This document shows positions 1 to 64,000 of a stretch of DNA of 64,000 nucleotides, in pieces (the first letter of the stretch is position 1; each line of letters starts with the position of its first letter). A model generated the notes under the pieces. It saw only the letters and a program-made list of their open reading frames with translations. It searched no databases and was not told the DNA's origin. The stretch is from Lacipirellula parvula (GTDB lineage Bacteria; Planctomycetota; Planctomycetia; Pirellulales; Lacipirellulaceae), in the NCBI RefSeq assembly GCF_009177095.1, contig NZ_AP021861.1, positions 6,492,501-6,556,500 of the forward strand. The letters run 5' to 3'. Both the position numbers and the translations under genes were made by a program.

Positions 1-1098
1 GAGTATCTGCAAGTTGTGCGGCCAGTCCTCGAACCAAATGTGCGCCCCGAAATAAGCCGCCGGCCATTCGCACTTCGACGGATCGATTGGCGAGTTTTGT
101 TTCTCGCGCTCGAATGCGGCGGATCCCTCGTCGACGCCCATTTGCATGAGCGAGTACAAATCTTCATGCTCGGGCCAAAGCAGTTCGACCCCGGCGAGCA
201 TCGCGTCACGACGCTCCTCGAAGAACGCGCGGGCGTTCGCCGTCGCCCACGGGTCGCGCGGATTCGCGTAGCGTTCCTCCCACGCGGCCCAGAGATCCAT
301 CCGCTCCGGCCAACGCTCGATCGCGCGGAACAGCCGCGATCGCCAACCTGGCGAACGATCAAGCTCCATCGCGAGCGCGTCGCGATGGAGCGCTGTCGCA
401 AAGTTCACGATGTTTGTCGAGCGGTCGCCCGCCTTCAGCAAGGCGCCGTGAAACCAATCGCGGCTCGCCTGCCGCTGCGACGCCGACGACATATGGGCGT
501 CGTTTTGCAGGTCGTCGCAGATGATAAGCGTCGGTCGATGTTGCCGGAGCCGGCGACCGCGGAGATGCTGCCCGGTGCTGTAGGCTTCGATCACGACGCC
601 GTTGGCGAGTTCGAGGCTCTCGGCACGCCAAACTCGCCCGCGGCCGATCGCGTGCGGATAATAGGCGGCGAGCAGGGCGTTGCTTTCGAGTTCCTTCCGC
701 ACGTTGGCGAGATGAGTTCGCGCCTGACCGATGGTGTCGGAGACGATCCAAATATATGGCTCGCGTCCCTCGAGGGCGCACCGCAGCACGTAGGCAAGCG
801 TGCCGAGCGTGCTCTTTGCACTGCCGCGCGGGCCGAGGACGTTGAGTTTGTTGCCGCGCGATGCGTCGCAGCGGTCGAGTTCGTCGCTCAGCCAACGATG
901 CATCCGTGATGGCGGCAAGCGAAAGTGCGCGGGCAGTAGGCAACAGCCCCAATCGAGCAGCGGCAGCGATTGCCACTCCGCGGCAGTCGAGCGAATGACG
1001 CGCTGTACCAGGTCGTGCGACAAGGCGCGTAGGACGGCGCCCGTAAACGGCGACGATGGCGCCGAAGAAGTCTCTGCGATATGAGGTTCATGTTTCAT
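1..1098 (-). CDS. Phage terminase large subunit, partial at left edge
   Basis: Translating the minus strand from ATG at 1098 gives 366 residues with no stop before the window edge, so the C-terminal nuclease part is missing. A Walker A motif, GPRGSAKST, lies at residues 89-97 and a Walker B motif, LIICDDLQND, at 191-200. This spacing is typical of the packaging ATPase of tailed phages (TerL), which would bind the portal and drive DNA into the prohead. A GAGGAGG ribosome binding site sits 9 bases upstream, and the start overlaps the stop of the preceding gene as ATGA, so the two are translationally coupled. The family call is firm. Whether the element is an active prophage cannot be judged from this end alone. 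Confidence 0.9.
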   Translation of the reverse strand, partial: MKHEPHIAETSSAPSSPFTGAVLRALSHDLVQRVIRSTAAEWQSLPLLDWGCCLLPAHFRLPPSRMHRWLSDELDRCDASRGNKLNVLGPRGSAKSTLGTLAYVLRCALEGREPYIWIVSDTIGQARTHLANVRKELESNALLAAYYPHAIGRGRVWRAESLELANGVVIEAYSTGQHLRGRRLRQHRPTLIICDDLQNDAHMSSASQRQASRDWFHGALLKAGDRSTNIVNFATALHRDALAMELDRSPGWRSRLFRAIERWPERMDLWAAWEERYANPRDPWATANARAFFEERRDAMLAGVELLWPEHEDLYSLMQMGVDEGSAAFEREKQNSPIDPSKCEWPAAYFGAHIWFEDWPHNLQIL

Positions 1099-1586
1099 AA
1101 CGTTAAATCCTCCTCAGCAGTCGGCGCCGGCAAGGCGATGCGATCGCTGGAAGCTGCGGGCGGCGGCTCGCTCTTGCCGACGCATTCCGCCGCGATGTTG
1201 AGGAGTTGGGTCAATACCGCTTGCCGTCGCGCCGCGTCGGGAATCTCCGCGACGATGAGTTCGGCGATTCGCTGCAGCGCCTCGAACACCGCTGCCGGCA
1301 GACTCACGGCATCTTCCGGCCGTGCGCCGGTCCGCGCGTGTTGCTCAAGCCACCAAACGCTCGTTCGCCAGTTCTTCTCGTCGTTGGCGGCCTTGTGGAT
1401 GTTGCCCATGTGCCGGACGACCGCCTCGGCCTCCGATTGCAGCAGTTCCCGCGCGAGGGGCTCGTTCCGCTGCAGCTCTGCCTCGAGTTGCTCGGGAGTG
1501 CGGCCGACAAACTTCGCCGCCGTCGCGGGCGGGCAGCCGAGCCGGACGACGCCGCTGATTTTCGACTGTTCAGTTGGATCCAACAT
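1095..1586 (-). CDS. Small protein before TerL, possible small terminase
   Basis: A 163-residue protein directly before the terminase ATPase and overlapping it by 4 bases. The start has a GAGGGG site. The first half is charged and helical. A segment at residues 71-90 (KNWRTSVWWLEQHARTGARP) resembles the W-x-x-x-x-W-L-E-R stretch seen in many phage terminase small-subunit and HTH proteins, and it also resembles residues 80-99 of the HTH protein at 45589-44534. Position and this motif suggest the DNA-recognition partner of TerL. No catalytic motif is visible, so the role is inferred mainly from context. Confidence 0.7.
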   Translation of the reverse strand: MLDPTEQSKISGVVRLGCPPATAAKFVGRTPEQLEAELQRNEPLARELLQSEAEAVVRHMGNIHKAANDEKNWRTSVWWLEQHARTGARPEDAVSLPAAVFEALQRIAELIVAEIPDAARRQAVLTQLLNIAAECVGKSEPPPAASSDRIALPAPTAEEDLTL

Positions 1587-1594
1587 GTCGCCCC

Positions 1595-2749
1595 TCAGTT
1601 CTCGGCGCCCACAAACTCAAATGACACCACCGCTCGCCCCGTCGAACTGCGATAACTTGGAAATCGCTTCGAACCGCTAGGGCTGGCGCCGCTCTTCTTC
1701 ACGTTCACCGTCCGCCACAGTGATGAGCGTTCGCAGTGGCGAATCAGCGCCGGGTGACTGCTGGTGACGTTGATGCGCAACCCCTCGACCCGATGGAGTT
1801 CCGCCACCGCCGCGACGACGCGCATGCCGATGCCCATCCCCTGATAATCAGGCAGCGTGACGATCCGCGTGAACCGCCGGTGATTACGCTTCGTGATCAC
1901 CGGCAGCGTCGCACAGAACGTCACCGGCTCGCCTTGCCAAGTCGCCAAGTAGCAGCGAGCGCCAGGCGTCAGCGAACCGCTCAGATAGTGATGACGCGCA
2001 AACAGCCGCCACGGCGCCACGCCGCAGCGATGGATTTCGAGCTCGATCGCAGGACGCCGAAGACGCCTCCGCTGCAACTCACCCGTCGCCATGTCGAGCA
2101 CCCAATCGGCTTCGAGCCACTCGGCAACGTCGTAATGGCACGTCACCGCGACGAACCGGCAGCCGATGCTGCCGCGGCGGATCCCTTTGGCGATCGCCAT
2201 CGAACAAGCTCGCGCGACGTTTCGATCGACGACGCTGGTGAATTCGTCGAAGGCAATAACGGGAGTCACTAGTTCCGAGCTGCGAGCGACGAGTTGTTCG
2301 GAGCCAACTTCTATCTCGCTACTCGAAACTCGCGACTCGCAACTTCTCCCCAGCGCCCTCGCCAAATCGCAACGAAACCTCTCCCCGCAACTCAACACGC
2401 GATATGGCTTCACCCATGACGGCGGCGAGCTGAAGCCGACCGCGGTTAGCAATTCGACGACCTGCCGCACCGGCAATTCGCCGAAGCAATCGATCACCGC
2501 GCGATCGTCGGGCCACTCGGCGCCGCGGTAAAGCCGTTCGCCGTAATACTGCGACGCCACGGTGCTCTTGCCGCTGCCTGAGGGGCCGACGATCAGTCCG
2601 ACCTGCCATGGCTCGTCATCGCCGGGCAGTTCAACGGCGAATCGTTGCTCGAGCTTCTCCGCCAGCGGCACATCGAACATCCCCGCAACCTGCTGGACCC
2701 GGAACGAGTCGTGAACGGGACATTCGACGTTGATTTCAAGTGAAGGCAT
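1595..2749 (-). CDS. ABC-type ATPase fused to GNAT acetyltransferase
   Basis: A 384-residue two-domain protein. The N-terminal half is a soluble ABC-type ATPase: Walker A GPSGSGKST at 55-63, a signature-like LSCGE at 119-123, Walker B VIAFDEFTS at 164-172 and a likely switch histidine at 205. No membrane segment is present, so it is not a classical transporter subunit. The C-terminal half (about 240-384) looks like a GNAT fold with the acetyl-CoA loop YQGMGIGMR at 302-310. It lies 8 bases before the small terminase-like gene, in the same operon. Residues about 136-161 are encoded by a copy of the heptamer repeat and separate the signature motif from Walker B. The substrate of the acetyltransferase is unknown. 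Confidence 0.8.
   Translation of the reverse strand: MPSLEINVECPVHDSFRVQQVAGMFDVPLAEKLEQRFAVELPGDDEPWQVGLIVGPSGSGKSTVASQYYGERLYRGAEWPDDRAVIDCFGELPVRQVVELLTAVGFSSPPSWVKPYRVLSCGERFRCDLARALGRSCESRVSSSEIEVGSEQLVARSSELVTPVIAFDEFTSVVDRNVARACSMAIAKGIRRGSIGCRFVAVTCHYDVAEWLEADWVLDMATGELQRRRLRRPAIELEIHRCGVAPWRLFARHHYLSGSLTPGARCYLATWQGEPVTFCATLPVITKRNHRRFTRIVTLPDYQGMGIGMRVVAAVAELHRVEGLRINVTSSHPALIRHCERSSLWRTVNVKKSGASPSGSKRFPSYRSSTGRAVVSFEFVGAEN
2268..2351. repeat. Heptamer repeat (CTCGCAA class) inside a gene
   Basis: Two opposed arms built from variants of CGAGTTG/CTCGCAA lie inside the ABC-GNAT gene. They are the same family as the arrays at 7445-7540, 24170-24227 and 58420-58502. The reading frame stays open through the copy. 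Confidence 0.8.
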
Positions 2750-2798
2750 CGGAAGGGTTCAGCTCTTGGGGTTCAGGGTTCAGTAAATGCAAATTCAA

Positions 2799-2878
2799 GC
2801 GAGCCGGGGCGTCCCCGCCCCCCGGTGAATTGCTTACTCTTCAGCAACTGGCAACTGACTACGGACCACTGACATCCT
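2799..2878. repeat. GC palindrome plus CTGACNA heptamers
   Basis: The gap between the ABC-GNAT gene and the ParB-like gene holds a GAGCCGGGGCGTCCC element followed by variants of the heptamer CTGACAA/CTGACCA. No gene is visible in the gap. Confidence 0.7.
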
Positions 2879-3436
2879 TCACAACGTCAACACCCGACAC
2901 CGCCGACCTTCGCCGCGGAGCCGTTCGAACATCTCGCGTTGATCTTCCTCATCGCGACATTCGACAACGACTTGCCACGACTCCGGAATTCGCACTTCTT
3001 CGCAATCGCGCTCGACCGCCGCTTCGACTTCGGCCGCCGTTTGGGCGAGGCCGTCTAGTAGTTGCGCCACATGCGGGCTGTTGAACCTCGCATCGATCAG
3101 GAGCGCCGTTAGCTGCTCATGATCAGTTCCTGCCAGCGCGGCAATTGGATCGTGCGTCAGCAAAATCTTGTCGGCCTCCTCGGCGTTCACATCGAGCACC
3201 AGCACCGGCACGACTGCATCGGGCGTCGTCTCCGCACGGAGGTGGCCGTCAATCAACTGCAGCGAACCGTCGTCGAGTTCACGCGCCAACAACGCCCCGG
3301 CGTAGCCGATCTCGGCGAGCAACCCGCGGAGCGCATCACGCTGCGAGTCGGGATGCGTCCGCCAGTTGCGAGGGTTCGGGCGCAGTTCGTTAGCCCTCAC
3401 ACGGCGCAACTCACGAATCCGATCGCGTATTTGCAT
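2879..3436 (-). CDS. ParB-like nuclease-domain protein
   Basis: 185 residues from ATG at 3436, chosen because GAGGGA lies 7 bases upstream; an upstream extension to 3526 has no such site. The N-terminus (LRPNPRNWRTHP at about 18-29) and LIDGHLRAET at 61-70 match the ParB/sulfiredoxin-fold nuclease domain, where the G-H-x-R motif binds nucleotide. The rest is acidic and unassigned. Stand-alone ParB-like proteins are common in phages and plasmids next to terminase or methyltransferase genes. It is encoded in the phage-like operon, between the beta-helix gene and the ABC-GNAT gene. The domain call is good. Whether it acts as a nuclease, CTPase or specificity factor is not decided. Confidence 0.8.
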   Translation of the reverse strand: MQIRDRIRELRRVRANELRPNPRNWRTHPDSQRDALRGLLAEIGYAGALLARELDDGSLQLIDGHLRAETTPDAVVPVLVLDVNAEEADKILLTHDPIAALAGTDHEQLTALLIDARFNSPHVAQLLDGLAQTAAEVEAAVERDCEEVRIPESWQVVVECRDEEDQREMFERLRGEGRRCRVLTL

Positions 3437-3532
3437 GCTCAGTCCCTCGTAGCGCTCGCGACAGCGAAATCCTCGACTCGCCCACAAACTGCCGGCTTGC
3501 TCTCTAGGTAAATCACCGTAGACCAACCGGCA

Positions 3533-3561
3533 GGCGCTTCATGAACCCACCATGAAGCGCC
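3533..3561. terminator. Perfect hairpin between beta-helix and ParB-like genes
   Basis: Arms GGCGCTTCATG (3533-3543) and CATGAAGCGCC (3551-3561) form a perfect 11-bp stem with a 7-base loop. There is no T-run, so it may act as an RNA-stability or attenuation hairpin rather than an intrinsic terminator. Confidence 0.5.
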
Positions 3562-3649
3562 CGCCTTGTTGGCTCTCTTCGCTGACGAAATCGACCAAGT
3601 CGCTGCTCGCCTCACCAGCAAGATCTATCGGCGAGGCCTCGCAATCGAC

Positions 3650-5641
3650 TTAGTTCTGATCGATCTCCACCCATGCGACGTAGATGCCGTTGCCGCCAAC
3701 CTGCACGACGCTTCCAGTCACTTGGGCGTCGGTCAGCACTGCGTTCGACGGTCCGTGAGAGCTACCGGTAATTGTCTGCCACCCCGTCGACAACGTATGC
3801 GTATTCAATGGAGAGGCGCCTCCCCATACGCCAAGCGTCGGCGTTCCGCTGGGAACATAAGCCCGAATCTTGTAGGTGACCGGCTTACCCGACTTGCGGA
3901 TGTTGCGAAGTTCCCAGCCCACGCTCGAGTTGTCGAGCCGATAGCACCAAACGTCCTGACCAAGCTCCGAATCGGTCACGCGATGGAACGTCAAATCCCG
4001 AGCACAATCATTGGCCGTGCCGATGCCGCGGCCAGGAACAAACAATTGCTTCTTCGTCAACGGATCGAGGAATGGCTCGCGCACGCCTGCGTCGTATTTT
4101 GGACCAATGCCGCCGAGATTCACCAATGGGTGATCGGCAGGGTCGTTCGAACCGAGCCAATCGACGCCTGCGTGTAAGTGGAACGCGTTCCCCGCACACG
4201 CGGCAACGACCACCGGCAAATTCGTCGGATCGTCCGGATCCGGGTTCGACGTCTCGGTGTTGGCGCCAAAGCGAATCGGGCGGCGATCGGGAACAATGAA
4301 CGCGATCGGCAAATCGTTATTATCTTGATTGAGCCCCAATGACGGCTCCATCACCGCAGCGCGATCGCCGTCGACGATCAGCCCCGTTCCGAAAAAGCGA
4401 GTGACGCCCGCGCCATCACCGCTGATTTCGCGTGCAACATATGACGTATCCTCCGATCGCCCAAATGTGACGCTAGTGGCCGAAACGCTTGTGACGTACA
4501 AATAACGGTCCGGCTCGTTCGCTTCGTCTGGATTGACGCGAATGACCGTACGCGGCTCGAAGTAGTCGGTGCAGTTGTAGCCCCAGCCTCCCGGAAACGT
4601 AAAGTCGACCGTCGAGGAGCCATCGTCGATTTCCCATTCGACGCTGCTAGGGAGCGCATACGGCCCCACTGGAACAGTACTGAACGCCCCCGAACTATTG
4701 TAGCCGAACTCCGCGCGAACTTTGCCAGCCTGACCGGTGATGACGGCGCCCGCGAGCACCGGCGTCTCGATGAACATGTCGTCGATCTGCGAGCCGACGG
4801 CTGCGTTGGTCGGAACGCTGTATTCATCGAGCAGCTTACCGATCAGAAAGCCGCGGACGTTGTCGAACACCGGACGATCGCCGTGCGAATTGATAATCCC
4901 GTACCGCGCGCCGCGGAACGCACAGTCGCGAACCGTGACGTCGTAGCACTTGTGGAGACGCAGCGAGAACGACTGGTTCGTCGTGTTAAGGACGTAATTC
5001 ACGCCAGCGCCAGCGTCGGCGTCGTACATCCATGCATGCCCGCCTCCGACGTCGGTCTTCACAAAGTGCCGCAAGTGGGTGAAGTAGCAGCGTTCAAACG
5101 ACAGAGCACGCGCGGTCTGTTCGCCGGCGTCCAAATCCGTCGTATCGCCGAAGGAAAACACGCTGCCGACGTCGACCACCTGAAACGTGATGTCGCTGAA
5201 CGCCAACGGCCCGTAGCGGTAGGTGCGAATTTGATTCCACCAGATGTCGTCCTCGCCATCCATGTCGATGACGAAGCGAGTTCGGCTGCGCTCGGCGTTG
5301 GCGTTGCCTTCCTCTTGATGCTGCGCCGATTGACCAGTCCGCGCGCCGATGAACGTCACGTTGTCGAAGATCGTCAGATCGCCGTGCGTGCCGACGGGCA
5401 GTTCGTCATCGAAATACCAGTCGCCCGCGGGAAAGTAAATCACCATGCGCGTGTCGGTGTTCGCCGATCGCTCTTCCAGCGCGGTGATCAGCGCCGCCGT
5501 GTTGTCGGCCAGCGGGTCGTTGGCCGTGCCGATCGTGGAGAAGTCGAGCACGTCTTCCGCGATCTGAGCCGATGCCAGCGATCCGCAAGCTTGCCAGGCC
5601 AATAGTGCTGGCAGTAACAGTCGAGTAATTGCCGTTCTCAT
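3650..5641 (-). CDS. Secreted right-handed beta-helix (pectate-lyase-like) protein
   Basis: 663 residues. The N-terminus (MRTAITRLLLPALLAWQACG, then SLASAQ) is a Sec signal peptide with cleavage near residue 25. The mature part starts like a pectate-lyase superfamily or tailspike protein: DFSTIGTANDPLADNTAALITAL, then MVIYFPAGDWYF, which is the usual entry into a beta-helix where a polysaccharide-facing groove is formed. The C-terminal 100 residues look like a jelly-roll or carbohydrate-binding module. In a phage operon this would suggest a tailspike or receptor-degrading protein, but a signal peptide is unusual for a virion protein and suggests export by the host. No catalytic residue was identified with confidence. 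Confidence 0.75.
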   Translation of the reverse strand: MRTAITRLLLPALLAWQACGSLASAQIAEDVLDFSTIGTANDPLADNTAALITALEERSANTDTRMVIYFPAGDWYFDDELPVGTHGDLTIFDNVTFIGARTGQSAQHQEEGNANAERSRTRFVIDMDGEDDIWWNQIRTYRYGPLAFSDITFQVVDVGSVFSFGDTTDLDAGEQTARALSFERCYFTHLRHFVKTDVGGGHAWMYDADAGAGVNYVLNTTNQSFSLRLHKCYDVTVRDCAFRGARYGIINSHGDRPVFDNVRGFLIGKLLDEYSVPTNAAVGSQIDDMFIETPVLAGAVITGQAGKVRAEFGYNSSGAFSTVPVGPYALPSSVEWEIDDGSSTVDFTFPGGWGYNCTDYFEPRTVIRVNPDEANEPDRYLYVTSVSATSVTFGRSEDTSYVAREISGDGAGVTRFFGTGLIVDGDRAAVMEPSLGLNQDNNDLPIAFIVPDRRPIRFGANTETSNPDPDDPTNLPVVVAACAGNAFHLHAGVDWLGSNDPADHPLVNLGGIGPKYDAGVREPFLDPLTKKQLFVPGRGIGTANDCARDLTFHRVTDSELGQDVWCYRLDNSSVGWELRNIRKSGKPVTYKIRAYVPSGTPTLGVWGGASPLNTHTLSTGWQTITGSSHGPSNAVLTDAQVTGSVVQVGGNGIYVAWVEIDQN

Positions 5642-5674
5642 TTGAATTGTTCCTTAAAATTGTCGAATGGCTCG

Positions 5675-5694
5675 GCCAACGCCGTGGCGTTGGC
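5675..5694. repeat. Short perfect hairpin
   Basis: GCCAACGCC-type arms of 9 bp (5675-5683 and 5686-5694) with a 2-base loop, just upstream of the beta-helix gene on the minus strand. It could affect mRNA stability or translation. The rest of 5642-5755 shows nothing else. Confidence 0.45.
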
Positions 5695-5755
5695 TTCGCG
5701 TCAAATCCATTCCGAGGACCGCCTGCAGTCCCCCCTTGCTTGTCGAAAATGCTTC

Positions 5756-6097
5756 TTACGTCCCGTTCATGGCGTCTCCTTTCATGCTGGCGGTGACACG
5801 ATCCGGCGCACGATGCAGGCCGATCGCGTCGACCACGTCGTTGAGTACATATCCCAGCGCCATCCCAAGCAGCGCGACCATTGCGATCCACGTTCGTCGC
5901 AGTACGGCCACCCACCCCACTAGGCCGAGTTCGTCGCCGCGACCTCGCAACGTGTCATTGATCTGCGTTAACATCTCTTCATGCTCCTGCAGTTCACGCT
6001 GGACCGCCCCTGGACCGTCGGCGTGGTAGCCGAGTTCGCTTCGCAAGAAAGCGGAGAGGTGGACGACTTGCGTTTCGAGTTCGTGCTGACAGTCCAT
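5756..6097 (-). CDS. Small coiled-coil/one-TM protein, XhlA or holin-like
   Basis: 113 residues. Residues 1-60 are charged and likely helical or coiled coil (ELQEHEEMLTQINDTLRG). A single hydrophobic segment lies at about 68-88 (TWIAMVALLGMALGYVLN). This architecture, a short N-terminal coiled coil followed by one membrane helix, resembles XhlA-type phage lysis accessory proteins and some holins. Its place in an operon with a cell-wall amidase-like gene fits a lysis role. No sequence motif is diagnostic, so the call rests on architecture and context. Confidence 0.6.
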   Translation of the reverse strand: MDCQHELETQVVHLSAFLRSELGYHADGPGAVQRELQEHEEMLTQINDTLRGRGDELGLVGWVAVLRRTWIAMVALLGMALGYVLNDVVDAIGLHRAPDRVTASMKGDAMNGT

Positions 6098-6150
6098 CGC
6101 GATTGCTCTTTCTGGATTTCTAGCCCCCGGCTTCGAGGAAAGTGAACCGT

Positions 6151-6250
6151 GAGGTCCCTTCCCCTTGATGGGGAGGGTCAGGGAGGGGTGGTTGAAGCGT
6201 GTACCAGCTTCACCCCCTCCCCAGCCCTCCCCTCAAGGGGGAGGGAGCCA
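6151..6250. repeat. CCCTCCCC inverted repeat, copy 1
   Basis: Two C/G-rich arms (CCCTTCCCCTTGATGGGGAG side and CCCTCCCCAGCCCTCCCCTC side) enclose a short core with GTACC. The same design recurs at 49363-49465 and 61199-61298. Confidence 0.85.
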
Positions 6251-6291
6251 CAACATTCGAAGAAACTCAGAGGCCGGGGCTAGAAGATGCG

Positions 6292-6981
6292 CTACCGCAC
6301 CGTCGCGGCTGCTGCCTTGCTCGACTCCGTCTTGAGATTCGGCGAATCGCCCGGCCCTTGCGGCTCTTCGGTCGGACGCACGCCCGAGGCCATGTCGACG
6401 CGGTTCGCATCACCGGCGAACGCTTTCAGGTACTCCAGAACCTGCACGTAGCTGCCGTACATTCGCATCGAGTCCTTCACGTAAATGAACGACGTGCGGA
6501 AGCGGCTCTCGAGGCGCGTCCAATTGACGATCGCGCGATCGAGGGCGCCGAGGAGCACGAGCGCGTTCTGGCTGCGGAAGTTGAGCTGGCTCCCCAGCGG
6601 AATGTTGGCGTCCGATCCGTCGACCGACCACGGCAAGCTGATCAGTCCGCCTGGCGCCTCTTGAATCTCGTCGCCCCCGAACGGCGCCGTCGAACCGAGC
6701 AGCGTCTCGTTCGAGTTGATCGCCCGTTCGATGAGATCGCCGAGCGGCGTCTTCTCGGGGTTGTACGTCACGCGGCGCCGCATGCGATCGCACGCGAGCA
6801 GATGCTCGACGTAGTGATCCTTCGTCGTCTCGTCGAGTCCGCCGCGAACGCCGAACTCGTCGTTCGCCACGACTTCGCTGCGGAAGTCAAACAGCGGGCC
6901 GAGCGCCGCCAAGATATGGAGGTTGCGAAACTCCGGAATGATGCGTCGAAACTGTTCTTTCCCAGGGTCGCCGGCAGGCAT
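6292..6981 (-). CDS. Unknown protein of the phage-like operon
   Basis: 229 residues from ATG at 6981, preceded by AAGGAG at a good distance; an in-frame TTG 15 bases upstream is less likely. I do not recognise the family. It has no signal peptide and no membrane segment. The middle is a soluble mixed sequence (about 20-190) and the tail from 195 is low-complexity, rich in P, E, S and A. Sitting between the protease and the holin-like gene, it may be a structural or lysis-associated protein, but nothing in the sequence shows this. Confidence 0.7.
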   Translation of the reverse strand: MPAGDPGKEQFRRIIPEFRNLHILAALGPLFDFRSEVVANDEFGVRGGLDETTKDHYVEHLLACDRMRRRVTYNPEKTPLGDLIERAINSNETLLGSTAPFGGDEIQEAPGGLISLPWSVDGSDANIPLGSQLNFRSQNALVLLGALDRAIVNWTRLESRFRTSFIYVKDSMRMYGSYVQVLEYLKAFAGDANRVDMASGVRPTEEPQGPGDSPNLKTESSKAAAATVR

Positions 6982-7036
6982 GATGGACTCCTTCAAGTTT
7001 GAAAATCGTTATGTAAATGTTGCTACTGCGTGGATT

Positions 7037-7129
7037 CGAATGGGGAATGTGGAATGCTGAGTGGGGACACAAGACCTGTACGAAACCTCTTCTCCCCATT
7101 CCCCATTCCCCATTCAGCATTCCTCATTA
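7037..7129. repeat. GGGGAAT/CCCATTC heptamer repeat with opposed arms
   Basis: The left arm has GAATGGGGAATG and related units; the right arm has CCCATTC repeated in tandem. The period is 7. The copy lies between two genes of the phage-like operon and its right arm runs into the 3' end of the protease gene (stop at 7114). Confidence 0.8.
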
Positions 7130-8703
7130 ACTTGAAACTTCGTCGGCGCGATCTCGTTGAACCGCTCGCGCAGCTCGCGCCTTAGCGCGTCGGCCCAAGC
7201 GACTTGCTGTGGATCAGCGTCGCTTTCGGCAAGCGCGTCGAGCCGGTCGAGTGCAAGGCGTCCCGCAACCGCGTCTTGTAGCGGGTCACGTCCTTCCAGC
7301 TGCGAAAGTCGTAGAAGTTCTCGAGCTTCGCGATCATCACGCTCGATCGGCGATTGCTCGTCGACGGCGAGTGAGACGATGCGTTCGCTACCGTTATGAA
7401 ACGGATCCGCCGCGGCGGCGGTCGCCTCCGTGGCCGCAAGCGGCGAGGGGTGAGTAGCGAGTTTCGAGGTCGAAGATTCAGGTTGCGATGGTGCTTCTTC
7501 TTCTCGTAACTCGCTACTCGCCGCTCGCAGCTTGCGACGTTTCAACCCACGACCGATGAGCCAACCGCCGACCGTCGAGGCAGCGATGACGCCCCAGCCG
7601 GCCGGGCCGCTGACGCCGAGCAACGCGGTCGCGATCGTTACCGCGGAGCGAGCGATGTTGCTCCAATTGGGCGACTCCGCGTCGCCGGTCTGCGGTTGAG
7701 CATTCCCGTTCGGCGTTGATGCAGCGGGTTGCAGCTCAAGCGCACCGAGCCGCGCGTTGATCGCCGCCAACGCATCGCCGCATTGGCACGAACCACTCGG
7801 CTGCTGCGGCGTGACTGGCTTGAACAGCGGAGTGCGTTGCTCGCTGCCGACAAGCGGTCCGACAAGCGGGCAGGTTCCATCAGGGCACCAGGCGACGGCG
7901 CCATTCGTTCCATTTGCAGGCGATGTCGTTGACGGAAGGGCGCCCGCTGCTCGCCGCCCCAACGCACGATCGAGAAATCGACCTAGCGGCCGGCCCGTGC
8001 TGGCGTAGGTGACGCCGCTGCTTTCGCCCCACACCACCGCGACGAGCCGGCCGCGGTCGTCGAACACGCCGCCGCCCGAATCTCCTGATCGCACGGCGCC
8101 TTGAATCCGCACGTTGGTTTGTCCCGCACCTTCCGAATAACCGATCGCCGGGCCTGTGATGCAGCGGTAGGCGCCGGTCGGGCCGAAGCCGCACGCGGTC
8201 AGTTGGCTAGCCGTCGACAATTCTCGATTCACTTCGACCGCTGGAGCGGCTGGTCGCGCGATCTCGAGCGCCGCGAGATCGGCTTGGTGATCGATCGCGA
8301 CAACGAGCGCCCCATGGGTGCGACCATCGGGAAACTCGACGACGACTTGGCCCGTTCCCTCGCTGAACAAGTGGGCGCAAGTGAGGACCAAGCCGCGACT
8401 GCCGTCGGGGAGCGCGTCGATCAGCGTGCCGCTGCCGGCGTTGGCGACGCCGCCGGGGAGTTGGTTGTGGATGCGACAGGAGGCAGCGGTGGAGTTCGAT
8501 GGAGCGATGAATTGGCAGAGGTTGATGGTTTGAACGTGAATGCGGACGGATGCTTCGGGAATCCCTCCCCTAGCCCCTCCCTTCGAGGGAGGGGGACAGG
8601 AAGAGAGCGCCAGCGTCAAGCCAATGAGCGACCAGGCTGCGACGGCGGCGAGCGTGGTCGCTTGCTCGCTGTGCAACCACCGCAATTGAAGAATGTTTCT
8701 CAT
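7114..8703 (-). CDS. Trypsin-like serine protease, lipoprotein/membrane-anchored
   Basis: 529 residues from ATG at 8703, which overlaps the upstream stop as TGATG. The N-terminus is hydrophobic and ends in LTLALSSC (29-36), a plausible lipobox. The protease domain shows a chymotrypsin-fold triad: His111 in LTCAH, Asp142 (or 138) in DHQADLAALE and Ser209 in SGDSGGG. A glycine-rich membrane segment follows at about 354-384, then a charged tail. Two repeats are read through in frame: a CCCTCCCC element right after the lipobox (about residues 37-48) and a heptamer repeat at about 394-420. Trypsin-like proteases with a membrane anchor are rare in phage modules. The role may be processing of exported or virion proteins. 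The enzyme class is well supported; the substrate is unknown. Confidence 0.85.
   Translation of the reverse strand: MRNILQLRWLHSEQATTLAAVAAWSLIGLTLALSSCPPPSKGGARGGIPEASVRIHVQTINLCQFIAPSNSTAASCRIHNQLPGGVANAGSGTLIDALPDGSRGLVLTCAHLFSEGTGQVVVEFPDGRTHGALVVAIDHQADLAALEIARPAAPAVEVNRELSTASQLTACGFGPTGAYRCITGPAIGYSEGAGQTNVRIQGAVRSGDSGGGVFDDRGRLVAVVWGESSGVTYASTGRPLGRFLDRALGRRAAGALPSTTSPANGTNGAVAWCPDGTCPLVGPLVGSEQRTPLFKPVTPQQPSGSCQCGDALAAINARLGALELQPAASTPNGNAQPQTGDAESPNWSNIARSAVTIATALLGVSGPAGWGVIAASTVGGWLIGRGLKRRKLRAASSELREEEAPSQPESSTSKLATHPSPLAATEATAAAADPFHNGSERIVSLAVDEQSPIERDDREARELLRLSQLEGRDPLQDAVAGRLALDRLDALAESDADPQQVAWADALRRELRERFNEIAPTKFQVNEEC
7445..7540. repeat. Heptamer repeat inside the protease gene
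   Basis: Opposed arms of GCGAGTTTCGAGG-like and CTCGCTACTCG-like units, the same family as 2268-2351. They encode a low-complexity, Ser/Glu-rich tail segment. Confidence 0.8.
8561..8597. repeat. Single CCCTCCCC hairpin inside the protease gene
   Basis: One half-copy of the CCCTCCCC family (CCTCCCTTCGAGGGAGGG hairpin). It encodes the PPPSKGGARGGIPE stretch just after the putative lipobox cysteine. Confidence 0.75.
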
Positions 8704-9281
8704 CAGACGCCCCCCAACGTGAATCGGTAGCGATAGAACGGGCTGCGCGCGAGGTCGGCCGGCTCGGTCATGCGGTCGGCCAGATGCGGCACCGGATCGA
8801 CGCCGCCGCCGATGCGGTCGGCCATCGCGCACGCTTGCGAACAAAACGGCGGTTGATTCGCTACGCGGCGATCGTCGCTGTCCGAACTCACCCAGAACCG
8901 CCAGACCGGCAGATGCCGTAGGGCCGCGAGCCATACGCCGCGGTAGCCGTAGTCGCAGCCGGCAAGCCGGCGCATGTACCGCACGGCGCCGTAGCGGTTA
9001 AACTCGCGCCAGCGATTGCTCGGGTTCGCTTCGAACACGTCGATGGCGCCGGGAAAGCGTTCGATCTGGCTTTCCAGCGTCACCGCGCGGCCTCCCTTCA
9101 GCTCGCGGACCTCGCAGCAGAAGAGATCGTTCCCCCACCACACGGCCCGCGCAGCGTGCGTGTAGTCGCTGCGACCGGCGACCGAGATCAATCGCGAGAC
9201 CAGACCGCTGCCGCGAAAGAGCAGCAGATCGCCGTCTTTGATCTCCCGCTGCACGTCGCTGAGATTGACGTGACACCGCAT
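8703..9281 (-). CDS. Permuted NlpC/P60 (YiiX-like) amidase/peptidase
   Basis: 192 residues from ATG at 9281, with a GGGGGAGG site directly upstream. The order of motifs is that of circularly permuted NlpC/P60 enzymes (YiiX/C92 type): KDGDLLLFRGSGLVSRLIS at 16-34 leading to the His42 region (SDYTHAA), with the likely nucleophile Cys147 late, in PPFCSQACAMAD. Such enzymes hydrolyse amide bonds of cell-wall peptides or acyl groups. As the first gene of the phage-like operon and coupled to the protease, it could serve in lysis or cell-wall remodelling. No signal peptide is present, as expected if a holin exports it. Confidence 0.75.
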   Translation of the reverse strand: MRCHVNLSDVQREIKDGDLLLFRGSGLVSRLISVAGRSDYTHAARAVWWGNDLFCCEVRELKGGRAVTLESQIERFPGAIDVFEANPSNRWREFNRYGAVRYMRRLAGCDYGYRGVWLAALRHLPVWRFWVSSDSDDRRVANQPPFCSQACAMADRIGGGVDPVPHLADRMTEPADLARSPFYRYRFTLGGV

Positions 9282-9314
9282 AGCCTCCCCCTTCCGCCAG
9301 TGACGCGAGCGCAC

Positions 9315-9361
9315 AAAAAAAGCCCGCCGCCGACCCTCGGAAGGATCAGCGGCGGGCTTTT
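9315..9361 (-). terminator. Rho-independent terminator, strong on the minus strand
   Basis: AAAGCCCGCCGC (9319-9330) pairs with GCGGCGGGCTTT (9349-9360). On the minus strand the stem is followed by seven T. It would stop transcription from the DNase I-fold gene before the phage-like operon and so separates the two units. Confidence 0.85.
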
Positions 9362-9507
9362 GCGGATGGCCGATGTGGCCCCCGCTCGATACCGTTTGCT
9401 TGTGCGTGTGACTCTAGCGGAGTGGGTGGCCCAGTTTCAACAAGAAAATTTTTAGATTGTCGGTAGTCCGTTGGCAGTCGTCAGTTGCGTTCGCGAGCGG
9501 CACGATT

Positions 9508-9600
9508 CTAGCCCCTGGCTCTGCCAGGGCGTCGGTAGACACATCGCGCAACGTTGCCCACTTGAATGGCGACTCACCCCCGGGCGGAGCCCGGGGCTAG
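9508..9600. repeat. TAGCCCCGGG palindromic repeat pair
   Basis: Two opposed copies of the palindrome TAGCCCC-GGCTCTGCC-GGG, the right one with GCCCGGGGCTAG. Other copies lie at 10908-10998, 15238-15332 and 32636-32662. Together with heptamer-like bases at 9465-9490, they fill the gap between the terminator and the DNase I-fold gene. Confidence 0.8.
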
Positions 9601-9622
9601 GGATGCGAGCAGCCCCGCTCGA

Positions 9623-10693
9623 CTACCGCACCGTCGCGCCGCCGCGGTTGGCCATGCGGCCGTTGTAGTCGAGTTCATACGCATTGAACTCGGCCCATAC
9701 CGGGAAGTGATCAGACACGGTCTCTGCTTCGTCTTGCGAAAGATTCAACGGTTGGCCGGCGAAGTTGTAGACGCCCGACCGGCCGGCGTACTCCGACGTC
9801 GAGGCCGTGTGGATCACCAGGTTGTCGTAGAGGGCATTCTGTCGCACGTTGGTAAAAACATTGCCGCCCAATAAACACATCAGACCGGGGATCATCCCGA
9901 GCCGCGTTTGCGACATTTTGCGATCGCTCGCGTTGAAGTCGCCCAGCATGATGACGTCGTCTTCGCCATTGCTACTGCGGCGGACAACGCGATAGACCTC
10001 GGCCAGCACGTCGAGCTCTTGGCTCAGAGCTGGATCTTTGGGCACGGTGTGGACGTTCACCAGAATGAACGTGAACGCCACGTTTGGATCGACGTTCGTC
10101 CGGAAGCTCGCCACATGCGGCTCACGACTCAGCAGGTTGTTCGGGTCGCCGACGGTGTAGACGCTTGAGCGGTCGATGACGATCGTCTTCGTGTTAAAGA
10201 CGTAGGCGTACTGTTCTTTCTGATCGCTGTTGCCGAGCCGCTCGCTGACGACATAGTCGTACTGGGCCCCTGCTTGATTGACGTAGCTGACGAAGTCCTG
10301 CATGTGCCGCGTGTTCTGCGTGCTGATCTCTTGGATCGCGACGACGTCGAACTTGCGGACGACGTCGGCGAGCAGGGCGACGACGCGCCGTTCGCTCATC
10401 TTCTTATCGCCGAAGTCACGAATATTGAACGATGCGATCTTGATCGTTAGCCCATCCTGCCCCTGCGGCGCGGCGCCGCCGATTGTGACCGGCATGTTGG
10501 CGATCGTCGCCTGCGGCGTCTGCGCGGTTTGCGGCGTCGTGTTCCACGCGTTCGCCGCTGGAGTGCTGGCCGTCGGTTGAGCAGACTGCGCGTTCGGATC
10601 AGCCCCCAGTTGATCGAGGGCGCCGCCGCCGATGGCCATCCAAATACCGCCGCCCATGGCGATGAGCGTGGCGAATGATAATAGTTTTTGCAC
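9623..10693 (-). CDS. Endonuclease/exonuclease/phosphatase-family (DNase I fold) protein
   Basis: 356 residues from GTG at 10693 with AAGGAG 7 bases upstream. A hydrophobic N-terminus (1-28) acts as signal peptide or anchor, followed by an Ala/Thr/Pro-rich linker to about 80. The catalytic domain shows the full metal-dependent set: Asn90 in ASFNIRDFG, Glu122 in AIQEIS, His215 in VNVHT, Asp252 and Asn254 in LGDFNAS, and SDHFP at 327-331. The likely product is an exported nuclease or phosphodiesterase. The gene stands alone, ending before repeats and a terminator. Confidence 0.88.
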   Translation of the reverse strand: MQKLLSFATLIAMGGGIWMAIGGGALDQLGADPNAQSAQPTASTPAANAWNTTPQTAQTPQATIANMPVTIGGAAPQGQDGLTIKIASFNIRDFGDKKMSERRVVALLADVVRKFDVVAIQEISTQNTRHMQDFVSYVNQAGAQYDYVVSERLGNSDQKEQYAYVFNTKTIVIDRSSVYTVGDPNNLLSREPHVASFRTNVDPNVAFTFILVNVHTVPKDPALSQELDVLAEVYRVVRRSSNGEDDVIMLGDFNASDRKMSQTRLGMIPGLMCLLGGNVFTNVRQNALYDNLVIHTASTSEYAGRSGVYNFAGQPLNLSQDEAETVSDHFPVWAEFNAYELDYNGRMANRGGATVR

Positions 10694-10907
10694 GGCCCGC
10701 TCCTTGGGCGCGAATGAGTTCGATCAATCCGTTTTGAACGCCTACGCTGCTCGTTGATGGCGCAGCGTCGCCCGACGACGGCCGAACGTCGAGCGCGCGA
10801 GGCGACGGGGCCGTTGGGGCGAGAGGCGGCGGGAGAGTACCCGACGCGGGCGATTGGGGCGAGAGAAGTTGGGTAAGCAAGTGGGCAGATTCTGCCAGCT
10901 TGCGTCC
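10694..10907. other. Upstream region of the DNase I-fold gene
   Basis: About 210 bases without a credible gene. Open frames on the minus strand here have arginine-rich, low-information translations. It probably holds the promoter of the GTG-started nuclease gene, but I could not place one. Confidence 0.4.
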
Positions 10908-10998
10908 CTAGCCCCGGGCTCTGCCCGGGGGTCGGCGTGAAGCAGGGGCAACCTTCCAGCGCGTGGTGCGTCACCCCCGGGCGGAGCCCGGGGCTAGG
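10908..10998. repeat. TAGCCCCGGG repeat pair, supplies the moaB stop
   Basis: Opposed copies at 10908-10935 and 10970-10998. Read on the minus strand, the first three bases of the right copy (TAG at 10996-10994) are the stop codon of the MoaB gene. Confidence 0.85.
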
Positions 10999-11518
10999 GG
11001 TGCGATGCTAGCTTTGCAAGATGGCCTAGCTCCGGCACGATGAGCCGCTCCATCGCTAGCCGCACCGCCGCGGTCGAGCCTGGCATCAAGAAGACCGCCA
11101 CGTTGCCGATCATCCCGCCGCACGCGCGGCTGAGCATCGCCGCGGGGCCGATCTCCTGGTAGCTGAGCATGCGGAAGAGTTCGCCGAAGCCAGGCAGCTC
11201 TTTCGTGAGTAGCCCAGCCACTGCTTCGGGGGTTTGATCGCGCGGGGCAATGCCGGTGCCGCCGGTAAGCAAGATCGCCGCCACTTGGCCGCAGTCGACG
11301 AACTCGCGGACCGCCGCGGCAACTGCCGTGGGCTCGTCGGGGACGATTCGCCGCCCAGCGACTGCATGCCCCGCCGCCGTCAACAGTTCGGCAATGAGAT
11401 CACCGCTCCGGTCGTCGGCCGCGGTGCGGGTATCGCTTACCGTGATGACGCCGCAGGCGATCGGAGCGGCCCCGGCGGCGCGGTGTTCCTCGGCGGAAGG
11501 GCTGTCGTAGCGGCTCAT
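10994..11518 (-). CDS. moaB: Molybdenum cofactor biosynthesis protein MoaB/MogA family
   Basis: 174 residues from ATG at 11518, the normal length for MoaB. Key motifs are ITVSDTRTAADDRSG near the N-terminus and LLTGGTGIAPRDQTPEA, the molybdopterin-binding TGGTG signature. The family adenylylates molybdopterin or acts in its binding; MoaB versus MogA cannot be separated by sequence alone. It is transcribed divergently from the HEAT-repeat gene across a 142-bp gap. Its final residues, LASHP, and the stop codon abut a TAGCCCCGGG repeat, so the C-terminus may have been set by repeat insertion. Confidence 0.88.
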   Translation of the reverse strand: MSRYDSPSAEEHRAAGAAPIACGVITVSDTRTAADDRSGDLIAELLTAAGHAVAGRRIVPDEPTAVAAAVREFVDCGQVAAILLTGGTGIAPRDQTPEAVAGLLTKELPGFGELFRMLSYQEIGPAAMLSRACGGMIGNVAVFLMPGSTAAVRLAMERLIVPELGHLAKLASHP

Positions 11519-11566
11519 GACGGGTTGCACCGATTTCGCGGGTCGCAGGGCTGGGGGCCGCGGCAT

Positions 11567-11600
11567 TTGCGTGACTTCCGCGCCGCGGCCTCAGTATAAT
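11567..11600 (+). promoter_or_regulatory. Candidate promoter of the HEAT-repeat gene
   Basis: A perfect TATAAT lies at 11595-11600, 60 bases before the ATG at 11661. The -35 is weak: GTGACT or TGACTT near 11571-11577 gives 17-18 bp spacing. Confidence 0.45.
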
Positions 11601-11660
11601 GGAAGTTGCTCCGCCCGGGACCGCCCCGCAGGTTCATCCACGGAGCACAGGAACAAGAGA

Positions 11661-12866
11661 ATGCGTCGCCAATTCATTGCCCTCGGGCTTGTCGCCTGCT
11701 CGCTGCCCGCGCCCGCACTGCGCGCCGATCGCTTTGAACTCAAAGACGGCGGCGAAATCTCCGGCGAGGCGCTCGAGCGGAACGAAGCAGGCAACTATCT
11801 CATTCGCACCAGCGACGGCGCCGAAATTTCGCTCACGCGACAATCGATTCAGCGGATTGTGCAGCAAGACGCCGACTCTGCTGAGTACCAGAAGCGGAGC
11901 CGCGCAATCCAAGACACGCCCGCAGCGCACCGCGAGTTGGCCGAATGGTGCCGCACGAAGAAGATGCTCGCCGACGCCGATCATCACCTCGCCCGCGCGG
12001 CGGAACTCGACCCGAACGACGAAGCGTCGCGGCGCAGCCTTGGTTTCCAGCGCGTCGGCAATCGCTGGCTCACAGCCGACCAGTTGATGACCGAGCGGGG
12101 GATGGTCTTCTTCGACGGCAAATATCGCACGAAGCAAGACGTCGCCGTGCGAGAACGCAACAAGGGTCAAGACTCGGTCAACGTCGACTGGTTCTTGACG
12201 CTGCGTAAATGGCGGGGCTTCATGGACAATCGCCGTGAAGATCGCGTTCGCGAAGGCGAAGCGCAGATCATGGCGATCAGCGACCCGCAAGCGGCGCCGG
12301 CGATCATCCGCGTGATGAAAGACGAGCCAGAAGATGCTGTGTTCGAGATGCTGCTGCGGGTGTTGTCACAACTCGACCATCCTGCCGCGCTGCAACAGCT
12401 CGTCGCGTATACGCTCGATCCCGATACTGAACCGGAAATTCGCGCGCAATGCCGCGATTACCTCTCACGCTGGCCGCGACCGGTGCCGATCGTACCGTAC
12501 GTCGATGCGCTCAAGAGCAAGGACAACAAGGTGGTCAACTTGGCCGGCGTCGCGCTTGGCCACCTCAACGACCCAGCGGCGCTTAGCCCGCTGATAGATG
12601 CACTTGTGACGACGCATAAAGTGGTCGAGGGGAGCGCCGAGGCGCCGGGCGGAGCGCAAAAGTTCAGCGTCGGCCCCGGCGGCGGGCTGAGCATGGGAGG
12701 CGACGCGCCGAAGGTTTACAACGTCGACTTCAACAACGAGCGCGTCCTGCAGGCGCTGCTCAAGCTCTCGGGCAACCAAAAGTTCGAATACGACAAACCC
12801 GCCTGGCGAGCCTGGTACGTCGACATGCAAATGCGGCAGCACGTGAACGCTCGCCGCGATCAGTAA
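11661..12866 (+). CDS. Exported HEAT-repeat protein
   Basis: 401 residues from ATG at 11661, chosen because a signal peptide starts there (MRRQFIALGLVACSLPAPALRA) and a TATAAT box lies 60 bases upstream. After residue 25 comes a small domain, RFELKDGGEISGEALERNEAGNYLIR, typical of secreted planctomycete proteins. A TPR-like helical stretch follows at about 85-130, and HEAT-like repeats at about 215-330 (DPQAAPAIIRVMKDE, HPAALQQLVAYTL, DPAALSPLIDALV). The role is unknown; such proteins are scaffolds in the periplasm. It is the only gene of its unit, followed by a repeat-filled gap. Confidence 0.8.
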   Translation: MRRQFIALGLVACSLPAPALRADRFELKDGGEISGEALERNEAGNYLIRTSDGAEISLTRQSIQRIVQQDADSAEYQKRSRAIQDTPAAHRELAEWCRTKKMLADADHHLARAAELDPNDEASRRSLGFQRVGNRWLTADQLMTERGMVFFDGKYRTKQDVAVRERNKGQDSVNVDWFLTLRKWRGFMDNRREDRVREGEAQIMAISDPQAAPAIIRVMKDEPEDAVFEMLLRVLSQLDHPAALQQLVAYTLDPDTEPEIRAQCRDYLSRWPRPVPIVPYVDALKSKDNKVVNLAGVALGHLNDPAALSPLIDALVTTHKVVEGSAEAPGGAQKFSVGPGGGLSMGGDAPKVYNVDFNNERVLQALLKLSGNQKFEYDKPAWRAWYVDMQMRQHVNARRDQ

Positions 12867-12887
12867 GCTGCGCGCAGGTTCTGAATG

Positions 12888-13149
12888 GAACCGCCGATGA
12901 ACGCAGATGAACGCGGATAATTCTATTCGCGAAGATTCGCGTGATTCGCGGTTCTATCTTGCACAGAATACGGCACCGCTAATGGACGCTGATCGAACGC
13001 TAACAAGAATTAATTGCTTTTCTATTAGCGTCTCATCAGCGTTCATTAGCGGTTTAAAAACGCATTGACCGCGAATCTCGCGAATGGTGATGGAGAGTAG
13101 GCAGCGGGCGGTAGCGACTTCTACCCGCGTTTATCTGCGTCCATCAGCG
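12888..13149. repeat. Composite inverted repeat (GAACGC / CGCGAAT / GCTAATG motifs)
   Basis: The gap is filled by at least three nested word-like repeats: GATGAACGCAGATGAACGCG answered by GTTTATCTGCGTCCATCAGC, CGCGAAGATTCGCGTGATTC answered by GACCGCGAATCTCGCGAATG, and CCGCTAATGGACGCTGATCG answered by CATCAGCGTTCATTAGCGG. Each pair is head to head, giving a concentric palindrome. Confidence 0.8.
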
Positions 13150-13150
13150 G

Positions 13151-13684
13151 TTACTTCTTCTGCGAACCGCTCCACAGCAGCACGACTTTGTCCTCGTCGT
13201 TGATTCTCGCGAGCCACTCGCCGTCGCGCGTCGCGTAGAAGCGGTCGTTTGCCGACGGCTTATGATTCCGCCAGCGGTGGGGCATGTTCTCCCAGAACTG
13301 TTTCGTTGCGACGGCCGACGCTTCGCTCGCCGCAGCCTCGTCGAGCGGCGATAGCGTCGTCGTCACATACTCCACTGCAGTCGGCGTCGCCTTCATCCGC
13401 AAGAACCAGCCGTCGGCGAGCGGCGTCAATTCGATCGTTTCCAGGTCTTCGTCGGTCAGCGGCGAGCCATCGAACGACGCGGTCAGCAGGGCCGGCCACT
13501 CGGTTCGTTCCGTCACGAGCGGCTGATCGCCCTGCCCTGCGACCCGCCAGCCGTAGATCCCGAAAATCAACGGGAAGAGGCCGATCGCAATCGCCGCGGC
13601 GAGAATCAGGCCCAAGTTCGCCTTCGGCGCTTGCTCCGCAGAGCGCTCGGGCAGTTCAAGTTGAGTGTCGTCGTTCATCGCCAT
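13151..13684 (-). CDS. Hypothetical single-pass membrane protein
   Basis: 177 residues. A hydrophilic N-terminus is followed by one membrane helix at about 24-45 (LGLILAAAIAIGLFPLIFGI) and an extracytoplasmic domain of about 130 residues with no recognised motif. It starts 13 bases after the stop of the polytopic membrane protein at 15080-13698, so the two form an operon and may work together. A second ATG two codons in is an equally possible start. Confidence 0.7.
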   Translation of the reverse strand: MAMNDDTQLELPERSAEQAPKANLGLILAAAIAIGLFPLIFGIYGWRVAGQGDQPLVTERTEWPALLTASFDGSPLTDEDLETIELTPLADGWFLRMKATPTAVEYVTTTLSPLDEAAASEASAVATKQFWENMPHRWRNHKPSANDRFYATRDGEWLARINDEDKVVLLWSGSQKK

Positions 13685-13697
13685 GCGTCTCGTCTGC

Positions 13698-15080
13698 TTA
13701 CCGGCTCGGCGCCAGGCGGGCGCGGCGCCGTTGCTCCCACCAGCTTTCGCTCACCATCGTCGCCGCGATGCGGTCGTCGAGGTTCGGCCGATAGATTGTG
13801 AGCAACAAGAGCGGCAGATACCAGGCGACGTACATTCCGCCGCCGTGGGCGTGCCAGAACTGGACGCCGACCATCAGTGCGGCGGTGCAAGAAATCAGCA
13901 CGCCGAGATTCTTCCGCCCCGGCCACGCGGCGAAGCTGATCGACAACGCAATGAACGCGATGAGAATCGGAATCCGGTACGCCGGATCCCAGAACCGCCA
14001 GATTCCTTGCAAGTGAGCGAGCCGCGGCCAACGGATGCCGAACATTTGCATCAGCTGCGCCAGGAACAGGTCGGGGCTGCCGGCCGTGAACGCCATCGTG
14101 ATGATCAGCACGCCGATCGCGATGAAGAACCCGCCGAGGAAGCGTTTGATGCCCCGCTCCCAGTAGAAGCTGCACCAAAGCGACAGCAGGAAGAATGGAT
14201 AATAGTTCGTCCCCGAGGCGAGCCCGATGAGCAGCCCCGCCACCATCGGCCGGCGATACATCACGATCGACCAGACCAGCAGCGCCGCCGGCACCGCGTG
14301 CACCGGCGTGCCGCACCAGCGAGCCGTGTAGGGAAGCATCAAGTAAATCGTCGCACAGGCAATCCCCGCGACGAGATTATCGAAATGCCATAGCCCGATC
14401 AGCACGAGGCCGACGACGATCAGCACGTGCGAGGAGATCGCCACGACGCGGGTCGTGATCTCGCCAATCCGCAGCTGCCGCTGCTCCTTCTCCGCCGTCG
14501 TCTCGGGAGGCGCATCCTCGGACTGCACGATGACAGTTTGCGTCGAGACCCGCGGCAGCAGGTAAATCAGCCAGTAGCCAGGGCCCTCGGTGTCGAAGGT
14601 GTCGGCGGAGCTGTCGTCTCCCTCGGCTTGCTGCGTTTTGGCTTTCAGCTCGGCCGCGGGCAGCGCGTGCGTCATGTCGTTCGGCGCCACGCGCCCGGTG
14701 ACGACGTTCGCCATCAGAAAGAACAGAATCGAACTCGCCAGGAACGTTAAGCCGGAGGCGTTGATGTTCGGATCGAGCAACGGCCGCCGCGTCATCGCGG
14801 GGTCGATCAACAGCCGAATGAGAAACAGAATCCCCACGGCAAACAGCCACTGAAACCCCAACTGCTGGATCTCGAGGGCATTCTCGCTAATTCCGTCGGC
14901 ATCGTAGCTGTACTGCACCAGCAGTAGCCCCGGCGCCAGCGCGATCAGCAAGAACAGGTCGACGTTGCGGATGCTGAAGACGCGGTTGAACTTGAAAAAG
15001 AGCGCGAGCATCAAGAACGACGAGAAGTAGGCCCAGCTGGTGGGACTGACCCGCTCGTAGTGAAACAGGATGTCGCTCAT
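13698..15080 (-). CDS. Polytopic membrane protein, unknown function
   Basis: 460 residues with about ten hydrophobic segments, for example LLIALAPGLLLVQYSY near 45-60, WLFAVGILFLIRLLI near 75-90 and clusters from 205 to 425. A soluble acidic loop lies at about 135-200. The layout resembles GT-C type glycosyltransferases or DUF2029-like mannosyltransferases, but I see no DxD-type catalytic motif I would trust. It is the first gene of a two-gene operon with the small membrane protein at 13684-13151. Confidence 0.75.
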   Translation of the reverse strand: MSDILFHYERVSPTSWAYFSSFLMLALFFKFNRVFSIRNVDLFLLIALAPGLLLVQYSYDADGISENALEIQQLGFQWLFAVGILFLIRLLIDPAMTRRPLLDPNINASGLTFLASSILFFLMANVVTGRVAPNDMTHALPAAELKAKTQQAEGDDSSADTFDTEGPGYWLIYLLPRVSTQTVIVQSEDAPPETTAEKEQRQLRIGEITTRVVAISSHVLIVVGLVLIGLWHFDNLVAGIACATIYLMLPYTARWCGTPVHAVPAALLVWSIVMYRRPMVAGLLIGLASGTNYYPFFLLSLWCSFYWERGIKRFLGGFFIAIGVLIITMAFTAGSPDLFLAQLMQMFGIRWPRLAHLQGIWRFWDPAYRIPILIAFIALSISFAAWPGRKNLGVLISCTAALMVGVQFWHAHGGGMYVAWYLPLLLLTIYRPNLDDRIAATMVSESWWEQRRRARLAPSR

Positions 15081-15237
15081 GCGATCTACAAGCGCTGAGA
15101 AGACGGCGGGAAGTGGACTCGTCGCGGCCCGTGGGCCGCCGGTCTAGAATACGCGCATTGACGCAAAGTGCAACCCGGTTATGGAGTTGCGACTACAGTC
15201 GCAGGTCCGCCGTGTCGTCATTATGAGCAGGTAGTTT

Positions 15238-15332
15238 CTAGCCCCGGGCTCCGCCCGGGGGTCGGCTACCATAATGAAAGCCGTCGCCCCAACGCGACGC
15301 TACGTCACCCCCGGGCAGAGCCCGGGGCTAGG
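15238..15332. repeat. TAGCCCCGGG repeat pair
   Basis: Opposed copies at 15238-15268 and 15304-15332 in the gap between the MerR-TPR gene end and the membrane operon. The remaining bases of 15081-15360 show no gene. Confidence 0.85.
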
Positions 15333-15360
15333 GTGCGCAACATCGACTAGCGGTTGAGCA

Positions 15361-16320
15361 TTAATCGCCACGCCCAGCGGCGGCCAAGCGATCGCGTGCC
15401 GCAGCGGCCCAAGGACTTTCGGGCGCCAGATCGAGAAACGTCCGCCAATGCTCCAGAGCTTCGGCCGGCCGATCGAGCCGATCGAGCACATGCGCAAGGT
15501 GATAGTGCACGTCGGCAAAGTCGGCGCTGTACTGCAGCGCCCCTTCGAGCGTCGCCGCGGCGAGTTCGAGTTCGCCCGTCTCCGCGAGGACGCACCCCAA
15601 GCTCGCCCGTGCTTCGACGTACTCTTCGTCAATCTCGAGCGCGGAATAGTAGCGCTCACGGGCCGCGCTCAAGTCGTTCGCACGATAGAGCACGTCGGCC
15701 AGCGCGAAATGAAACTCCGGCTGAGGGCCGGCCGCCATCAGTAGCGTGCGGTACGACTCGGCGGCCCGGTCGAGCCGGCCTTCGTCTTCCCAGTCGATTG
15801 CTTCTTGTTGCAGTTGGCCAATCAGTGCTTGTAACGCATCGCCGTTGCCACTTTGCTTCGCTCGCTGGCCGACAGCTATAGAGATTGTCACCGGTGCTTC
15901 GTCGTTGTCCGCGAGCGAGCTCTCGTCGAAGTCGAGCAACAGTTGCCCGCCCGGCTCGGCCAGGTCGTCGCCTAGCCGCAGAAAGAGCCGCCGACCTTCA
16001 ACGACGACCCGCGGATCAGCCAACGGTCGCGGGCTGTCGGGCAGCAGCCGGGCAATCTCGGCCAACCGACGGTCGACCATTCGCAACGAGCAGCCAGCCG
16101 CGAGCAACTGGGCGAGCCGCCGCGCCACGCCGACTTCTTCGAAATCAAAATGACTGAGCCGCCGCACGACCTTCACGGGCTGCAGCGTCCCCTGCCGCTC
16201 CCATCGTCGAATCGCGGCAACCGGCACGCCCACAAGTTCGGCCAACATCGCCGGCGTGTAGAGCCGCTGAATCGCGATCGCGTCCGCTTCGGCAGGTTCG
16301 TCATGAGCATCGTCGGCCAT
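15361..16320 (-). CDS. MerR-type HTH fused to TPR repeats
   Basis: 319 residues from ATG at 16320; a TTG 9 bases upstream is possible. Residues about 18-75 form a winged helix of MerR type (LYTPAMLAELVGVPVAAIRRWERQG, then LSHFDFEEVGVARRLAQLLAAG). A mixed middle domain follows, and from about 175 there are TPR repeats (AAESYRTLLMAAGPQPEFHFALADVLYRAND and two further units), usually protein-binding. The combination suggests a transcription regulator that senses a protein partner. It ends 31 bases from a repeat pair and has a terminator-like palindrome on its upstream side. Confidence 0.82.
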   Translation of the reverse strand: MADDAHDEPAEADAIAIQRLYTPAMLAELVGVPVAAIRRWERQGTLQPVKVVRRLSHFDFEEVGVARRLAQLLAAGCSLRMVDRRLAEIARLLPDSPRPLADPRVVVEGRRLFLRLGDDLAEPGGQLLLDFDESSLADNDEAPVTISIAVGQRAKQSGNGDALQALIGQLQQEAIDWEDEGRLDRAAESYRTLLMAAGPQPEFHFALADVLYRANDLSAARERYYSALEIDEEYVEARASLGCVLAETGELELAAATLEGALQYSADFADVHYHLAHVLDRLDRPAEALEHWRTFLDLAPESPWAAAARDRLAAAGRGD

Positions 16321-16388
16321 AGGGGCCAAGTCTCGGCGAGTGGCGAGGCGATGTCAACGCAACCGCCGCAACCGCTGCGCGCAAAAAA

Positions 16389-16418
16389 GCAGCCCCGACC
16401 TAGCTAGGTCGGGGCTGC
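16389..16418. terminator. Palindromic terminator (CCCCGACCTAG family)
   Basis: A perfect palindrome, GCCCCGACCTAG followed by its complement, with an A-run on the left. It lies just downstream of the YTV gene on the minus strand. The same sequence recurs at 31657-31685 and 32702-32731. Confidence 0.8.
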
Positions 16419-16451
16419 GATTGGTTCTCAATTCAATTGCCAACCGCCGGC

Positions 16452-17615
16452 TCAACCGCCGCAGCAAGGTTGCTCGACGATCGGTACTTTCATCACAATG
16501 GTCCGCGGCACGCGGATCGTTTGCGTCACCGGCACTTGCTTGCAGACAACGCGCGGCTGCTGAATGGTCTCCTGCTGGGCGACCATCTTGCAAACCCGCA
16601 CATCGAACTTCTCAACCCGCTCTTCCTGGACCCACTTGCAAGTGGTAACCGGAATCTGGCGGACATGCTCTTCGGGAACCATCTTGCAGACCTTCACTTC
16701 GACCTGCTGCGGCACCCGCTCGACGACTTGCTTGTAGGTGGTCACCGGCACTTGGCGAATTTGCTCCTCGTTCACCGTGCGGCAGACCTGCACCGGCACC
16801 TTACGGACGCAGGTCTCGGCAACCTGGCGCTGCACTTGCACCGGCACTTGTTCAACAACTTCTTGCGCGACCATCGTCGTCACCGGCACTTGCTGGGCGA
16901 CGAGGTTCGGCTTCCAAACTTGTTGCACGACGGCTTGCGCGGGGGGCGTCGTGTTCGCCCACACCAACCCGGGACGCTGCACGACGGCGATGCCGGTCGT
17001 TGGATCGACGGTCGGCGACGCGGCCATCCACGTCAGTCCGCGGCGGGTCGGCGCCGGCTGGAACATCGTCACTTGGTTGACCATGCAACCTTGGTCGACT
17101 ACTTGGGTCGCCATCGTCGTGACGGGACGCATCACGGTCGAGCGACGCTGCGTTTGCACCGTTTCGACCACCGGACGCATCACGGTGAATTGCTCTTCGC
17201 GTTCAGCCGTTTCCCAGACCTGCTTCTGGACGACGAACCGCTCTTCGCGGGTGCTCGTCTCGGCAACGGTACGCACCACGTCGTAGCTGGCGTCGCGCAT
17301 CTGGGTTTCGTAGACCGGCTTCATCACGGTGAAACGTTCTTCGCGAGTCGACGTTTCCGTCACCGGCTTCGACACCATGAAACGGCGTTCGCGCTGCTGG
17401 GTTTCCCAAACGGGCACCTGCCGGGTGACTTGCACCTGGTCGTAGACCGTCTCCTGCTCCATGCGGTAGGAGGTGACTTGTTGCTCGTCGTACACGGTCT
17501 GGCATTCCAGCCGGTAGGTCTGTCCACAGCAATCAGCCATGGCGACCTGCGGCGTCGACGCCAACGGAACAACGGCGGCCAGCGCCACGGTGAGCGCATC
17601 ACGAACGGTTTTCAT
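16452..17615 (-). CDS. YTV-repeat cell-wall protein
   Basis: 387 residues from ATG at 17615, where a signal peptide begins (MKTVRDALTVALAAVVPLAS); the longer frame upstream only translates a repeat. The mature protein is a string of short units rich in V, T, Y, Q and R, for example RMEQETVYDQVQVTRQVPVW and later KVPVQVCRTVNEEQIRQVPV, with regularly spaced cysteines in the second half and a CCGG end. This is the YTV domain known from Rhodopirellula and relatives, where such proteins form part of the proteinaceous, cross-linked cell wall. The cysteines fit disulfide cross-linking. A palindromic terminator follows. Confidence 0.88.
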   Translation of the reverse strand: MKTVRDALTVALAAVVPLASTPQVAMADCCGQTYRLECQTVYDEQQVTSYRMEQETVYDQVQVTRQVPVWETQQRERRFMVSKPVTETSTREERFTVMKPVYETQMRDASYDVVRTVAETSTREERFVVQKQVWETAEREEQFTVMRPVVETVQTQRRSTVMRPVTTMATQVVDQGCMVNQVTMFQPAPTRRGLTWMAASPTVDPTTGIAVVQRPGLVWANTTPPAQAVVQQVWKPNLVAQQVPVTTMVAQEVVEQVPVQVQRQVAETCVRKVPVQVCRTVNEEQIRQVPVTTYKQVVERVPQQVEVKVCKMVPEEHVRQIPVTTCKWVQEERVEKFDVRVCKMVAQQETIQQPRVVCKQVPVTQTIRVPRTIVMKVPIVEQPCCGG

Positions 17616-18079
17616 CGTAGTAACCCCAACGAAAGTGCCCGAGAAGATCTGCGGGACGCGCAATACCCTGTTCGCGTTGTCCGACGAGACTTCCCCTCTA
17701 CGAGCCCTCAGCCAAGTCATTTGTGGGAGGCGTCTCCGACGCCGATTCCGTTCACCACCGCCAACCAATGCGGCAGCTCGACGTCGTATCGGGGTCGGAG
17801 ACCCCTCCCACAGTTTCTTTGGCAAAGCCCTCTACGAGAGTCTTGGAGACAAACGCGCGCAAGGCAAATCACAACACTTGAAAATTTTTGCTAGCAACGG
17901 ATTAAGCGTCACATGCGACGCCTCTTAGGGCGAGGCTAGCGAGCAAACGCTGCTTCCATCGGAACGCGCGGTCACGACCCCTTCAATGGGAAAGTCGTGC
18001 GCGCGGCGGCAAAAGAGACCGCCCCATGCGCAACAACCGGCACAATCGACAAGCTTTGCCGGAATTGGCGGCACGACCG
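17616..18079. other. Leader/promoter region of the YTV gene
   Basis: 464 bases without a credible gene. It contains an inverted repeat at 17720-17815 and an AT-richer stretch near 17870-17900. Promoters for the minus-strand YTV gene must lie here, but I could not place them with confidence. Confidence 0.5.
17720..17815. repeat. TGTGGGAGG inverted repeat
   Basis: The left arm TGTGGGAGGCGTCTCCGACG pairs with the right arm CGGGGTCGGAGACCCCTCCC. This is another head-to-head family with a unique core of about 50 bases. Confidence 0.8.
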
Positions 18080-19231
18080 TTACTTGCCGGCCGCCCGCGC
18101 TTTGACCCGAGTGAGAGTACGCTCTGCTTCGTCGATGAGTTCGTCGGGTACGGGGCCTTCTTTCTGAAGTTTTTCCAAAGACTTCAGAAAACCCTCCATC
18201 GCTTCCTCAAGCGGCGCAAACGCCTCTGCTGGCAACGCTGGCGTCTCCCGCAGGCGATTGGTCGATTTGAGGGCGCTGCTGAGGATCATATTCCGCTTGA
18301 ACGCCCGCTGCTTGGCCAGCGATTCTTCCGTCACATCCGGGGTGAGGGCCTTCTCGCCCGCGACGCTCGCAGCGAGCGAATCGACGTCGAACATCTCGGC
18401 CACTGCCGCCGGCGCCGCCGGGTGACCGAGCCGCGCGAGCGCCGCCGCCGCGTTGAACCGGGCGTCGGTGTACGGATCGTCGGCGAGCACCACGAGCTTT
18501 TCAACGAGCCGCGGATCGGCCTCCGATGATTGCGCTGCCGAGGCTTCCGCGACGACGCCGATGGCGAACGTCGTCTCCGAACGGACCAATTCATCCTGAT
18601 CGTCGGCAAGCGTCAGCAACGCCTCAATAAGCTGCTCGTCAACTAGCGGCTGCGGCGGCTTGAGCGCGGCCATCGAACCGGCCAGCACGGCGATCGCGTT
18701 GATCGCCCGCCGCCGCACGTCGCGCTGCGGGTCGTGGAGCGCCGCGTTCAACAGCGCCGGCAAGCCATCGGCGACTTGAAACTCGCCGAGCGCCGTCGCC
18801 AGAAAGATCCGCATCGTCACTTCGGCGTCTTCGGGCCGGCCGGCTTCGACCATTTCGTTGACGTATGCGGCGATCTGGCCTGACAGCTCGTGACTGACTT
18901 TCAGCTCCGGATAACGCTGCGGCAGCCGCAGCATGTCAGCCAGCTCTTTTGCCTGCTGGAACCGAGCCTGGTTGTTCGAGCGGAGCGCTGCGACGATCTT
19001 CGCGGGATCTTGCTCGCCGCGACGGGCGAGCGTCTCGATGACGAACCAAATCCCCACCACCGCGGCGACGATCACCGCCGGGATGACGAACAGCTGAATG
19101 ATGAACCCCGCCGACGGCGGCTCGACCGGCGGCAGCAGTTCGTCCGACGAGGTCCGCATCCGGGCGTAGCGGTTGTCGGCATCGGAGGCGCCCTGCGAAA
19201 ACTCGTTCTGCGGCGGTATGCTGGAGGACAT
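18080..19231 (-). CDS. Membrane-anchored HEAT-repeat protein
   Basis: 383 residues. A cytoplasmic N-terminus of about 40 residues is followed by one membrane helix (IIQLFVIPAVIVAAVVGIWFV, 44-64). Helical HEAT-like repeats span 85-300, for example DGLPALLNAALHDPQRDVRRRAINAIAVLAG, LVEKLVVLADDPYTDARFNAAAALARLG. The role is probably a binding scaffold at the membrane. It is monocistronic, followed by the YTV leader region. Confidence 0.78.
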   Translation of the reverse strand: MSSSIPPQNEFSQGASDADNRYARMRTSSDELLPPVEPPSAGFIIQLFVIPAVIVAAVVGIWFVIETLARRGEQDPAKIVAALRSNNQARFQQAKELADMLRLPQRYPELKVSHELSGQIAAYVNEMVEAGRPEDAEVTMRIFLATALGEFQVADGLPALLNAALHDPQRDVRRRAINAIAVLAGSMAALKPPQPLVDEQLIEALLTLADDQDELVRSETTFAIGVVAEASAAQSSEADPRLVEKLVVLADDPYTDARFNAAAALARLGHPAAPAAVAEMFDVDSLAASVAGEKALTPDVTEESLAKQRAFKRNMILSSALKSTNRLRETPALPAEAFAPLEEAMEGFLKSLEKLQKEGPVPDELIDEAERTLTRVKARAAGK

Positions 19232-19288
19232 CGCGAACCTATCCGCCTGTCGTCGTCGACGGCTTAGCTCAAGTTGACTTCAGAAGAG

Positions 19289-19384
19289 TTTTCAACACAG
19301 AGAGCACAGAGGACACAGAGAAGAAATGTCGGTGCAAACCCGGCCGATTTCCTCTGTGCTCTCTGTGTCCTCTGTGTTGAAAAA
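19289..19384. repeat. CACAGAGGACACAGAG inverted repeat
   Basis: Arms of about 32 bp, CAACACAGAGAGCACAGAGG and its near-complement CCTCTGTGTTGAAAA, surround a unique core. The right arm ends 19 bases before the lipoate ligase start. Confidence 0.88.
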
Positions 19385-19403
19385 TGCATTTAAACTTCGC
19401 CCA

Positions 19404-20129
19404 ATGTACCACCTCCCTCTGACGCTCGAAACGCCCGCCGCCAACCTCGCCCTCGACGAGGCGCTCCTCGACGCCGCCGTCGACGGCCAGTTGCCGGGCG
19501 AGGTGCTGCGGCTGTGGGAATCGCCCGGTTACTTCGCCGTCCTCGGCCGGTCGTCGCCGCTGAGCGAGGTCCATGCCGAGACCTGCCGTCGCGACGACGT
19601 TGCTGTGCTGCGTCGCGCCAGCGGCGGCGCCACGATCCTCACCGGGCCGGGCTGCCTGATGTATGCGGTGGTGCTCGACGCCGAGCGGCGGCCAGAACTT
19701 CGCAGCGTCGACCGAGCTCATGAGTTGGTGCTCGACACCATCGCCGCCGCCCTCGCCCCGTTCGCCCCCGGCATCGCCCGCCACGGCACGAGCGATCTCA
19801 CGATCCCCGCCGAACGCGCCGGCGACCCGCCCGTAAAATTCTCCGGCAACAGCCTGCGACTCAAGCGAGGCCATCTCCTCTACCACGGCACGCTGCTCTA
19901 CGACTTCCCGCTCGACCAAGTTGAAACCTGGCTCGCCGCTCCCGCCCGCCGTCCCGAGTACCGCGGCGAGCGCGACCACCGCCAGTTCGTCACGAACATT
20001 TCCGCGACGCGCGCCGCACTAGAAACCGCCCTCACCAACGCCTGGTGCGCCACCGAACCGCTCCCCGCCTGGCCCCGCGACCGCACTGCTGAATTGGCGG
20101 CCACTCGCTACGCCACCGTCGAGTGGTAA
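19404..20129 (+). CDS. Lipoate-protein ligase A family (BPL/LPL fold)
   Basis: 241 residues from ATG at 19404; upstream in-frame codons fall inside a repeat and are unlikely to be translated. It matches the biotin/lipoate ligase catalytic domain: ANLALDEALLDAA near the N-terminus, LRRASGGATILTGPGCLMYAVV (the R-R-x-S-G-G motif that holds the lipoyl-AMP) and VKFSGNSLRLKRGHLLYHGT with the catalytic lysine region. It could attach lipoate to E2 subunits or be an octanoyl transferase-like paralogue. No accessory C-terminal domain is present, so the exact substrate is open. Confidence 0.83.
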   Translation: MYHLPLTLETPAANLALDEALLDAAVDGQLPGEVLRLWESPGYFAVLGRSSPLSEVHAETCRRDDVAVLRRASGGATILTGPGCLMYAVVLDAERRPELRSVDRAHELVLDTIAAALAPFAPGIARHGTSDLTIPAERAGDPPVKFSGNSLRLKRGHLLYHGTLLYDFPLDQVETWLAAPARRPEYRGERDHRQFVTNISATRAALETALTNAWCATEPLPAWPRDRTAELAATRYATVEW

Positions 20130-20142
20130 ACAACTCCCAGCA

Positions 20143-20220
20143 TTTCCTTTGCGCCTCTGCGCCTTTGCGTGACACATTTAAAAACAAAGATCTCACGCAA
20201 AGGCGCGAAGGCGCAAAGAA
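20143..20220. repeat. TTTGCGCC/GGCGCAAA inverted repeat, copy 1
   Basis: The left arm CCTTTGCGCCTCTGCGCC continues to TTTGCGTGA and the right arm TCTCACGCAAAGGCGC continues to GGCGCAAAG. The core is AT-rich and short. The pair ends 16 bases before the NUDIX start. Confidence 0.9.
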
Positions 20221-20235
20221 AGAAGAGAAAAAACC

Positions 20236-20802
20236 ATGCACCGTCAGCCGCTACTACAACTGCTCGATCGCTACGACAGCCGCCATCCGAGCGAGGCGGC
20301 GATGACTGATCGCATTCGCCAGCTCGTCGTCGCCCATGCCGACTGCTTCGACCGCACTTGCCGGCCTGGACATATCACCGCCTCGGCATGGATCACCACC
20401 CCTAAGCGCGATCGGTTCCTGCTGGTCCACCACCGCAAGCTGAACCGCTGGCTGCAGCCGGGGGGCCATGCCGACGGACAGACCGACGCCGCGGACGTGG
20501 CGATGCGCGAGGCGACCGAAGAGACCGGCCTGCCCAACCTCCGTCACGCCGCCACGGGCGCCGACGCGACGCCGCTCGACGTCGACGTTCACATCATCCC
20601 CGCCCGCCACGACGCCGCCGGCAACCAGATCGAAGACGCCCACGAACATCACGACGTCCGCTTCCTGATCATCGCCGAGGGGGACCTCGCCCCGCAGGTG
20701 AGCGAAGAATCACACGCCGTCCGCTGGTTCACTGCGGAAGAGCTGCAAGCCACGATCGAAGAAGAATCGGTCCTAAGGCTCTGGCGCAAATCGGCCCTCT
20801 AG
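20236..20802 (+). CDS. NUDIX hydrolase
   Basis: 188 residues. The Nudix box is GGHADGQTDAADVAMREATEETGL in the middle third, in the arrangement G-x5-[E]-x7-REATEETGL. The first Glu of the consensus is Thr here, while the RE-x-EE core that binds metal is intact; this substitution is seen in some planctomycete and actinobacterial members. The enzyme should cleave a nucleoside diphosphate linked to another moiety; the substrate is not predictable. The stop codon TAG runs directly into a GAGCCGGGGCGTCCC repeat. Confidence 0.85.
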   Translation: MHRQPLLQLLDRYDSRHPSEAAMTDRIRQLVVAHADCFDRTCRPGHITASAWITTPKRDRFLLVHHRKLNRWLQPGGHADGQTDAADVAMREATEETGLPNLRHAATGADATPLDVDVHIIPARHDAAGNQIEDAHEHHDVRFLIIAEGDLAPQVSEESHAVRWFTAEELQATIEEESVLRLWRKSAL

Positions 20803-21046
20803 CGAGCCGGGGCGTCCCGCCCCCGGCGCTTTTGCAATTTCGTCAGTCGTCCGTGGTCAGTCGTCAGTTGCTGCTGTCGCCGCTGCACTCTCCCTCCGCC
20901 GCCCCCCGGGGGCGAGGACGCCCCGGCTCGCGCCCGCACCTACGCAACTCCCTCCCCGCATCCCCAGCAACTGACCACGGACCACTGACAACTGACAACT
21001 GGCGCTTCTCCCGCAACAACTGCCCACTGCCCACTCCACTGCAATC
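20801..21046. repeat. Mosaic of GC palindromes and CTGACNA heptamers
   Basis: The order is: GAGCCGGGGCGTCCC element, CAGTCGT/GTCAGTTG heptamers, the inverted GACGCCCCGGCTCGC element, then ACTGACAACTGACAACT and CTGCCCACTGCCCACT tandem units. The two halves are mirror images, so this is a nested palindrome of two families. Confidence 0.85.
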
Positions 21047-21098
21047 TGCTAAATTACCCCCACCCCAGAACCCAAGCCGACCCGCACGAGACCACTGC

Positions 21099-21557
21099 AT
21101 GTCGAACCTTCCGACCGCCACGCCCTTTGGCGCCGTTCGCATCAATCGCGAGAACCTTCCCGAGGGTCAGCACCTCTGTGAATATTGCACGGCCAAGTGC
21201 TGCCGCTACTTCGCCTTGCCGATGGACACCCCCGAGTCGTTCGAGGAGTTCGAGTTCCTCCGCTGGTTCCTGCTCCACGACCGGGCGAGCGTGTTCAAAG
21301 AAGACGACGATTGGTACATGCTCGTCCACACGACCTGCAAACACCTCGGCCACGACAACCGCTGCGGCATTTACGAAACCCGTCCGCAAATCTGCCGCGA
21401 CTACACGACCGACAACTGCGAATACGACGACGACTGGACCTACGATTTTTACTTGGAGACGCCGGAACAGGTGTGGGAGTACACCGAAGCAGTCATCCAA
21501 GAACCAGGCAAGTCGATCCGCAGCCGCAAGCCGAACCCGCTGGCGGTATTGAGCTAG
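21099..21557 (+). CDS. YkgJ-like cysteine-cluster protein
   Basis: 152 residues from ATG at 21099. The N-terminal LCEYCTAKCCRYFALP is the C-x2-C-x3-CC motif of the YkgJ / zinc- or iron-chelating family. Further cysteines lie at TTCKHLG, RCGIYETRPQICRDY and NCEYDDDW, together enough for a metal cluster. The function of this family is unknown; it may assemble or sense an Fe-S cluster. Longer frames upstream only read through repeats. Confidence 0.82.
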   Translation: MSNLPTATPFGAVRINRENLPEGQHLCEYCTAKCCRYFALPMDTPESFEEFEFLRWFLLHDRASVFKEDDDWYMLVHTTCKHLGHDNRCGIYETRPQICRDYTTDNCEYDDDWTYDFYLETPEQVWEYTEAVIQEPGKSIRSRKPNPLAVLS

Positions 21558-21580
21558 GTTGATTCGCAGGTTCTGCAGAG

Positions 21581-21736
21581 TTAACCACGAAACACACGAA
21601 ATGAACGAAAAGGGAGGGCAGGAACCGCGCCGTTTATTGTCGCTAATAATCTCCGTCGTGTTTCTTAGCGAATCATTTGCGTTCATCAGCGGTTCTAGTT
21701 GTTCCTTTCGTCCTTTTCGTGTGTTTCGTGGTTAAT
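21581..21736. repeat. ACCACGAAACACACGAA inverted repeat
   Basis: Outer arms AACCACGAAACACACGAA and CGTGTGTTTCGTGGTTAA surround inner words TCGCTAATAATC and TTAGCGAATCATTTGCG. It fills the gap between the YkgJ-like gene and hisS. Confidence 0.85.
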
Positions 21737-21777
21737 CTCCCCGCATTCGCATTTAGAGAGTGATCGAGCAAAGACCG

Positions 21778-23115
21778 ATGGCCCTGATCCAACCGCGCAC
21801 ATTAAAAGGTTTCCGCGATTACCTCCCTGAGGCGATGATGCCGCGGGAGCGGATCATCGAGACTGCGCGGCGGGTCTATCGCAGCTACGGTTTTCGCCCG
21901 ATCGACACCCCCGCCCTCGAGTACCTCGAGATCCTCACCGGCAAGGGGAGCGACGAGACCGACAAGCAGCTCTACAAGTTCCAGGATCACGGCGGCCGCG
22001 ACGTCGGCCTGCGGTTCGATCTCACCGTGCCGCTCGCCCGGTTCGTCGCCCAGCACCAGCAAGAACTCGGCTTGCCATTCAAGCGCTACCACATCGCCTC
22101 GGTGTGGCGCGGCGAGAATACGCAGACCGGTCGCTACCGCGAGTTCATGCAGTGCGATTTCGACACGATCGGCGTCACCGAGATCACGGCCGACATCGAG
22201 ATGACGCTCGTCATCAACGACCTCTTCACGGCGCTCGGCGTCGATAACTTTTCGGTGCGCGTGAATCACCGCGCGGTGCTCAACGGGATGCTCGAAAAGC
22301 TCGGCCTCGGCGACCGCTCCGCCGCGGTGCTGCGAGCGCTCGATAAGCTCGCCAAGATCGGCGACAAGGGCGTGCGTGAAGAGCTCGCCCGCACCGCCGA
22401 GACGACCGACGCCCAGTGCGACGCCCTCATCGCGATGGCGTCGCTCAGCGGCGACAACGAGACGATCCTCAACCAACTGACGCCGCTCGTGGCCGGTAAC
22501 GCTACAGGCGAGCGCGGCGTCGCCGAGCTCCGCGAACTCGTCGCCGCCACCGCCGCGGCCGGCGTTCCCGCGGGCCGGATCCAGCTCGACCCGTCGATCG
22601 CTCGCGGCCTCGACTATTACACCGGCATCGTCGTCGAAACGATCTTGGGCGACCTCCCGGAGATCGGCAGCGTTGCCAGCGGCGGTCGCTACGACAACCT
22701 CGCCGGCCTTTACACCAACCAAAAGCTCCCCGGCGTCGGCGCCTCGCTCGGCCTCGACCGCCTGCTAGCCGCGCTCGAAAAGCTTGGCCGACTCGACGCC
22801 GTAAAAACCCCGGCGCCGGTTCTCATTTGCATGTTCGATGCCGCCCGGCGCAACGACTACCTCAAGCTCGCCGCGCAACTGCGCACCGCCGGCGTCGGCG
22901 TCGAGGTCTACCCCGAAGCCAAAAAACTGGGCAAGCAACTCCAGTACGCCGACAAGCAAGGCTTTAGGGCGGCGATCATCATCGGCGAAAGCGAATTCGC
23001 CGCCGGCGAGTGCCAAGTGAAAGACCTCAAAGCCGCCGCCGGCGTGACGGTCTCCTACAACGGCGACGACGCAGCATCCCTCCTCGCCGCGCTGCAGCCC
23101 CTCCTGTCCGACTAG
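21778..23115 (+). CDS. hisS: Histidine--tRNA ligase
   Basis: 445 residues from ATG at 21778; a GTG 18 bases upstream is possible. It charges tRNA-His with histidine in the cytoplasm. Class II synthetase motifs are clear: TLKGFRDYLPEAMMPRE at the N-terminus, GRYREFMQCDFDTIG (motif 2 region), the histidine-specific LDPSIARGLDYYTGIVVE, ASGGRYDNL and GASLGLDRL (motif 3). A C-terminal anticodon-binding domain begins near 345. Length and order fit the bacterial family. The gene is flanked by repeats on both sides and looks monocistronic. Confidence 0.95.
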   Translation: MALIQPRTLKGFRDYLPEAMMPRERIIETARRVYRSYGFRPIDTPALEYLEILTGKGSDETDKQLYKFQDHGGRDVGLRFDLTVPLARFVAQHQQELGLPFKRYHIASVWRGENTQTGRYREFMQCDFDTIGVTEITADIEMTLVINDLFTALGVDNFSVRVNHRAVLNGMLEKLGLGDRSAAVLRALDKLAKIGDKGVREELARTAETTDAQCDALIAMASLSGDNETILNQLTPLVAGNATGERGVAELRELVAATAAAGVPAGRIQLDPSIARGLDYYTGIVVETILGDLPEIGSVASGGRYDNLAGLYTNQKLPGVGASLGLDRLLAALEKLGRLDAVKTPAPVLICMFDAARRNDYLKLAAQLRTAGVGVEVYPEAKKLGKQLQYADKQGFRAAIIIGESEFAAGECQVKDLKAAAGVTVSYNGDDAASLLAALQPLLSD

Positions 23116-23220
23116 CCTTTTCTTTCGACTCTTCTTTCTTTTTCTTTGCGCCTTCGCGCCTTTGCGTGAAAATTTCTTTATTAAGATCTCACGCAAAGGC
23201 GCAGAGGCGCAAAGGAATAC
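23116..23220. repeat. TTTGCGCC/GGCGCAAA inverted repeat, copy 2
   Basis: Arms CTTTGCGCCTTCGCGCC and CTCACGCAAAGGCGCAGAGG directly downstream of hisS, with the core AAAATTTCTTTATTAAGA. Confidence 0.9.
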
Positions 23221-23227
23221 GGGGAGC

Positions 23228-23264
23228 AAGAAACCTGCAGCAATCGGTTGCTGCAGGAAGCAGG
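23228..23264. repeat. CTGCAGCAA hairpin
   Basis: CCTGCAGCAA and TTGCTGCAGG form a 10-bp perfect stem with a 4-base loop, inside the gap after hisS. It could act as a processing or termination hairpin, although no T-run follows. Confidence 0.5.
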
Positions 23265-23371
23265 CGAAGGTCATTCATGTACCTTCCTTGCATTTCATCC
23301 GTGACGATCCGCCAAATCCGCGCCAATCCGCGTCCCATTAGTCGTCTTTCCGATAGAATCTCTTCTGCCAT

Positions 23372-23503
23372 CACCTCTGCGCCTCCGCGACTCTGCGAGA
23401 GTTTTCTTTAAGAAAGATCTCACACAAAAGCGCAGAGACGCAAAGAAAAGAAAGACGAGACAACTCTTCTTCTTTGCGCCTTCGCGCCTTTGCGTGAGAC
23501 CTC
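23372..23503. repeat. TTTGCGCC/GGCGCAAA repeats, copies 3 and half-copy 4
   Basis: A complete but diverged pair (23372-23450) is followed by a lone right-facing arm (23470-23500) that ends 10 bases before the HYExAFE start. Before them lies CCAAATCCGCGCCAATCCGC, a further word-like repeat. Confidence 0.85.
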
Positions 23504-23510
23504 TTTTGCT

Positions 23511-24077
23511 ATGGCCAAGCGAGACAACCACTACGAAGCCGCCTTCGAGTCGTATCTCCAATCGCGGCAGGTCGCCTACGTCGCGGTCGACGAGGCCCGC
23601 CGCAGTCGCATCGCCGCCGGCTCGTTAAAGAACGTCGACTTTCTCGTCTCCCCCGCTGATGGCCTGACGCTCCTCGTCGACGTGAAGGGGCGCCGCTTTC
23701 CTAGCGGCGTGAGCCATCCGCAATACTGGCGCAACTGGTCGACGTGGGACGACCTCCGCTCGCTCGCCCGCTGGCAGGAACAACTCGGCCCCGGCAGCCT
23801 CGCGCTCTTCGGCTTCATCTTCCACATCGTCGGCGACCGTTCACCCATCCCAGCCGACGATCTCTTCTGGTTCCGCGGCGAACGCTACGCGATGCTCGCC
23901 GTCCGGGCCGCCGACTACATCCGCTTCGCGAAACCCCTCTCGCCCAAGTGGGAAACCGTCTCGATGCCCGCCCCCCTCTTCCGCCAAGCGGCAGTGCCAT
24001 TTGATGAGCTGGTGGCGAGTCTCGAGTTACGAGTGGCGAGCAATGCGGAGAAGCAAACAGGGGAACTTTCGCCATAG
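23511..24077 (+). CDS. HYExAFE-family protein, possible nuclease-fold
   Basis: 188 residues from ATG at 23511. The N-terminus carries HYEAAFE (7-13), the name-giving motif of a small planctomycete family. Residues 39-61 (SLKNVDFLV then LLVDVKGRR) have D43 and DVK 57-59, the spacing of a PD-(D/E)XK nuclease core, with RFPSG and WRNWSTWDDLRSL after it. A nuclease role is an inference from this pattern only. The last about 20 residues (LVASLELRVASNAEKQ) are encoded by a heptamer repeat, so the native C-terminus has been replaced or extended. Confidence 0.72.
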   Translation: MAKRDNHYEAAFESYLQSRQVAYVAVDEARRSRIAAGSLKNVDFLVSPADGLTLLVDVKGRRFPSGVSHPQYWRNWSTWDDLRSLARWQEQLGPGSLALFGFIFHIVGDRSPIPADDLFWFRGERYAMLAVRAADYIRFAKPLSPKWETVSMPAPLFRQAAVPFDELVASLELRVASNAEKQTGELSP

Positions 24078-24169
24078 CGGCCGGAAACCGCCGGTAATCC
24101 GCCGCTGTCCCCAATTGCCGCCGCCCACCGCTCTGATTACCCTAAAGGATCGAGCCAAACCTTCATCAC

Positions 24170-24227
24170 ACTCGCAACTCGCAACTCGCAACTCGCAACT
24201 CGCAACTCGCAACTCGCAACTCGCAAC
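24170..24227. repeat. Tandem ACTCGCA heptamer, eight units
   Basis: Eight perfect copies of ACTCGCA plus two bases, with no spacers. A related but diverged arm lies in the 3' end of the HYExAFE gene (24012-24050). It is the cleanest array of this family in the window. Confidence 0.95.
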
Positions 24228-24236
24228 GGTATCGCT

Positions 24237-24338
24237 ATGGCCTGGGCCCTCGTCCTCCTCACCGTCATCCTCGGCTGCCTCGGCACCCTCCGCCCCAGCG
24301 GCCGCGCTGAAGACTTTAAGCGGACAAAAGCCGACTGA
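24237..24338 (+). CDS. Small membrane peptide of 33 residues
   Basis: ATG at 24237 opens a 33-codon frame ending at TGA 24338. It reads MAWALVLLTVILGCLGTLRP and then SGRAEDFKRTKAD: one membrane helix followed by a basic-acidic tail, a convincing small membrane protein. The start is 9 bases after the heptamer array, so its upstream region is the array itself. A terminator follows at 24380-24412. The function is unknown. Coding support is the clean TM-plus-charged-tail pattern, so it needs comparison with relatives. Confidence 0.55.
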   Translation: MAWALVLLTVILGCLGTLRPSGRAEDFKRTKAD

Positions 24339-24379
24339 CCTGCAGCGTCAGCCGCGAGAAGGCACAAACAACACAAAAA

Positions 24380-24412
24380 AAGAGGGGCTCAACCACCGGC
24401 TGAGCCCCTCTT
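24380..24412. terminator. Bidirectional terminator
   Basis: AAGAGGGGCTCA (24380-24391) pairs with TGAGCCCCTCTT (24401-24412). An A-run on the left gives a T-run on the minus strand, which suits the end of the DegT gene; the plus-strand side serves the small peptide. Confidence 0.85.
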
Positions 24413-24465
24413 CTATTTTCAGCTTTCTTTTTTTGCGTCTCTTGCGCCTCTTCGCGGCCAAGCAA

Positions 24466-25635
24466 TTACGCGGCCCGCTTCACGCTGCCGCCAGCAACGC
24501 CGCAGAACTCGGCGATCGCCCCAATAACGCGATCTTGTTCCTCGCGGGTCATCTCCGGGTAAATCGGCAAACTGAGAACCTCTTCCGCCGCCCGCTCGCT
24601 CTCCGGCAACGAGCCCGGCTGGCAACCGAGCGCCGCAAAGCACTTCTGCAAGTGGAGCGGAATCGGATAATAAATCGCCGAGCCAATCTTCCGCTCGTTG
24701 AGGAACTGCTGCAGCGCGTCGCGACGGCCGCCGGGGACGCGGATCGTAAATTGGTTCCACACCATCGCACAGCCGTCGGCCACCTGCGGCAAGCCGAGTT
24801 GGCGATCGACGCCGAGCCGCGCGAACTGCGCCGCATAACGACGAGCGTTCTGCTCGCGGCCCGCCGCCCAGTCGTCGAGGTGGGCGAGTTTCACGTTCAG
24901 CACGGCCGCTTGAATCGCATCGAGCCGGCTGCAAACGCCGACGAGACTGTGGTGGTAGCGAGGATTCTGGCCATGATCGCGGAGCACTCGCAACTTGGCG
25001 GCGAGCGTCGCGTCGTTGGTCGTGATGAGGCCGCCGTCGCCCCAGCCGCCAAGGTTCTTCGTCGGGTAGAACGACAGGCAACCCATCGTGCCCATCGAAC
25101 CCGCCTTCTTTCCTTGGTACTCGGCGCCAATCGCTTGGGCCGCGTCTTCAATGACGGGGATGCCCGGAGCGGCCGCAGCCAAGCCTTCCATGTCAGCACA
25201 TTGGCCGAACAGGTGAACGGGAATGATCGCCTTCGTCCGCTTCGTCACCTTCCGAGCGACGTCGGCAGGATCAATATTAAATGTGCCGGGAATGAGATCG
25301 GCGAAGACCGGCTTCGCGCCCAACCGCCAGACGGCGCCGGCGGTGGCGAAGAACGTAAAACTGGGAACGATCACTTCGTCGCCAGCGCCAATGTCGAGCG
25401 CCATCAGCGACAACAGCAACGCATCGCTCCCCGAGGCACAGCCGATCGCATGTTCGACTTGGCAATACTTAGCGGTCGCCTCTTCAAAATTCTTGCAAGC
25501 CGGGCCGTGAACGAAGGCGCCAGTGCGGGCGATTTCGGAGATCGCGCGTTCCATCTCGGCCAACAACGGGCCGTTCTGGCGGTTGACGTCGAGCATCGGA
25601 ACGGGCGGGGCGACAGTCGGATCGGCGGCGTTCAT
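24466..25635 (-). CDS. DegT/DnrJ/EryC1/StrS aminotransferase
   Basis: 389 residues, full family length. It is a PLP-dependent sugar aminotransferase: CASGSDALLLSLMALDIGAG (phosphate-binding region), VPSFTFFATAGAV, IPVIEDAAQAIGAEYQG and the Schiff-base lysine in SFYPTKNLGGWGDGGLI. These enzymes put the amino group on nucleotide-linked keto-sugars used in surface polysaccharides. The neighbourhood has no other sugar genes, so the pathway cannot be named. The gene ends near a terminator and starts before a repeat-filled gap. Confidence 0.9.
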   Translation of the reverse strand: MNAADPTVAPPVPMLDVNRQNGPLLAEMERAISEIARTGAFVHGPACKNFEEATAKYCQVEHAIGCASGSDALLLSLMALDIGAGDEVIVPSFTFFATAGAVWRLGAKPVFADLIPGTFNIDPADVARKVTKRTKAIIPVHLFGQCADMEGLAAAAPGIPVIEDAAQAIGAEYQGKKAGSMGTMGCLSFYPTKNLGGWGDGGLITTNDATLAAKLRVLRDHGQNPRYHHSLVGVCSRLDAIQAAVLNVKLAHLDDWAAGREQNARRYAAQFARLGVDRQLGLPQVADGCAMVWNQFTIRVPGGRRDALQQFLNERKIGSAIYYPIPLHLQKCFAALGCQPGSLPESERAAEEVLSLPIYPEMTREEQDRVIGAIAEFCGVAGGSVKRAA

Positions 25636-25796
25636 CGGCGTGCTGCTTCCTGCAGTAGGATGTCAGTGGATTGAGCTAGCATCGGCCCGCTACTTCCTGA
25701 GCGAGCGCGGCCGAGAGAATAGAACTGCCGCGCGGGAGCGTCAATCCCGCCGATCACGCGTGCTAGCACCGGGGAAGGTTGCCGATACTTAAAGCA

Positions 25797-25990
25797 GTTT
25801 GCGCCTCCGCGCCTTTGCGTGAGGCATGTTTTCTGAATATCTCTCGCAAAGGCGCAGAGGCGCAAAGGAAATACAAAACAGAGAAAAGATAAACTCTCTT
25901 GCGTCGTGTTCGTTGTGCCGTTGTGGTTCAATTCTTTCAGCACGTTTCCTTCTCGCGTCTTCTACGTCCTTTCGCGGCAAAAAATCCCTC
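25797..25990. repeat. TTTGCGCC repeat copy 5 plus GTCGTGTTCG words
   Basis: The pair CGCCTCCGCGCCTTTGCGTG / CGCAAAGGCGCAGAGGCGCA is followed by GTCGTGTTCGTTGTGCCGTT and CTCGCGTCTTCTACGTCC, each of which recurs in variant form at 26880-26965. The rest of 25636-26106 shows no gene. Confidence 0.85.
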
Positions 25991-26106
25991 GGCATTTCTC
26001 CCGGTTTATGCAACTCGTCGCTCAACCTAATTGTCTGCCCGCCATCGGCGCGGGATAATCTCGCCTCGCTTGTCCCGAACAGTCCGTCACCCAGGAGAGT
26101 TTCGCC

Positions 26107-26655
26107 ATGCGTTCACTCACTCGTTGTCTCCTCGCCGCGCTGCTGCTAGCAGCCGTCGCTCCTGCCGTTCGCGCTCAAATGCCGGCCCTACCCGAGCACA
26201 AGCACCTCGCTTCGGAAGTCGGCGTCTGGGACGCCGAAGTGAAACTCTGGCCCACCCCCGAATCGGAGCCGATGACGAGCAAGGGCTCCGAGACGAACGA
26301 AATGTTCGGCAGCTTTTGGCTCCTCAGCAAATTCGAAAGCGACTTCGGCGGCATGAAGTACACCGGACACATGCAACTCGGCTACGATCCCCAGAAGAAA
26401 AAGTACGTCGGCACCTGGATCGACACGATGAGCCCCTTCCTGCAAACGATGGAAGGGACCTATGACGAGAAGACGAAGACCTCGACGATGCTCGCCAGTG
26501 GCGTCGACATGGGAACCGGCAAACCGTCGTCTAGCAAAATGACGACCCGCTTCGAGAGCGACGACGTCAAAATCTTCGAAATGATGATGCCGGTCGAAGG
26601 AAAGAAAGACGAGTGGTGGAAGTCGATGGAGATCAAGTACACGCGACGTAAGTAG
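26107..26655 (+). CDS. Exported DUF1579 protein
   Basis: 182 residues with an AGGAGAG ribosome binding site. The signal peptide (MRSLTRCLLAALLLAAVAPA, cleavage after about residue 23) is followed by a DUF1579 domain: HLASEVGVWDAEVKLW, then GGMKYTGHMQLGYDPQKKKY and WIDTMSPFLQTMEGTYD. Lipocalin-like beta folds of this family are common in planctomycetes, with unknown ligand. Tryptophans and glycines at the expected positions support the call. A strong terminator follows. Confidence 0.85.
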   Translation: MRSLTRCLLAALLLAAVAPAVRAQMPALPEHKHLASEVGVWDAEVKLWPTPESEPMTSKGSETNEMFGSFWLLSKFESDFGGMKYTGHMQLGYDPQKKKYVGTWIDTMSPFLQTMEGTYDEKTKTSTMLASGVDMGTGKPSSSKMTTRFESDDVKIFEMMMPVEGKKDEWWKSMEIKYTRRK

Positions 26656-26679
26656 GCCGGCAGGCGGCAGTCAAAAACA

Positions 26680-26716
26680 AAAACGCCGAGGTCCCGCAGC
26701 GGGCCTCGGCGTTTTT
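26680..26716 (+). terminator. Rho-independent terminator of the DUF1579 gene
   Basis: AAACGCCGAGG and CCTCGGCGTTT arms with a T-run. Because an A-run precedes it, it can work on both strands. Confidence 0.88.
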
Positions 26717-26776
26717 ATGTTTGCATGACAAGAATATTTAACCGTCAAGGAAAGGCGAGATCCCCCCGATTTCTTT

Positions 26777-26968
26777 TGAGTCTTCGCGCCTTTGCGTGAG
26801 AACTTTCTTCCTTCAATAAGATCTCACGCAAAGGCGCAGCGGCGCAAAGGGAAGGCAAGGCGGAGGGAATTAACTTGCTTCTCGTCGTGTCCGTCGTGTC
26901 GTTGTGGTTCAACTCCTCTCCCCGCATTTCCTTGGCGCTCTTGGCGTCCTTGGCGGTTCAAAAAAGAA
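26777..26968. repeat. TTTGCGCC repeat copy 6 plus CTTGGCG words
   Basis: The inverted pair at 26780-26850 is followed by GTCGTGTCCGTCGTGTCG and CTTGGCGCTCTTGGCGTCC, ending at the 3' end of the gene at 27639-26971. It shows the same order of words as 25797-25990. Confidence 0.82.
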
Positions 26969-26970
26969 GA

Positions 26971-27639
26971 CTACCGTAAAGGAAACAACGGCACGTCGCC
27001 GATGTTCTCCGCGATCACCTTCCGAATCGCCTCTTCCTGGTTTGCGAGCGTCGTCTCGACCGACGCCAGCACCCGCCGGTCAGCAATCCCGTGGGCGAAC
27101 CATGGCGCGTTGGTGAGAATCTCCTGCGTCAGCGCCAGGTTAACGACCGTGTTGCCGCTCTGCGGATCGCGATTGAAGCTTGTCGTCATGTCGTACTTCT
27201 TCAGCCGCGCCGTCGGCTCCTTGAGGTGGACCTCGGAAACAAGCGAGTCGGGCGTGATGACGACGTGCTGTTCGAGCGCGATCTCATGCTCGCCGATGTA
27301 GCTGTCTTTCGTGAGAACCTTGAGCGTGCCGTGCAGTTCGATCCGCCAGTTCGGATCTTCGATGAGATCCCGCAGCGTTCCGCCCGGATCGCCGCCGACC
27401 GTCTGCCACTTCTGGCTGACGAACTCGCTGCCGCCCCCCATCGTGACGATTTGCTTCGCCGAGTCGGTGCGAACGAGCACCTTCCGCACGCCGGTGAAGT
27501 TGTCGTTGATCGTGAACGTCCGCGCCGCCCCCTGCGTCGTAGCGTACTCGCCGCGGAACAAGAGGCCGCCAACGACGGCCAGCGCCGTCAGCGCGAGAAC
27601 TGCCCCGATCGCCAGCTTCGTATTTCGATTGATCGCCAT
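26971..27639 (-). CDS. Membrane-anchored protein, unknown function
   Basis: 222 residues from ATG at 27639 with a GAGG site. One membrane helix lies at about 8-28 (LAIGAVLALTALAVVGGLLF). The rest is extracytoplasmic, mostly beta-strand-like with a repeated amphipathic pattern (ALEQHVVITPDSLVSEVHLKE). I do not recognise the family. It is the only gene before the large channel gene, which runs in the opposite direction. Confidence 0.7.
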   Translation of the reverse strand: MAINRNTKLAIGAVLALTALAVVGGLLFRGEYATTQGAARTFTINDNFTGVRKVLVRTDSAKQIVTMGGGSEFVSQKWQTVGGDPGGTLRDLIEDPNWRIELHGTLKVLTKDSYIGEHEIALEQHVVITPDSLVSEVHLKEPTARLKKYDMTTSFNRDPQSGNTVVNLALTQEILTNAPWFAHGIADRRVLASVETTLANQEEAIRKVIAENIGDVPLFPLR

Positions 27640-27767
27640 GCCCTCGCCTCGTCGCACCTGTTCGTCGTCGCTGGAAGAATCGGACCACCCGTAACTATAG
27701 GTCACGCCCGATACTGTAGGAGAAGGGCCAAAACGCGGGCGCGGGCGATTAGCCCGCCCTCACGCCC

Positions 27768-27875
27768 CTAGCCGGACCGCCACGCCCAACGATTCGCCAT
27801 CTCCCACGCACTCCCCCGGACCGCGTGGCGGTCCGGCTACTGCCCACTGACTCCCGACTCCCGACTCCTCCCATT
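27768..27875. repeat. GGACCGC hairpins plus GACTCCC heptamers
   Basis: GGACCGC-type arms (27776-27836, GGACCGCGTGGCGGTCC) are followed by CTGCCCACTGACTCCCGACT and further GACTCCC units. Together they fill most of the 27640-27998 gap upstream of the channel gene. Confidence 0.75.
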
Positions 27876-27998
27876 GCTAGCACCACCGAGGTTTGTACTT
27901 CGCCGTCGAGCGACTATAACAACGTCCCGCCGCGCGCCGAGGAGGGCGCGCACGACTCCCGCCGGGCGCCGCGCCCGCCCTGCCAAGGATGGCATGCC

Positions 27999-30900
27999 AT
28001 GATTCGCACGCTTCGCATTTTTATCGCCGCTAGTCTGCTCCTCGCTTTCTCGACTGGCATCGCGCTTGCTCAACCAGCCGCGCGCACTCCCGCGCCCCCC
28101 ACAACGCTCCCGGCGGTCGCCGCTCCTGCCGCCGTCACGCCCGCGCCCGCCACGGTCGCCCCAACCGCTTCTGCTCCAGAACCCCCGGCGTCGCCCGCCG
28201 CTGCGCCTGCCCCCACAGAAACTGTCACGCAGCCCGAGGCCGCTCCCGCCAGTGCCCCGACGCCCTCCTCCGCCGACGGCAACGACGAAGGAGACCGCCC
28301 CAAAGACGAACTCCTCGTCCTCGACCCCAAGGCCAAGGAAGATCTTGAGCAACGCCTCAAATCGCTCGACTCGGCTGGACTGAGCGATGAAGACAAAACC
28401 AAAGCGGTCGCGTTCTACCAGCAAGCGATCGAATCGTACGACGTCGCCGTCCAGCAGATCACCGCCGCACAAGGTTTTGAAAAACAACTCAAGGAACTGC
28501 CGGCCGAGACGGCCACCTACTCAGAGCGCCTCGCCAAGCCGCTCCCGCCCGCCCAAGACGTCAGCGGCGAATCGCTTGCGGCTGTTGAAGAACGGGCCGC
28601 CAACAACGAAGTCTCGCTCGCCCATTGTCGCAAGGAACTCGCGGCGATGATCGCCGAACCGAAACGCCGCGCGCAGCGGATTTCGGAAATGCCCAAGCAA
28701 ATCGCCGACGCACAGCTCCGCCTCAAGGAACTGACTGCCGACCTCGACGCCATCGGCAGCGAAGAAGTGAGCGACGTCGTGACGATCGCTCGCCGCGCTT
28801 CGCTCTTACATGCCCAAACGGCAGTGCGTGCGGCCCTCCAACTGCTCGGCCGTGAACAACGTCTCTACGCCGATGGCGCGCAACTCATCAAGCTCCGCCG
28901 TGACTACTACGCCCGTTACGTTCCCAACAAGGAAAAGCGCCTCGCCCAACTGCAAAGCCAGATCAGCGAGCGCCGGCAAAACGAGGCCGCCAGTCAGGTC
29001 GCCGCCGCCGCGAAAGCGGTCGAGGACGCCGCCAGCCAACCAACCGTCAGTCTCGCGCAAGAGAAGCTTGTCAGCCTCGCGCAAGACAACAAAGTGCTTG
29101 CCGAACGCCGCACGGAAGTCGTCGCCGAACTCAACGCCATCGCCAAAGAACTTAGCGTCAGCACCGCGGCGCTGCGCGATCTCTCCGACAAGTACGCGAA
29201 AGCAGTCGAGCAAGACCAAGTGGACGAACTGGCCGCGGTCAACGGCCAACTCCTCCGCGAGCAGCAGGCGAAGCTCCCCAATCTCCGCGCCCTGCGGCGC
29301 CATCGCGTCCAGCGCGAAGCCCGCATCGCCGACATTCTGCTCGAACAATTCGAACTGATCGATCAGCAGTCGCAGCTTTCCAACCTCAACGATCTGGCCG
29401 ACAAGCTCGCCGCCGAAGCCGGCGACCTGAGCGATGCCACTCGCACCTCGATCCGCCAACTCCTCGAAGCGAAGCGCGAGCTGCTCGAACAGCTCGTCGA
29501 CAACTTCAACGACTATTCCGGTAAGCTGGCGAAGCTGCAAACGAACGAAACGCAACTCATTGCCGAAACTGACCGCTACGCCGGCTTCATCGCCGAGCGC
29601 GTCCTCTGGATCCGCAGTTGCCAGCCGCTGTCGCGATCCGACTGGCTCCCTGCCCTCGACGCCGGTCGCTGGAGCCTCGACCCTGCTAATTGGCGCGACG
29701 CCGGCCGCACCATCGTCCAATCCGCCCAGGCCAAACCGGGCCAAGTCTCCCTGTTCGTCATCGGTTTCACGCTGCTGCTCATCGCCCAACGGCCCGCCCG
29801 CAACCGCTTGCGCGAGCTCGGCGAAGAAGCCGCCAAGCGCGGCTGCATCCGCCTCCGCCCCACCGTTGACGCACTGTGGCTCACCGTCGTGCTCGCCCTC
29901 CCCGGCCCCACGCTCCTCGCCTGCCTCGGCTGGACGATGGATAGCCTCAGCTCCACCGAATTCGTCCGCTCGCTCAGCGCATCGCTTCGCTTCACCGCCG
30001 TCTGTTGGTTGCTCATCGAACTAACCCGCCACCTCTGCCGTCGCGGCGGGCTGGCCGACGCCCACTTTGATTGGTCGGAAGCTTGCCTCCACCATCTTCG
30101 CCGTCGCATGAACTGGCTGGCGGTCTTCAGTCTGCCGCTCGTGCTGTGGCTCGTCGGCCTCGACACGCAGCAACAGGACCCGACGACGATCACTTCGCAC
30201 TGGAGCTCGTCGCTCGGCCGGGTGCTGTTCATCACGGTGATGCTGTCGCTGTCGAAGTTCCTCCACCGCATTTTGCTCGCGAAGAAGTCGCCGTTCCGCC
30301 AAGTGAACTTCATCGGCGGCGGCTGGCTGAAGCCGCTCAAAATCGTCTGGCGTCCCGCCGTCACGTTCCTGCCGGCGACGCTCGCCGTTATGGCAGCGGT
30401 CGGCTACTACTACACTGCAATGCAGTCGGCCGTCCGCATTCTCGAAACAGTCGCGATGCTGCTCGCCGTTGGCACCCTCGGCGGCCTCACTCGCCGTTGG
30501 CTCCTCGTGAACCGCCGCCAACTCGCGCGTGAACAAGCCAAGCAACGCCGCGCTCAACTCCTCGCCGCGGTCGAAACCGACTCAGCCGATCCTCCCGCTC
30601 CAGAAGCCGCCGACGACACGGTCGACCTTGCCGCCCTCAGCGAGCAAACGCAGACGCTCGTCCGAACCTTCCTCGGCTTCACCACCGCGGTCGGGCTCTT
30701 CTTTATTTGGGCCGCGGTCCTCCCCGCCCTCGCTTACCCCGCGGGCCACAAGCTCCCCGGCGCCGAGATGCTCACTTGGGGCCACCTCGCGTCGTTCCTC
30801 ATCGTGCTAGCCGTCACGTTCGTCTCGGTGCGCGACATTCCCGCATTGCTCGAGCTTGCGATCCTGCAACATCTGCCGCTCGACGGCGGCACCCGCTACG

Positions 30901-31646
30901 CCTTCACCAGCATCTCGCGCTACGTCCTCGCCGCCCTCGGCCTGATCGTCGCGTTCAACTGCCTCGACGGCGACTGGGGAAAAATCCAGTGGCTCGTCGC
31001 TGCGATGAGCGTCGGGCTTGGCTTCGGACTGCAAGAAATCTTCGCCAACTTTGTCTCCGGCATTATCCTGCTGTTCGAACGCCCCATTCGCGTCGGCGAC
31101 ATCGTCACCCTCGGCGACAAAACGGGCGTCGTCAATCGCATCCGCATGCGGGCGACCACGATCATCGACTGGGACCGCAAAGAGTACATTGTCCCCAACA
31201 AGGATCTCGTGACCGAGCGACTACTCAACTGGACCCTTAGCGACCAGATGAACCGCATCGAAGTGGTGCTCTTCCTCTCGCACGGCGCCGACACCGACCG
31301 CGCGTGCGAGTTGCTGCTCGAGTCGGCCCGCGAGCAAACGCACCTCCTCACGGAACCGTCGCCAAGCGCCGTGTTCGAAGGAATCACCGAAGCAGGCCTC
31401 AAGGTTGCGCTTCGCTGCTTCCTGCCGACGCTCGAACATCGCGGCGCCACGATCCACCAGCTCTACTCGACGATCGACCGCAAGCTCCGCAACGGCGGCA
31501 TCGAGGTCGCTTCCCCGCCGCGCGAAATGAAGGTCCGCTTCCTCCGCGACCAGCATGGACACCCGATCCCGGCGCCGCATGCACAGTTCACGAGCAAGAG
31601 CGACGCTGCAAGCTCGACAAAGAGCGGCAAACACAGCGCCGCGTAG
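27999..31646 (+). CDS. Large mechanosensitive channel, MscS/MscK (KefA) type
   Basis: 1215 residues from ATG at 27999, where a signal peptide begins (MIRTLRIFIAASLLLAFSTG). An Ala/Pro/Thr-rich linker (about 25-100) is followed by a long coiled-coil periplasmic domain (about 105-540), as in MscK. A multi-helix membrane domain covers about 580-1000. The MscS pore and cytoplasmic domain form the last 250 residues: VAAMSVGLGFGLQEIFANFV, then SGIILLFERPIRVGDIVTLG and WDRKEYIVPNKDLVTERLLNW. It releases solutes on hypo-osmotic shock. The length is as expected for the large subgroup. A palindromic terminator follows. Confidence 0.9.
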   Translation: MIRTLRIFIAASLLLAFSTGIALAQPAARTPAPPTTLPAVAAPAAVTPAPATVAPTASAPEPPASPAAAPAPTETVTQPEAAPASAPTPSSADGNDEGDRPKDELLVLDPKAKEDLEQRLKSLDSAGLSDEDKTKAVAFYQQAIESYDVAVQQITAAQGFEKQLKELPAETATYSERLAKPLPPAQDVSGESLAAVEERAANNEVSLAHCRKELAAMIAEPKRRAQRISEMPKQIADAQLRLKELTADLDAIGSEEVSDVVTIARRASLLHAQTAVRAALQLLGREQRLYADGAQLIKLRRDYYARYVPNKEKRLAQLQSQISERRQNEAASQVAAAAKAVEDAASQPTVSLAQEKLVSLAQDNKVLAERRTEVVAELNAIAKELSVSTAALRDLSDKYAKAVEQDQVDELAAVNGQLLREQQAKLPNLRALRRHRVQREARIADILLEQFELIDQQSQLSNLNDLADKLAAEAGDLSDATRTSIRQLLEAKRELLEQLVDNFNDYSGKLAKLQTNETQLIAETDRYAGFIAERVLWIRSCQPLSRSDWLPALDAGRWSLDPANWRDAGRTIVQSAQAKPGQVSLFVIGFTLLLIAQRPARNRLRELGEEAAKRGCIRLRPTVDALWLTVVLALPGPTLLACLGWTMDSLSSTEFVRSLSASLRFTAVCWLLIELTRHLCRRGGLADAHFDWSEACLHHLRRRMNWLAVFSLPLVLWLVGLDTQQQDPTTITSHWSSSLGRVLFITVMLSLSKFLHRILLAKKSPFRQVNFIGGGWLKPLKIVWRPAVTFLPATLAVMAAVGYYYTAMQSAVRILETVAMLLAVGTLGGLTRRWLLVNRRQLAREQAKQRRAQLLAAVETDSADPPAPEAADDTVDLAALSEQTQTLVRTFLGFTTAVGLFFIWAAVLPALAYPAGHKLPGAEMLTWGHLASFLIVLAVTFVSVRDIPALLELAILQHLPLDGGTRYAFTSISRYVLAALGLIVAFNCLDGDWGKIQWLVAAMSVGLGFGLQEIFANFVSGIILLFERPIRVGDIVTLGDKTGVVNRIRMRATTIIDWDRKEYIVPNKDLVTERLLNWTLSDQMNRIEVVLFLSHGADTDRACELLLESAREQTHLLTEPSPSAVFEGITEAGLKVALRCFLPTLEHRGATIHQLYSTIDRKLRNGGIEVASPPREMKVRFLRDQHGHPIPAPHAQFTSKSDAASSTKSGKHSAA

Positions 31647-31656
31647 CAGCTTTCAA

Positions 31657-31685
31657 CTAGCCCCGACCTAGCTAGGTCGGGGCTA
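31657..31685 (+). terminator. Palindromic terminator (CCCCGACCTAG family)
   Basis: A perfect palindrome around CTAGCTAG followed by TTTT, directly after the channel gene. It is the same sequence as at 16389 and 32702. Confidence 0.9.
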
Positions 31686-31846
31686 TTTTCGCAGCGCATT
31701 TCGCAGCGTAACGTGATCTCTACGCGCGTCACTCGCCCTCGCCTGCAGACGGCCGCCAATTCCACTACAATGCGCCGACGGTCGAAGCTCCGCCGCTCGA
31801 CCTGTCGCCACTTCTCCGCCCACGCATCCGCCGAGGTCCAGCGATC

Positions 31847-32638
31847 ATGCAACGCCGCAACTTCCTCCAAGCCTCCCTCACCGCCTCGTCCGTCGCCGCG
31901 GTCGGCTTAGCGGCCTCGCCGCAAACCATCGCCGCCGCTCCCGCCGCGGCCGAACGCGAACTCTACGAATGGCGCACCTACCGCCTCAAAGACAAAGCCC
32001 AACAACCCGCACTGCACGACTACCTGAAATCGGCCGCGATCCCCGCTTGGAAGAAGCTCGGCCTCGGTCCCGTCGGAGCCTTCACTGAAATCGGCCCCGA
32101 CGACGGCCCGTCGGTTCACGTGTTGCTCGTCTACCCGAACCCTGCCGCGTTCGCCGCCGCTCGCGAGGCGCTCGAAGCCGACGCCGCGTTCACCACAGCG
32201 ACCAACGCTTACCGCACCGCGAAGCGCGAATCGCCCGCTTACGAAGGCATCGACAGTTCGCTGATGCTCGCATTCGCGTCGACGCCCACGATCACGCCGC
32301 CGGCCCAGAAGCCGCGCGTCCTCGAGCTCCGCACCTACAAGAACCACAACGACGACCGCGCTCGCGCGAAGGTCGCGATGTTCAACGACGGCGAGTGCGA
32401 CATCTTCCCGAAGTGTGGTTTTGAAAACGTCTTCTTCGGCGAAACGCTCGTCGGCGACGACCAGCCGAACCTGAAGTACATGCTCGCCGCGCCAGACATG
32501 GCAGCTAACGAAAAGGGCTGGAAGGCGTTCCTCGAGTCTCCCGACTTCATCCGCATGCGCGACGACGCCAAATACGCCGACACGCAGCCGGCGATCACGA
32601 AACTGTTCCTAGAACCGACCGACTACTCCGAAATCTAG
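31847..32638 (+). CDS. NIPSNAP-family protein with Tat-like signal
   Basis: 263 residues. MQRRNFLQASLTASSVAAVG is a twin-arginine-type signal (RRNFLQ), so export in a folded state is likely. Two NIPSNAP-like halves follow: RELYEWRTYRLKDKAQQPAL with an acidic-aromatic ferredoxin-like fold, and the second from LELRTYKNHNDDRARAKVAMF. The family is of unknown function and is often duplicated, as here. The stop codon TAG is the first part of a TAGCCCCGGG repeat. Confidence 0.85.
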   Translation: MQRRNFLQASLTASSVAAVGLAASPQTIAAAPAAAERELYEWRTYRLKDKAQQPALHDYLKSAAIPAWKKLGLGPVGAFTEIGPDDGPSVHVLLVYPNPAAFAAAREALEADAAFTTATNAYRTAKRESPAYEGIDSSLMLAFASTPTITPPAQKPRVLELRTYKNHNDDRARAKVAMFNDGECDIFPKCGFENVFFGETLVGDDQPNLKYMLAAPDMAANEKGWKAFLESPDFIRMRDDAKYADTQPAITKLFLEPTDYSEI

Positions 32639-32662
32639 CCCCGGGCTCCGCCCGGGGGTCGG
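32636..32662. repeat. TAGCCCCGGG repeat, lone copy supplying a stop codon
   Basis: The palindrome starts with the TAG that ends the NIPSNAP gene. No opposed partner is nearby. Confidence 0.85.
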
Positions 32663-32701
32663 TGTCCATCGCGCAAGACGCCGCGCCGCCGAAAAACGCC
32701 A

Positions 32702-32735
32702 ATAGCCCCGACCTAGCTAGGTCGGGGCTATTTTT
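32702..32735. terminator. Palindromic terminator (CCCCGACCTAG family)
   Basis: The third copy of this palindrome, followed by TTTTT on the plus strand. It lies between the convergent NIPSNAP and methyltransferase genes. Confidence 0.9.
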
Positions 32736-32750
32736 GTTCCGTTGTGTGCA

Positions 32751-33494
32751 TCACGCCTTGCGCGCCACAAACAGCGCCCACAGTTCGTGCTGCCAAGGGA
32801 CTTCGACGGGGGTAAACCCCGCCGCTCGCAGGTACTCAACCTGCGTCTCGATCGTTTCGTGACAATCGTCGCCACTTTTCGCAGGGGCCCCGAACTCGTC
32901 GAGATTCCGCCGCCGCCACTTCGCGATCACTTGATCGAACGACGCCGGAATCCGCCCCGCGGCGAGCGACGACTCCATGTGCCGCCCCCACGCTTCGAGC
33001 AGCGTGCGAAACTCTGCATCGCTCGCCGACCGATGTTCGTCGCCGTTGAGAAAGACGCCGCCGCTCGGCAGCGCCGCGAAAATCTTCGCAAACAGCGTCT
33101 GCTTCTCCGCCGGTTCGAGATGGTGAATCGCCGAGGTGCTCACCACCGCGTCGACCGGTCCGATCGCCGCCGGCCAATCATCTTGCAACCGCTGCAGCGC
33201 GAACGACGCCCGCGCGCCAAACCGTTCGAGCCGCTGCTGCGCAACGCCCAAGAACGGCTCCGACTGATCCATCACAACCGCCGTCGCATTCGGGAATTGC
33301 TCAAGCACCCGCTCAACCAACCGCCCCGAACCGCCGCCGACGTCGACGAGCCGAAACGCAACGTTCGCCGCATAAGGCAACGCCGCCAGCAGTTGGTCCT
33401 GCACCGTCACATACTGCGGATGAATAACCGGCGCCGCCGCGTCGTAATCGACGACGGCCTGCGTTTGATTCCAGCGATAGTCGGCGTTGCTCAT
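32751..33494 (-). CDS. SAM-dependent class I methyltransferase
   Basis: 247 residues from ATG at 33494. The SAM-binding loop RLVDVGGGSGRLVE lies at about 48-61, with the acidic motif II region AVVMDQSEPFLG and the post-motif VDAVVSTSAIHHLEPAEKQTL, typical of the Methyltransf_25/12 group. The substrate is unknown. A separate small membrane-protein gene ends 60 bases upstream on the same strand, so the two could share a transcript. Confidence 0.85.
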   Translation of the reverse strand: MSNADYRWNQTQAVVDYDAAAPVIHPQYVTVQDQLLAALPYAANVAFRLVDVGGGSGRLVERVLEQFPNATAVVMDQSEPFLGVAQQRLERFGARASFALQRLQDDWPAAIGPVDAVVSTSAIHHLEPAEKQTLFAKIFAALPSGGVFLNGDEHRSASDAEFRTLLEAWGRHMESSLAAGRIPASFDQVIAKWRRRNLDEFGAPAKSGDDCHETIETQVEYLRAAGFTPVEVPWQHELWALFVARKA

Positions 33495-33554
33495 GCGGGG
33501 AAGGAACCTCGATCGCGACGCCAGGTTCGCAGCGGTTAGCCGCAACGCTTCGGC

Positions 33555-34076
33555 CTAGTGAACTTCCATCCACACGATCTCAACCTTTGGCAACGCTTTC
33601 GCTAGCATTGCCCGATCTTCCTGATCGTACAGTTCGACGGCATCCCCCAAAGGCGCCCCGCGAACCGAAGCGTCAATCTCCACCATCCGCAACGCTGGAT
33701 GACGCCGCCACGCCTCGATCACCTCGTCATGCTCTCCCCGCGCCGCCGCCGCGGCATGCGGCATGATCTGCCGCGCCAGTACGAACGCCGACTCCACGGC
33801 CGTCAGGTCGCTCAGGTGAACCGCGGCCGCGTCAAACGTCTCGGCCTCGTCGAACCATAGATGCTGGACGCGCCGCCCGCCGCCGCGCCACGTCGCCACA
33901 GGACCAGACCACCGATCGACCACGCCGCGCATCTCGGGAGCCGCGAGCGCCGCCTCGTCAGCCCGCTGCGGGGCCACTTGAACGTCGTACCACATGCGCA
34001 CGCCGCCCGCCGCTAAGGCGATCATCGCCGAAGCAATTAGCAGCGTGGTGATTCGAAACCGACGGGGAAATTGCAT
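33555..34076 (-). CDS. Hypothetical single-pass membrane protein
   Basis: 173 residues from ATG at 34076, where MQFPRRFRITTLLIASAMIA looks like a membrane anchor or signal; the frame upstream overlaps the next gene and is unlikely to be used. The rest is soluble with no recognised motif, though GVVDRWSGPVATWRGGGRRV and later VWMEVH give it a planctomycete-hypothetical look. Its 3' end lies 60 bases from the methyltransferase start. Confidence 0.6.
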   Translation of the reverse strand: MQFPRRFRITTLLIASAMIALAAGGVRMWYDVQVAPQRADEAALAAPEMRGVVDRWSGPVATWRGGGRRVQHLWFDEAETFDAAAVHLSDLTAVESAFVLARQIMPHAAAAARGEHDEVIEAWRRHPALRMVEIDASVRGAPLGDAVELYDQEDRAMLAKALPKVEIVWMEVH

Positions 34077-34164
34077 GGCGCCATCGTACCATGCGACGCC
34101 TCCGGAGGGCATCTTTGGCCCCTTAAAGACTCGCCAACGGGCAACGCCCAGCGAGCCCTTCGGC

Positions 34165-34950
34165 TCAGTCAGCGTCGCCTGCGAGCGACGGCTCAATCGT
34201 TGCCGGAATCTCCGCCTGCAGCGCGTCGAACTCCGCCGCATTCGCCCCGTCGCCCGGCTCCCACCCCCGCTCGCGCGCCTCCGTGGCGAGTCCTAACTGA
34301 CTCGTCGCGGCGCCAGGATGCGTGATCCGAGCCAACGAGATGTTCCACATCCAAAAACCATCCGCCTTCTCAGTCACCGCCGTCCAATAGCTCGCCGATC
34401 CAGTGAGCCGCCATTCCGGCGTCAGCCAGAAATGAACGCCCGCCTCCGGGTAGATGGCCAAAACGCCGTCTTTGCCAAGTTCGTCGGCCTCGTCAATTTG
34501 CCCATCCGCGTCGTCGTCGATGAAATTCGGACTATCTTGAAACATTTTGGGCGTAAATCCACCGTACGTTCCGACGCCGACGAAAGGCGCCAACCGCGAC
34601 GGCGATTGCACACGCGCCCCAATCGTCGCGCCGCCGGTAGCCGAAGCTTCGCCTTCGTACAGCAGGCCTGCGAGCCCGCCGTGCCACTCCAGATACGAGG
34701 TAGGATAGTGAAACCAACCCGCTTCACCACCCATCGCAAACGGATCGCCCGCCCCCGACAGCCCGGCGTAGGGGCCGCCCTTCCCCTTCACATGCCGCGC
34801 GTCGACCGCCTGCTTCGTCATCTTCGCCACGTTGTCGGTGTGGTGCGGGTACTTCGCCGCGTAGTCGGAATCGTCGCGTGCCCAGCGCGAACCACTGCAA
34901 CCGGCGGCCAGCGCTAACCCCAGCAACACGATGCCCCAGCGTGGCAACAT
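34165..34950 (-). CDS. Outer-surface lipoprotein with EF-hand-like motif
   Basis: 261 residues from ATG at 34950; longer upstream frames include no signal. The start MLPRWGIVLLGLALAAGCSG is a lipoprotein signal with lipobox LAAGC. DDDADGQIDEADELGKDG in the second half is an EF-hand/dockerin-like calcium loop (D-x-D-x-D-G-x-I-x-x-x-E). Flanking beta-rich segments (PSRLAPFVGVGTYGGFTPKM, EAGVHFWLTPEWRLTGSASY) suggest an outer-membrane-associated beta structure. The role is unknown. Confidence 0.72.
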   Translation of the reverse strand: MLPRWGIVLLGLALAAGCSGSRWARDDSDYAAKYPHHTDNVAKMTKQAVDARHVKGKGGPYAGLSGAGDPFAMGGEAGWFHYPTSYLEWHGGLAGLLYEGEASATGGATIGARVQSPSRLAPFVGVGTYGGFTPKMFQDSPNFIDDDADGQIDEADELGKDGVLAIYPEAGVHFWLTPEWRLTGSASYWTAVTEKADGFWMWNISLARITHPGAATSQLGLATEARERGWEPGDGANAAEFDALQAEIPATIEPSLAGDAD

Positions 34951-35297
34951 GGAATGATGAAGCCCGTCGCAGGGGTTGGGGGGGACTAGAAAGAAAAGAG
35001 GCGGCGTAGCGTATCGTGTCGCTTCCCGCGACGCGATAGGGACTCTCCCCCAGATGGGTTGGCAGACTTGGCGGTTTGCGCATCCCAGGTAAGGCACCCT
35101 CGGTTTCGCTCCTAAGAATTGCGCATCCCCGCCTTGAAATCAGCCGGCCCCCTCCGCTTTGTCGCGGGTTTTCCGCAACCCTCAAGCGTATAATGGTTTA
35201 GGCATCTTCACATTCCCTTCATCCGACTGACGCCCCCGCTTCACACATGCCACAACCCATTGTGTGATAGCACCTTACGAAAACCACTAACTGTTGT

Positions 35298-35325
35298 TTG
35301 ACGCCTTCTGGCGGCGGTGTAAGAT
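35298..35325 (+). promoter_or_regulatory. Promoter upstream of nrdJ
   Basis: TTGACG (35298-35303) and TAAGAT (35320-35325) with 16-bp spacing, a sigma70-type match. A perfect TATAAT at 35189-35194 has no convincing -35 and is a weaker second candidate. Confidence 0.6.
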
Positions 35326-35338
35326 CGTCCCCTCACCT

Positions 35339-35385
35339 CCGCTGGATATGGTGTCCAACTGGGCATCCAACACCATATATAGTGG
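35339..35385 (+). promoter_or_regulatory. NrdR operator: two boxes, 31 bp apart
   Basis: Box 1, CCGCTGGATATGGTGT (35339-35354), and box 2, ACACCATATATAGTGG (35370-35385), share the ACACCATAT half-site in opposite orientation. Their centres are 31 bp apart, three helical turns, the usual spacing of NrdR box pairs. They lie just downstream of the -10 box, so bound NrdR would repress nrdJ when dATP is plentiful. The nrdR gene itself is not in the window. Confidence 0.78.
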
Positions 35386-35399
35386 AATTTATTGATCCA

Positions 35400-35512
35400 C
35401 CCCGGGCTTTTCCGGGGTTTGTCATAGCGACTCCCCAAAATGTAGTACGGAAGTACTACGATCGACCGGCGACGATGCCGATTGATTGCTGGGGTGTGTA
35501 CTTTTGTACACA
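35400..35512 (+). promoter_or_regulatory. Structured nrdJ leader RNA
   Basis: Three hairpins in tandem: CCCCGG/CCGGGG (35400-35417), GTAGTAC/GTACTAC (35442-35459) and GTGTAC/GTACAC (35496-35511). They precede an AGGAGG ribosome binding site at 35545-35550. Their function is unknown. Confidence 0.5.
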
Positions 35513-35557
35513 ATGGTAGGATGCCCTTCTGACTGATCCGAAACAGGAGGTTTGATT

Positions 35558-38500
35558 ATGGCGATGGCCGACGCTTCGCTCGCTGCACGCACCCAATCCC
35601 GTCCCGCTGGCTCCACGCGCAGTGCCGCCAAGCGATTCCATGGACGGCTCAAGATCGACGCCCAGTTCTGCCCCGTCGAGGTGGCTGACGTCTACGACAC
35701 CGTTCAATGGGACGTTCGCAGCGCCGCCATCAAGGGCGAGAACGGCGAAGTGTTGTTCGAGCAAACCAACTGCGAAGTGCCGCAGTTCTGGTCGCAGCTC
35801 GCCACCAACGTCATCTGCAGCAAATACTTCTACGGCGAAGTCGGCACTGAACAGCGCGAATACAGCGTCCGCCAGCTGATCCACCGCGTCGTCCGCACGA
35901 TCACCGACTGGGGTCTCGAAGACGGCTACTTCGCCACCGCCGAAGATGGCGAGCGATTCTGCCGCGACCTGTCGTGGCTCTGCCTCCACCAACACGGCGC
36001 CTTCAACTCGCCCGTGTGGTTCAACGTCGGCCTCTACCACCAATACGGCGTCACCGGCGCCAAGTGCAACTGGCGCTGGGATCCGCAAACCCGCGAAGTC
36101 GTTCAGCCTGAGAACCCCTACGAGTTCCCCCAAGGCTCGGCCTGCTTCATCCAGCACGTCGACGACAACATGGAAGACATCATGGAGCTCGCCCGCAGCG
36201 AGGCCATGTTGTTCAAGTTCGGTAGCGGCACCGGCACCGACCTCTCGACGCTCCGTTCGCATCGCGAAAAGCTCGCTGGCGGCGGCAAGCCCTCGGGCCC
36301 CCTTTCCTTCATGCGGGTTTACGACCAAGTCGCTGCCGTGGTGAAGTCGGGCGGCAAGACCCGTCGCGCCGCCAAGATGCAGTCGATCAAGGTCTGGCAT
36401 CCAGACGTGATGGAATTCATCGAATGCAAGTGGAAGGAAGAGCAAAAGGCTCGCGTCCTCATTGAAAAGGGCGGCTACGAGTCGAACTTCAACGGCGAAG
36501 CCTACAGCTCGATCATGTTCCAGAATGCGAACCTCTCGGTTCGCCTGACGGACGACTTCATGCACGCCGTCGAGAAGAACGCCGAGTGGACCACCCGCTG
36601 GGTCACCGACCCCAAGAAGGCCGGCCCCTCCTACCAAGCTCGCGACGTCCTCAACCGCATGGCCGACTGTGCGTGGCACTGCGGCGATCCGGGCGTCCAG
36701 TACGACACGACGATCAACAACTGGCACACCTGCCCGAACAGCGGTCGCATCAACGCCAGCAATCCGTGCAGCGAGTACATGTTCCTCGACGACACGGCCT
36801 GCAACCTGGCGAGCATCAACCTGATGAAGTTCCGTCAGGAAGACGGCACGTTCGACGCCGATCGCTTCCGCGCGGCTTGCCGGCTCTACTTCATCGCCCA
36901 GGAAATCTTGGTCGATCACGCCAGCTACCCGACGCAAGACATCGCTCGCAACAGCCATGCCTTCCGTCCGCTGGGTCTCGGCTACGCGAACCTCGGCAGC
37001 CTGCTGATGGCGGGCGGCATGGCCTATGACAGCGAAGCCGGTCGCGGCGTTTGCGGCGCCATGACGGCCCTGCTCCACGGCGCCGCCAACCTGACGAGCG
37101 CTGAACTTGCCGAAGCCGTCGGCACGTTCGAAGGTTTCGAGCTCAATCGCGAACCGATGCTCCGCGTCATGGAAATGCACCGCGCCGCGACCGAGCAAAT
37201 CAAGCCCGAGTGCCCCGAGTACCTCCGCGATGCGTCGCGGCAAGTGTGGGACGAGGTCGTCGCCGCTGGCGCCGCTCACGGTTTCCGCAACGCTCAGGCC
37301 ACCGTGCTCGCCCCCACCGGCACCATCAGCTTCATGATGGACTGCGACACCACCGGCATCGAACCTGATATCGCCCTGGTGAAGTACAAGCAGCTCGCCG
37401 GCGGCGGCATGCTGAAGATCGTCAACCAAACCGTCCCGGCCACTCTCGCCACCCTCGGCTACGAGCAACCCGAGATCGAGTCGATCATCGACTACATCAA
37501 CAAGGAAGATACGATCGAAGGCGCCGCCGATCTGAAGCCCGAGCATCTCTCGATCTTCGACTGTGCGTTCACGCCGCGCAACGGTACGCGCAGCATCGCC
37601 TGGCAAGCTCACGTCACAATGATGGCCGCCGCTCAGCCCTTCCTGTCGGGCGCCATCAGCAAGACCGTCAACATGCCCCGCGACACGACGACCGAGGACA
37701 TCGCTCAGGCCTACTTCGACGGCTGGCGTCTCGGCCTGAAGGCCCTCGCGATCTATCGCGACGGCTCGAAGGAAAGCCAACCGCTGAACACCGGCACCGA
37801 AGCCGATAAGGCGAAGGCCAAGGAAGTCGCCGCCATCGCGAAGCCCCGCCGCGAACGGTTGCCCGACACCCGTCAGTCGGTCACCCACAAGTTCAACGTG
37901 GCTGGTCACGAAGGCTACATCACCGTCGGCCTCTATCCGGACGGCCGCCCGGGCGAGCTCTTCATCACGATGGCCAAGGAAGGTTCGACCATCGGCGGTT
38001 TGATGGACGCCTTCGGCACCGCGGTCTCGATGAGCCTGCAGTACGGCGTGCCGATGGAAGATTATGTTCGCAAGTTCAGCCATATGCGGTTTGAACCTCA
38101 AGGACATACGAAGAACCCCGACATCCGCATCGCGAAGAGCCTGATCGACTACATCTTCCGCTGGATGGGAATCACGTTCCTCCCCGGCTACAAGGAAGCG
38201 AGCTTGGGCCTGCCGCTCGAAGGCCCCAGCCCGGCCGCAAACCCTGCCGGCGACGACGAGGTTTCGGACACACAGCACAAGCCCGTCGCCAAGAAGGCCG
38301 ACGGGCTGACCAGCAGCTCGGAAGCAAAGCCCGCCGCGGCCAAGTCGGAATCATCGAAGCCGGCAAGCTCCACTGAGCGAGCCGGGTCGTCCCCGACCCC
38401 GGCCGCCAAGACCAATGGCCACACGAACGGTCACGGCAAGAACGGCAGCAACGGCAACAGTTCTAACGGCAACGGCAACTCCTTCTACAGCGCCAAGCTC

Positions 38501-38677
38501 CTCGAACGAGCCGGCGTGCTGACGAAGAGCGACGCCGCCAGCCCCAACATCCGCAGCGAACAGTTCGCGCAGTTCCAAATCGACGCCCCGGCGTGCGACG
38601 GCTGCGGCGCGATCACCGTCCGCAACGGCAACTGCTACCTCTGCCACAACTGCGGCAACAGCATGGGCTGCAGCTAA
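35558..38677 (+). CDS. nrdJ: Vitamin B12-dependent ribonucleotide reductase
   Basis: 1039 residues from ATG at 35558, with AGGAGG 7 bases upstream. The enzyme makes deoxyribonucleotides with adenosylcobalamin as radical source. Class II features: NPCSEYMFLDDTACNLASIN, VLAPTGTISFMMDCDTTGIE, and a long C-terminal TSCPD domain. After it comes a low-complexity Ala/Ser/Asn-Gly linker (about 885-985) and a zinc ribbon ACDGCGAITVRNGNCYLCHN ending in CGNSMGCS. No nrdA/nrdB is seen, so this is probably the main reductase. A GAGCCGGGT-type repeat is read through inside the linker at about residue 940. Confidence 0.96.
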   Translation: MAMADASLAARTQSRPAGSTRSAAKRFHGRLKIDAQFCPVEVADVYDTVQWDVRSAAIKGENGEVLFEQTNCEVPQFWSQLATNVICSKYFYGEVGTEQREYSVRQLIHRVVRTITDWGLEDGYFATAEDGERFCRDLSWLCLHQHGAFNSPVWFNVGLYHQYGVTGAKCNWRWDPQTREVVQPENPYEFPQGSACFIQHVDDNMEDIMELARSEAMLFKFGSGTGTDLSTLRSHREKLAGGGKPSGPLSFMRVYDQVAAVVKSGGKTRRAAKMQSIKVWHPDVMEFIECKWKEEQKARVLIEKGGYESNFNGEAYSSIMFQNANLSVRLTDDFMHAVEKNAEWTTRWVTDPKKAGPSYQARDVLNRMADCAWHCGDPGVQYDTTINNWHTCPNSGRINASNPCSEYMFLDDTACNLASINLMKFRQEDGTFDADRFRAACRLYFIAQEILVDHASYPTQDIARNSHAFRPLGLGYANLGSLLMAGGMAYDSEAGRGVCGAMTALLHGAANLTSAELAEAVGTFEGFELNREPMLRVMEMHRAATEQIKPECPEYLRDASRQVWDEVVAAGAAHGFRNAQATVLAPTGTISFMMDCDTTGIEPDIALVKYKQLAGGGMLKIVNQTVPATLATLGYEQPEIESIIDYINKEDTIEGAADLKPEHLSIFDCAFTPRNGTRSIAWQAHVTMMAAAQPFLSGAISKTVNMPRDTTTEDIAQAYFDGWRLGLKALAIYRDGSKESQPLNTGTEADKAKAKEVAAIAKPRRERLPDTRQSVTHKFNVAGHEGYITVGLYPDGRPGELFITMAKEGSTIGGLMDAFGTAVSMSLQYGVPMEDYVRKFSHMRFEPQGHTKNPDIRIAKSLIDYIFRWMGITFLPGYKEASLGLPLEGPSPAANPAGDDEVSDTQHKPVAKKADGLTSSSEAKPAAAKSESSKPASSTERAGSSPTPAAKTNGHTNGHGKNGSNGNSSNGNGNSFYSAKLLERAGVLTKSDAASPNIRSEQFAQFQIDAPACDGCGAITVRNGNCYLCHNCGNSMGCS
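38376..38402. repeat. GAGCCGGG palindrome inside nrdJ
   Basis: GAGCCGGGTCGTCCCCGACC, the same family as at 2799, 20801 and 52234, encodes TERAGSSPTP in the flexible linker of NrdJ. Because the linker is disordered, it tolerates the insertion. Confidence 0.8.
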
Positions 38678-38812
38678 GCGAGAAGAAAAAGGCGAGCCGC
38701 GGGGTTCACCCCCGCGGCCTTGTCTTCCCCTCGCGAAAGAACCCTGTCACCCCGAGGTACTCCGAGGGGTCCGGCCAGAGTTCCGCAGCGAGCAAAAACC
38801 GGGTGACACCGC

Positions 38813-38853
38813 AACGGGCGTCGAACGAGCTACGAGCTTGTTCGACGCCCGTT
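38813..38853 (+). terminator. Long hairpin after nrdJ
   Basis: A 19-bp stem with one mismatch, AACGGGCGTCGAACGAGCT against its complement, and a 3-base loop. There is only a weak T-run. Other GC repeats, including a CGCGGGGTTCACCCCCGCG hairpin near 38698-38716, fill the gap before it. Confidence 0.6.
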
Positions 38854-38878
38854 CTATGTAATCCCAGGATAGCGAGCC

Positions 38879-39694
38879 ATGAAAGAAGACTTATTCGCTC
38901 TTATAGGTGGACGCTTGGAGAAAGTCTGCACCCGCGACGTACCAGCCTACGAACGCGACCCGAGCAAGACATGGATTGGCAGCTCACCTTGGCATTTAGA
39001 CCTCAAATCTTTCACACTAACCCACGAACGAGAACATATCAGCACTGCCTTCAGCGTCGACCCGTCTGTGCTATTCCATACACAGATAGTCGAACTTGGC
39101 CCCCGAACTCTAGAAGGACGTCGAGTACAAACACCAACTGCTACTTGGTTCGAGATAAGCAACCATCTATACCACAACCCTCATTTCCGATTCGAGTTCT
39201 GCACGAGCCCCGAGAAACTTGAGCACTTCATCGCCGCTTCTCACTGGCTTGACGGATGCGAGACAGTTGTCGTAACGCCCCGCAGCAATGACAAAGGCCG
39301 CGATGTAATTGCAGAAAACAAGTGGACGCGAATCCTCCATGAAGCGAAGGCGTACAACCCCAATCGACGCGTAAAAGCAGAGCAGGTACGAGCACTGTGG
39401 GGTGTTTTCAGTCGCGACAAGGATGCCACGTGCGCTGCAATCACGACAACAGCGGACTTCGCACCTGGTGTGCACGACGAGTTTCACGATTTGCTCTCTA
39501 ATGAGTTGCACCTATTTAATGGCGAAGACTTTGCGAAGCACATTAACCGTATAACAACCACAATCTCGGCCGCTTCCCTCAGTCGTCGATTGTTCTCGGA
39601 AGCTGGCGGTCAAATTTCATGCGTTCAAGGACGCGTCCTTCCGAAGCGAAAGCAATTGACCTTTGAACAATTCAAACAATTGCGAGATGGTTAA
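38879..39694 (+). CDS. Mrr-like restriction endonuclease, PD-(D/E)XK type
   Basis: 271 residues. The catalytic core is in the second half: GRDV at 140-143 and E-A-K at 155-157 (ILHEAKAY), then AEQVRALWGVFSRDKDATCA and AITTTADFAPG. This G-R-D/E-x-K plus V-x-x-L-x-G and ITT-x-x-F pattern is the Mrr/restriction type IV signature. The N-terminal 110 residues are unassigned and could recognise DNA. The gene looks AT-richer than its neighbours, and no methylase is adjacent, which suggests a transferred type IV or lone nuclease. Confidence 0.8.
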   Translation: MKEDLFALIGGRLEKVCTRDVPAYERDPSKTWIGSSPWHLDLKSFTLTHEREHISTAFSVDPSVLFHTQIVELGPRTLEGRRVQTPTATWFEISNHLYHNPHFRFEFCTSPEKLEHFIAASHWLDGCETVVVTPRSNDKGRDVIAENKWTRILHEAKAYNPNRRVKAEQVRALWGVFSRDKDATCAAITTTADFAPGVHDEFHDLLSNELHLFNGEDFAKHINRITTTISAASLSRRLFSEAGGQISCVQGRVLPKRKQLTFEQFKQLRDG

Positions 39695-39727
39695 GCCAGC
39701 GTAGGTTAACCCCAAGCGGCTACCACG

Positions 39728-40110
39728 GATGGCGCCAACACTCTCGCGAAACCGCTCTTCCATTCCTAACCGCCCGCCCGCCAGCGTGTCCGTGCTGCTT
39801 CAAGCAATAAGAGGCGACGCGACTTAGAACCACTGTCATCTCGTCGGGAATGGGACCCCAGCACGCTGCCCGTGCCTCTCTCGTCGGCCGCCCCCCTCTT
39901 CCGTTCGCAGTGCTAGCTCTTGCGGGATTTCTCAGAATCTCCTCCAACAGCTTTCCTCCCAAGAACTTCCCCTCGCTCCTTCTCCTGCCCTGGCCGCCGT
40001 GGGGGGCGCAAAGCTTTTGATTACTCTGACCTCCACCGGGTGGTCAGCCTCCTCGAATGCACCATAGCCTTACCAGTCGCGCGAGCCGACAAGGAACAGC
40101 GGCTGGCTTC
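39728..40110 (-). pseudogene. Decayed duplicate of the esterase 3' region
   Basis: These bases align, with many changes, with 40818-41215: TGGCGAAACGCCTCCTCCAT against its counterpart CTCGCGAAACCGCTCTTCCA, then shared words from GGGACCCC to GAGCCGACAAGGAACAG. The intact counterpart contains the flank and the C-terminal coding part of the esterase. No long frame is open, so this is a fossil of a tandem duplication. It separates the Mrr-like and crystallin genes. Confidence 0.55.
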
Positions 40111-40313
40111 TTGGTGTATTCCCCCCAAAAGACTGGCGAGTCTTCCATCGTTAGCGAAAAGCAATGCAACTAGGATCAGATCACTTATGAAAATTAATGA
40201 CATTTCACATCCGTTTTAAATACTTTCAACCACCCACCTTGAAAAAGCACAAGCAAAGTGCACATTACTTGCCGGACAGTCGCCACATCCTCCCACTTAC
40301 CTTGGAGATTCTT

Positions 40314-40670
40314 ATGCCTTCTCAAAGTCCCGCGCTTCTGGCAGCGATGAAACTCGCCGTGAAAGCAAACCCAAAAAACAAAAATGGAGTATGGGCCGTT
40401 TTGTATAAGGACAATAACTACGGTGGTAAGCCTTTGCTGATAGACGATGCCGGGCAAACCACGATGCCTAACGGTTGGGATGATGAAGCGACTTCCGCAA
40501 TTGCAGGCCCGAACGCGGTATTTCGACTATTCCATAAGGCAGGTTACCAATCCGCTCACATCACGCTATTACCTGGGGAGGAGATTTCGAATCTTAAGCT
40601 TGTGGGAATCCACGACGGCGGCTCATCGTATAAGCTTTGGGATGCCAATGCTCTGACGCCCCCCTACTAG
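40314..40670 (+). CDS. Beta/gamma-crystallin-family protein
   Basis: 118 residues from ATG at 40314 with TTGGAG 7 bases upstream. GVWAVLYKDNNYGGKPLLID is the first strand pair of a Greek-key crystallin motif, and WDDEATSAIAG carries D-D-x-x-T-S, the calcium-binding signature of microbial beta/gamma-crystallins. A second, weaker half follows (VFRLFHKAGYQSAHITLLPG). No signal peptide is present in this frame. Such domains bind calcium and can be protease inhibitors or dormancy-related proteins. The gene is AT-richer than its surroundings. Confidence 0.72.
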   Translation: MPSQSPALLAAMKLAVKANPKNKNGVWAVLYKDNNYGGKPLLIDDAGQTTMPNGWDDEATSAIAGPNAVFRLFHKAGYQSAHITLLPGEEISNLKLVGIHDGGSSYKLWDANALTPPY

Positions 40671-41010
40671 CAATTTTGACTTATGAATTAAACCGATACC
40701 CTGGTAAAATTAGCTTTTGACTCCGAAAACTATCAACCAGGGCATCGGTTCTCTTCTCAAAAAACCAAGACGTGTCCAATAGACATCGGCTCCCCTTGCA
40801 GCTAACGCGGGTGGCACCGACGCCCTGGCGAAACGCCTCCTCCATTCCAAACTGCTCCAGCCGCCAGTGTGTGGGTGTTGCATCAGCAACACGAGGCAAG
40901 CCGCGTGTAAGCTCCATCACCTCCTGTCGCTGGCGCGACCCCGACACGCGGCCGGCATTGTTGCACGGAATGGCTCGTCGTTCGCGGCCGAGTGTCGCGG
41001 CCACCCACAA
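40671..41010. other. Gap with hairpin and an ancestral flank
   Basis: ACCGATACCCTGGT (from about 40691) pairs with ACCAGGGCATCGGT (about 40735-40748), a candidate terminator for the crystallin gene. From 40818 the sequence is the counterpart of the duplicate at 39728. A minus-strand frame of 109 codons is open here, but it shows no recognisable protein. Confidence 0.45.
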
Positions 41011-41856
41011 TCACTCGCTACCCTTCTCCAATCGCTTTCCTTCCAAAAACTCCCACACGCGTTCGTTCTCGCGGCGCGGCCAACCATGGCCGAAACCCTC
41101 AATCATCCGGAACTCTACCGGATGCCCCGCCCGCTCGAACGCTTCGTAACCTTTTCGAACCATTGCCGGCGGGACTTGGCGATCGCGGTCGCCGACGAGG
41201 AACAGCATTGGGCACTTGTTGGCCGTCTGCAGCGGGCTGTCGCCGAGCGGATCTGGCAGCCAGCCGCAGCCGACGACGGTGGCGGCGATCTGGTCGCTGC
41301 ACATCGCGGTGAGCGCGTTCGCCGCCGCGCCGCCCTGCGAGACGCCGAGTAGGTAGATCCGCTGCGGGTCAACGTCGTACTCGCGGACGACGAAGTCGCA
41401 CATGGCGTTGAAGAACTTCGCGTCGGGTTCGTAGATGCCTGGATTCTCCGGCGGGATGAACGGCGGCCAGTTGAGCATTCGCCCCTGCAAGTAGACGAGC
41501 AGGAAGCCCTTTTCGATCGCTAGGCGGTCGAGTTCCGTGTACGCGGCCATTTCGTCGACGGTGTCGAGGGCGCCGTGGAGGGCGAAGATGACTGGGATGT
41601 TGTGATTGGGTTTGGCGGGGGTTGGGTGTGAGGGAAAGACCGAGGGGATGAACCCCTCGGCTCGCTTGTCGACACTTGGCGCTACGAGTCGGTACTCGCG
41701 TGGCTCGCCGTCGATGATTATCGAGCCGTGCACCACCGTAGCTTGCGGCTGCCAGGACCATGTGGCGAAAGCGCCGACGAGCAGGGAGAGAATCCCCACG
41801 CCGACGGCCCTCTTCCAGCGCCTCTGCCCTGTCGGTAATGCACGATCAGCTTCCAT
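41011..41856 (-). CDS. Alpha/beta-hydrolase esterase (PHB-depolymerase/LpqC-like)
   Basis: 281 residues from ATG at 41856 (an upstream start at 41934 is also open). A membrane anchor lies at 16-33. The esterase fold has VIFALHGALDTVDEMA at about 89-104, the nucleophile elbow LLGVSQGGAAA with Ser173, Asp223/225 in VGDRDRQVP and His257 in GFGHGWP. The family hydrolyses esters such as feruloyl or hydroxybutyrate polymers; the substrate is unknown. A palindromic element is read in frame as RAEGFIPSV at 65-73. Confidence 0.85.
   Translation of the reverse strand: MEADRALPTGQRRWKRAVGVGILSLLVGAFATWSWQPQATVVHGSIIIDGEPREYRLVAPSVDKRAEGFIPSVFPSHPTPAKPNHNIPVIFALHGALDTVDEMAAYTELDRLAIEKGFLLVYLQGRMLNWPPFIPPENPGIYEPDAKFFNAMCDFVVREYDVDPQRIYLLGVSQGGAAANALTAMCSDQIAATVVGCGWLPDPLGDSPLQTANKCPMLFLVGDRDRQVPPAMVRKGYEAFERAGHPVEFRMIEGFGHGWPRRENERVWEFLEGKRLEKGSE
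41636..41666. repeat. CGAGGGG palindromic element in the esterase gene
   Basis: CGAGGGGATGAACCCCTCGG is a stem-loop that, on the minus strand, encodes AEGFIPSV. It is identical in sequence and frame to the copy at 44905-44935. Confidence 0.9.
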
Positions 41857-42264
41857 CGACGCCGAACTCACCACGATTAGGAAAGCCGAAAAACCGCTCC
41901 GCCGGCCGATCAGAGGTAAATGGACGGCGGCCACCAGCCGATCGTCCCGAAAATTGCGGCCTTCACGCAGAAAACCCTACAAAAACAGGCCTGCAACGCC
42001 CTTGAAAAATATGACAAATACTTCCTTCCAAGTGATTGCCGCCCCTGCATCGGGCAGTTAATCTACAGCCTGGCAATTGTATTACCATTCAATCGCCTCC
42101 CTTTTCTCGACGATCTATTCTTGGCACGCCTCCGCCCCCCCGCATACCTGGCGGAACAGCACGCACTCACTCAAAGCAATTAAGCAAACCCGCGGAACAG
42201 GCTGAGAACGAGAGCAGCCTCTCTCGCGCGACACCACCTTTTCTTCATCACGAGGTCAGACATC
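41857..42264. other. Gap upstream of the first PEP-CTERM gene
   Basis: About 400 bases, partly the alternative N-terminal extension of the esterase, partly an AT-richer stretch at 42060-42200. It holds a candidate ribosome site (GAGGT) at the very end. No gene or strong signal is visible. Confidence 0.4.
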
Positions 42265-42969
42265 ATGAAGCGAATCTTGCTGTGCGTCGCGGTCGTTGCC
42301 GCGTTATTCGCCAGCACCGCCCAAGCGGCAACCGTCTACGACATCTCCGCCGGTTTTGATACGGCGAACAATCCCAGCACGCTCGGCCCGTGGAGCTACG
42401 GCTCTTCGACCGGCTTGTCGTTCGTCCCGCTGCCGCTCACCGGCGGCAGCAATCCGATCTATCATTGGCGGTCGGCTTCGGAAGAGGTGTACATCGAAAA
42501 GAACACCTCCGCCTCGTCGACGGTCGACTCCTTCGGCCGTTATTGGCCTGCCGGTCAAGTTACCATCCATCCCGGCAGCGCCGAATACGGCGTCTTGCGA
42601 TTCACGGCGCCTGTCGCCGGCACGTACAACTTCAACGTTGGGTACACGGGCAACAGCCCCGCGAACACGACGACCGACGTGCACGTCGTCCTCAACGGGA
42701 ACCTCGCTCCGCCGCTGTACAGCGGACTGGTCAACAGCGCTCAAGACGTCCCGAACGGCATCAACGGCGCCGGGCCGACCTTCACGGACACGGTGACGCT
42801 GGCGGCCGGCGGCACGCTCGATTTCGTCGTCGGCAACGGCGGCAACGGTCATCCCAACGACCTCACGGGCATCTCTGGTTCGGTCACGCTCGTTCCCGAG
42901 CCGGCGACTTTGCTGTTGGCGACGCTGGGCGTCGCTGCTTGCGGTGCGGTTCGCCGCCGCCGCGACTAG
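42265..42969 (+). CDS. PEP-CTERM sorted secreted protein 1
   Basis: 234 residues. The signal peptide MKRILLCVAVVAALFASTAQ is followed by a beta-rich secreted domain (YWPAGQVTIHPGSAEYGVLR, TFTDTVTLAAGGTLDFVVGN) and the C-terminal sorting signal VPEPATLLLATLGVAACG with RRRR. The PEP motif, hydrophobic helix and basic tail direct processing by an exosortase. The N-terminal domain resembles secreted proteins of unknown function in planctomycetes. Confidence 0.85.
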   Translation: MKRILLCVAVVAALFASTAQAATVYDISAGFDTANNPSTLGPWSYGSSTGLSFVPLPLTGGSNPIYHWRSASEEVYIEKNTSASSTVDSFGRYWPAGQVTIHPGSAEYGVLRFTAPVAGTYNFNVGYTGNSPANTTTDVHVVLNGNLAPPLYSGLVNSAQDVPNGINGAGPTFTDTVTLAAGGTLDFVVGNGGNGHPNDLTGISGSVTLVPEPATLLLATLGVAACGAVRRRRD

Positions 42970-43131
42970 GACGACACGGAGCGATCAATCGCGTCCACGC
43001 CAATGGGGTCGGGAGTCTTATGCCACGAGCGGCAAAGGCTCTCGACTCTTTCTTTGCGTGCCATGAACGCTCTCAGCAAGCACCGTCCAATCAAGTATGC
43101 CAACCAGGGCTACCCGAACTCGCGGTAGCGA

Positions 43132-44349
43132 CTATCGCCGTTGCCGACGGCGTGCCGCCAGGCAACAGGCGAATCCGCTGCAAACTAACGCAAGCGTCGT
43201 CGGCTCGGGGACCGGATTGAGCAGGAACCCGCGAACTTCCAACGGCACGCCGCCTGGCCCGTCGGGGTCGTACGAACCGATGCCAACGATCTGGCCGCGG
43301 TCATTGATGCCGCGAACTCCATATAGCTGCCAGCCAGCGCCGGTGGAGTCGAGCAAGTCGCCCAAGTTCTGCATGCCGCCGCTGCTGGTCCAGAGAAACG
43401 ACAAGCCGTTAATAAGATTGGCCGATGAGCTACTGGTTGCGGAATCATCATCAGCGACGCCGACAACCATTCCAGCGTTATTGACATCGACCGCGCGACT
43501 TTGCAATCTACCGGGCAACAGCCCCAAATCGGACATGACGCCCGTTGAGCCGTTGGGAACTTGCGGATTCCAGAACATCGCGTGCCGGCGATTGCCGACG
43601 ACCGTGTCGCCGGCAACCTGCCCGACGTCGTTGATCTCCGCAGCAGAACTCGCGAGCCCCATCGGAGTCGCACTGAGCGGATACCGCACGCCGGCGAGGC
43701 CATTGGGGACGGTGGGAATGAAAACAAACGCCCCCTTGGCATCGACGCCAGCGATGTCGCCCCGCTCGTTGATGCTGTTGAGGACGACGTTCGTCCCGCC
43801 GCCGCCGCCGAAGAGCGTCATCGAACCGGTCGCCCCGTTGGGCGTCGATGGCTTCCAAATATAGGATTGCCGACCCCCGCCGACGAAATCCCAGCCGTTC
43901 ACGAGGATCGTCCCGTCTTCGCCGATATCCGGGCCGATGGGCCCTTCGAGATTCCCGCTAGGCCCAGGCGGGTACATTGCCTGCGAGATGGCGCCAGACG
44001 CGCCGTTTGGCAGATCGGGGGTCCAGAAGGGTTGGCTCAACGCCCCGGAGAGTATGCCGGGGCTTTTGCTGAGAATCTGCCCATAGTTATTCAACCGCAC
44101 GCCATCCCAAAGCCCCGTCCCGAAAGCGATTGACGTCGGAGCGGTCGCCCCTGGCTGCAGTAGCCCCGCGACAGGCGAGCCAAATCGAGGAGGCATGACG
44201 CCGGCGACCTGCCCTTGCTCGTTGATGTCGTCAGGCTGGAAGCCAGCCAGGTCAACTAACCGATAGCTTGGCGCCGCGTACGCGTCGAACACGCTGCACA
44301 GCAATGCCGCAATGACTCCCAGCCAGACACGCACGCAGCAGATTCTCAT
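43132..44349 (-). CDS. PEP-CTERM protein with HAF-like repeats
   Basis: 405 residues from ATG at 44349 with GAGG upstream. The signal peptide (MRICCVRVWLGVIAALLCSV) is followed by repeated units of D-x-N-x-x-G-x-x-x-G type: DINEQGQVAGVM, SINERGDIAGVD, EINDVGQVAGDT, DVNNAGMVVGVA, GINDRGQIVGIG. These are typical of the HAF-repeat family, where each unit forms a small beta structure. The end is VPEPTTLALVCSGFACC plus an arginine-rich tail. It is exported and anchored or released by an exosortase; the ligand is unknown. Confidence 0.85.
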   Translation of the reverse strand: MRICCVRVWLGVIAALLCSVFDAYAAPSYRLVDLAGFQPDDINEQGQVAGVMPPRFGSPVAGLLQPGATAPTSIAFGTGLWDGVRLNNYGQILSKSPGILSGALSQPFWTPDLPNGASGAISQAMYPPGPSGNLEGPIGPDIGEDGTILVNGWDFVGGGRQSYIWKPSTPNGATGSMTLFGGGGGTNVVLNSINERGDIAGVDAKGAFVFIPTVPNGLAGVRYPLSATPMGLASSAAEINDVGQVAGDTVVGNRRHAMFWNPQVPNGSTGVMSDLGLLPGRLQSRAVDVNNAGMVVGVADDDSATSSSSANLINGLSFLWTSSGGMQNLGDLLDSTGAGWQLYGVRGINDRGQIVGIGSYDPDGPGGVPLEVRGFLLNPVPEPTTLALVCSGFACCLAARRRQRR

Positions 44350-44479
44350 GAGACGCCTCGACAAGAGTTAATGACCAGAAAACCACGACGACTCGTAAAA
44401 CTTTGATTAATGTAACTTCTCGGGAGCCATATGTCGATTATTCGCGACTGCAGCCGCGGGAATGCAATACGCTACGCTG

Positions 44480-44537
44480 CCCGCCGGTTCAAAGAACCGG
44501 GCATTCATCCCCCCCGGTTTGAAGAACCGGGGGCTAA
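44480..44537. repeat. GGTTTGAAGAACC hairpin, double copy
   Basis: CCCGCCGGTTCAAAGAACCG followed by CCCCCGGTTTGAAGAACCGG: two tandem stem-loops of the same family. Single copies lie at 45749-45779 and 48103-48133. Confidence 0.88.
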
Positions 44538-45589
44538 GCGGGGGGGTGGGGTTTTGGCGTGGACATTTTGTCGCCAAACGCATTTTTGGCGACAAAATGC
44601 TCTTGGTCCTCTGGCTGCGGTTCTTGCGGCGGCGATGTCGATGGCGCCGCGCGGCGGGGCTCGATGCAGGGGGATGCAAGCTTGCCCTCCAGGCAGTGCT
44701 CTTTGCCTGGAGCGCATGCGGTTCGCTCGCCGCAAGCCGGCGGGAAATCGGCATCCACTTCTGCGAGGGCGAGTTCGTAGAGGTCTTCACGCGACGGCGA
44801 TGGATCGCTGGGCGCGGCTGGCGGGACCATGCATCTTGGCGCCGCAGCTTGCGCCGCGGGGGCGTCTTCGATGACGGTTGCGTCGTCGTCGGGGTTGTCT
44901 TCTACCGAGGGGATGAACCCCTCGGCTCGCTGGACGCCCTCTTTGGCTCGCTGGATGAAGCCCTCGGCTCGCTCGGCGTCCGCCTCGTCCTGCTTGATGA
45001 ACGTTTCGGCTAGCTTGCGGTCTTCATCGTTGAGGAAGGCGGGAACGCCCGGGGCTTGAGTGAGCAGTTTCCAGCGGAGATGATTGCCGAGCGGCGTTTG
45101 CGGGAGCTTCGGCGACCGCGGATGGCCCCAGGGGCCGAGGTTCGGGAAGCAGCAGTCGAGGGCCCGTTGGCAGGCGGCGTCGATGAACGGGAATAGACGC
45201 TCCTGCTCGGCGGGCGGCAACAGCTGCAGCACTGCTTCCATCACCGCGTTGACGGCATGGTTCACTTGACCGGCGTGCGCCATGTTGGTCGGGCGGCGAG
45301 CGTATTGCTCGGGCCGGGTTCGCTCGAGCAACCATGCGGCAGCCCGCCAGTGGGTGCGGGCGGCGGCTTGCATCAGCTTGAGCGGATCGGGCGGCGCGCT
45401 GAGCGCCAGGAGCAACTCGTGGTCGAAATCTTCGTCGTACTTGCGTTCGCGCTGCACGGTGCGCAGCGAGACGCCGATCGCTTCGGCGGCCTCGACGAGC
45501 GTGGAACTTTCGCGAACGAGTTGGCAGAGCTTGACCCGAAGTTCGGGCGTCAGGACGCGGTTGCGGCCGCGGATGTATTGGCGTTTCAT
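44534..45589 (-). CDS. HTH protein, terminase-small-subunit-like
   Basis: 351 residues. An HTH of Homeodomain/terminase type lies at about 12-50 (LTPELRVKLCQLVRESSTLV, EAAEAIGVSLRTVQRERK). THWRAAAWLLERTRPEQYARR at 79-99 matches a motif found in phage terminase small subunits and in the protein at 1586-1095. The middle is helical. From about 200 the sequence becomes repeat-derived: ERAEGFIQRAKEGVQRAEGF then IPSV, and near the end HFVAKNAFGDKMS from another palindrome. It could be a domesticated phage regulator or packaging protein. No phage genes are adjacent. Confidence 0.65.
   Translation of the reverse strand: MKRQYIRGRNRVLTPELRVKLCQLVRESSTLVEAAEAIGVSLRTVQRERKYDEDFDHELLLALSAPPDPLKLMQAAARTHWRAAAWLLERTRPEQYARRPTNMAHAGQVNHAVNAVMEAVLQLLPPAEQERLFPFIDAACQRALDCCFPNLGPWGHPRSPKLPQTPLGNHLRWKLLTQAPGVPAFLNDEDRKLAETFIKQDEADAERAEGFIQRAKEGVQRAEGFIPSVEDNPDDDATVIEDAPAAQAAAPRCMVPPAAPSDPSPSREDLYELALAEVDADFPPACGERTACAPGKEHCLEGKLASPCIEPRRAAPSTSPPQEPQPEDQEHFVAKNAFGDKMSTPKPHPPA
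44564..44599. repeat. CATTTTGTCGCCAAA perfect inverted repeat
   Basis: Perfect 15-bp arms, CATTTTGTCGCCAAA and TTTGGCGACAAAATG, with a 6-base core. They lie inside the C-terminal coding part of the HTH gene and encode HFVAKNAFGDKM. Confidence 0.92.
44905..44935. repeat. CGAGGGG palindromic element in the HTH gene
   Basis: A second copy of the element seen at 41636, read in the same frame as RAEGFIPSV. Two degenerate tandem copies follow at about 44936-44985. Confidence 0.9.
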
Positions 45590-45887
45590 TGTTGTCCCCC
45601 GTTGTGTTGAACTTGCGTTGAGCGCAGTGCTCGGCCGCGGCAGGCGCCGGCGGCACGAAGTGAACGTGCGTTCACACTACTATATTGGTCGAGGGAATCC
45701 AATAACCGATTTCCGGCCACCTTGAGGAGAATGCGCGCGGAGTGGCGCGAGCCCCCGGTTTGAAGAACCGGGGGCTAAAAAGGGCCGGGGTGGCCGGGAA
45801 TTGGGGGTTGGCGCTTGCCTCTTGTGGCTGCGCCGCCCAGGTAGGCGAGTACGCCAACCTGGGCTACCCGGTGGGCCACCCAGACGA
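45590..45887. other. Gap between HTH gene and beta-rich PEP-CTERM gene
   Basis: It holds the palindrome GTGAACGTGCGTTCAC (about 45660-45675), a GGTTTGAAGAACC hairpin (45749-45779) and the stem CCCAGGTAGGCG/CGCCAACCTGGG (about 45837-45864). No gene is visible. The first palindrome could be an operator for the HTH gene, as it lies upstream of its start. Confidence 0.5.
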
Positions 45888-47960
45888 TCAGCGCTTGCGA
45901 CGGCGACGGTGCATCGCGAGGGTTGCGGCTGCGGTGATGGCGAGGAACATCGTGGCGGGTTCGGGGACGGTGATCGCTTCCAAGCGGAGCGATACCTGGT
46001 AAGGCGAGTAGTCGACGGCCCAGTGGTAGGCGAGGCCATCACGGTGCGAGACGGGGGCGTTGTCGAACGTTCCCGCGACGCCGCCAAGCGCGGTGATGAT
46101 TGGGAAGGCGTCGCCGATTTGCGGGGCGAAGGGGACGCCGCTGGCGTCGAAGAGCAATACCTCCAGCAAGCCGTCGAGCGTCGCGGCGCCATCGGTGACG
46201 AGCAGGTGGTCGTAAGATTCGCCCAGCGCGTCACCGCCGACGCGGACTTGCAGCGTGCCGTCGTCGTCGTTCACGAACCGATTGACGGCGACCAACGCGG
46301 CCAGGTCGGGCTCGATGCCGCGGAACTTCAAGCGACCGTGGTTCTCCAGCCCGGCGGCATCGAAGACGACCGTGTGATGAATGCACATCTCGCCGCCGAG
46401 GCCGTTGATAATCGTGCCCGCGCCGTTGATCTCCGCTCCACTGAGGAAGTGAGACTCGCCGCGCAGTCGCAGTTGCGAAGCGGCTGAGGCGAAGTTCAGC
46501 TGTGCATCGGGCCAGAAGAACACGTTGGCGCCGATTTCGACCTTCGTGGCGTCGACGTTCATCTGGCCGTTCATCACGAAGTGAGCGCCGTCGATCCGAT
46601 TGACGAACAGCACGGGGTTGCCGGAGAGATTGAGCACGCCATTCATCGACCAACCAAACTGCGTACCGCCGCCGAGGTTCATCGTGAGCTTTCCCAAGAA
46701 TCCGCCGCTGATGGTCATCTCGCCTTCGAAAAAATCGAACGGTTCGGTTTTCGTCGTGACCGCGTTGATGACGAAGGGCGCCGCGATATTCCAGTTCGTG
46801 TGATTATCCTCGCCGCTGAAATCGAACAGGCCGGCATTGACCACCGTCGGCGACGTGACGGAAGCGTCGCCGTTTTGCTGGGCGCGGCCGTTGACCGTGA
46901 TGGTTCCGGCCCACTCGGTAGCGCCGTTGAAGTTGACCTGCCCGCCGTGCTCTCCGATGCCGTTGGTGTTGAAGGTTCCCCCCTCGACGCTGGTGTCGCC
47001 GAGGAAGATGAGGCGATCGTCCTCGCCAACGACGACGTTCGCCGTGGGGGCGAGCGTGGCGTCGGCGGCGACTTCGAGCGTCGCCGTCCAGCCGCCGACG
47101 TCGATTCCGCCAGCGAGCGTGACGCGGTCGCCGCTAATGACCGCTCGCTCGGCCGGGCCTTGATTGCCGAGCTGGCCGAACACGTCGATGAAGCTCGACG
47201 CATCAGCGGTCCAAGTGCCGACGCTCATGTTGAGCCGAGCGTACGGGCCAAGCGTGATCAATCCACTGAACGCGTCGGTGATGGCTCCACCGCTGAAGCT
47301 GAGCCGAGCGACATCGCTCCCGCTGACCAAGATTTCGCCGTTGCCGGTTTGTCCGTCGAGATCGAACGCGCCGTCGTTCGTTTGGATGCAATTGATCACG
47401 CCCGCGCCCGCCGCGACTAGGCCGTTGTTCGTGAGCGTCGTCCCCGTTCCCGAGAGTTGAACGCCGCCGTTGTCGTTGAAGAGGCCGCGAATCTGGCCGT
47501 TCACGATCAAGTCTTCGCTGACGCCGATGATGCCATTTTGCAGCCAGACGTTAGACTCGGCGCCGATGATGAGATCATGAGTGAAATAGTCGGTTCCGAA
47601 CCCGGCGTCTTCAACGTTGAGTCGCGTGTTGTCGCCGCTGAGCGTCGTGTCGCCGGCGACGATCATCACGTGCCCTTCGTTTTGCAGGGCCATGCCGTTG
47701 GAAATTTGCAGCCCGGCGATCGTTGCGTCCTGATTGAGGAAAACGGTGTGGTTGACGACGCCGGGGAGGTTGCCGAGGCGGACGACGTCGGCCGCGCCCG
47801 GCGCGCCGGCCGGCGTCCAGCGGGCTGCATTCGACCATGAATCGCTGTCGGCGGCGTTCCACGACTTGTCGACGGCGCGGGCTGCGGGTGCACTCCCTAG
47901 TGCGAGCAGGAGGCCGATCGTACCGGCGAGCCAAATGCGGTTGCTGCGTGTTGCGTTCAT
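45888..47960 (-). CDS. Large beta-rich PEP-CTERM protein (autotransporter-like passenger)
   Basis: 690 residues. After a signal peptide (IWLAGTIGLLLALGSAPAAR), the mature part is a chain of short beta-strands with G-N-D turns (ADVVRLGNLPGVVNHTVFLN, VAADATLAPTANVVVGEDDR), as in the pectin-lyase-like passenger proteins that are frequent in planctomycetes (SDSWSNAARWTPAGAPGAAD at the start is the usual opening). The end is VPEPATMFLAITAAATLAMH with an R/K tail. It is likely surface or extracellular. No enzyme motif is visible. Confidence 0.83.
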   Translation of the reverse strand: MNATRSNRIWLAGTIGLLLALGSAPAARAVDKSWNAADSDSWSNAARWTPAGAPGAADVVRLGNLPGVVNHTVFLNQDATIAGLQISNGMALQNEGHVMIVAGDTTLSGDNTRLNVEDAGFGTDYFTHDLIIGAESNVWLQNGIIGVSEDLIVNGQIRGLFNDNGGVQLSGTGTTLTNNGLVAAGAGVINCIQTNDGAFDLDGQTGNGEILVSGSDVARLSFSGGAITDAFSGLITLGPYARLNMSVGTWTADASSFIDVFGQLGNQGPAERAVISGDRVTLAGGIDVGGWTATLEVAADATLAPTANVVVGEDDRLIFLGDTSVEGGTFNTNGIGEHGGQVNFNGATEWAGTITVNGRAQQNGDASVTSPTVVNAGLFDFSGEDNHTNWNIAAPFVINAVTTKTEPFDFFEGEMTISGGFLGKLTMNLGGGTQFGWSMNGVLNLSGNPVLFVNRIDGAHFVMNGQMNVDATKVEIGANVFFWPDAQLNFASAASQLRLRGESHFLSGAEINGAGTIINGLGGEMCIHHTVVFDAAGLENHGRLKFRGIEPDLAALVAVNRFVNDDDGTLQVRVGGDALGESYDHLLVTDGAATLDGLLEVLLFDASGVPFAPQIGDAFPIITALGGVAGTFDNAPVSHRDGLAYHWAVDYSPYQVSLRLEAITVPEPATMFLAITAAATLAMHRRRRKR

Positions 47961-48306
47961 CGCTGTTCCCCTCGAAGTTGGCGAGGCACTATCGCCGCCC
48001 CTGTTGCGGCGTGCATCGCCTATAGAAGGGAAACGCTAAAGGCGTGGCTTGGCGACAGGGTTCTCGGCGAGAGAAATGGCGCTTGCCGGTTGCGGCCGCG
48101 CGTGCCCCCGGTTTGAAGAACCGGGGGCTAAAAGGGGGCGGAAGCGGTCTATTGCTCGACTTCGAGCGGCCAAGCATAATCGAGTAAGCAGCCCCCCAGG
48201 TTGGGGGCTCTCTGCCGGGGGCAGGCCGCACTCTTTTCCCGGCGCCGGGGTTCCGCGCGACCCCATCGTTCGTTGACCCCACTGTTTCTGCATCCGGAGT
48301 TCGCTA
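47961..48306. other. Divergent promoter region between two PEP-CTERM genes
   Basis: 346 bases. It contains a GGTTTGAAGAACC hairpin at 48103-48133 and GC-rich stems (for example CCCCCCAGGTTGGGGGC near 48192). Both adjacent genes start from here in opposite directions. No gene is visible, and promoters could not be fixed. Confidence 0.45.
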
Positions 48307-49260
48307 ATGCGCCTGCTCTCACTCTGCGCGCCGGCTTTGGCCGTCGCTGCTGCGCTCGGTCTGTCGACCGGCGCTCGCGCCGCCAATCTTGGCGCCGCTA
48401 ACGCCTTCAATGGCTTCGTGTTCGGCAATCTCACTTCTCACGGCCAAGACACCGAAGGTCGCCTCGCGGTTGGCGGAAACTTCACGGCCAGCAGCTATGG
48501 CGTCGGTTCCGGCGGCGTCGGGCCCGCGGTGCCGATCACCAATCCTCGCACCGACGTGCTGGTCGTAGGCGGGAACATGAACGCCCAGGGCGGGTGGCAA
48601 GTGTTCAACGGCAACGCCGTGTGGGGGACGAGCCTCACCGCCGCGCCGACCACGACCAACGGCATCACCTATCAGGGCAATCCGGTCAACTTTGCCGCGG
48701 CTCAGGCCGACCTCACCGCGAAGAGCGCGGCCTGGGGCGCCCTGGCCACGAACGCTTCGGTCGTCTTCGACGGCTACTCGACGCTGACGCTCACCGCGAC
48801 GAACGCCGGGCTGAACGTCTTCAACGTCTCGGAAAGCGTGTGGGAAGCGACAAGCAACAAGCAGATCGTCAACAGCTTTCCGAACGCGACGCTGCTGATC
48901 AACATCGCGGGGAGCGACGTCACGCAGTTCGGCGGCATGTCTTACAACGGCAGCAGCTCGCCGAGCAACAACCACGCGGGCGTGTTGTTCAACTATCCCA
49001 CCGCAACGACCGTGCAGACGAACAACATTGCGATGCTGGGCAGCTTGTTGGCGCCGAACGCGGCGCTGACGATCAACGGCGGCGGCATTAACGGCGTCGG
49101 CGTGGCGGCGAGCGCGCTGCAGCAGAGCGGCGGGGAGTTCCACAACTTCACGTTTGGCGGCGATATTCCGTATACGCCGATCGTGCCAGAGCCGGGGACG
49201 TGCGTGTTGGCCGGCGTCGGGCTGGCGGCGATTGCGGCGAAGCGACGGGCGGCTAAGTAG
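48307..49260 (+). CDS. PEP-CTERM protein with choice-of-anchor A domain
   Basis: 317 residues, with a GGAG site 8 bases before ATG. The signal peptide (MRLLSLCAPALAVAAALGLS) leads into NAFNGFVFGNLTSHGQDTEG RLAVGGNF, the start of the choice-of-anchor A domain, which continues with VLVVGGNMNAQGG and NIAMLGSLLAPNAALTINGG. The domain is known with alternative anchoring ends; here it is PEP-CTERM (VPEPGTCVLAGVGLAAIAAK). It is an exported surface protein of unknown function, followed by a strong terminator. Confidence 0.88.
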   Translation: MRLLSLCAPALAVAAALGLSTGARAANLGAANAFNGFVFGNLTSHGQDTEGRLAVGGNFTASSYGVGSGGVGPAVPITNPRTDVLVVGGNMNAQGGWQVFNGNAVWGTSLTAAPTTTNGITYQGNPVNFAAAQADLTAKSAAWGALATNASVVFDGYSTLTLTATNAGLNVFNVSESVWEATSNKQIVNSFPNATLLINIAGSDVTQFGGMSYNGSSSPSNNHAGVLFNYPTATTVQTNNIAMLGSLLAPNAALTINGGGINGVGVAASALQQSGGEFHNFTFGGDIPYTPIVPEPGTCVLAGVGLAAIAAKRRAAK

Positions 49261-49283
49261 TTTTGCTGCACGCTTGAAGTGAA

Positions 49284-49323
49284 TGACGGCCCTGGCGGGC
49301 GCGACTCGCCGGGGCCGTTTTTT
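49284..49323 (+). terminator. Rho-independent terminator
   Basis: ACGGCCC and GGGCCGT arms with a GC-rich inner stem and six T. It follows the choice-of-anchor A gene. Confidence 0.88.
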
Positions 49324-49362
49324 GCACGCGAAGAGGGCAAGCATTTAAGGAAGGCACATCCT

Positions 49363-49465
49363 GAGGTCCCCTCCCCTTGAAGGGGAGGGTTAGGGAGGGG
49401 TGACGGCAGCGGGTACCAGGGTTCGTTACCCCCTCCCCAGCCCTCCCCTCAAGGGGGAGGGAGCC
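49363..49465. repeat. CCCTCCCC inverted repeat, copy 2
   Basis: Left arm CCCCTCCCCTTGAAGGGGAG, core with GGGTACCAGG, right arm CCCCCTCCCCAGCCCTCCCC. It fills the gap between two convergent genes. Confidence 0.9.
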
Positions 49466-49507
49466 ACAGCATAGCGCAAGCGAGTGGAGACCAACAACCC
49501 GATCAAC

Positions 49508-50482
49508 CTACGCATGATCTCGGGACTCCAACTCAACATTTAGCGGCAAGGCGGCGTCTCCCGGCAGCTCATCTGCGAGGATTGCTCGCTCCTCAGGCGT
49601 ATTGGCCTCATCGACTTTGGTCGACTGCAACGGCCCCGAAAGGGCCAGCAGGTTCCCCGCGACGATGCACGCGCCGCCGGCCGCCATCGCAAACGTCATC
49701 TCTTCGCCGATGAAGTAGTTCACCACCAGCGCCGCCGGGAGTTGCAGGTAGCCGAGGACGCTGGTGAGTTGCAGCGGCAACTCGGTCGACACTTGCACCC
49801 ATAGATAGTGGCCGAGCAGCGTGACGACGACACCGAGGTGAAACACGAGCCACGCATCGCGGGCGGTCATCGACCACTCGGCCGCCGGGGCCATCACCAG
49901 GAAGACCGGCAGGGCGAAGACGAACATGCCCCAGGTGCGGAGTTCGTTGTCGAGGTGGGCGTGGCGTTGATGGAGCATCGGCAATGCGGCGTAAAAGGTT
50001 CCGCTGAGGATGCCGACGAGCAGGCCGAGCAGTTGCCCGTCGGCGCCGTCCTCCATCGGTACGCAAAGCCAGCTTCCCGCCATCGCGAGCGCGACGCCGA
50101 CCATCGCCAGCGCGCGCGGCCGACCGAAGCCGAACAGCCAACCGAGCAGCGGCAACTGGACGCCGCATGTGGAGAAGCCGATGGCGCCGATCGAGGCGCT
50201 CGCCATCTTGATACTTTGGAAGTAGGTGAGCCAGTGGAGGCCGAAGAAGAGGCCGACCGCTGCGAGCAGGCGCCAATGGCGGGCGACCTCGCTACGGAGT
50301 TCGCTGAAGGAGGCGCGGCGGCCGACGGCGAGGATAATCGACATGCCGATCGCCGAGAGACCGAGCCGCCAGACGCCGAGGGCGATCGAGTCGACGCCGA
50401 TCGCTCGAATGGCGGCCGGGGCGCTGCCGAACAGGACCGTGGCGACGGTCACTTTCAGCAGCGACGATCGGTAACTAGCCAA
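49508..50482 (-). CDS. EamA/DMT-family transporter
   Basis: 324 residues with ten hydrophobic helices in two EamA halves, for example LLAAVGLFFGLHWLTYFQSI and LVFHLGVVVTLLGHYLWVQV. The short acidic tail after 290 is cytoplasmic. The family exports metabolites or amino acids; the substrate is not predictable. The start at 50482 is TTG without a clear ribosome site, so the true start could lie elsewhere. Confidence 0.8.
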   Translation of the reverse strand: MASYRSSLLKVTVATVLFGSAPAAIRAIGVDSIALGVWRLGLSAIGMSIILAVGRRASFSELRSEVARHWRLLAAVGLFFGLHWLTYFQSIKMASASIGAIGFSTCGVQLPLLGWLFGFGRPRALAMVGVALAMAGSWLCVPMEDGADGQLLGLLVGILSGTFYAALPMLHQRHAHLDNELRTWGMFVFALPVFLVMAPAAEWSMTARDAWLVFHLGVVVTLLGHYLWVQVSTELPLQLTSVLGYLQLPAALVVNYFIGEEMTFAMAAGGACIVAGNLLALSGPLQSTKVDEANTPEERAILADELPGDAALPLNVELESRDHA

Positions 50483-50506
50483 TGGTGGGCATCCGCGCGG
50501 AAGAAA

Positions 50507-51295
50507 CTACGCCCGCCGGCGACGCCGAACGGCGAGTCCCGCCGCGGCGCCGAGCGTCAACATAGCGGCGGCAGGCTCTGGCACAGCATGCGCCGCGGGG
50601 GCGGCGCCCGTCAATCCGGAGTTGCGCTGCCAGATCATCATGTCCACGCCGTCGGTGACGCCGTCGCCGTTCGCATCGCCGGCAGCGGTCTGGCCGAAGG
50701 CGGCTCGCCAGATCGCCAGATCGGCGCTATCGACGAGCGTATCGCCATTGAAGTCGCCCATTAGGCTGGCGCTGACTGGCGTCACTCGGAAACTGAGACC
50801 GTACCGCACGGCGACGCTGCGCGTTTGGAAGAGCATCGTGTAGACGCCGCTCTCCAGCGGGGGCGTGAATCCTGTCGCCCCCACGCCGAGGGCGATGTCG
50901 TCGAGGATGTTCTCGCCCACATGGCCAAGCTGGGGGTTCGTTGGAAAGTTAACCCACCCGAGCATCGCCGGCGGAATGATTTCGCTTCCCGCACCGGCGG
51001 TCCATACGGCCCCTTGCTGAATTCCCGCGAAGACCGCGTTCATGTCCTCATGGAAGGTGACCGTGATGGCGCCCAACACGTAGTTGGCCGGGACCGTGAT
51101 CTGCAGGAAATCGAAGTCCGTGGCGCTGGTTTCGGCGAGCAGATCGTTGAGACCGGGGGCGAGCGCGAACGGCGTCGGCTGCAGCGGATCAGTGGAGAGA
51201 TCGCTGGCGGTGAACTCGCTGTACGACGCGGCGCGGGCCGCGCTCGCAGCGACACAAATAGCCAACAGGCCCGAAAGAAAAACGTTCGTCTGCAT
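50507..51295 (-). CDS. PEP-CTERM protein with dockerin-like repeats
   Basis: 262 residues from ATG at 51295. A signal peptide (MQTNVFLSGLLAICVAASAA) is followed by a beta-sandwich-like region. Two dockerin-type calcium loops come next, GDFNGDTLVDSADLAIWRAA and GDANGDGVTDGVDMMIWQRN. The end is VPEPAAAMLTLGAAAGLAVR with RRRR. Dockerin repeats in planctomycetes occur without cohesins and are of unknown partner. It is the fifth PEP-CTERM gene in 9 kb. Confidence 0.88.
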   Translation of the reverse strand: MQTNVFLSGLLAICVAASAARAASYSEFTASDLSTDPLQPTPFALAPGLNDLLAETSATDFDFLQITVPANYVLGAITVTFHEDMNAVFAGIQQGAVWTAGAGSEIIPPAMLGWVNFPTNPQLGHVGENILDDIALGVGATGFTPPLESGVYTMLFQTRSVAVRYGLSFRVTPVSASLMGDFNGDTLVDSADLAIWRAAFGQTAAGDANGDGVTDGVDMMIWQRNSGLTGAAPAAHAVPEPAAAMLTLGAAAGLAVRRRRRA

Positions 51296-51480
51296 CACGC
51301 CGATGCTCCCGCTCGCTCGGCGCATGCACCGACGGGGGAAACTCTACGCAGCAGCGTCACACGAACGGAAACGGAATGTGCACTTCCGTCTCTTCTCGCT
51401 CAGAGAGCGCTGCGGCTCGCCAGCCAAGCGCTTCCAAGCGACGAGCAACGCCGACCGTGGCGTTGCCTACGTTATCGATT

Positions 51481-51795
51481 TCAGCCCGTGATCGAGCTGA
51501 TGCGGATCTTCGTGCAAACCGAGCGGAAGCCGGTCTTCTTGCGAAAGTTCTTGCGACGGCGAAGTTTCTGGACGACGAGCTTCGGGCCCTTTTCCGGACC
51601 GATGACTTCGGCGACGACGCTGGCGCCGCTGACGAGCGGGGCGCCGAGCTTCAGCGAGCCGGAGCCGTCGCTGACGGCGAGGACGCGATCAAAGGTCAGC
51701 TTTGCGCCGGCGGCCAAATCGCGGTAATCGACCAGCAGTTCCTGGCCCTGCTCAACCTTCAACTGCTTACCGCTGTCTGCAATGATCGCGTACAT
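51481..51795 (-). CDS. rplU: 50S ribosomal protein L21
   Basis: 104 residues from ATG at 51795, the normal length. MYAIIADSGKQLKVEQGQEL, VVAEVIGPEKGPKLVVQKLR and RRKNFRKKTGFRSVCTKIRI match the family, including the conserved basic tail that binds 23S rRNA. The usual partner rpmA (L27) is not next to it on either side, so the two genes have been separated in this genome. Confidence 0.93.
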   Translation of the reverse strand: MYAIIADSGKQLKVEQGQELLVDYRDLAAGAKLTFDRVLAVSDGSGSLKLGAPLVSGASVVAEVIGPEKGPKLVVQKLRRRKNFRKKTGFRSVCTKIRISSITG

Positions 51796-51984
51796 GTGAC
51801 TCGTCCGAAAAAAGCGTGAATCCAAGGGTGGGCCGATTTAGCCCAATCGAGCCCTGTAAATTACCTGATTTGCCGCGGGGCGTCGAGGGGTGGTTCGCCA
51901 CAACGCCGGCCTTCCCGCTGGGGGGGGCTGGCAAACGGCCCGATTTGCCGTCGAACGCCCGTTTTCAACTGAAAACGGCCCGGT

Positions 51985-52305
51985 TCACTCGCCGCCGGGC
52001 CGCTCCGGCAGGCCGAACGCGGCCGGGTCGGACTGGCGGATGGCCTCGACTCGTTGGGAGATCATCGGCATCGCCGGGAGTTCGCTGTAGAACTTTGCGC
52101 TGGGGTCGACGCCGTGGGCCTCGTGGCGGGCGATCATCTGGCGGATGGCGGGGATGCGGGCGGCGGCTGGGAGGATGAGGAGCCAAGTGGCGGCGAGGGC
52201 TACGGCGTAGGCGGCCAAGCGGGTGGCGCGGGGAGCGGGGGCGCCGGGGGCGGGACGCCCCGGCTCGCTGGTGGGGATCGATGGGTGAGGAGGATTACTG
52301 GGCAA
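51985..52305 (-). CDS. Small single-pass membrane protein
   Basis: 106 residues if started at TTG 52305, inside the last codons of the transporter gene. A membrane helix lies at about 30-48 ([20 protein letters not shown]), followed by a soluble tail ([20 protein letters not shown]) of unknown role. The N-terminal 25 residues are encoded by a GAGCCGGGG-type repeat, so the real start may be later. It is probably translated together with the transporter. Confidence 0.5.
52234..52272. repeat. GAGCCGGGGCGTCCC element in a gene start
   Basis: CGGGACGCCCCGGCTCGC and its upstream complement form a palindrome inside the 5' part of the small membrane protein gene. Confidence 0.75.
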
Positions 52306-53659
52306 GGGCGGCGGCGGTGTCGGGGTAGAACTTGGTGAACATGAGCCACGCCATTGCCAGGGTGATCGCCAGGTTCAGCGTCTGTCCGCAGAGGTAGAGG
52401 ATCAGCGGTTTGCCGCCGGCGAGGTACTGCTTCAGTTCGCGGAAGTTCGTTTCGAGCCCGATGCTGACGAACGCCAGGCAGAAGCACCAACCGCGGAGCG
52501 TCTTCGACGTGGCGGTCGCGGCGCCGACGAGGACCTTCCCCTCATCCCCGCTCGTCGAGATGAGCGAAAAGAGAATCGACGCCGCGATGAAGCCGAGGAC
52601 GAACTTCGGGAACCGCCGCCAAATTTCCGCGAGGCTCGGTCGCGCGCCGTCGGGCGACTTCTCCACGCACGTCACCCAGTACATCGCCACGCCGAACGCG
52701 ACGGCGCCGATCAGGATGTTCTGAATCATCTTCACCGTGGTGGCGACGAGCAGCCCCGTCTCGCCGAGGGCGTCGCCGGCCGCGGCGACGGCGCCGGTCG
52801 AGTCGATCGTCCCGCCGATCCACGCGCCGCCAAGAACCGGGCCGAGTTCGAGCCAATCGATCACCGGCGGCATCACCACCATCATGATCACCGTGAACGC
52901 GAGCGAGATGCCGATCGCCAGCGAGAGCTCTTCCTTCTTCGCCTTACACGCCGCGGCCGTGGCGATCGCGGCCGAAACGCCGCAGACCGACATGTCGGCG
53001 CTGATCACCATGTTGAGCGACTTCGATTCGATCTTCAGGACCTTCTGCCCGAAGATGTAGGTGAGAATCAGCGTCGTCGGCGTGGCGACCCAGGCGATGA
53101 ACACTCCAGGCGGGCCGAGTTCGAGCAGTAGGTGAAATAGCACCTCGGCGCCGAACATCACGAGGCCGGTTTTGATGTAGAACTCGGCCCGTACCGCCGG
53201 CTGCAGCCAGCGCGGCGTGCCAACGGTGTTGCTGATGAGCAGCCCTGCCGTGAGCGCCCACAGGGCGTACTCCAGGTTGAGGTGTTTGACGACCTTCTGC
53301 CCGGCGAGGAAGTAAGCAAAGATCGCCAGCGCGAAAACGGCAACGAAGGCGAGCGGAAAACCGCGGACGCGTTCGCGCATCCCCGCGAGACCGGCCGAGA
53401 AGAGCGCGAGCAGCGCGACGAAGACGCACGCCACGCCCGGCACGACGCTCGCGCCCTGCTTGTCGACGAGCGCGTCGAGCGGATTGCTCACCCACGAGCC
53501 GAGGTCGGTCGACCGCACAGCGAGTGGGTTAACCACCTTCTCGCCGCCCATCGATCCAACAAAAGTCGCAGCGAGCGCCAAGAGCAGCACCGACCACCCG
53601 AGCCAAATCGACCAAACGTCCTCGCTGAGCCACGGCGATCGCGGGCGATTCTCTTCCAT
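52295..53659 (-). CDS. YeiH-family putative sulfate exporter
   Basis: 454 residues from ATG at 53659; a TTG nine bases upstream is possible. About ten to eleven helices. The family motifs [40 protein letters not shown] and [20 protein letters not shown] are clear, with a longer periplasmic insertion near 40-80 than in the short members. YeiH/UPF0324 proteins are annotated as sulfate exporters, but the substrate is not proven here. A repeat pair lies at 53685-53754, just upstream. Confidence 0.85.
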
Positions 53660-53684
53660 CACGCTCAAGCCACCAAACGAACAT

Positions 53685-53754
53685 AGCCGCCAAAAGGCAC
53701 AGAAATCGCGAAGAGAAAAACTCTTCGCGTCTCTTGCGCCTTCTGGCGGCTACA
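53685..53754. repeat. GCCGCCAAAAGGC inverted repeat
   Basis: TAGCCGCCAAAAGGCACAG pairs with GCGCCTTCTGGCGGCTA, with inner arms TCGCGAAGAG and CTCTTCGCG. It belongs to the same word-like class as the repeats at 25-27 kb. Confidence 0.85.
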
Positions 53755-53764
53755 TATTCTGAAA

Positions 53765-55474
53765 CTACATCCCCTCGATGCGAACCTCACGCCCGCTGGC
53801 GTCTTCGCAGTCGAACTTGAGGAACTCCGGCGAGAGATCTTCGCGGCTGATCACCAACACTTGCACGGTGTGCTCGTCTTCCATCCGCGTCAGTTCGCGA
53901 CGCTTCCGGTTGTTGATATAGCTCGCCACTTCCTCTTCGACCGTCACCGCGATCCGCGCGACGCTGGCGTGTTGGGCGCACATGATCAGTTTGCGGATCA
54001 CTTCGATCGCCATGCTCTCGGCGCTCTTCACGAGGCCCGAACCGGCGCACGCGGGGCATTCCTTGTAGACGCTCCGCTTGAGGCTCGGCCGAATGCGCTG
54101 CCGCGTCATTTCGATGAGGCCGAACGGGCTGATGCGCAAGATCTTCGTGCGGGCGCGATCGCGACGGACCGCGTCGCGGAGGGTTCGCTCAACGATGCGG
54201 CGATGGCGATCTTTGCGCATGTCGATGAAGTCGTTCACCACGACGCCGCCGAGATCGCGGAGCCGCAACTGGCGGGCGATTTCGCGAGCGGCGATTTGGT
54301 TCAACTGGAAGGCCGACTCTTCCGCGCCGCCGTCGGTGCGGAAGCTGCCGCTGTTGACGTCGATCGCCACCAAGGCTTCGGTCTGGTCGATCACCAGCGA
54401 CCCCCCGCCTCGCAGCGGGACTTTGCGTTGGTTGATCCGCGCGATCTCGTCGTCGAGCTTGTACTTATGGAACAGCGGTTCCTTACCTTCGTAGAGCTTG
54501 AGCCGGCTGACATAGCGCGGCATCACGAACTGCAGGAACTCCTTCGCCCGTTCGTACGCTTCGGCCTGATCGATGTAGATGCCGTCGACGTCGCCCGTGA
54601 AGATGTCACGGATCGTCCGGATGATCATGTCGCTTTCTTGGTAGATGTCGCACGGCGCCGGGGCTTTCTTGATCCGGCGGACGATCACCTTCCAGAGTCG
54701 CACGAGGTACGCGAGGTCGCGCGACAGTTCCTTCTTCGTCCGGTCGGTGCCGGCGGTGCGAACAATGAAGCCGAGGCCTTTCGGCGGGTTCAGTTCGCGG
54801 AGGATATCGCGAAGGCGACGGCGGGCGTCGTCGTCTTCGATCTTGCGCGACACGCCGATGCGGCCGAGCGCCGGCATGAGCACCAGGTACCGACCCGGGA
54901 TGCTGATGTACGTGGAGAGCGTCGGCCCCTTGGTGCCGATGCCTTCTTTGATCACCTGGACGAGGACTTCGTCGCCGCGGCGGAAGATCTCTTGGATCGG
55001 CGGCTTGATGCGCGGCCGCACGCCGGGACGCATGCGTTTCTGCGCGGTGCGACCACCGCCGCCGCCATTCGGCCCACGACGGGTGGCGCGGCCGTTGTCG
55101 CCGACTTCTTCCAAGTCGTCGTCTTCGTTGTCGTCATCGTCATCATGGCCGAACTCGTCGTCGTGCTGGTCGCGCTCGTCGCGACGCGGCGGTCCGCCGG
55201 GCGAGATCTCGACGTCGGGATCGTACCCGCCTTGGCGGAAGTATTGCGGCTCGACGTCGCTGATGTGCAAGAAGCCGTTGCGGCCGACGCCAAAGTCGAC
55301 GAACGCCGCCTGGATGCTGGGCTCCAGGTTGACGATCTTCCCCTTGTAAATGTTGCCGACGTAGTTGTCTTGGCTACTCCGCTCGATGTACAGCTCTTCT
55401 AAAACCCCGTCTTCGCAGATGGCAATCCGGCACTCTTCCGGCTGCGCGACGTTAATCAGCATCTCCTGCTTCAT
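53765..55474 (-). CDS. Ribonuclease E/G
   Basis: 569 residues. It is an endoribonuclease of the RNase E/G family: S1-like N-terminus (NIYKGKIVNLEPSIQAAFVD and FGVGRNGFLHISDV), an acidic insertion (about 90-150, DDDDDNEDDD) specific to this protein, catalytic acidic residues in EALVAIDVNSGSF and VVVNDFIDMRKDRHRR, and the zinc-link motif ECPACAGSG. Length and absence of a long scaffold tail are nearer to RNase G. It starts RNA decay and rRNA processing. A 460-base leader lies upstream. Confidence 0.92.
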   Translation of the reverse strand: MKQEMLINVAQPEECRIAICEDGVLEELYIERSSQDNYVGNIYKGKIVNLEPSIQAAFVDFGVGRNGFLHISDVEPQYFRQGGYDPDVEISPGGPPRRDERDQHDDEFGHDDDDDNEDDDLEEVGDNGRATRRGPNGGGGGRTAQKRMRPGVRPRIKPPIQEIFRRGDEVLVQVIKEGIGTKGPTLSTYISIPGRYLVLMPALGRIGVSRKIEDDDARRRLRDILRELNPPKGLGFIVRTAGTDRTKKELSRDLAYLVRLWKVIVRRIKKAPAPCDIYQESDMIIRTIRDIFTGDVDGIYIDQAEAYERAKEFLQFVMPRYVSRLKLYEGKEPLFHKYKLDDEIARINQRKVPLRGGGSLVIDQTEALVAIDVNSGSFRTDGGAEESAFQLNQIAAREIARQLRLRDLGGVVVNDFIDMRKDRHRRIVERTLRDAVRRDRARTKILRISPFGLIEMTRQRIRPSLKRSVYKECPACAGSGLVKSAESMAIEVIRKLIMCAQHASVARIAVTVEEEVASYINNRKRRELTRMEDEHTVQVLVISREDLSPEFLKFDCEDASGREVRIEGM

Positions 55475-55934
55475 GGAAACTCTTTCTTAAGTTGGATGGC
55501 GCCGCGCGACGCCCGACCGGGCTCGCGCAGCACGCTGACCAGATGGCCTCGGCATCGAGACGAGGAGCGGCCGACGCGGCGAAGCAGCCAGCGACGCGCC
55601 GCGCTAAGCGCCGGCTCCGTCGATCGTGGCCATTCATCGCAATCGCGTTCAACAAGGTCGCTCTCGTCCGCCCAAGGCGAAAATTTACGTAAGTCTCTAA
55701 CTGACGATCCGAAGCCAAAAGGCTGCGGGATGGTTGCTTCTAAAAACTGAACTTGGGCAACCGCTTTTCGTGGCGTGACGCCGGCGGCTTGCCAGCGAGA
55801 GGCCCCAAGCGTGTACCCAGTTCTGAACTGGCGGGATGCCACTGGCGCCCAGAAATACTCTCTCGTCTCCGTTACTCTGTTATTTGCTTTATGTTTTTCT
55901 TTGAGTCGTCGCGTCTTCGTGGTTCGTCTTTGTC
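55475..55934. other. Long leader upstream of RNase E/G
   Basis: 460 bases between ptsI and the RNase E/G gene with no credible gene. It contains an AT-rich pyrimidine-heavy stretch near 55870-55930. RNase E mRNAs often have long 5' UTRs used for autoregulation; that would fit, but no specific structure was recognised. Confidence 0.4.
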
Positions 55935-57677
55935 TTAAACCGGGAACTCCGGGAACACTCTCGATAGCTCTTCTTTCAAGTAGGTCTTCACGTCGCGGGC
56001 CGTTTCCAGCGCGCGAACTTGTTCTGCAACGCGTTCGCACTGCTCGATCGAGACGCTGCGACAAACGCGCTTCACTTCGGGGATCGCCGAAGGAGTGACG
56101 CTAAGCGTCCGCAAGCCAATGCCGAGCAGCAGCATCGTGTATAAGGGATTGCCGCACATCTGGCCGCACATGCTGATCGGGCGATCGAATCGCTTGGCGG
56201 TTTGCACGGCCATGTCGATCAGCCGAATCACCGCCGGATCGGCCGCCGTGTACAGGCTCGCCACATCCTTGTTGCTGCGATCAACGGCGAGGCAGTACTG
56301 AATCAGGTCGTTCGTGCCGATGCTGAAGAAGTCGGACTCTTCGGCGAAGCGATCCATCATGATCACCGCCGAGGGAACCTCGACCATCATCCCGACGGGG
56401 ATGTTGCGATCGAACGGGATGCCCGCCTCTTCGAGATCTTCCATCGCGTCGGCGAGCACCATCTTCGCTTGCCGCAGTTCGAGCATCGTGCTCACTAGCG
56501 GGAACATCAGCTTGATTTGCCCGTGAGCGCTAGCTCGCAAGATGGCCCGCAATTGGACGCGGAACATGTCGCGGTTCTTCAGCGCGAGCCGGATGCTGCG
56601 CAGCCCGAGGAACGGGTTGCGTTCATCTTCGGGATCGGGGAGCGTCCGCATCTTGTCGGCGCCGAGGTCGAGCGTCCGCATCACCACGGGCTTGCCGTGC
56701 ATTTCCCGAGCAACTTCGCTGTAGGCGGCAAAGTGCGCTTCTTCTGGCGGGTCGTCGTCGCGGCCGAGATACAGGAACTCGGTGCGGTAGAGACCGATGC
56801 CGTCGGCCCCGCGCTCATCGCATTGCTGCACTTCCGAGGGGAACTCGATGTTGCCGAGCATCGTGATGCGGCAACCGCAGGTCGTCTCGGCCGGCAGATC
56901 GCGGAGCGTTTCGAGTTTGACGGCGAGCGACCGTTGCTCTTCGACTTCGTGGCGGTAGCGGGCGAGGGTTTCTTCGTCCGGGTGGAGGAAGATGAGGCCC
57001 TGGTCGCCGTCGATGATCACCGTCTCGCCGCCCGAGACGTCGGTGAGGAAGTTGCCGACACCGACGACAGCGGGGATGCCGAGGCCTTCGGCGACGATTG
57101 CCGTGTGGCTGCCGGGTCCGCCGACCTCGGTGACGAGGCCCATCACGAACTGCGGATTGAGATTGGCCGTCTCGCTGGGCGTGAGGTTGTGGGCCAGCAC
57201 GAGCACCGGCGAGGTGACGTGGGCCAGCTCTTGCCGGGCGGTGCCGAGCAGGTGCCGCAGCAGCCGCTTCTGGATGTCGAAAATATCGTTGGCCCGTTCG
57301 GCCATGTACTCGCCGTCGAGCGACTGGAAAACCTTGGCGTATTTGCCGAGTGCGCGGCTGACCGAGTACTCCGGCGAGTAGTGCCGGGTGCGGATCATCT
57401 CTTCGAGCTCTTGCCGCAGACGCCGATCGTTCAGCATCTGCAGATGGGCCGAGAAGATGGCGGCGACTTCATCGCCGAGCTCTTTGGCAACGCGGCCGCG
57501 ATTGCGGTCGACCTCGGCCGTGGCGGCTTCGATGGCGCGATTGAGGCGCGCAAGCTCCTCGCTGACGGCGTCGCGTCCGACGAACCGCCGCGGAATGCGG
57601 AATCCTTCGTTGTCGAGGATCAGGGCTTCGCCGATTGCCACGCCGGGCGAAACTGCGATCCCTTGGAGGCGTTCCAT
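55935..57677 (-). CDS. ptsI: PTS enzyme I (phosphoenolpyruvate-protein phosphotransferase)
   Basis: 580 residues from ATG at 57677 with a GAGGGCG site. It transfers phosphate from PEP to HPr. Full architecture: N-terminal HPr-binding helices, the phospho-histidine loop EVGGPGSHTAIVAEGLGIP (His191), and the C-terminal PEP-binding barrel with GIGLYRTEFLYL, MRTLDLGADK, FFSIGTNDLIQYCLAVDR and the active Cys in SMCGQMCGNP. The HPr gene lies 358 bases upstream on the same strand and IIA and hpf follow, so it is part of a regulatory-type PTS cluster. Confidence 0.95.
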   Translation of the reverse strand: MERLQGIAVSPGVAIGEALILDNEGFRIPRRFVGRDAVSEELARLNRAIEAATAEVDRNRGRVAKELGDEVAAIFSAHLQMLNDRRLRQELEEMIRTRHYSPEYSVSRALGKYAKVFQSLDGEYMAERANDIFDIQKRLLRHLLGTARQELAHVTSPVLVLAHNLTPSETANLNPQFVMGLVTEVGGPGSHTAIVAEGLGIPAVVGVGNFLTDVSGGETVIIDGDQGLIFLHPDEETLARYRHEVEEQRSLAVKLETLRDLPAETTCGCRITMLGNIEFPSEVQQCDERGADGIGLYRTEFLYLGRDDDPPEEAHFAAYSEVAREMHGKPVVMRTLDLGADKMRTLPDPEDERNPFLGLRSIRLALKNRDMFRVQLRAILRASAHGQIKLMFPLVSTMLELRQAKMVLADAMEDLEEAGIPFDRNIPVGMMVEVPSAVIMMDRFAEESDFFSIGTNDLIQYCLAVDRSNKDVASLYTAADPAVIRLIDMAVQTAKRFDRPISMCGQMCGNPLYTMLLLGIGLRTLSVTPSAIPEVKRVCRSVSIEQCERVAEQVRALETARDVKTYLKEELSRVFPEFPV

Positions 57678-58035
57678 AGCGCCCTCGCTTTGGGGGCGCG
57701 CCGGCGTTCGTGCTGCTGCGACAAGCATCCGCTCGCTAGGGCCCGCCTTGCCCCGGCGTCGTCAAAATCTTCGTGCAACGCGCCCCGCGCGTCGGCCAGC
57801 GCCGCTGCAGAGCGGCGAGGCTCGGTCGATTTCTTCGGTGTTTGCTTATCGCTCAGGCAGCCTTCAGCCTGCGCGCCTTGTCAATTCGGTCCGCCAGCAT
57901 CCCCAACGGATGGCGACGGTGTTTCGGTGGATATTCATCACCCCGAGGTTCGACGAGCGCCGCTGGGGCGAACGCTCGGCGAACCTCGACATGATGAACC
58001 GCATCGGGCCGGACTCTTGCAGCCGGCCCGCCACC
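57678..58035. other. Gap between HPr and ptsI with a TCACCCCGAGG hairpin
   Basis: It contains the inverted repeat TTCATCACCCCGAGGTTCG (57934 onward) against CGAACCTCGACATGATGAA, with an inner hairpin CGAGCG/CGCTCG. A relative of the first arm (TCACCCCGAGGTACTCCGAGG) lies at 38750-38772. No gene is visible. Confidence 0.6.
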
Positions 58036-58359
58036 TCAACCGCCGTCCGAACTCGTCGGAGGCTGACTTTCTGTTTGTTCTAGCACGAAGCCGTTGGCGA
58101 TAAACCGCGCAAGCGCGTCGACCGCCTGTTCGGCGTCGTCACCGCGAGCTTCTAGCCGCAGTTCGACGCCGGGTTCGGCGCCGAGGGTGAGCATGTGCAT
58201 GATGCTCTTCCCGTCGGCGCGGAGGTTCTCGCGAACCACCTCAATCTCACAAGGAAACTTCATCGCCAGCCGCACGAACTGCTCGGCAGGTCGGATGTGC
58301 AGGCCCAACGGATCCTTGTCGCTAATGACGACGACGCGTTGTGCCGCGGACGATGACAT
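58036..58359 (-). CDS. HPr family phosphocarrier protein
   Basis: 107 residues. LGLHIRPAEQFVRLA holds the phosphorylated His21 and GKSIMHMLTLGA has the regulatory-type Ser52, both of HPr/NPr pattern. The C-terminal tail (EQTESQPPTSSDGG) is an extension of about 15 residues. It receives phosphate from enzyme I and passes it to IIA. No HPr kinase gene is in the window, so use of the serine is open. Confidence 0.9.
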   Translation of the reverse strand: MSSSAAQRVVVISDKDPLGLHIRPAEQFVRLAMKFPCEIEVVRENLRADGKSIMHMLTLGAEPGVELRLEARGDDAEQAVDALARFIANGFVLEQTESQPPTSSDGG

Positions 58360-58419
58360 GAACTAAGTAGCGGTCAGCTTTCAGCGATCAGCTTGCAGCC
58401 CAACCTTCTCCGTACAAAG

Positions 58420-58502
58420 TGGCGAGTTTCGAGTTGCGAGCTGCGAGTAATAGGGGCGAGCCGAATTCACTCGCAACTCGAAACTCGCTACCCGCAACTC
58501 CT
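58420..58502. repeat. Heptamer repeat (CTCGCAA class), opposed arms
   Basis: GGCGAGTTTCGAGTTGCGAG against CACTCGCAACTCGAAACTCG, between the HPr gene and the IIA gene. It is the most symmetrical copy of this family. Confidence 0.92.
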
Positions 58503-58979
58503 CTACGACCCAAACTGATTGTTGTCGGCTTCTTCCAAGAGCTGCCAGACGTCGCCGGGCTCTTTGCTTTGCTTCAGGAAGCGGCAGAACGTGTCGTCGC
58601 GCAGCTGGCGCGAGATGTTCTCGAGCGCCCGCAAGTGATCGCCAGGGCGATCAGGCGGCGAGATCAGCAGGAAGAGCAAGTGGACCTTCTCGCCGTCGAG
58701 GCTATCGAAGTCGACCCCCTCGTCGCTGACGGCGACGGCGCCGATCAATTCGTGAACGCTGGGGTGCTTCGTGTGGGGCACGGCCACGCCGCGGCCGATG
58801 CCGGTGCTGCCGAGCTCTTCGCGCTTCAAAATCGCTTCCACGATGCCGTCGTACTGGTCTTGGGCGATCTTGCCCGCTTCCAGCAGCGACGAGGCCATGG
58901 CGCGAATCACGTCTTCCTTCGTATCCGCTTCCACGTTCGTGCGGATGGCGTTGCGATTGACGAAATCAACGAACTTCAT
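58503..58979 (-). CDS. PTS IIA component, nitrogen/fructose type (PtsN-like)
   Basis: 158 residues. The IIA-2 domain shows [20 protein letters not shown] with the phosphorylated His69, followed by [28 protein letters not shown], a conserved part of PtsN/FruA. No IIB or IIC is fused or adjacent, so a regulatory role is likely. It starts 152 bases downstream of the HPF gene in the same direction. Confidence 0.9.
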
Positions 58980-59062
58980 AACTCAAAGTATCCTTCGCTC
59001 AATGAATCGTTCTATTGAATGCAGTCGCGCTGGGCGGCTAGCGTTCGTGTTTTGGGAGCTTT

Positions 59063-59127
59063 GGTGAGTAAGTGTTTAAGTGATTACGTGATAGGTATTA
59101 CTTACTCACTTAAACACCTACTTACTT
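59063..59127. repeat. AAGTGTTTAAGTG inverted repeat
   Basis: GTGAGTAAGTGTTTAAGTG pairs with CACTTAAACACCTACTTAC and an inner TACTTACTCACTTAAACAC; the period is near 7. It lies between HPF and IIA genes. Confidence 0.85.
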
Positions 59128-59131
59128 CTTC

Positions 59132-59497
59132 CTACTCGTCGGCGTCGTCCGCGACTTCGTCTCCTGCGACCGGCGCTTCCTGCCGCCGGGCGTCGGGATT
59201 GCGATGGCGTTCTTGGACACGCTCTTTGTACCGCCGCAACTGCTCTTCAACCTTGCCGATCGCCGATTCGAGGGCGCCCAGCAGGTTTTCGCCTTGTTCG
59301 TGAGCCACGAAGTCGTGCTTGTGCTCGGCCGAAACCTGGAGGTCGACCTTCGGCTTCGCTTCGTCCTTAAGGTCGACCACGATCTCGATCGACATCAGGC
59401 GGTCGAAAATCCGGGCAAGCTTCTCGGCCTTAGCCCGCAGCTTTTCCTGCGTGGCCTCGGAGAGGTGCCCATGTCGAGTCGAAACGCTAATCTGCAC
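59132..59497 (-). CDS. hpf: Ribosome hibernation promoting factor, short form
   Basis: 121 residues from GTG at 59497. MQISVSTRHGHLSEATQEKL, AEKLARIFDRLMSIEIVVDL and VSAEHKHDFVAHEQGENLLG fit the HPF/RaiA domain that binds the 30S subunit and inactivates ribosomes in stationary phase. The C-terminal 25 residues are acidic. The length is that of the short type, which lacks the dimerisation domain. Its place before ptsN-like IIA and HPr parallels the rpoN-hpf-ptsN order of other bacteria, although rpoN is absent. Confidence 0.9.
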   Translation of the reverse strand: MQISVSTRHGHLSEATQEKLRAKAEKLARIFDRLMSIEIVVDLKDEAKPKVDLQVSAEHKHDFVAHEQGENLLGALESAIGKVEEQLRRYKERVQERHRNPDARRQEAPVAGDEVADDADE

Positions 59498-59788
59498 GGT
59501 TCGCGGTCCCCCCGGGATCGGGTCGCTGCCGCGGCGCGAGGCTGCGACGGCGTACTACTTATCTACTGGCAACTACTACTGTATCTCACGGTTGTCGGGA
59601 GACGACGCTCCCAGCTGCCCGTTCCGAGGGCGGAAAACGGGCAGCACCCCATTCTAGCGGGTCTTTCCCAAGCCCACAAACGCACCTAAACCCGCAGAAT
59701 CAAGCAACTTGGGCGAACCCGACCGGCAGAATTGCCCTCTCCACCGGTGTCGCCCCCCACTCGCCACTTAACATTCCCTGCAGCTTCT

Positions 59789-60289
59789 ATGTCTAAGCTT
59801 GCCACCGCTTTGCGCCAGATTGAGGACGCCCGCCAATACACCCTGGGGCTGCTAGCCGATCTACCGGCGGACGCCTGGTTCTTCATGCCGACGCCGGCGG
59901 TCACTCATATTGCTTGGCAGGTTGGGCACATTTCGATCGCCCAGTACCGACTGGGGGTCGCGTTTCACCGGGAACCGAAACCCGAGGACGCCGCTTGGGT
60001 TCCTGCGGGGTACCGCGAGCTGTTCGGCCGCGACAGCACGCCGCAGGCTGACGCGAGCCTCTACCCGACGCCCGATGAGTTGCTGGCGAACTTGCACCTC
60101 ATTAATAGGCACGTGACCGCGGAGATCGGAGAGCTAAGCGAGGCTGATCTCGATCGGCCGGTGATTCTGCCACACCGCTTCGTGAAGACGACGCTGGACG
60201 CACTGCTGTGGTGCTCGCGACACGAATCGGTACATGCGGGACAAATCGCCCTGCTACGGCGACTCCATGGAATGCGGCCGCAGTGGTAA
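59789..60289 (+). CDS. DinB-family metal-dependent protein
   Basis: 166 residues from ATG at 59789; an in-frame ATG at 59732 is less likely. A four-helix bundle of DinB type with the three metal ligands His47 (IAWQVGHISI), His145 and His149 (WCSRHESVHAGQ). Many members are thiol-S-transferases or damage-inducible proteins. No catalytic partner or operon neighbour is seen. Confidence 0.8.
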   Translation: MSKLATALRQIEDARQYTLGLLADLPADAWFFMPTPAVTHIAWQVGHISIAQYRLGVAFHREPKPEDAAWVPAGYRELFGRDSTPQADASLYPTPDELLANLHLINRHVTAEIGELSEADLDRPVILPHRFVKTTLDALLWCSRHESVHAGQIALLRRLHGMRPQW

Positions 60290-60403
60290 ACCACCACGCC
60301 GGCGCCACTAGGGGCAAGTTTCGTTGCCCGCAGAAAGTCATTATCGATAATTCATCAGCTGCCACCCGGCAGCGGTGTTCCCGATCGAAATGGATCCTGC
60401 CCG

Positions 60404-61153
60404 GTGGCCTCTCAACGTACTCACTCGCCGAGTTCGCGCCGCTCGCACCAGCCTGATGGCTGTCGGACGTGCGTGAGCGATCAGATTCGCGACGCCCTCG
60501 AGGAGCGGATCATCTCGGGCGCGTTGGCGCCGGGCGACCGGCTGATCGAACTGAGTCTGGCGAAAGAGTTCGCCACGAGCCAGGCGCCCGTCCGCGAAGC
60601 GATCAAGGAACTCGAATCGCGGCGGCTGGTGGAATCGATCCCCTACCGTGGCGCCCACGTCCGCGAGATCTCGGGCCGCGAGATGGAAGAGGCGTATGAC
60701 GTTCGCGGCGCGCTGGAGCAACTGGCCGGGGAACTCGCCGCGCCGGCATTCCGCGGCAATGTGGCGGAGCTCCATGCGATCGTTGCCGACCTGACGGCTG
60801 CCGCGACTGCCGGCGACGCCGAGGGGTATTCGAAACACAACTTTGCGTTCCACCGCGCCGTCGTGAGCGGCGCCGGGAACGAGACGCTGCTGAACGCATG
60901 GGAAGCGCTCGGGTTCGAGATGCGGGTGCGGATCAACATCGCCCGGCATCAGAACCCTGAGCTCGTCGCCCGCGCGGCGGAGCATGTGCCGATTATCGAT
61001 GCGCTCGAGCGGGGCGACGGCGCCCGGGCGGGGCGATTGCTGCGCGAGCATGCGCTGTCGTGCAAGGAGCGCTGGCGGAAGCGTTCGCTGCCGAGCGAGT
61101 TGCCGTCTGCCGATCAGAACGTCGCCGACGTTCCGGCGAGTTGTTTGTCGTGA
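60404..61153 (+). CDS. GntR-family regulator, FadR/FCD subgroup
   Basis: 249 residues from GTG at 60404; GTG at 60473 is a further option and would remove a basic low-complexity lead. The winged helix is at about 27-88 (VSDQIRDALEERIISGALAP, ATSQAPVREAIKELESRRLV) and the FCD effector domain follows (AYDVRGALEQLAGELAAPAF, FHRAVVSGAGNETLLNAWEA). It should bind a small metabolite and control a nearby operon. The RND pump gene 240 bases downstream, in the same direction, is a possible target. Confidence 0.85.
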   Translation: MASQRTHSPSSRRSHQPDGCRTCVSDQIRDALEERIISGALAPGDRLIELSLAKEFATSQAPVREAIKELESRRLVESIPYRGAHVREISGREMEEAYDVRGALEQLAGELAAPAFRGNVAELHAIVADLTAAATAGDAEGYSKHNFAFHRAVVSGAGNETLLNAWEALGFEMRVRINIARHQNPELVARAAEHVPIIDALERGDGARAGRLLREHALSCKERWRKRSLPSELPSADQNVADVPASCLS

Positions 61154-61198
61154 TTTCCAGGAACACCCCGCACACGCACGCATAGATCAAATACATCT

Positions 61199-61298
61199 GG
61201 CTCCCTCCCCCTTGAGGGGAGGGCTGGGGAGGGGGTGGAACGCTGGTACCCGCATCTTTCACCCCTCCCTAACCCTCCCCCTCAAGGGGAGGGGACCA
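61199..61298. repeat. CCCTCCCC inverted repeat, copy 3
   Basis: Left arm CCCTCCCCCTTGAGGGGAGG, core GCTGGTACCCGC, right arm CCCCTCCCTAACCCTCCCCC, between the GntR and RND genes. Confidence 0.9.
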
Positions 61299-61395
61299 CA
61301 AGAATCAATTAGTTAGTTCAGCCCGCCGCCGTTTGCCGCCACCATGCGGCTCCCGCCCTTTTGGGTCGACCGGCCCACCGCCAGTCGACGCACCT

Positions 61396-64000
61396 ATGTG
61401 GATCGTCCGCCTCGCGCTTCGGCGCCCCTACACGTTCGTCGTGATGTCGATGCTGATCGCCATCATGGGGGTCGTTACGATCCGCCGGATGCCGACTGAC
61501 ATCTTTCCGGAGATCGACATTCCGGTCGTGGCGGTCATTTGGACCTACTCCGGCATCTCGCCCGAAGAGATGGAAACCCGCGTCGTCGGCAACTTTGAGC
61601 GGGTGCTCGTGTCGACGGTGAACGACATCGAGCACATCGAAAGCCAATCGCTCGGCGGCATCGCGGTCATCAAGATCTTCCTACAAGAGGGAGCGAGCAT
61701 CGACAGCTCGATCTCGCAGGTGGTCGCGACGTCGCAGCAGGTGTTGCGGTCGATGCCGCCCGGCATGTTCCCGCCGCTCGTGATGCGCTATAACGCGGCG
61801 AACGTGCCGATCGTGCAGATCTCGCTCGATAGCGAGGTCCTCTCGGAGAAGGAGCTGTTTGACTACGCGACCACCGGCATTCGGCCGGGGCTCGCGACGG
61901 TGAACGGCGCGCAGATCCCCTACCCTTACGGCGGGATGGCGCGGCAGATCATGGTCGATATCGATCCCGAAAAGCTCCACGCCTGGCATCTTTCGGCGGC
62001 CGACGTTTCAGAGGCGATCAACCTGCAGAACCTCATCGCCCCCTCCGGCACGGCGAAGGTGGGTCAGCAGGAATACAGCATTCGCCTCAACAGCAGCCCG
62101 GAGATTGCGGCGGCCGTCGGCGACTTGCCGGTAAAGTCAGTCGGCAATCGCACGATCTACGTCCGCGACGTCGCCAATGTCCGCGACGGCTTCGCCCCGC
62201 AAACAAACGTCGTGCGCGTGAACGGCCGTCGCGGCGTGCTGCAGCCGATTTTGAAGTCGGGCGCCTCGACGCTCGAAATCGTCGACGGCGTGAAGAATCG
62301 GCTGCCGGTCGTGTTGCAGTCGCTTCCCGAAACGTTGCGAGCGACGCTGCTGACCGATCAATCGATCTTCGTCCGTCATGCGATTCACGGCGTGCTTGTG
62401 GAAGCGGCCATCGCGGCGGGGCTGACGGGCCTCATGATTCTGCTCTTCCTCGGTTCGTGGCGGAGCACGCTGGTGATCGTCATTTCGATTCCGCTGTCGA
62501 TTCTCGTGGCGATCATTTCGCTCAACTTCCTCGGCCATTCGCTCAACGTGATGACGCTCGGCGGCATGGCGCTCGCCGTCGGCATCCTCGTCGACGATGC
62601 GACGGTCGAGATCGAGAACATCCATCGCAATCTACACCTCGGCAAAGGCCTCGTGCCGGCGATTCTCGACGGCGCCCAGCAGATCGCGATGCCAGCCTTC
62701 GTGGCGACGCTCTGCATTTGCATCGTCTTCGTGCCGGTGGTGTTCATCACGGGGGCCGCGCGGTCGCTGTTCACGCCGATGGCCTTGGCGGTGGTGATCG
62801 CGATGATGACCAGTTACTTCCTCAGCCGGACGCTGGTGCCGACGCTCGTGCACTACTTCTTAGCGAGCGAAGTGGAGCTGTATCACTCGCACCCGAATGA
62901 GTCAGACGACGCGGTTCCGCAAAAGCAAAACATCATTTGGCGGTGCCATGAGGCGTTCAATCGGCAGTTCAACCGACTGCGCGACGCGTACGGCCTGGTG
63001 CTCGCCTGGGCGCTGGCTCATCCGCGGACGGTGGTGGCGACTTTTGCAATCTTCGTCTCGCTCTCGGCTTGCCTCGCGCCGCTCATTGGCCGCGACTTCT
63101 TCCCGCAAGTCGACTCGGGACAGATTCGGCTGCATGTTCGCGCCCCCGCCGGCACGCGCATCGAAGAGACCGAGCGTTATTTCACCGAGGCGAATCGCGT
63201 CATCCGCGACGTGATTCCTGCGGACGAAATCGAACAAATCGTCGACATCATCGGCATCCCGAACAGCGGCATCAACCTCGCGCTGAGCGACGGGGCGATG
63301 ATGTCGTCCGCCGACGGCGAGACGCTGATCACGCTCGCCGAGCACCACGGCCCGACCGAAGACCACGTGAAGCGGATCCGCGACGCGCTGGCCGAGCGGC
63401 TCCCCGATCTCACGGTCTACTTCCAGCCGCCCGACATGGTGACGCAGGTGCTGAACTTCGGTCTCGCGGCGCCGATCGATGTGCAAATCTCCGGCCCGCG
63501 CGGCAACTACGAAAAGAACTACGCGATCGCCCGCGAGCTGACGAAGCGGCTCGCCGCGATTCCGGGCGTCGTCGATTCGCACATCCAGCAAGTGCCGCTG
63601 ACGCCGCAGATTTCAGTCGCCGCCGATCGCAGCATGATGAGCCAGCTCGGCTTGTCACAGCGCGACATTTCGAACGATTTGCTCGTCGCGCTCAGCAGCA
63701 GTATCCAGGCGTCGCCCAACTACTGGCTCGACACGAAAACGGGCGTGCAATATCCGCTCGTGGTGCAGGCGCCGCAGCGGACGATGGATTCGCTTGAAGC
63801 GATCAAGAACATCCCCGTCACGCAGGGGGGCAAGGTGACGCAGAACCAGTTGCTCGGCAACTTGGTGGACGTGAATCGCACCTTCGGCGCCACGAACGTC
63901 ACGCACTTCAACATCGCCCAAAGCTTCGACGTGCTGGCGAGCGTTCACGGATCCGACCTCGGCAGCGCGTCGACGGCGATTCAACAGGTGGTCGACGAAC
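61396..64000 (+). CDS. RND efflux transporter (AcrB-like), partial at right edge
   Basis: 868 complete codons are visible from ATG at 61396, with no stop before the window edge. The N-terminus MWIVRLALRRPYTFVVMSML is the first membrane helix, followed by RRMPTDIFPEIDIPVVAVIW, typical of the HAE/CzcA group. The periplasmic porter region holds the usual repeats. The proton-relay helix GGMALAVGILVDDATVEIEN (about 388-407) has the two adjacent Asp. The pump exports drugs or other compounds with an adaptor and outer-membrane channel, which should lie beyond the edge. No adaptor gene is upstream. Confidence 0.92.
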   Translation, partial: MWIVRLALRRPYTFVVMSMLIAIMGVVTIRRMPTDIFPEIDIPVVAVIWTYSGISPEEMETRVVGNFERVLVSTVNDIEHIESQSLGGIAVIKIFLQEGASIDSSISQVVATSQQVLRSMPPGMFPPLVMRYNAANVPIVQISLDSEVLSEKELFDYATTGIRPGLATVNGAQIPYPYGGMARQIMVDIDPEKLHAWHLSAADVSEAINLQNLIAPSGTAKVGQQEYSIRLNSSPEIAAAVGDLPVKSVGNRTIYVRDVANVRDGFAPQTNVVRVNGRRGVLQPILKSGASTLEIVDGVKNRLPVVLQSLPETLRATLLTDQSIFVRHAIHGVLVEAAIAAGLTGLMILLFLGSWRSTLVIVISIPLSILVAIISLNFLGHSLNVMTLGGMALAVGILVDDATVEIENIHRNLHLGKGLVPAILDGAQQIAMPAFVATLCICIVFVPVVFITGAARSLFTPMALAVVIAMMTSYFLSRTLVPTLVHYFLASEVELYHSHPNESDDAVPQKQNIIWRCHEAFNRQFNRLRDAYGLVLAWALAHPRTVVATFAIFVSLSACLAPLIGRDFFPQVDSGQIRLHVRAPAGTRIEETERYFTEANRVIRDVIPADEIEQIVDIIGIPNSGINLALSDGAMMSSADGETLITLAEHHGPTEDHVKRIRDALAERLPDLTVYFQPPDMVTQVLNFGLAAPIDVQISGPRGNYEKNYAIARELTKRLAAIPGVVDSHIQQVPLTPQISVAADRSMMSQLGLSQRDISNDLLVALSSSIQASPNYWLDTKTGVQYPLVVQAPQRTMDSLEAIKNIPVTQGGKVTQNQLLGNLVDVNRTFGATNVTHFNIAQSFDVLASVHGSDLGSASTAIQQVVDE

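Follow-up and report, generated by a model that had tools for sequence, protein, structure and literature searches.

Two otherwise unrelated proteins of Lacipirellula parvula contain the same peptide, RAEGFIPSV, and this locus raises the question of how both came to carry it. In the window, by which we mean the whole stretch of DNA analyzed here (64,000 nt of NZ_AP021861.1, positions 6,492,501 to 6,556,500 of the forward strand), the initial annotation had described an identical stem-loop on the same strand and in the same frame of an esterase gene and an HTH gene. This is borne out: CCGAGGGGATGAACCCCTCGG occurs exactly at 41640-41660 and at 44905-44925 on the same strand, and no match, even with up to three mismatches allowed, turned up in 100 dinucleotide-shuffled versions of the window. 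Both RAEGFIPSV copies share one reading frame relative to their ORFs (...DKRAEGFIPSVFP... and ...VQRAEGFIPSVED...). The first element, termed T1 here (GCGAG-CCGAGGGG-TTCAT-CCCCTCGG; 41640-41665, minus strand) and assigned by family membership and orthologue comparison, lies in an alpha/beta hydrolase (esterase-like) ORF (41011-41934, minus strand) with Pfam matches to Peptidase_S9 (3e-9) and Abhydrolase_2 (4e-8). The second (44905-44930, minus strand), assigned by family membership, lies in an HTH-like ORF (44534-45589, minus strand) whose matches to HTH_23 and DUF5535 are sub-threshold only and which represents a multicopy family, with 10 matches in its own genome. The two further tandem copies noted earlier in the HTH gene are also present, as 21-nt units (RAKEGVQ and RAEGFIQ; 44931-44972, minus strand) upstream of T1 within the ORF; they keep the GCGAGCC tag and lack the 3' half of the palindrome.

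Both copies belong to a repeat family with a GCGAG tag, an 8-bp stem, a TTCAT loop, and a TCTTC tail, the full unit spanning about 35 bp (ACCA-GCGAG-CCGnGGGG-TTCAT-CCCCnCGG-TCTTC). The genome-wide search that had been proposed for the element yielded 55 matches to the T1 pattern, 54 of them credible (the match at 2551266, with tag TCGGG and poor stem pairing, was left out), and the reversed control pattern yielded none. With four of the eight stem pairs free in the search pattern, covariation appears as 24 double-change cells among 25 distinct rows (0 of 500 shuffles). The tag is present in 54 of the 55 matches, a count favored by the search pattern itself; in the DNA retrieved around T1, GCGAG is also the commonest 5-mer adjoining perfect hairpins (47; runner-up, 16). 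T1 copies are mostly singletons and inverted pairs are a minority; where GCGAG hairpins in that retrieved DNA lie within 150 nt of each other, 5 of 6 cases are inverted pairs whose tags lie outside. At 26 to 35 bp, with many copies, a common consensus, and a covarying stem, T1 has the properties of a REP, that is, a multicopy palindrome of 20 to 40 bp.

The placement of T1, mostly extragenic and near gene ends, is also that of a REP. On rough gene calls from our own Markov caller, trained on the L. parvula genome itself, 34 of 54 copies are intergenic where 12.2 were expected (p 2e-10). In 20 of the 34, the tag side points toward a same-strand gene at its stop-codon end, within 41 nt in 15 of those 20. 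One such copy in the window (38692-38717, plus strand) lies 14 nt past a same-strand stop codon; it is kept in comparison genome G004 and missing from G003. Another 17 copies sit well within ORFs and are read through in frame, six of them antisense; those at 399489, 6287458, and 6637759 sit at ORF edges, overlap a called gene, and were not counted as well inside. Beyond the esterase and HTH copies there are thus 15 further intragenic ones. Known families, by Pfam or PDB matches, account for 15 of the 17 sites, in 14 genes, and the hosts include putA (twice), valS, fmt, lnt, an mtaB-like gene, and xdhC. A majority of the intragenic sites lie outside recognized domains, with 6 of the 15 known-family sites not clearly outside. 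The same rough caller, again as trained on L. parvula, puts 14 of 30 places in G003 and G004 within ORFs, 3 of the 14 at the edge only. T1 copies also appeared clustered near the contig ends, with a raw Rayleigh p of 3e-7 that became 0.016 once copies within 20 kb were merged. A DnaA motif scan of the 5 kb at either contig end returned nothing, and we do not claim clustering.

Rickettsia palindromic elements (RPEs) are palindromic repeats found in frame inside unrelated proteins, and RPE-1 is longer than T1. The likeness to these elements suggested in the initial annotation holds insofar as T1 is an inserted palindrome, in frame in unrelated genes and absent from orthologues, at the fmt, mtaB, valS, esterase, and DUF1015 loci. 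It fails for the notion of a coding element: the 34 of 54 intergenic copies point to a REP-type repeat and not to a coding-specific element. T1 also departs from RPEs in being mostly intergenic and, probably, in sequence. T1 is present in 2 of 30 aligned fmt loci, in 3 of 30 for mtaB, and in 2 of 30 for valS, one of the two truncated; the DUF1015 copy is missing from G004. Esterase matches were found in 37 of 39 genomes, and the comparison used the two that are close and nearly full-length, the others being distant homologues; T1 occurs in one of three esterases, and both close same-genus orthologues inspected are without it. Among 13 aligned HTH-family homologues, RAEGFIPSV was not seen. Comparison with relatives shows probable gains of T1 at the fmt, mtaB, and esterase loci. 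The clean insertion boundaries that had been anticipated did not emerge at the empty esterase site, where the net length difference is 54 nt; it is 15 nt at DUF1015 and 21 aa at fmt, and with such variation a clean single-unit insertion is not demonstrated, the empty orthologous sites being too diverged for junctions to be defined.

A sister type, T2, carries the same GCGAG tag with a different body and fills the T1 site in some orthologues. In the window, T2 (GCGAGCCGGGTCGTCCCCGACCCCGG; 38377-38402, plus strand) is read in frame as ERAGSSPTPA in a class II (B12-dependent) ribonucleotide reductase ORF (35558-38677, plus strand; Pfam Ribonuc_red_lgC 7e-138, Ribonuc_red_2_N, and TSCPD), behind the TSCPD domain. 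G003 also has T2 at this site and G004 has T1, which looks like an in-place 26-for-26 swap of one type for the other. It could be speculated, and we offer this tentatively, that GCGAG-tagged REPs are exchangeable 26-nt cassettes, in which a putative tag-specific activity swaps bodies in place with the frame kept, linkers serve as standing docking sites for alternating palindrome families, and hairpins are corrected despite amino acid changes.

The close match of the two copies had been taken as a sign that the element is young. Among 16 orthologous T1 pairs, eight are identical over 26 nt and three more differ in the loop only (11 of 16). As orthologous copies are so often identical, T1 identity does not date an insertion, and the earlier argument falls as a general rule; the esterase copy may nevertheless be recent. 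Differences affect 9 of 256 stem positions across the 16 pairs, a retention figure biased by the requirement that both copies match the pattern, in which eight stem positions are free. The five changed stem pairs comprise three that are compensated and two without Watson-Crick compensation. The compensated change in fmt alters both encoded residues, G to E and P to L. The mtaB and xdhC copies are common to three species, and several intergenic copies have been retained while the adjoining sequence diverged.

We therefore regard RAEGFIPSV as probably a reading of a REP-type repeat, a palindrome of some 35 bp that is non-autonomous and has been copied around the genome. This model is supported by family structure, copy number, covariation, the intergenic and gene-end bias, in-frame copies, lineage-specific presence, retention, and the T1/T2 differences. 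T1 would be copied by a putative trans-acting activity that recognizes the GCGAG-tagged hairpin, and insertions that break a protein would be lost. Copies would survive where they follow a stop codon, or where they keep the frame of a protein able to absorb additional residues, because the TTCAT type is open in five of its six frames. Retention of the hairpin would subsequently be due to selection on DNA or RNA structure, or to correction of the palindrome, and not to the peptide it encodes.

Elements of this general kind are already described. The available excerpt of Di Nocera 2013 (PMC3733652) reports tagged REPs in Planctomycetes, with a tag other than GCGAG, and intragenic REPs in other species, so that the earlier remark that no description was known for planctomycetes needs amending. 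According to the same excerpt, intragenic GTAG and CGTC REPs occur in several species, tRNA synthetases included, with linkers or loops suggested to be tolerant, and CGTC REPs lack a transposase. Judged by that account, T1 resembles both types in its unpaired tag at one end, its short tail, and its mostly intergenic position downstream of coding regions, and it resembles the CGTC type in stem (8 to 9 bp) and loop (4 to 5 nt). It departs from CGTC REPs in its tag, in a stem starting CC/GG and not AT, and in a TCTTC tail in place of CCA, and from both types in occurring mainly as singletons and not dimers (PMC3733652, excerpt).

That the peptide might instead be an ancestral functional motif shared by descent gains something from its identity in the esterase, HTH, and mtaB-like proteins. 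Such a motif, as the initial annotation reasoned, should stand at the same place in orthologues from distant genera, and the esterase, the one of the two genes with orthologues suited to this comparison, gave no such picture. With the motif missing from orthologues, with five frames of the T1 DNA, and the sixth in a loop variant, in use for different peptides, and with most copies intergenic, shared descent is so improbable that we consider the orthologue comparisons to refute it. Direct kinship of T1 with the Rickettsia elements, by descent or transfer, is also very improbable despite the shared behavior of in-frame palindromes inside unrelated genes: RPE-4 and RPE-6 are assigned to CGTC-type REPs in the excerpt of PMC3733652, whose tag and stem T1 does not share, and exact T1 occurs in 45 stretches of the genome collection, L. 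parvula itself excluded, whose record titles all name Lacipirellula, Pirellula/Pirellulales, Alienimonas, or Planctomycetota. No exact T1 was found among viral contigs.

A hairpin that is primarily a functional RNA at the 3' end, marking the transcript end or stabilizing the mRNA, favored by selection on host expression and with intragenic copies as by-products, would suit the 15 of 34 intergenic copies that begin within 41 nt past a same-strand stop codon and the several that persist beside diverged sequence. We think this unlikely, as there is no T-run 3' of the stem, as in an intrinsic terminator, but mostly TCTTC or TCCCC; 17 copies lie well inside ORFs, six of them antisense; presence is patchy between sister species; and the region 38000-46500 has no Rfam match. 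We are similarly doubtful that T1 is a GTAG-type REP with a diverged tag, moved by a RAYT (a tyrosine HUH transposase). The general architecture of tag, stem, and short tail is alike, inverted pairs occur as in REPINs and RAYT-mobilized REPs, here with the tags outside, and Y1_Tnp genes are present in the genome; however, the tag is GCGAG and not GTAG, pairs are a minority for T1, and none of the four Y1_Tnp matches has T1 or T2 in its 1.5-kb flanks, as a RAYT flanked by its repeat would. The available part of PMC6006769 describes Class 3 TnpA_Y1 of Planctomycetes, with palindromes bearing a 5' foot "CnGA" beside the HUH protein; T1 is likewise a planctomycete palindrome with a 5' tag, but GCGAG does not match that foot.

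For the REP-type repeat that we favor, no mobilizer was seen beside T1 or T2, the four Y1_Tnp loci with 1.5-kb flanks being free of both; one of the four has an unrelated GCGAG hairpin. The HTH gene itself is a lead for this role. A GCGAG hairpin with a different type of stem (CCCCCGGTT; 45747-45774, plus strand) precedes the HTH ORF by about 160 nt, and paralogues in the same genome also have GCGAG hairpins upstream. It stays a lead because several of these paralogues are nearly identical to one another and because the retrieved G003 paralogues lack the hairpin.

What is new here is the GCGAG family, its shared linker sites, and the T1/T2 swaps; tagged REPs with intragenic copies and the in-frame palindromes of Rickettsia were known. 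The findings extend in-frame palindromic repeats to planctomycetes and to housekeeping genes, among them valS, fmt, putA, lnt, and a ribonucleotide reductase gene. Orthologues at several distances show empty, occupied, and swapped sites, and genome data can thereby address the spread of REPs for which no transposase is known, and also whether intragenic repeats are kept up for DNA or RNA structure or for protein. For annotation, RAEGFIPSV, SEPGGSSPR, and TAGMNPAAR in planctomycete proteins can be readings of repeats and not homologous motifs.

The initial annotation had passed over the intergenic T1 at 38692-38717 and several T2 copies, including the one in frame in ribonucleotide reductase. 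A T2-like GCGAG hairpin at 2799-2825 (plus strand) and a T2 hairpin at 52244-52268 (minus strand) are intergenic by the rough gene calls. Two further T2 hairpins form an inverted pair with the tags outside, the left half where a predicted gene ends (20802-20826, plus strand) and the right half at 20906-20931 (minus strand).

The initial annotation had reported one palindrome twice in the window, and this is indeed the case: perfect CCGAGGGGATGAACCCCTCGG lies at 41640-41660 and 44905-44925, with no other exact match there, and is absent from 100 of 100 window shuffles even when three mismatches are allowed. It is encoded in frame as RAEGFIPSV by the esterase ORF (41011-41934, minus strand) and the HTH ORF (44534-45589, minus strand), both of which match their earlier description, and the HTH ORF holds the two further tandem units noted there, 21 nt each, upstream, with the same tag and without the second stem half. 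A genome-wide search for the stem-loop, as had been proposed, covered the single contig of 6,922,258 bases with a pattern of tag and stem (eight stem positions free, at most two mismatches) and gave 55 places for this repeat type, T1, and none for the reversed control. The match at 2551266 was dropped as likely chance, leaving 54 copies. Aligned in their own orientation, copies give the consensus ACCA-GCGAG-CCGnGGGG-TTCAT-CCCCnCGG-TCTTC, with flank information limited to about 4 bases 5' and 5 bases 3' of the core. The stem covaries: 98% of cells are paired, and the 25 distinct rows contain 24 double changes, a count that none of 500 shuffles reached. The matches are denser near the contig ends (30/55 within 0-0.4 Mb and 6.28-6.92 Mb), a trend that is weak once neighbors are merged.

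T1 is one of several bodies that carry the GCGAG tag. A freer pattern, which constrains the body in nothing but a suitable length, matches 86 places in the own genome versus 2 for the control, and tens of places in some of the family's other genera, the remaining small counts being at control level. The other common type is T2 (GCGAGCCGGGGCGTCCCCGCCCCCGG and relatives). It occupies 50 places in the own genome and, counting that genome, is found in 13 of the 59 that were searched; its control gave no matches. With at most one mismatch, T1 matches occur in 9/59 genomes, two of which (G009 and G011) look like chance. Exact T1 is present in 45 stretches of the genome collection, 18 of them from Alienimonas chondri, which belongs to another order of the phylum; there (18 loci within L280-L321) the tail differs, often being ACCGGTGAGCGCAG, and the copies lie mostly outside genes (2/21 overlap called genes).

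When T1 is placed against gene calls from a simple periodic Markov caller trained on long ORFs, by which 77% of the fetched own-genome DNA is coding, 34 of the 54 copies lie outside called genes, where 12.2 would be expected (p 2e-10). Twenty of these 34 have the tag side turned toward a same-strand gene's stop codon, at a distance of at most 41 nt in 15. The other 20 copies overlap called genes, 17 being well inside, and 15 of those 17 sites, spread over 14 genes, have Pfam or PDB family matches. Nine of the 15 fall outside all listed Pfam matches: putA between Pro_dh and Aldedh and again behind Aldedh, lnt, an mtaB-like radical-SAM gene, xdhC, DUF1015, a PQQ protein, 4-HFC-P synthase, and the window's esterase. 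Copies lie inside a domain match in fmt, an M20 hydrolase close to ureidoglycolate hydrolase, valS, and a YjeF_N protein; in an ABC-2 permease the copy is inside one of three models, and in an RNase HII-like protein it is behind a partial match. PDB alignments have gaps at T1 in ValS, Fmt, and the M20 hydrolase, so the element there occupies a spot where homologues are shorter. The valS linker of G001 (L248) and G011 (L236) holds different additional sequence at this point, which suggests a spot that generally tolerates insertions. The two remaining well-inside sites are the HTH ORF and 6842255, whose host ORF has no Pfam match. The 17 copies use the three sense frames 7, 3, and 1 times and the three antisense frames 3, 2, and 1 times. 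The two single-copy frames depend on 5298464 and 5550112, both with the loop CTCGT; 5550112 uses the frame in which a TTCAT loop is a stop, and its CTCGT loop leaves none.

Insertion, as proposed for the esterase copy, is supported by its orthologues in the sister species G003 and G004, which are without 18 residues that include the element. Among 30 aligned loci in each case, fmt T1 (39/40 genomes matched) is present in the own genome and G004 and missing in the other 28, G003 among them; valS T1 (37/40 matched; one locus truncated) is found in the own genome and G004 only; and mtaB T1 (35/40 matched) is confined to the own genome, G003, and G004, the other 27 loci being without it. DUF1015 T1 is missing in G004, as are the intergenic copies 15797 and 16804 in G003, and for copy 6845357 no recognizable element was found in G004 at the same spacing. 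Presence thus varies between sister species, yet many copies are shared. Of 16 orthologous pairs between the own genome and G004, 8 are identical, so matching copies do not by themselves indicate the young age first attributed to the element. Three further pairs have one loop base changed, and stems differ at 9/256 positions across the 16 pairs, which are limited to copies matching a pattern on both sides and would therefore not include any that had decayed strongly. Where flanks align, their identity is about 71-95%, and several intergenic flanks are unalignable right up to the element. Five stem pairs have changed: three show compensation and two are left as G-T pairs. The compensated change in fmt replaces both amino acids concerned (G to E, P to L). 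Judged from these sequences, what is kept is the hairpin, more than the peptide.

Shared sites may also hold different bodies. The class II ribonucleotide reductase ORF has T2 at 38377-38402, read ERAGSSPTPA, behind the TSCPD domain; G003 also has T2 there, and G004 has T1 (ERAEGFIPSA) in identical register, 26 nt for 26 nt. In putA, where the own genome has T1 at both sites, G003 has T2 at site 1 and, at site 2, a CCCCGGGCTCCGCCCGGGG-type palindrome, which belongs to a different family. The linker holding T1 in Lacipirellula mtaB carries T2, in the same frame, in G011 of another genus, that of valS carries GCGAG-tagged repeats in G016, and a NifS-like gene has T2 in the own genome versus T1 in G004 at the same place in opposite orientation. 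Either such sites were hit repeatedly or bodies were exchanged in place. At 38377, G003 and G004 are the closer pair (96% protein identity versus 91-92%) and agree in the 7 bases directly preceding the tag and the 4 directly following the stem; this site favors in-place exchange over repeated hits.

T1 and T2 are most likely non-autonomous repeats of the short palindromic (REP) type. They are probably copied by a factor recognizing the tagged hairpin, copies being tolerated behind genes and in permissive protein parts, and the hairpins are probably kept by structural selection or palindrome correction. No mobilizer was found: T1 and T2 are both absent from the 1.5-kb flanks of all four Y1_Tnp loci. 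The kind of element is already known: REPs tagged GTAG or CGTC are the subject of Di Nocera et al. 2013 (PMC3733652), who place RPE-4 and RPE-6 in the CGTC type, list intragenic copies for several species, with linkers or loops suggested as tolerant, and report tagged REPs in Planctomycetes. The claim of novelty for planctomycetes therefore has to be narrowed. In a search on in-frame palindromes, planctomycete REPs, intragenic REPs, and Lacipirellula repeats, with most subscription journals outside its range, no title or abstract opening among the papers listed described this GCGAG family; the literature covered also took in RepRanger (PMC12306157) and an HUH survey (PMC6006769). Within it, there appears to be no account of the GCGAG family, of its in-frame presence in housekeeping genes of planctomycetes, or of one type replacing another in place.

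The HTH ORF is one member of a multicopy family whose tails vary (loci L264-L276), with 10 matches in the own genome and 12 in G003. An upstream GCGAG hairpin accompanies 6 of 7 fetched own-genome paralogues, as an inverted pair in five, and paralogue tails show LSPKT-like motifs. A second palindrome in this ORF, CATTTTGTCGCCAAA...TTTGGCGACAAAATG at 44564-44599, is in frame near the ORF end and read HFVAKNAFGDKM. Other palindromes in the window include the family TAG-CCCCGGGCTCCGCCCGGGG-GTCGG (D6/D9; 9507-15339 and 32634-32687), of which G003 putA (L323) holds an in-frame copy; the family TAGCCCCGACCTAGCTAGGTCGGGGCTA (16390-16421, 31658-31689, and 32703-32734), with two of three copies identical over 32 nt; and several TTTGCGCCTTCGCGCCTTTGCGTGA-type inverted repeats at 20140-26859.
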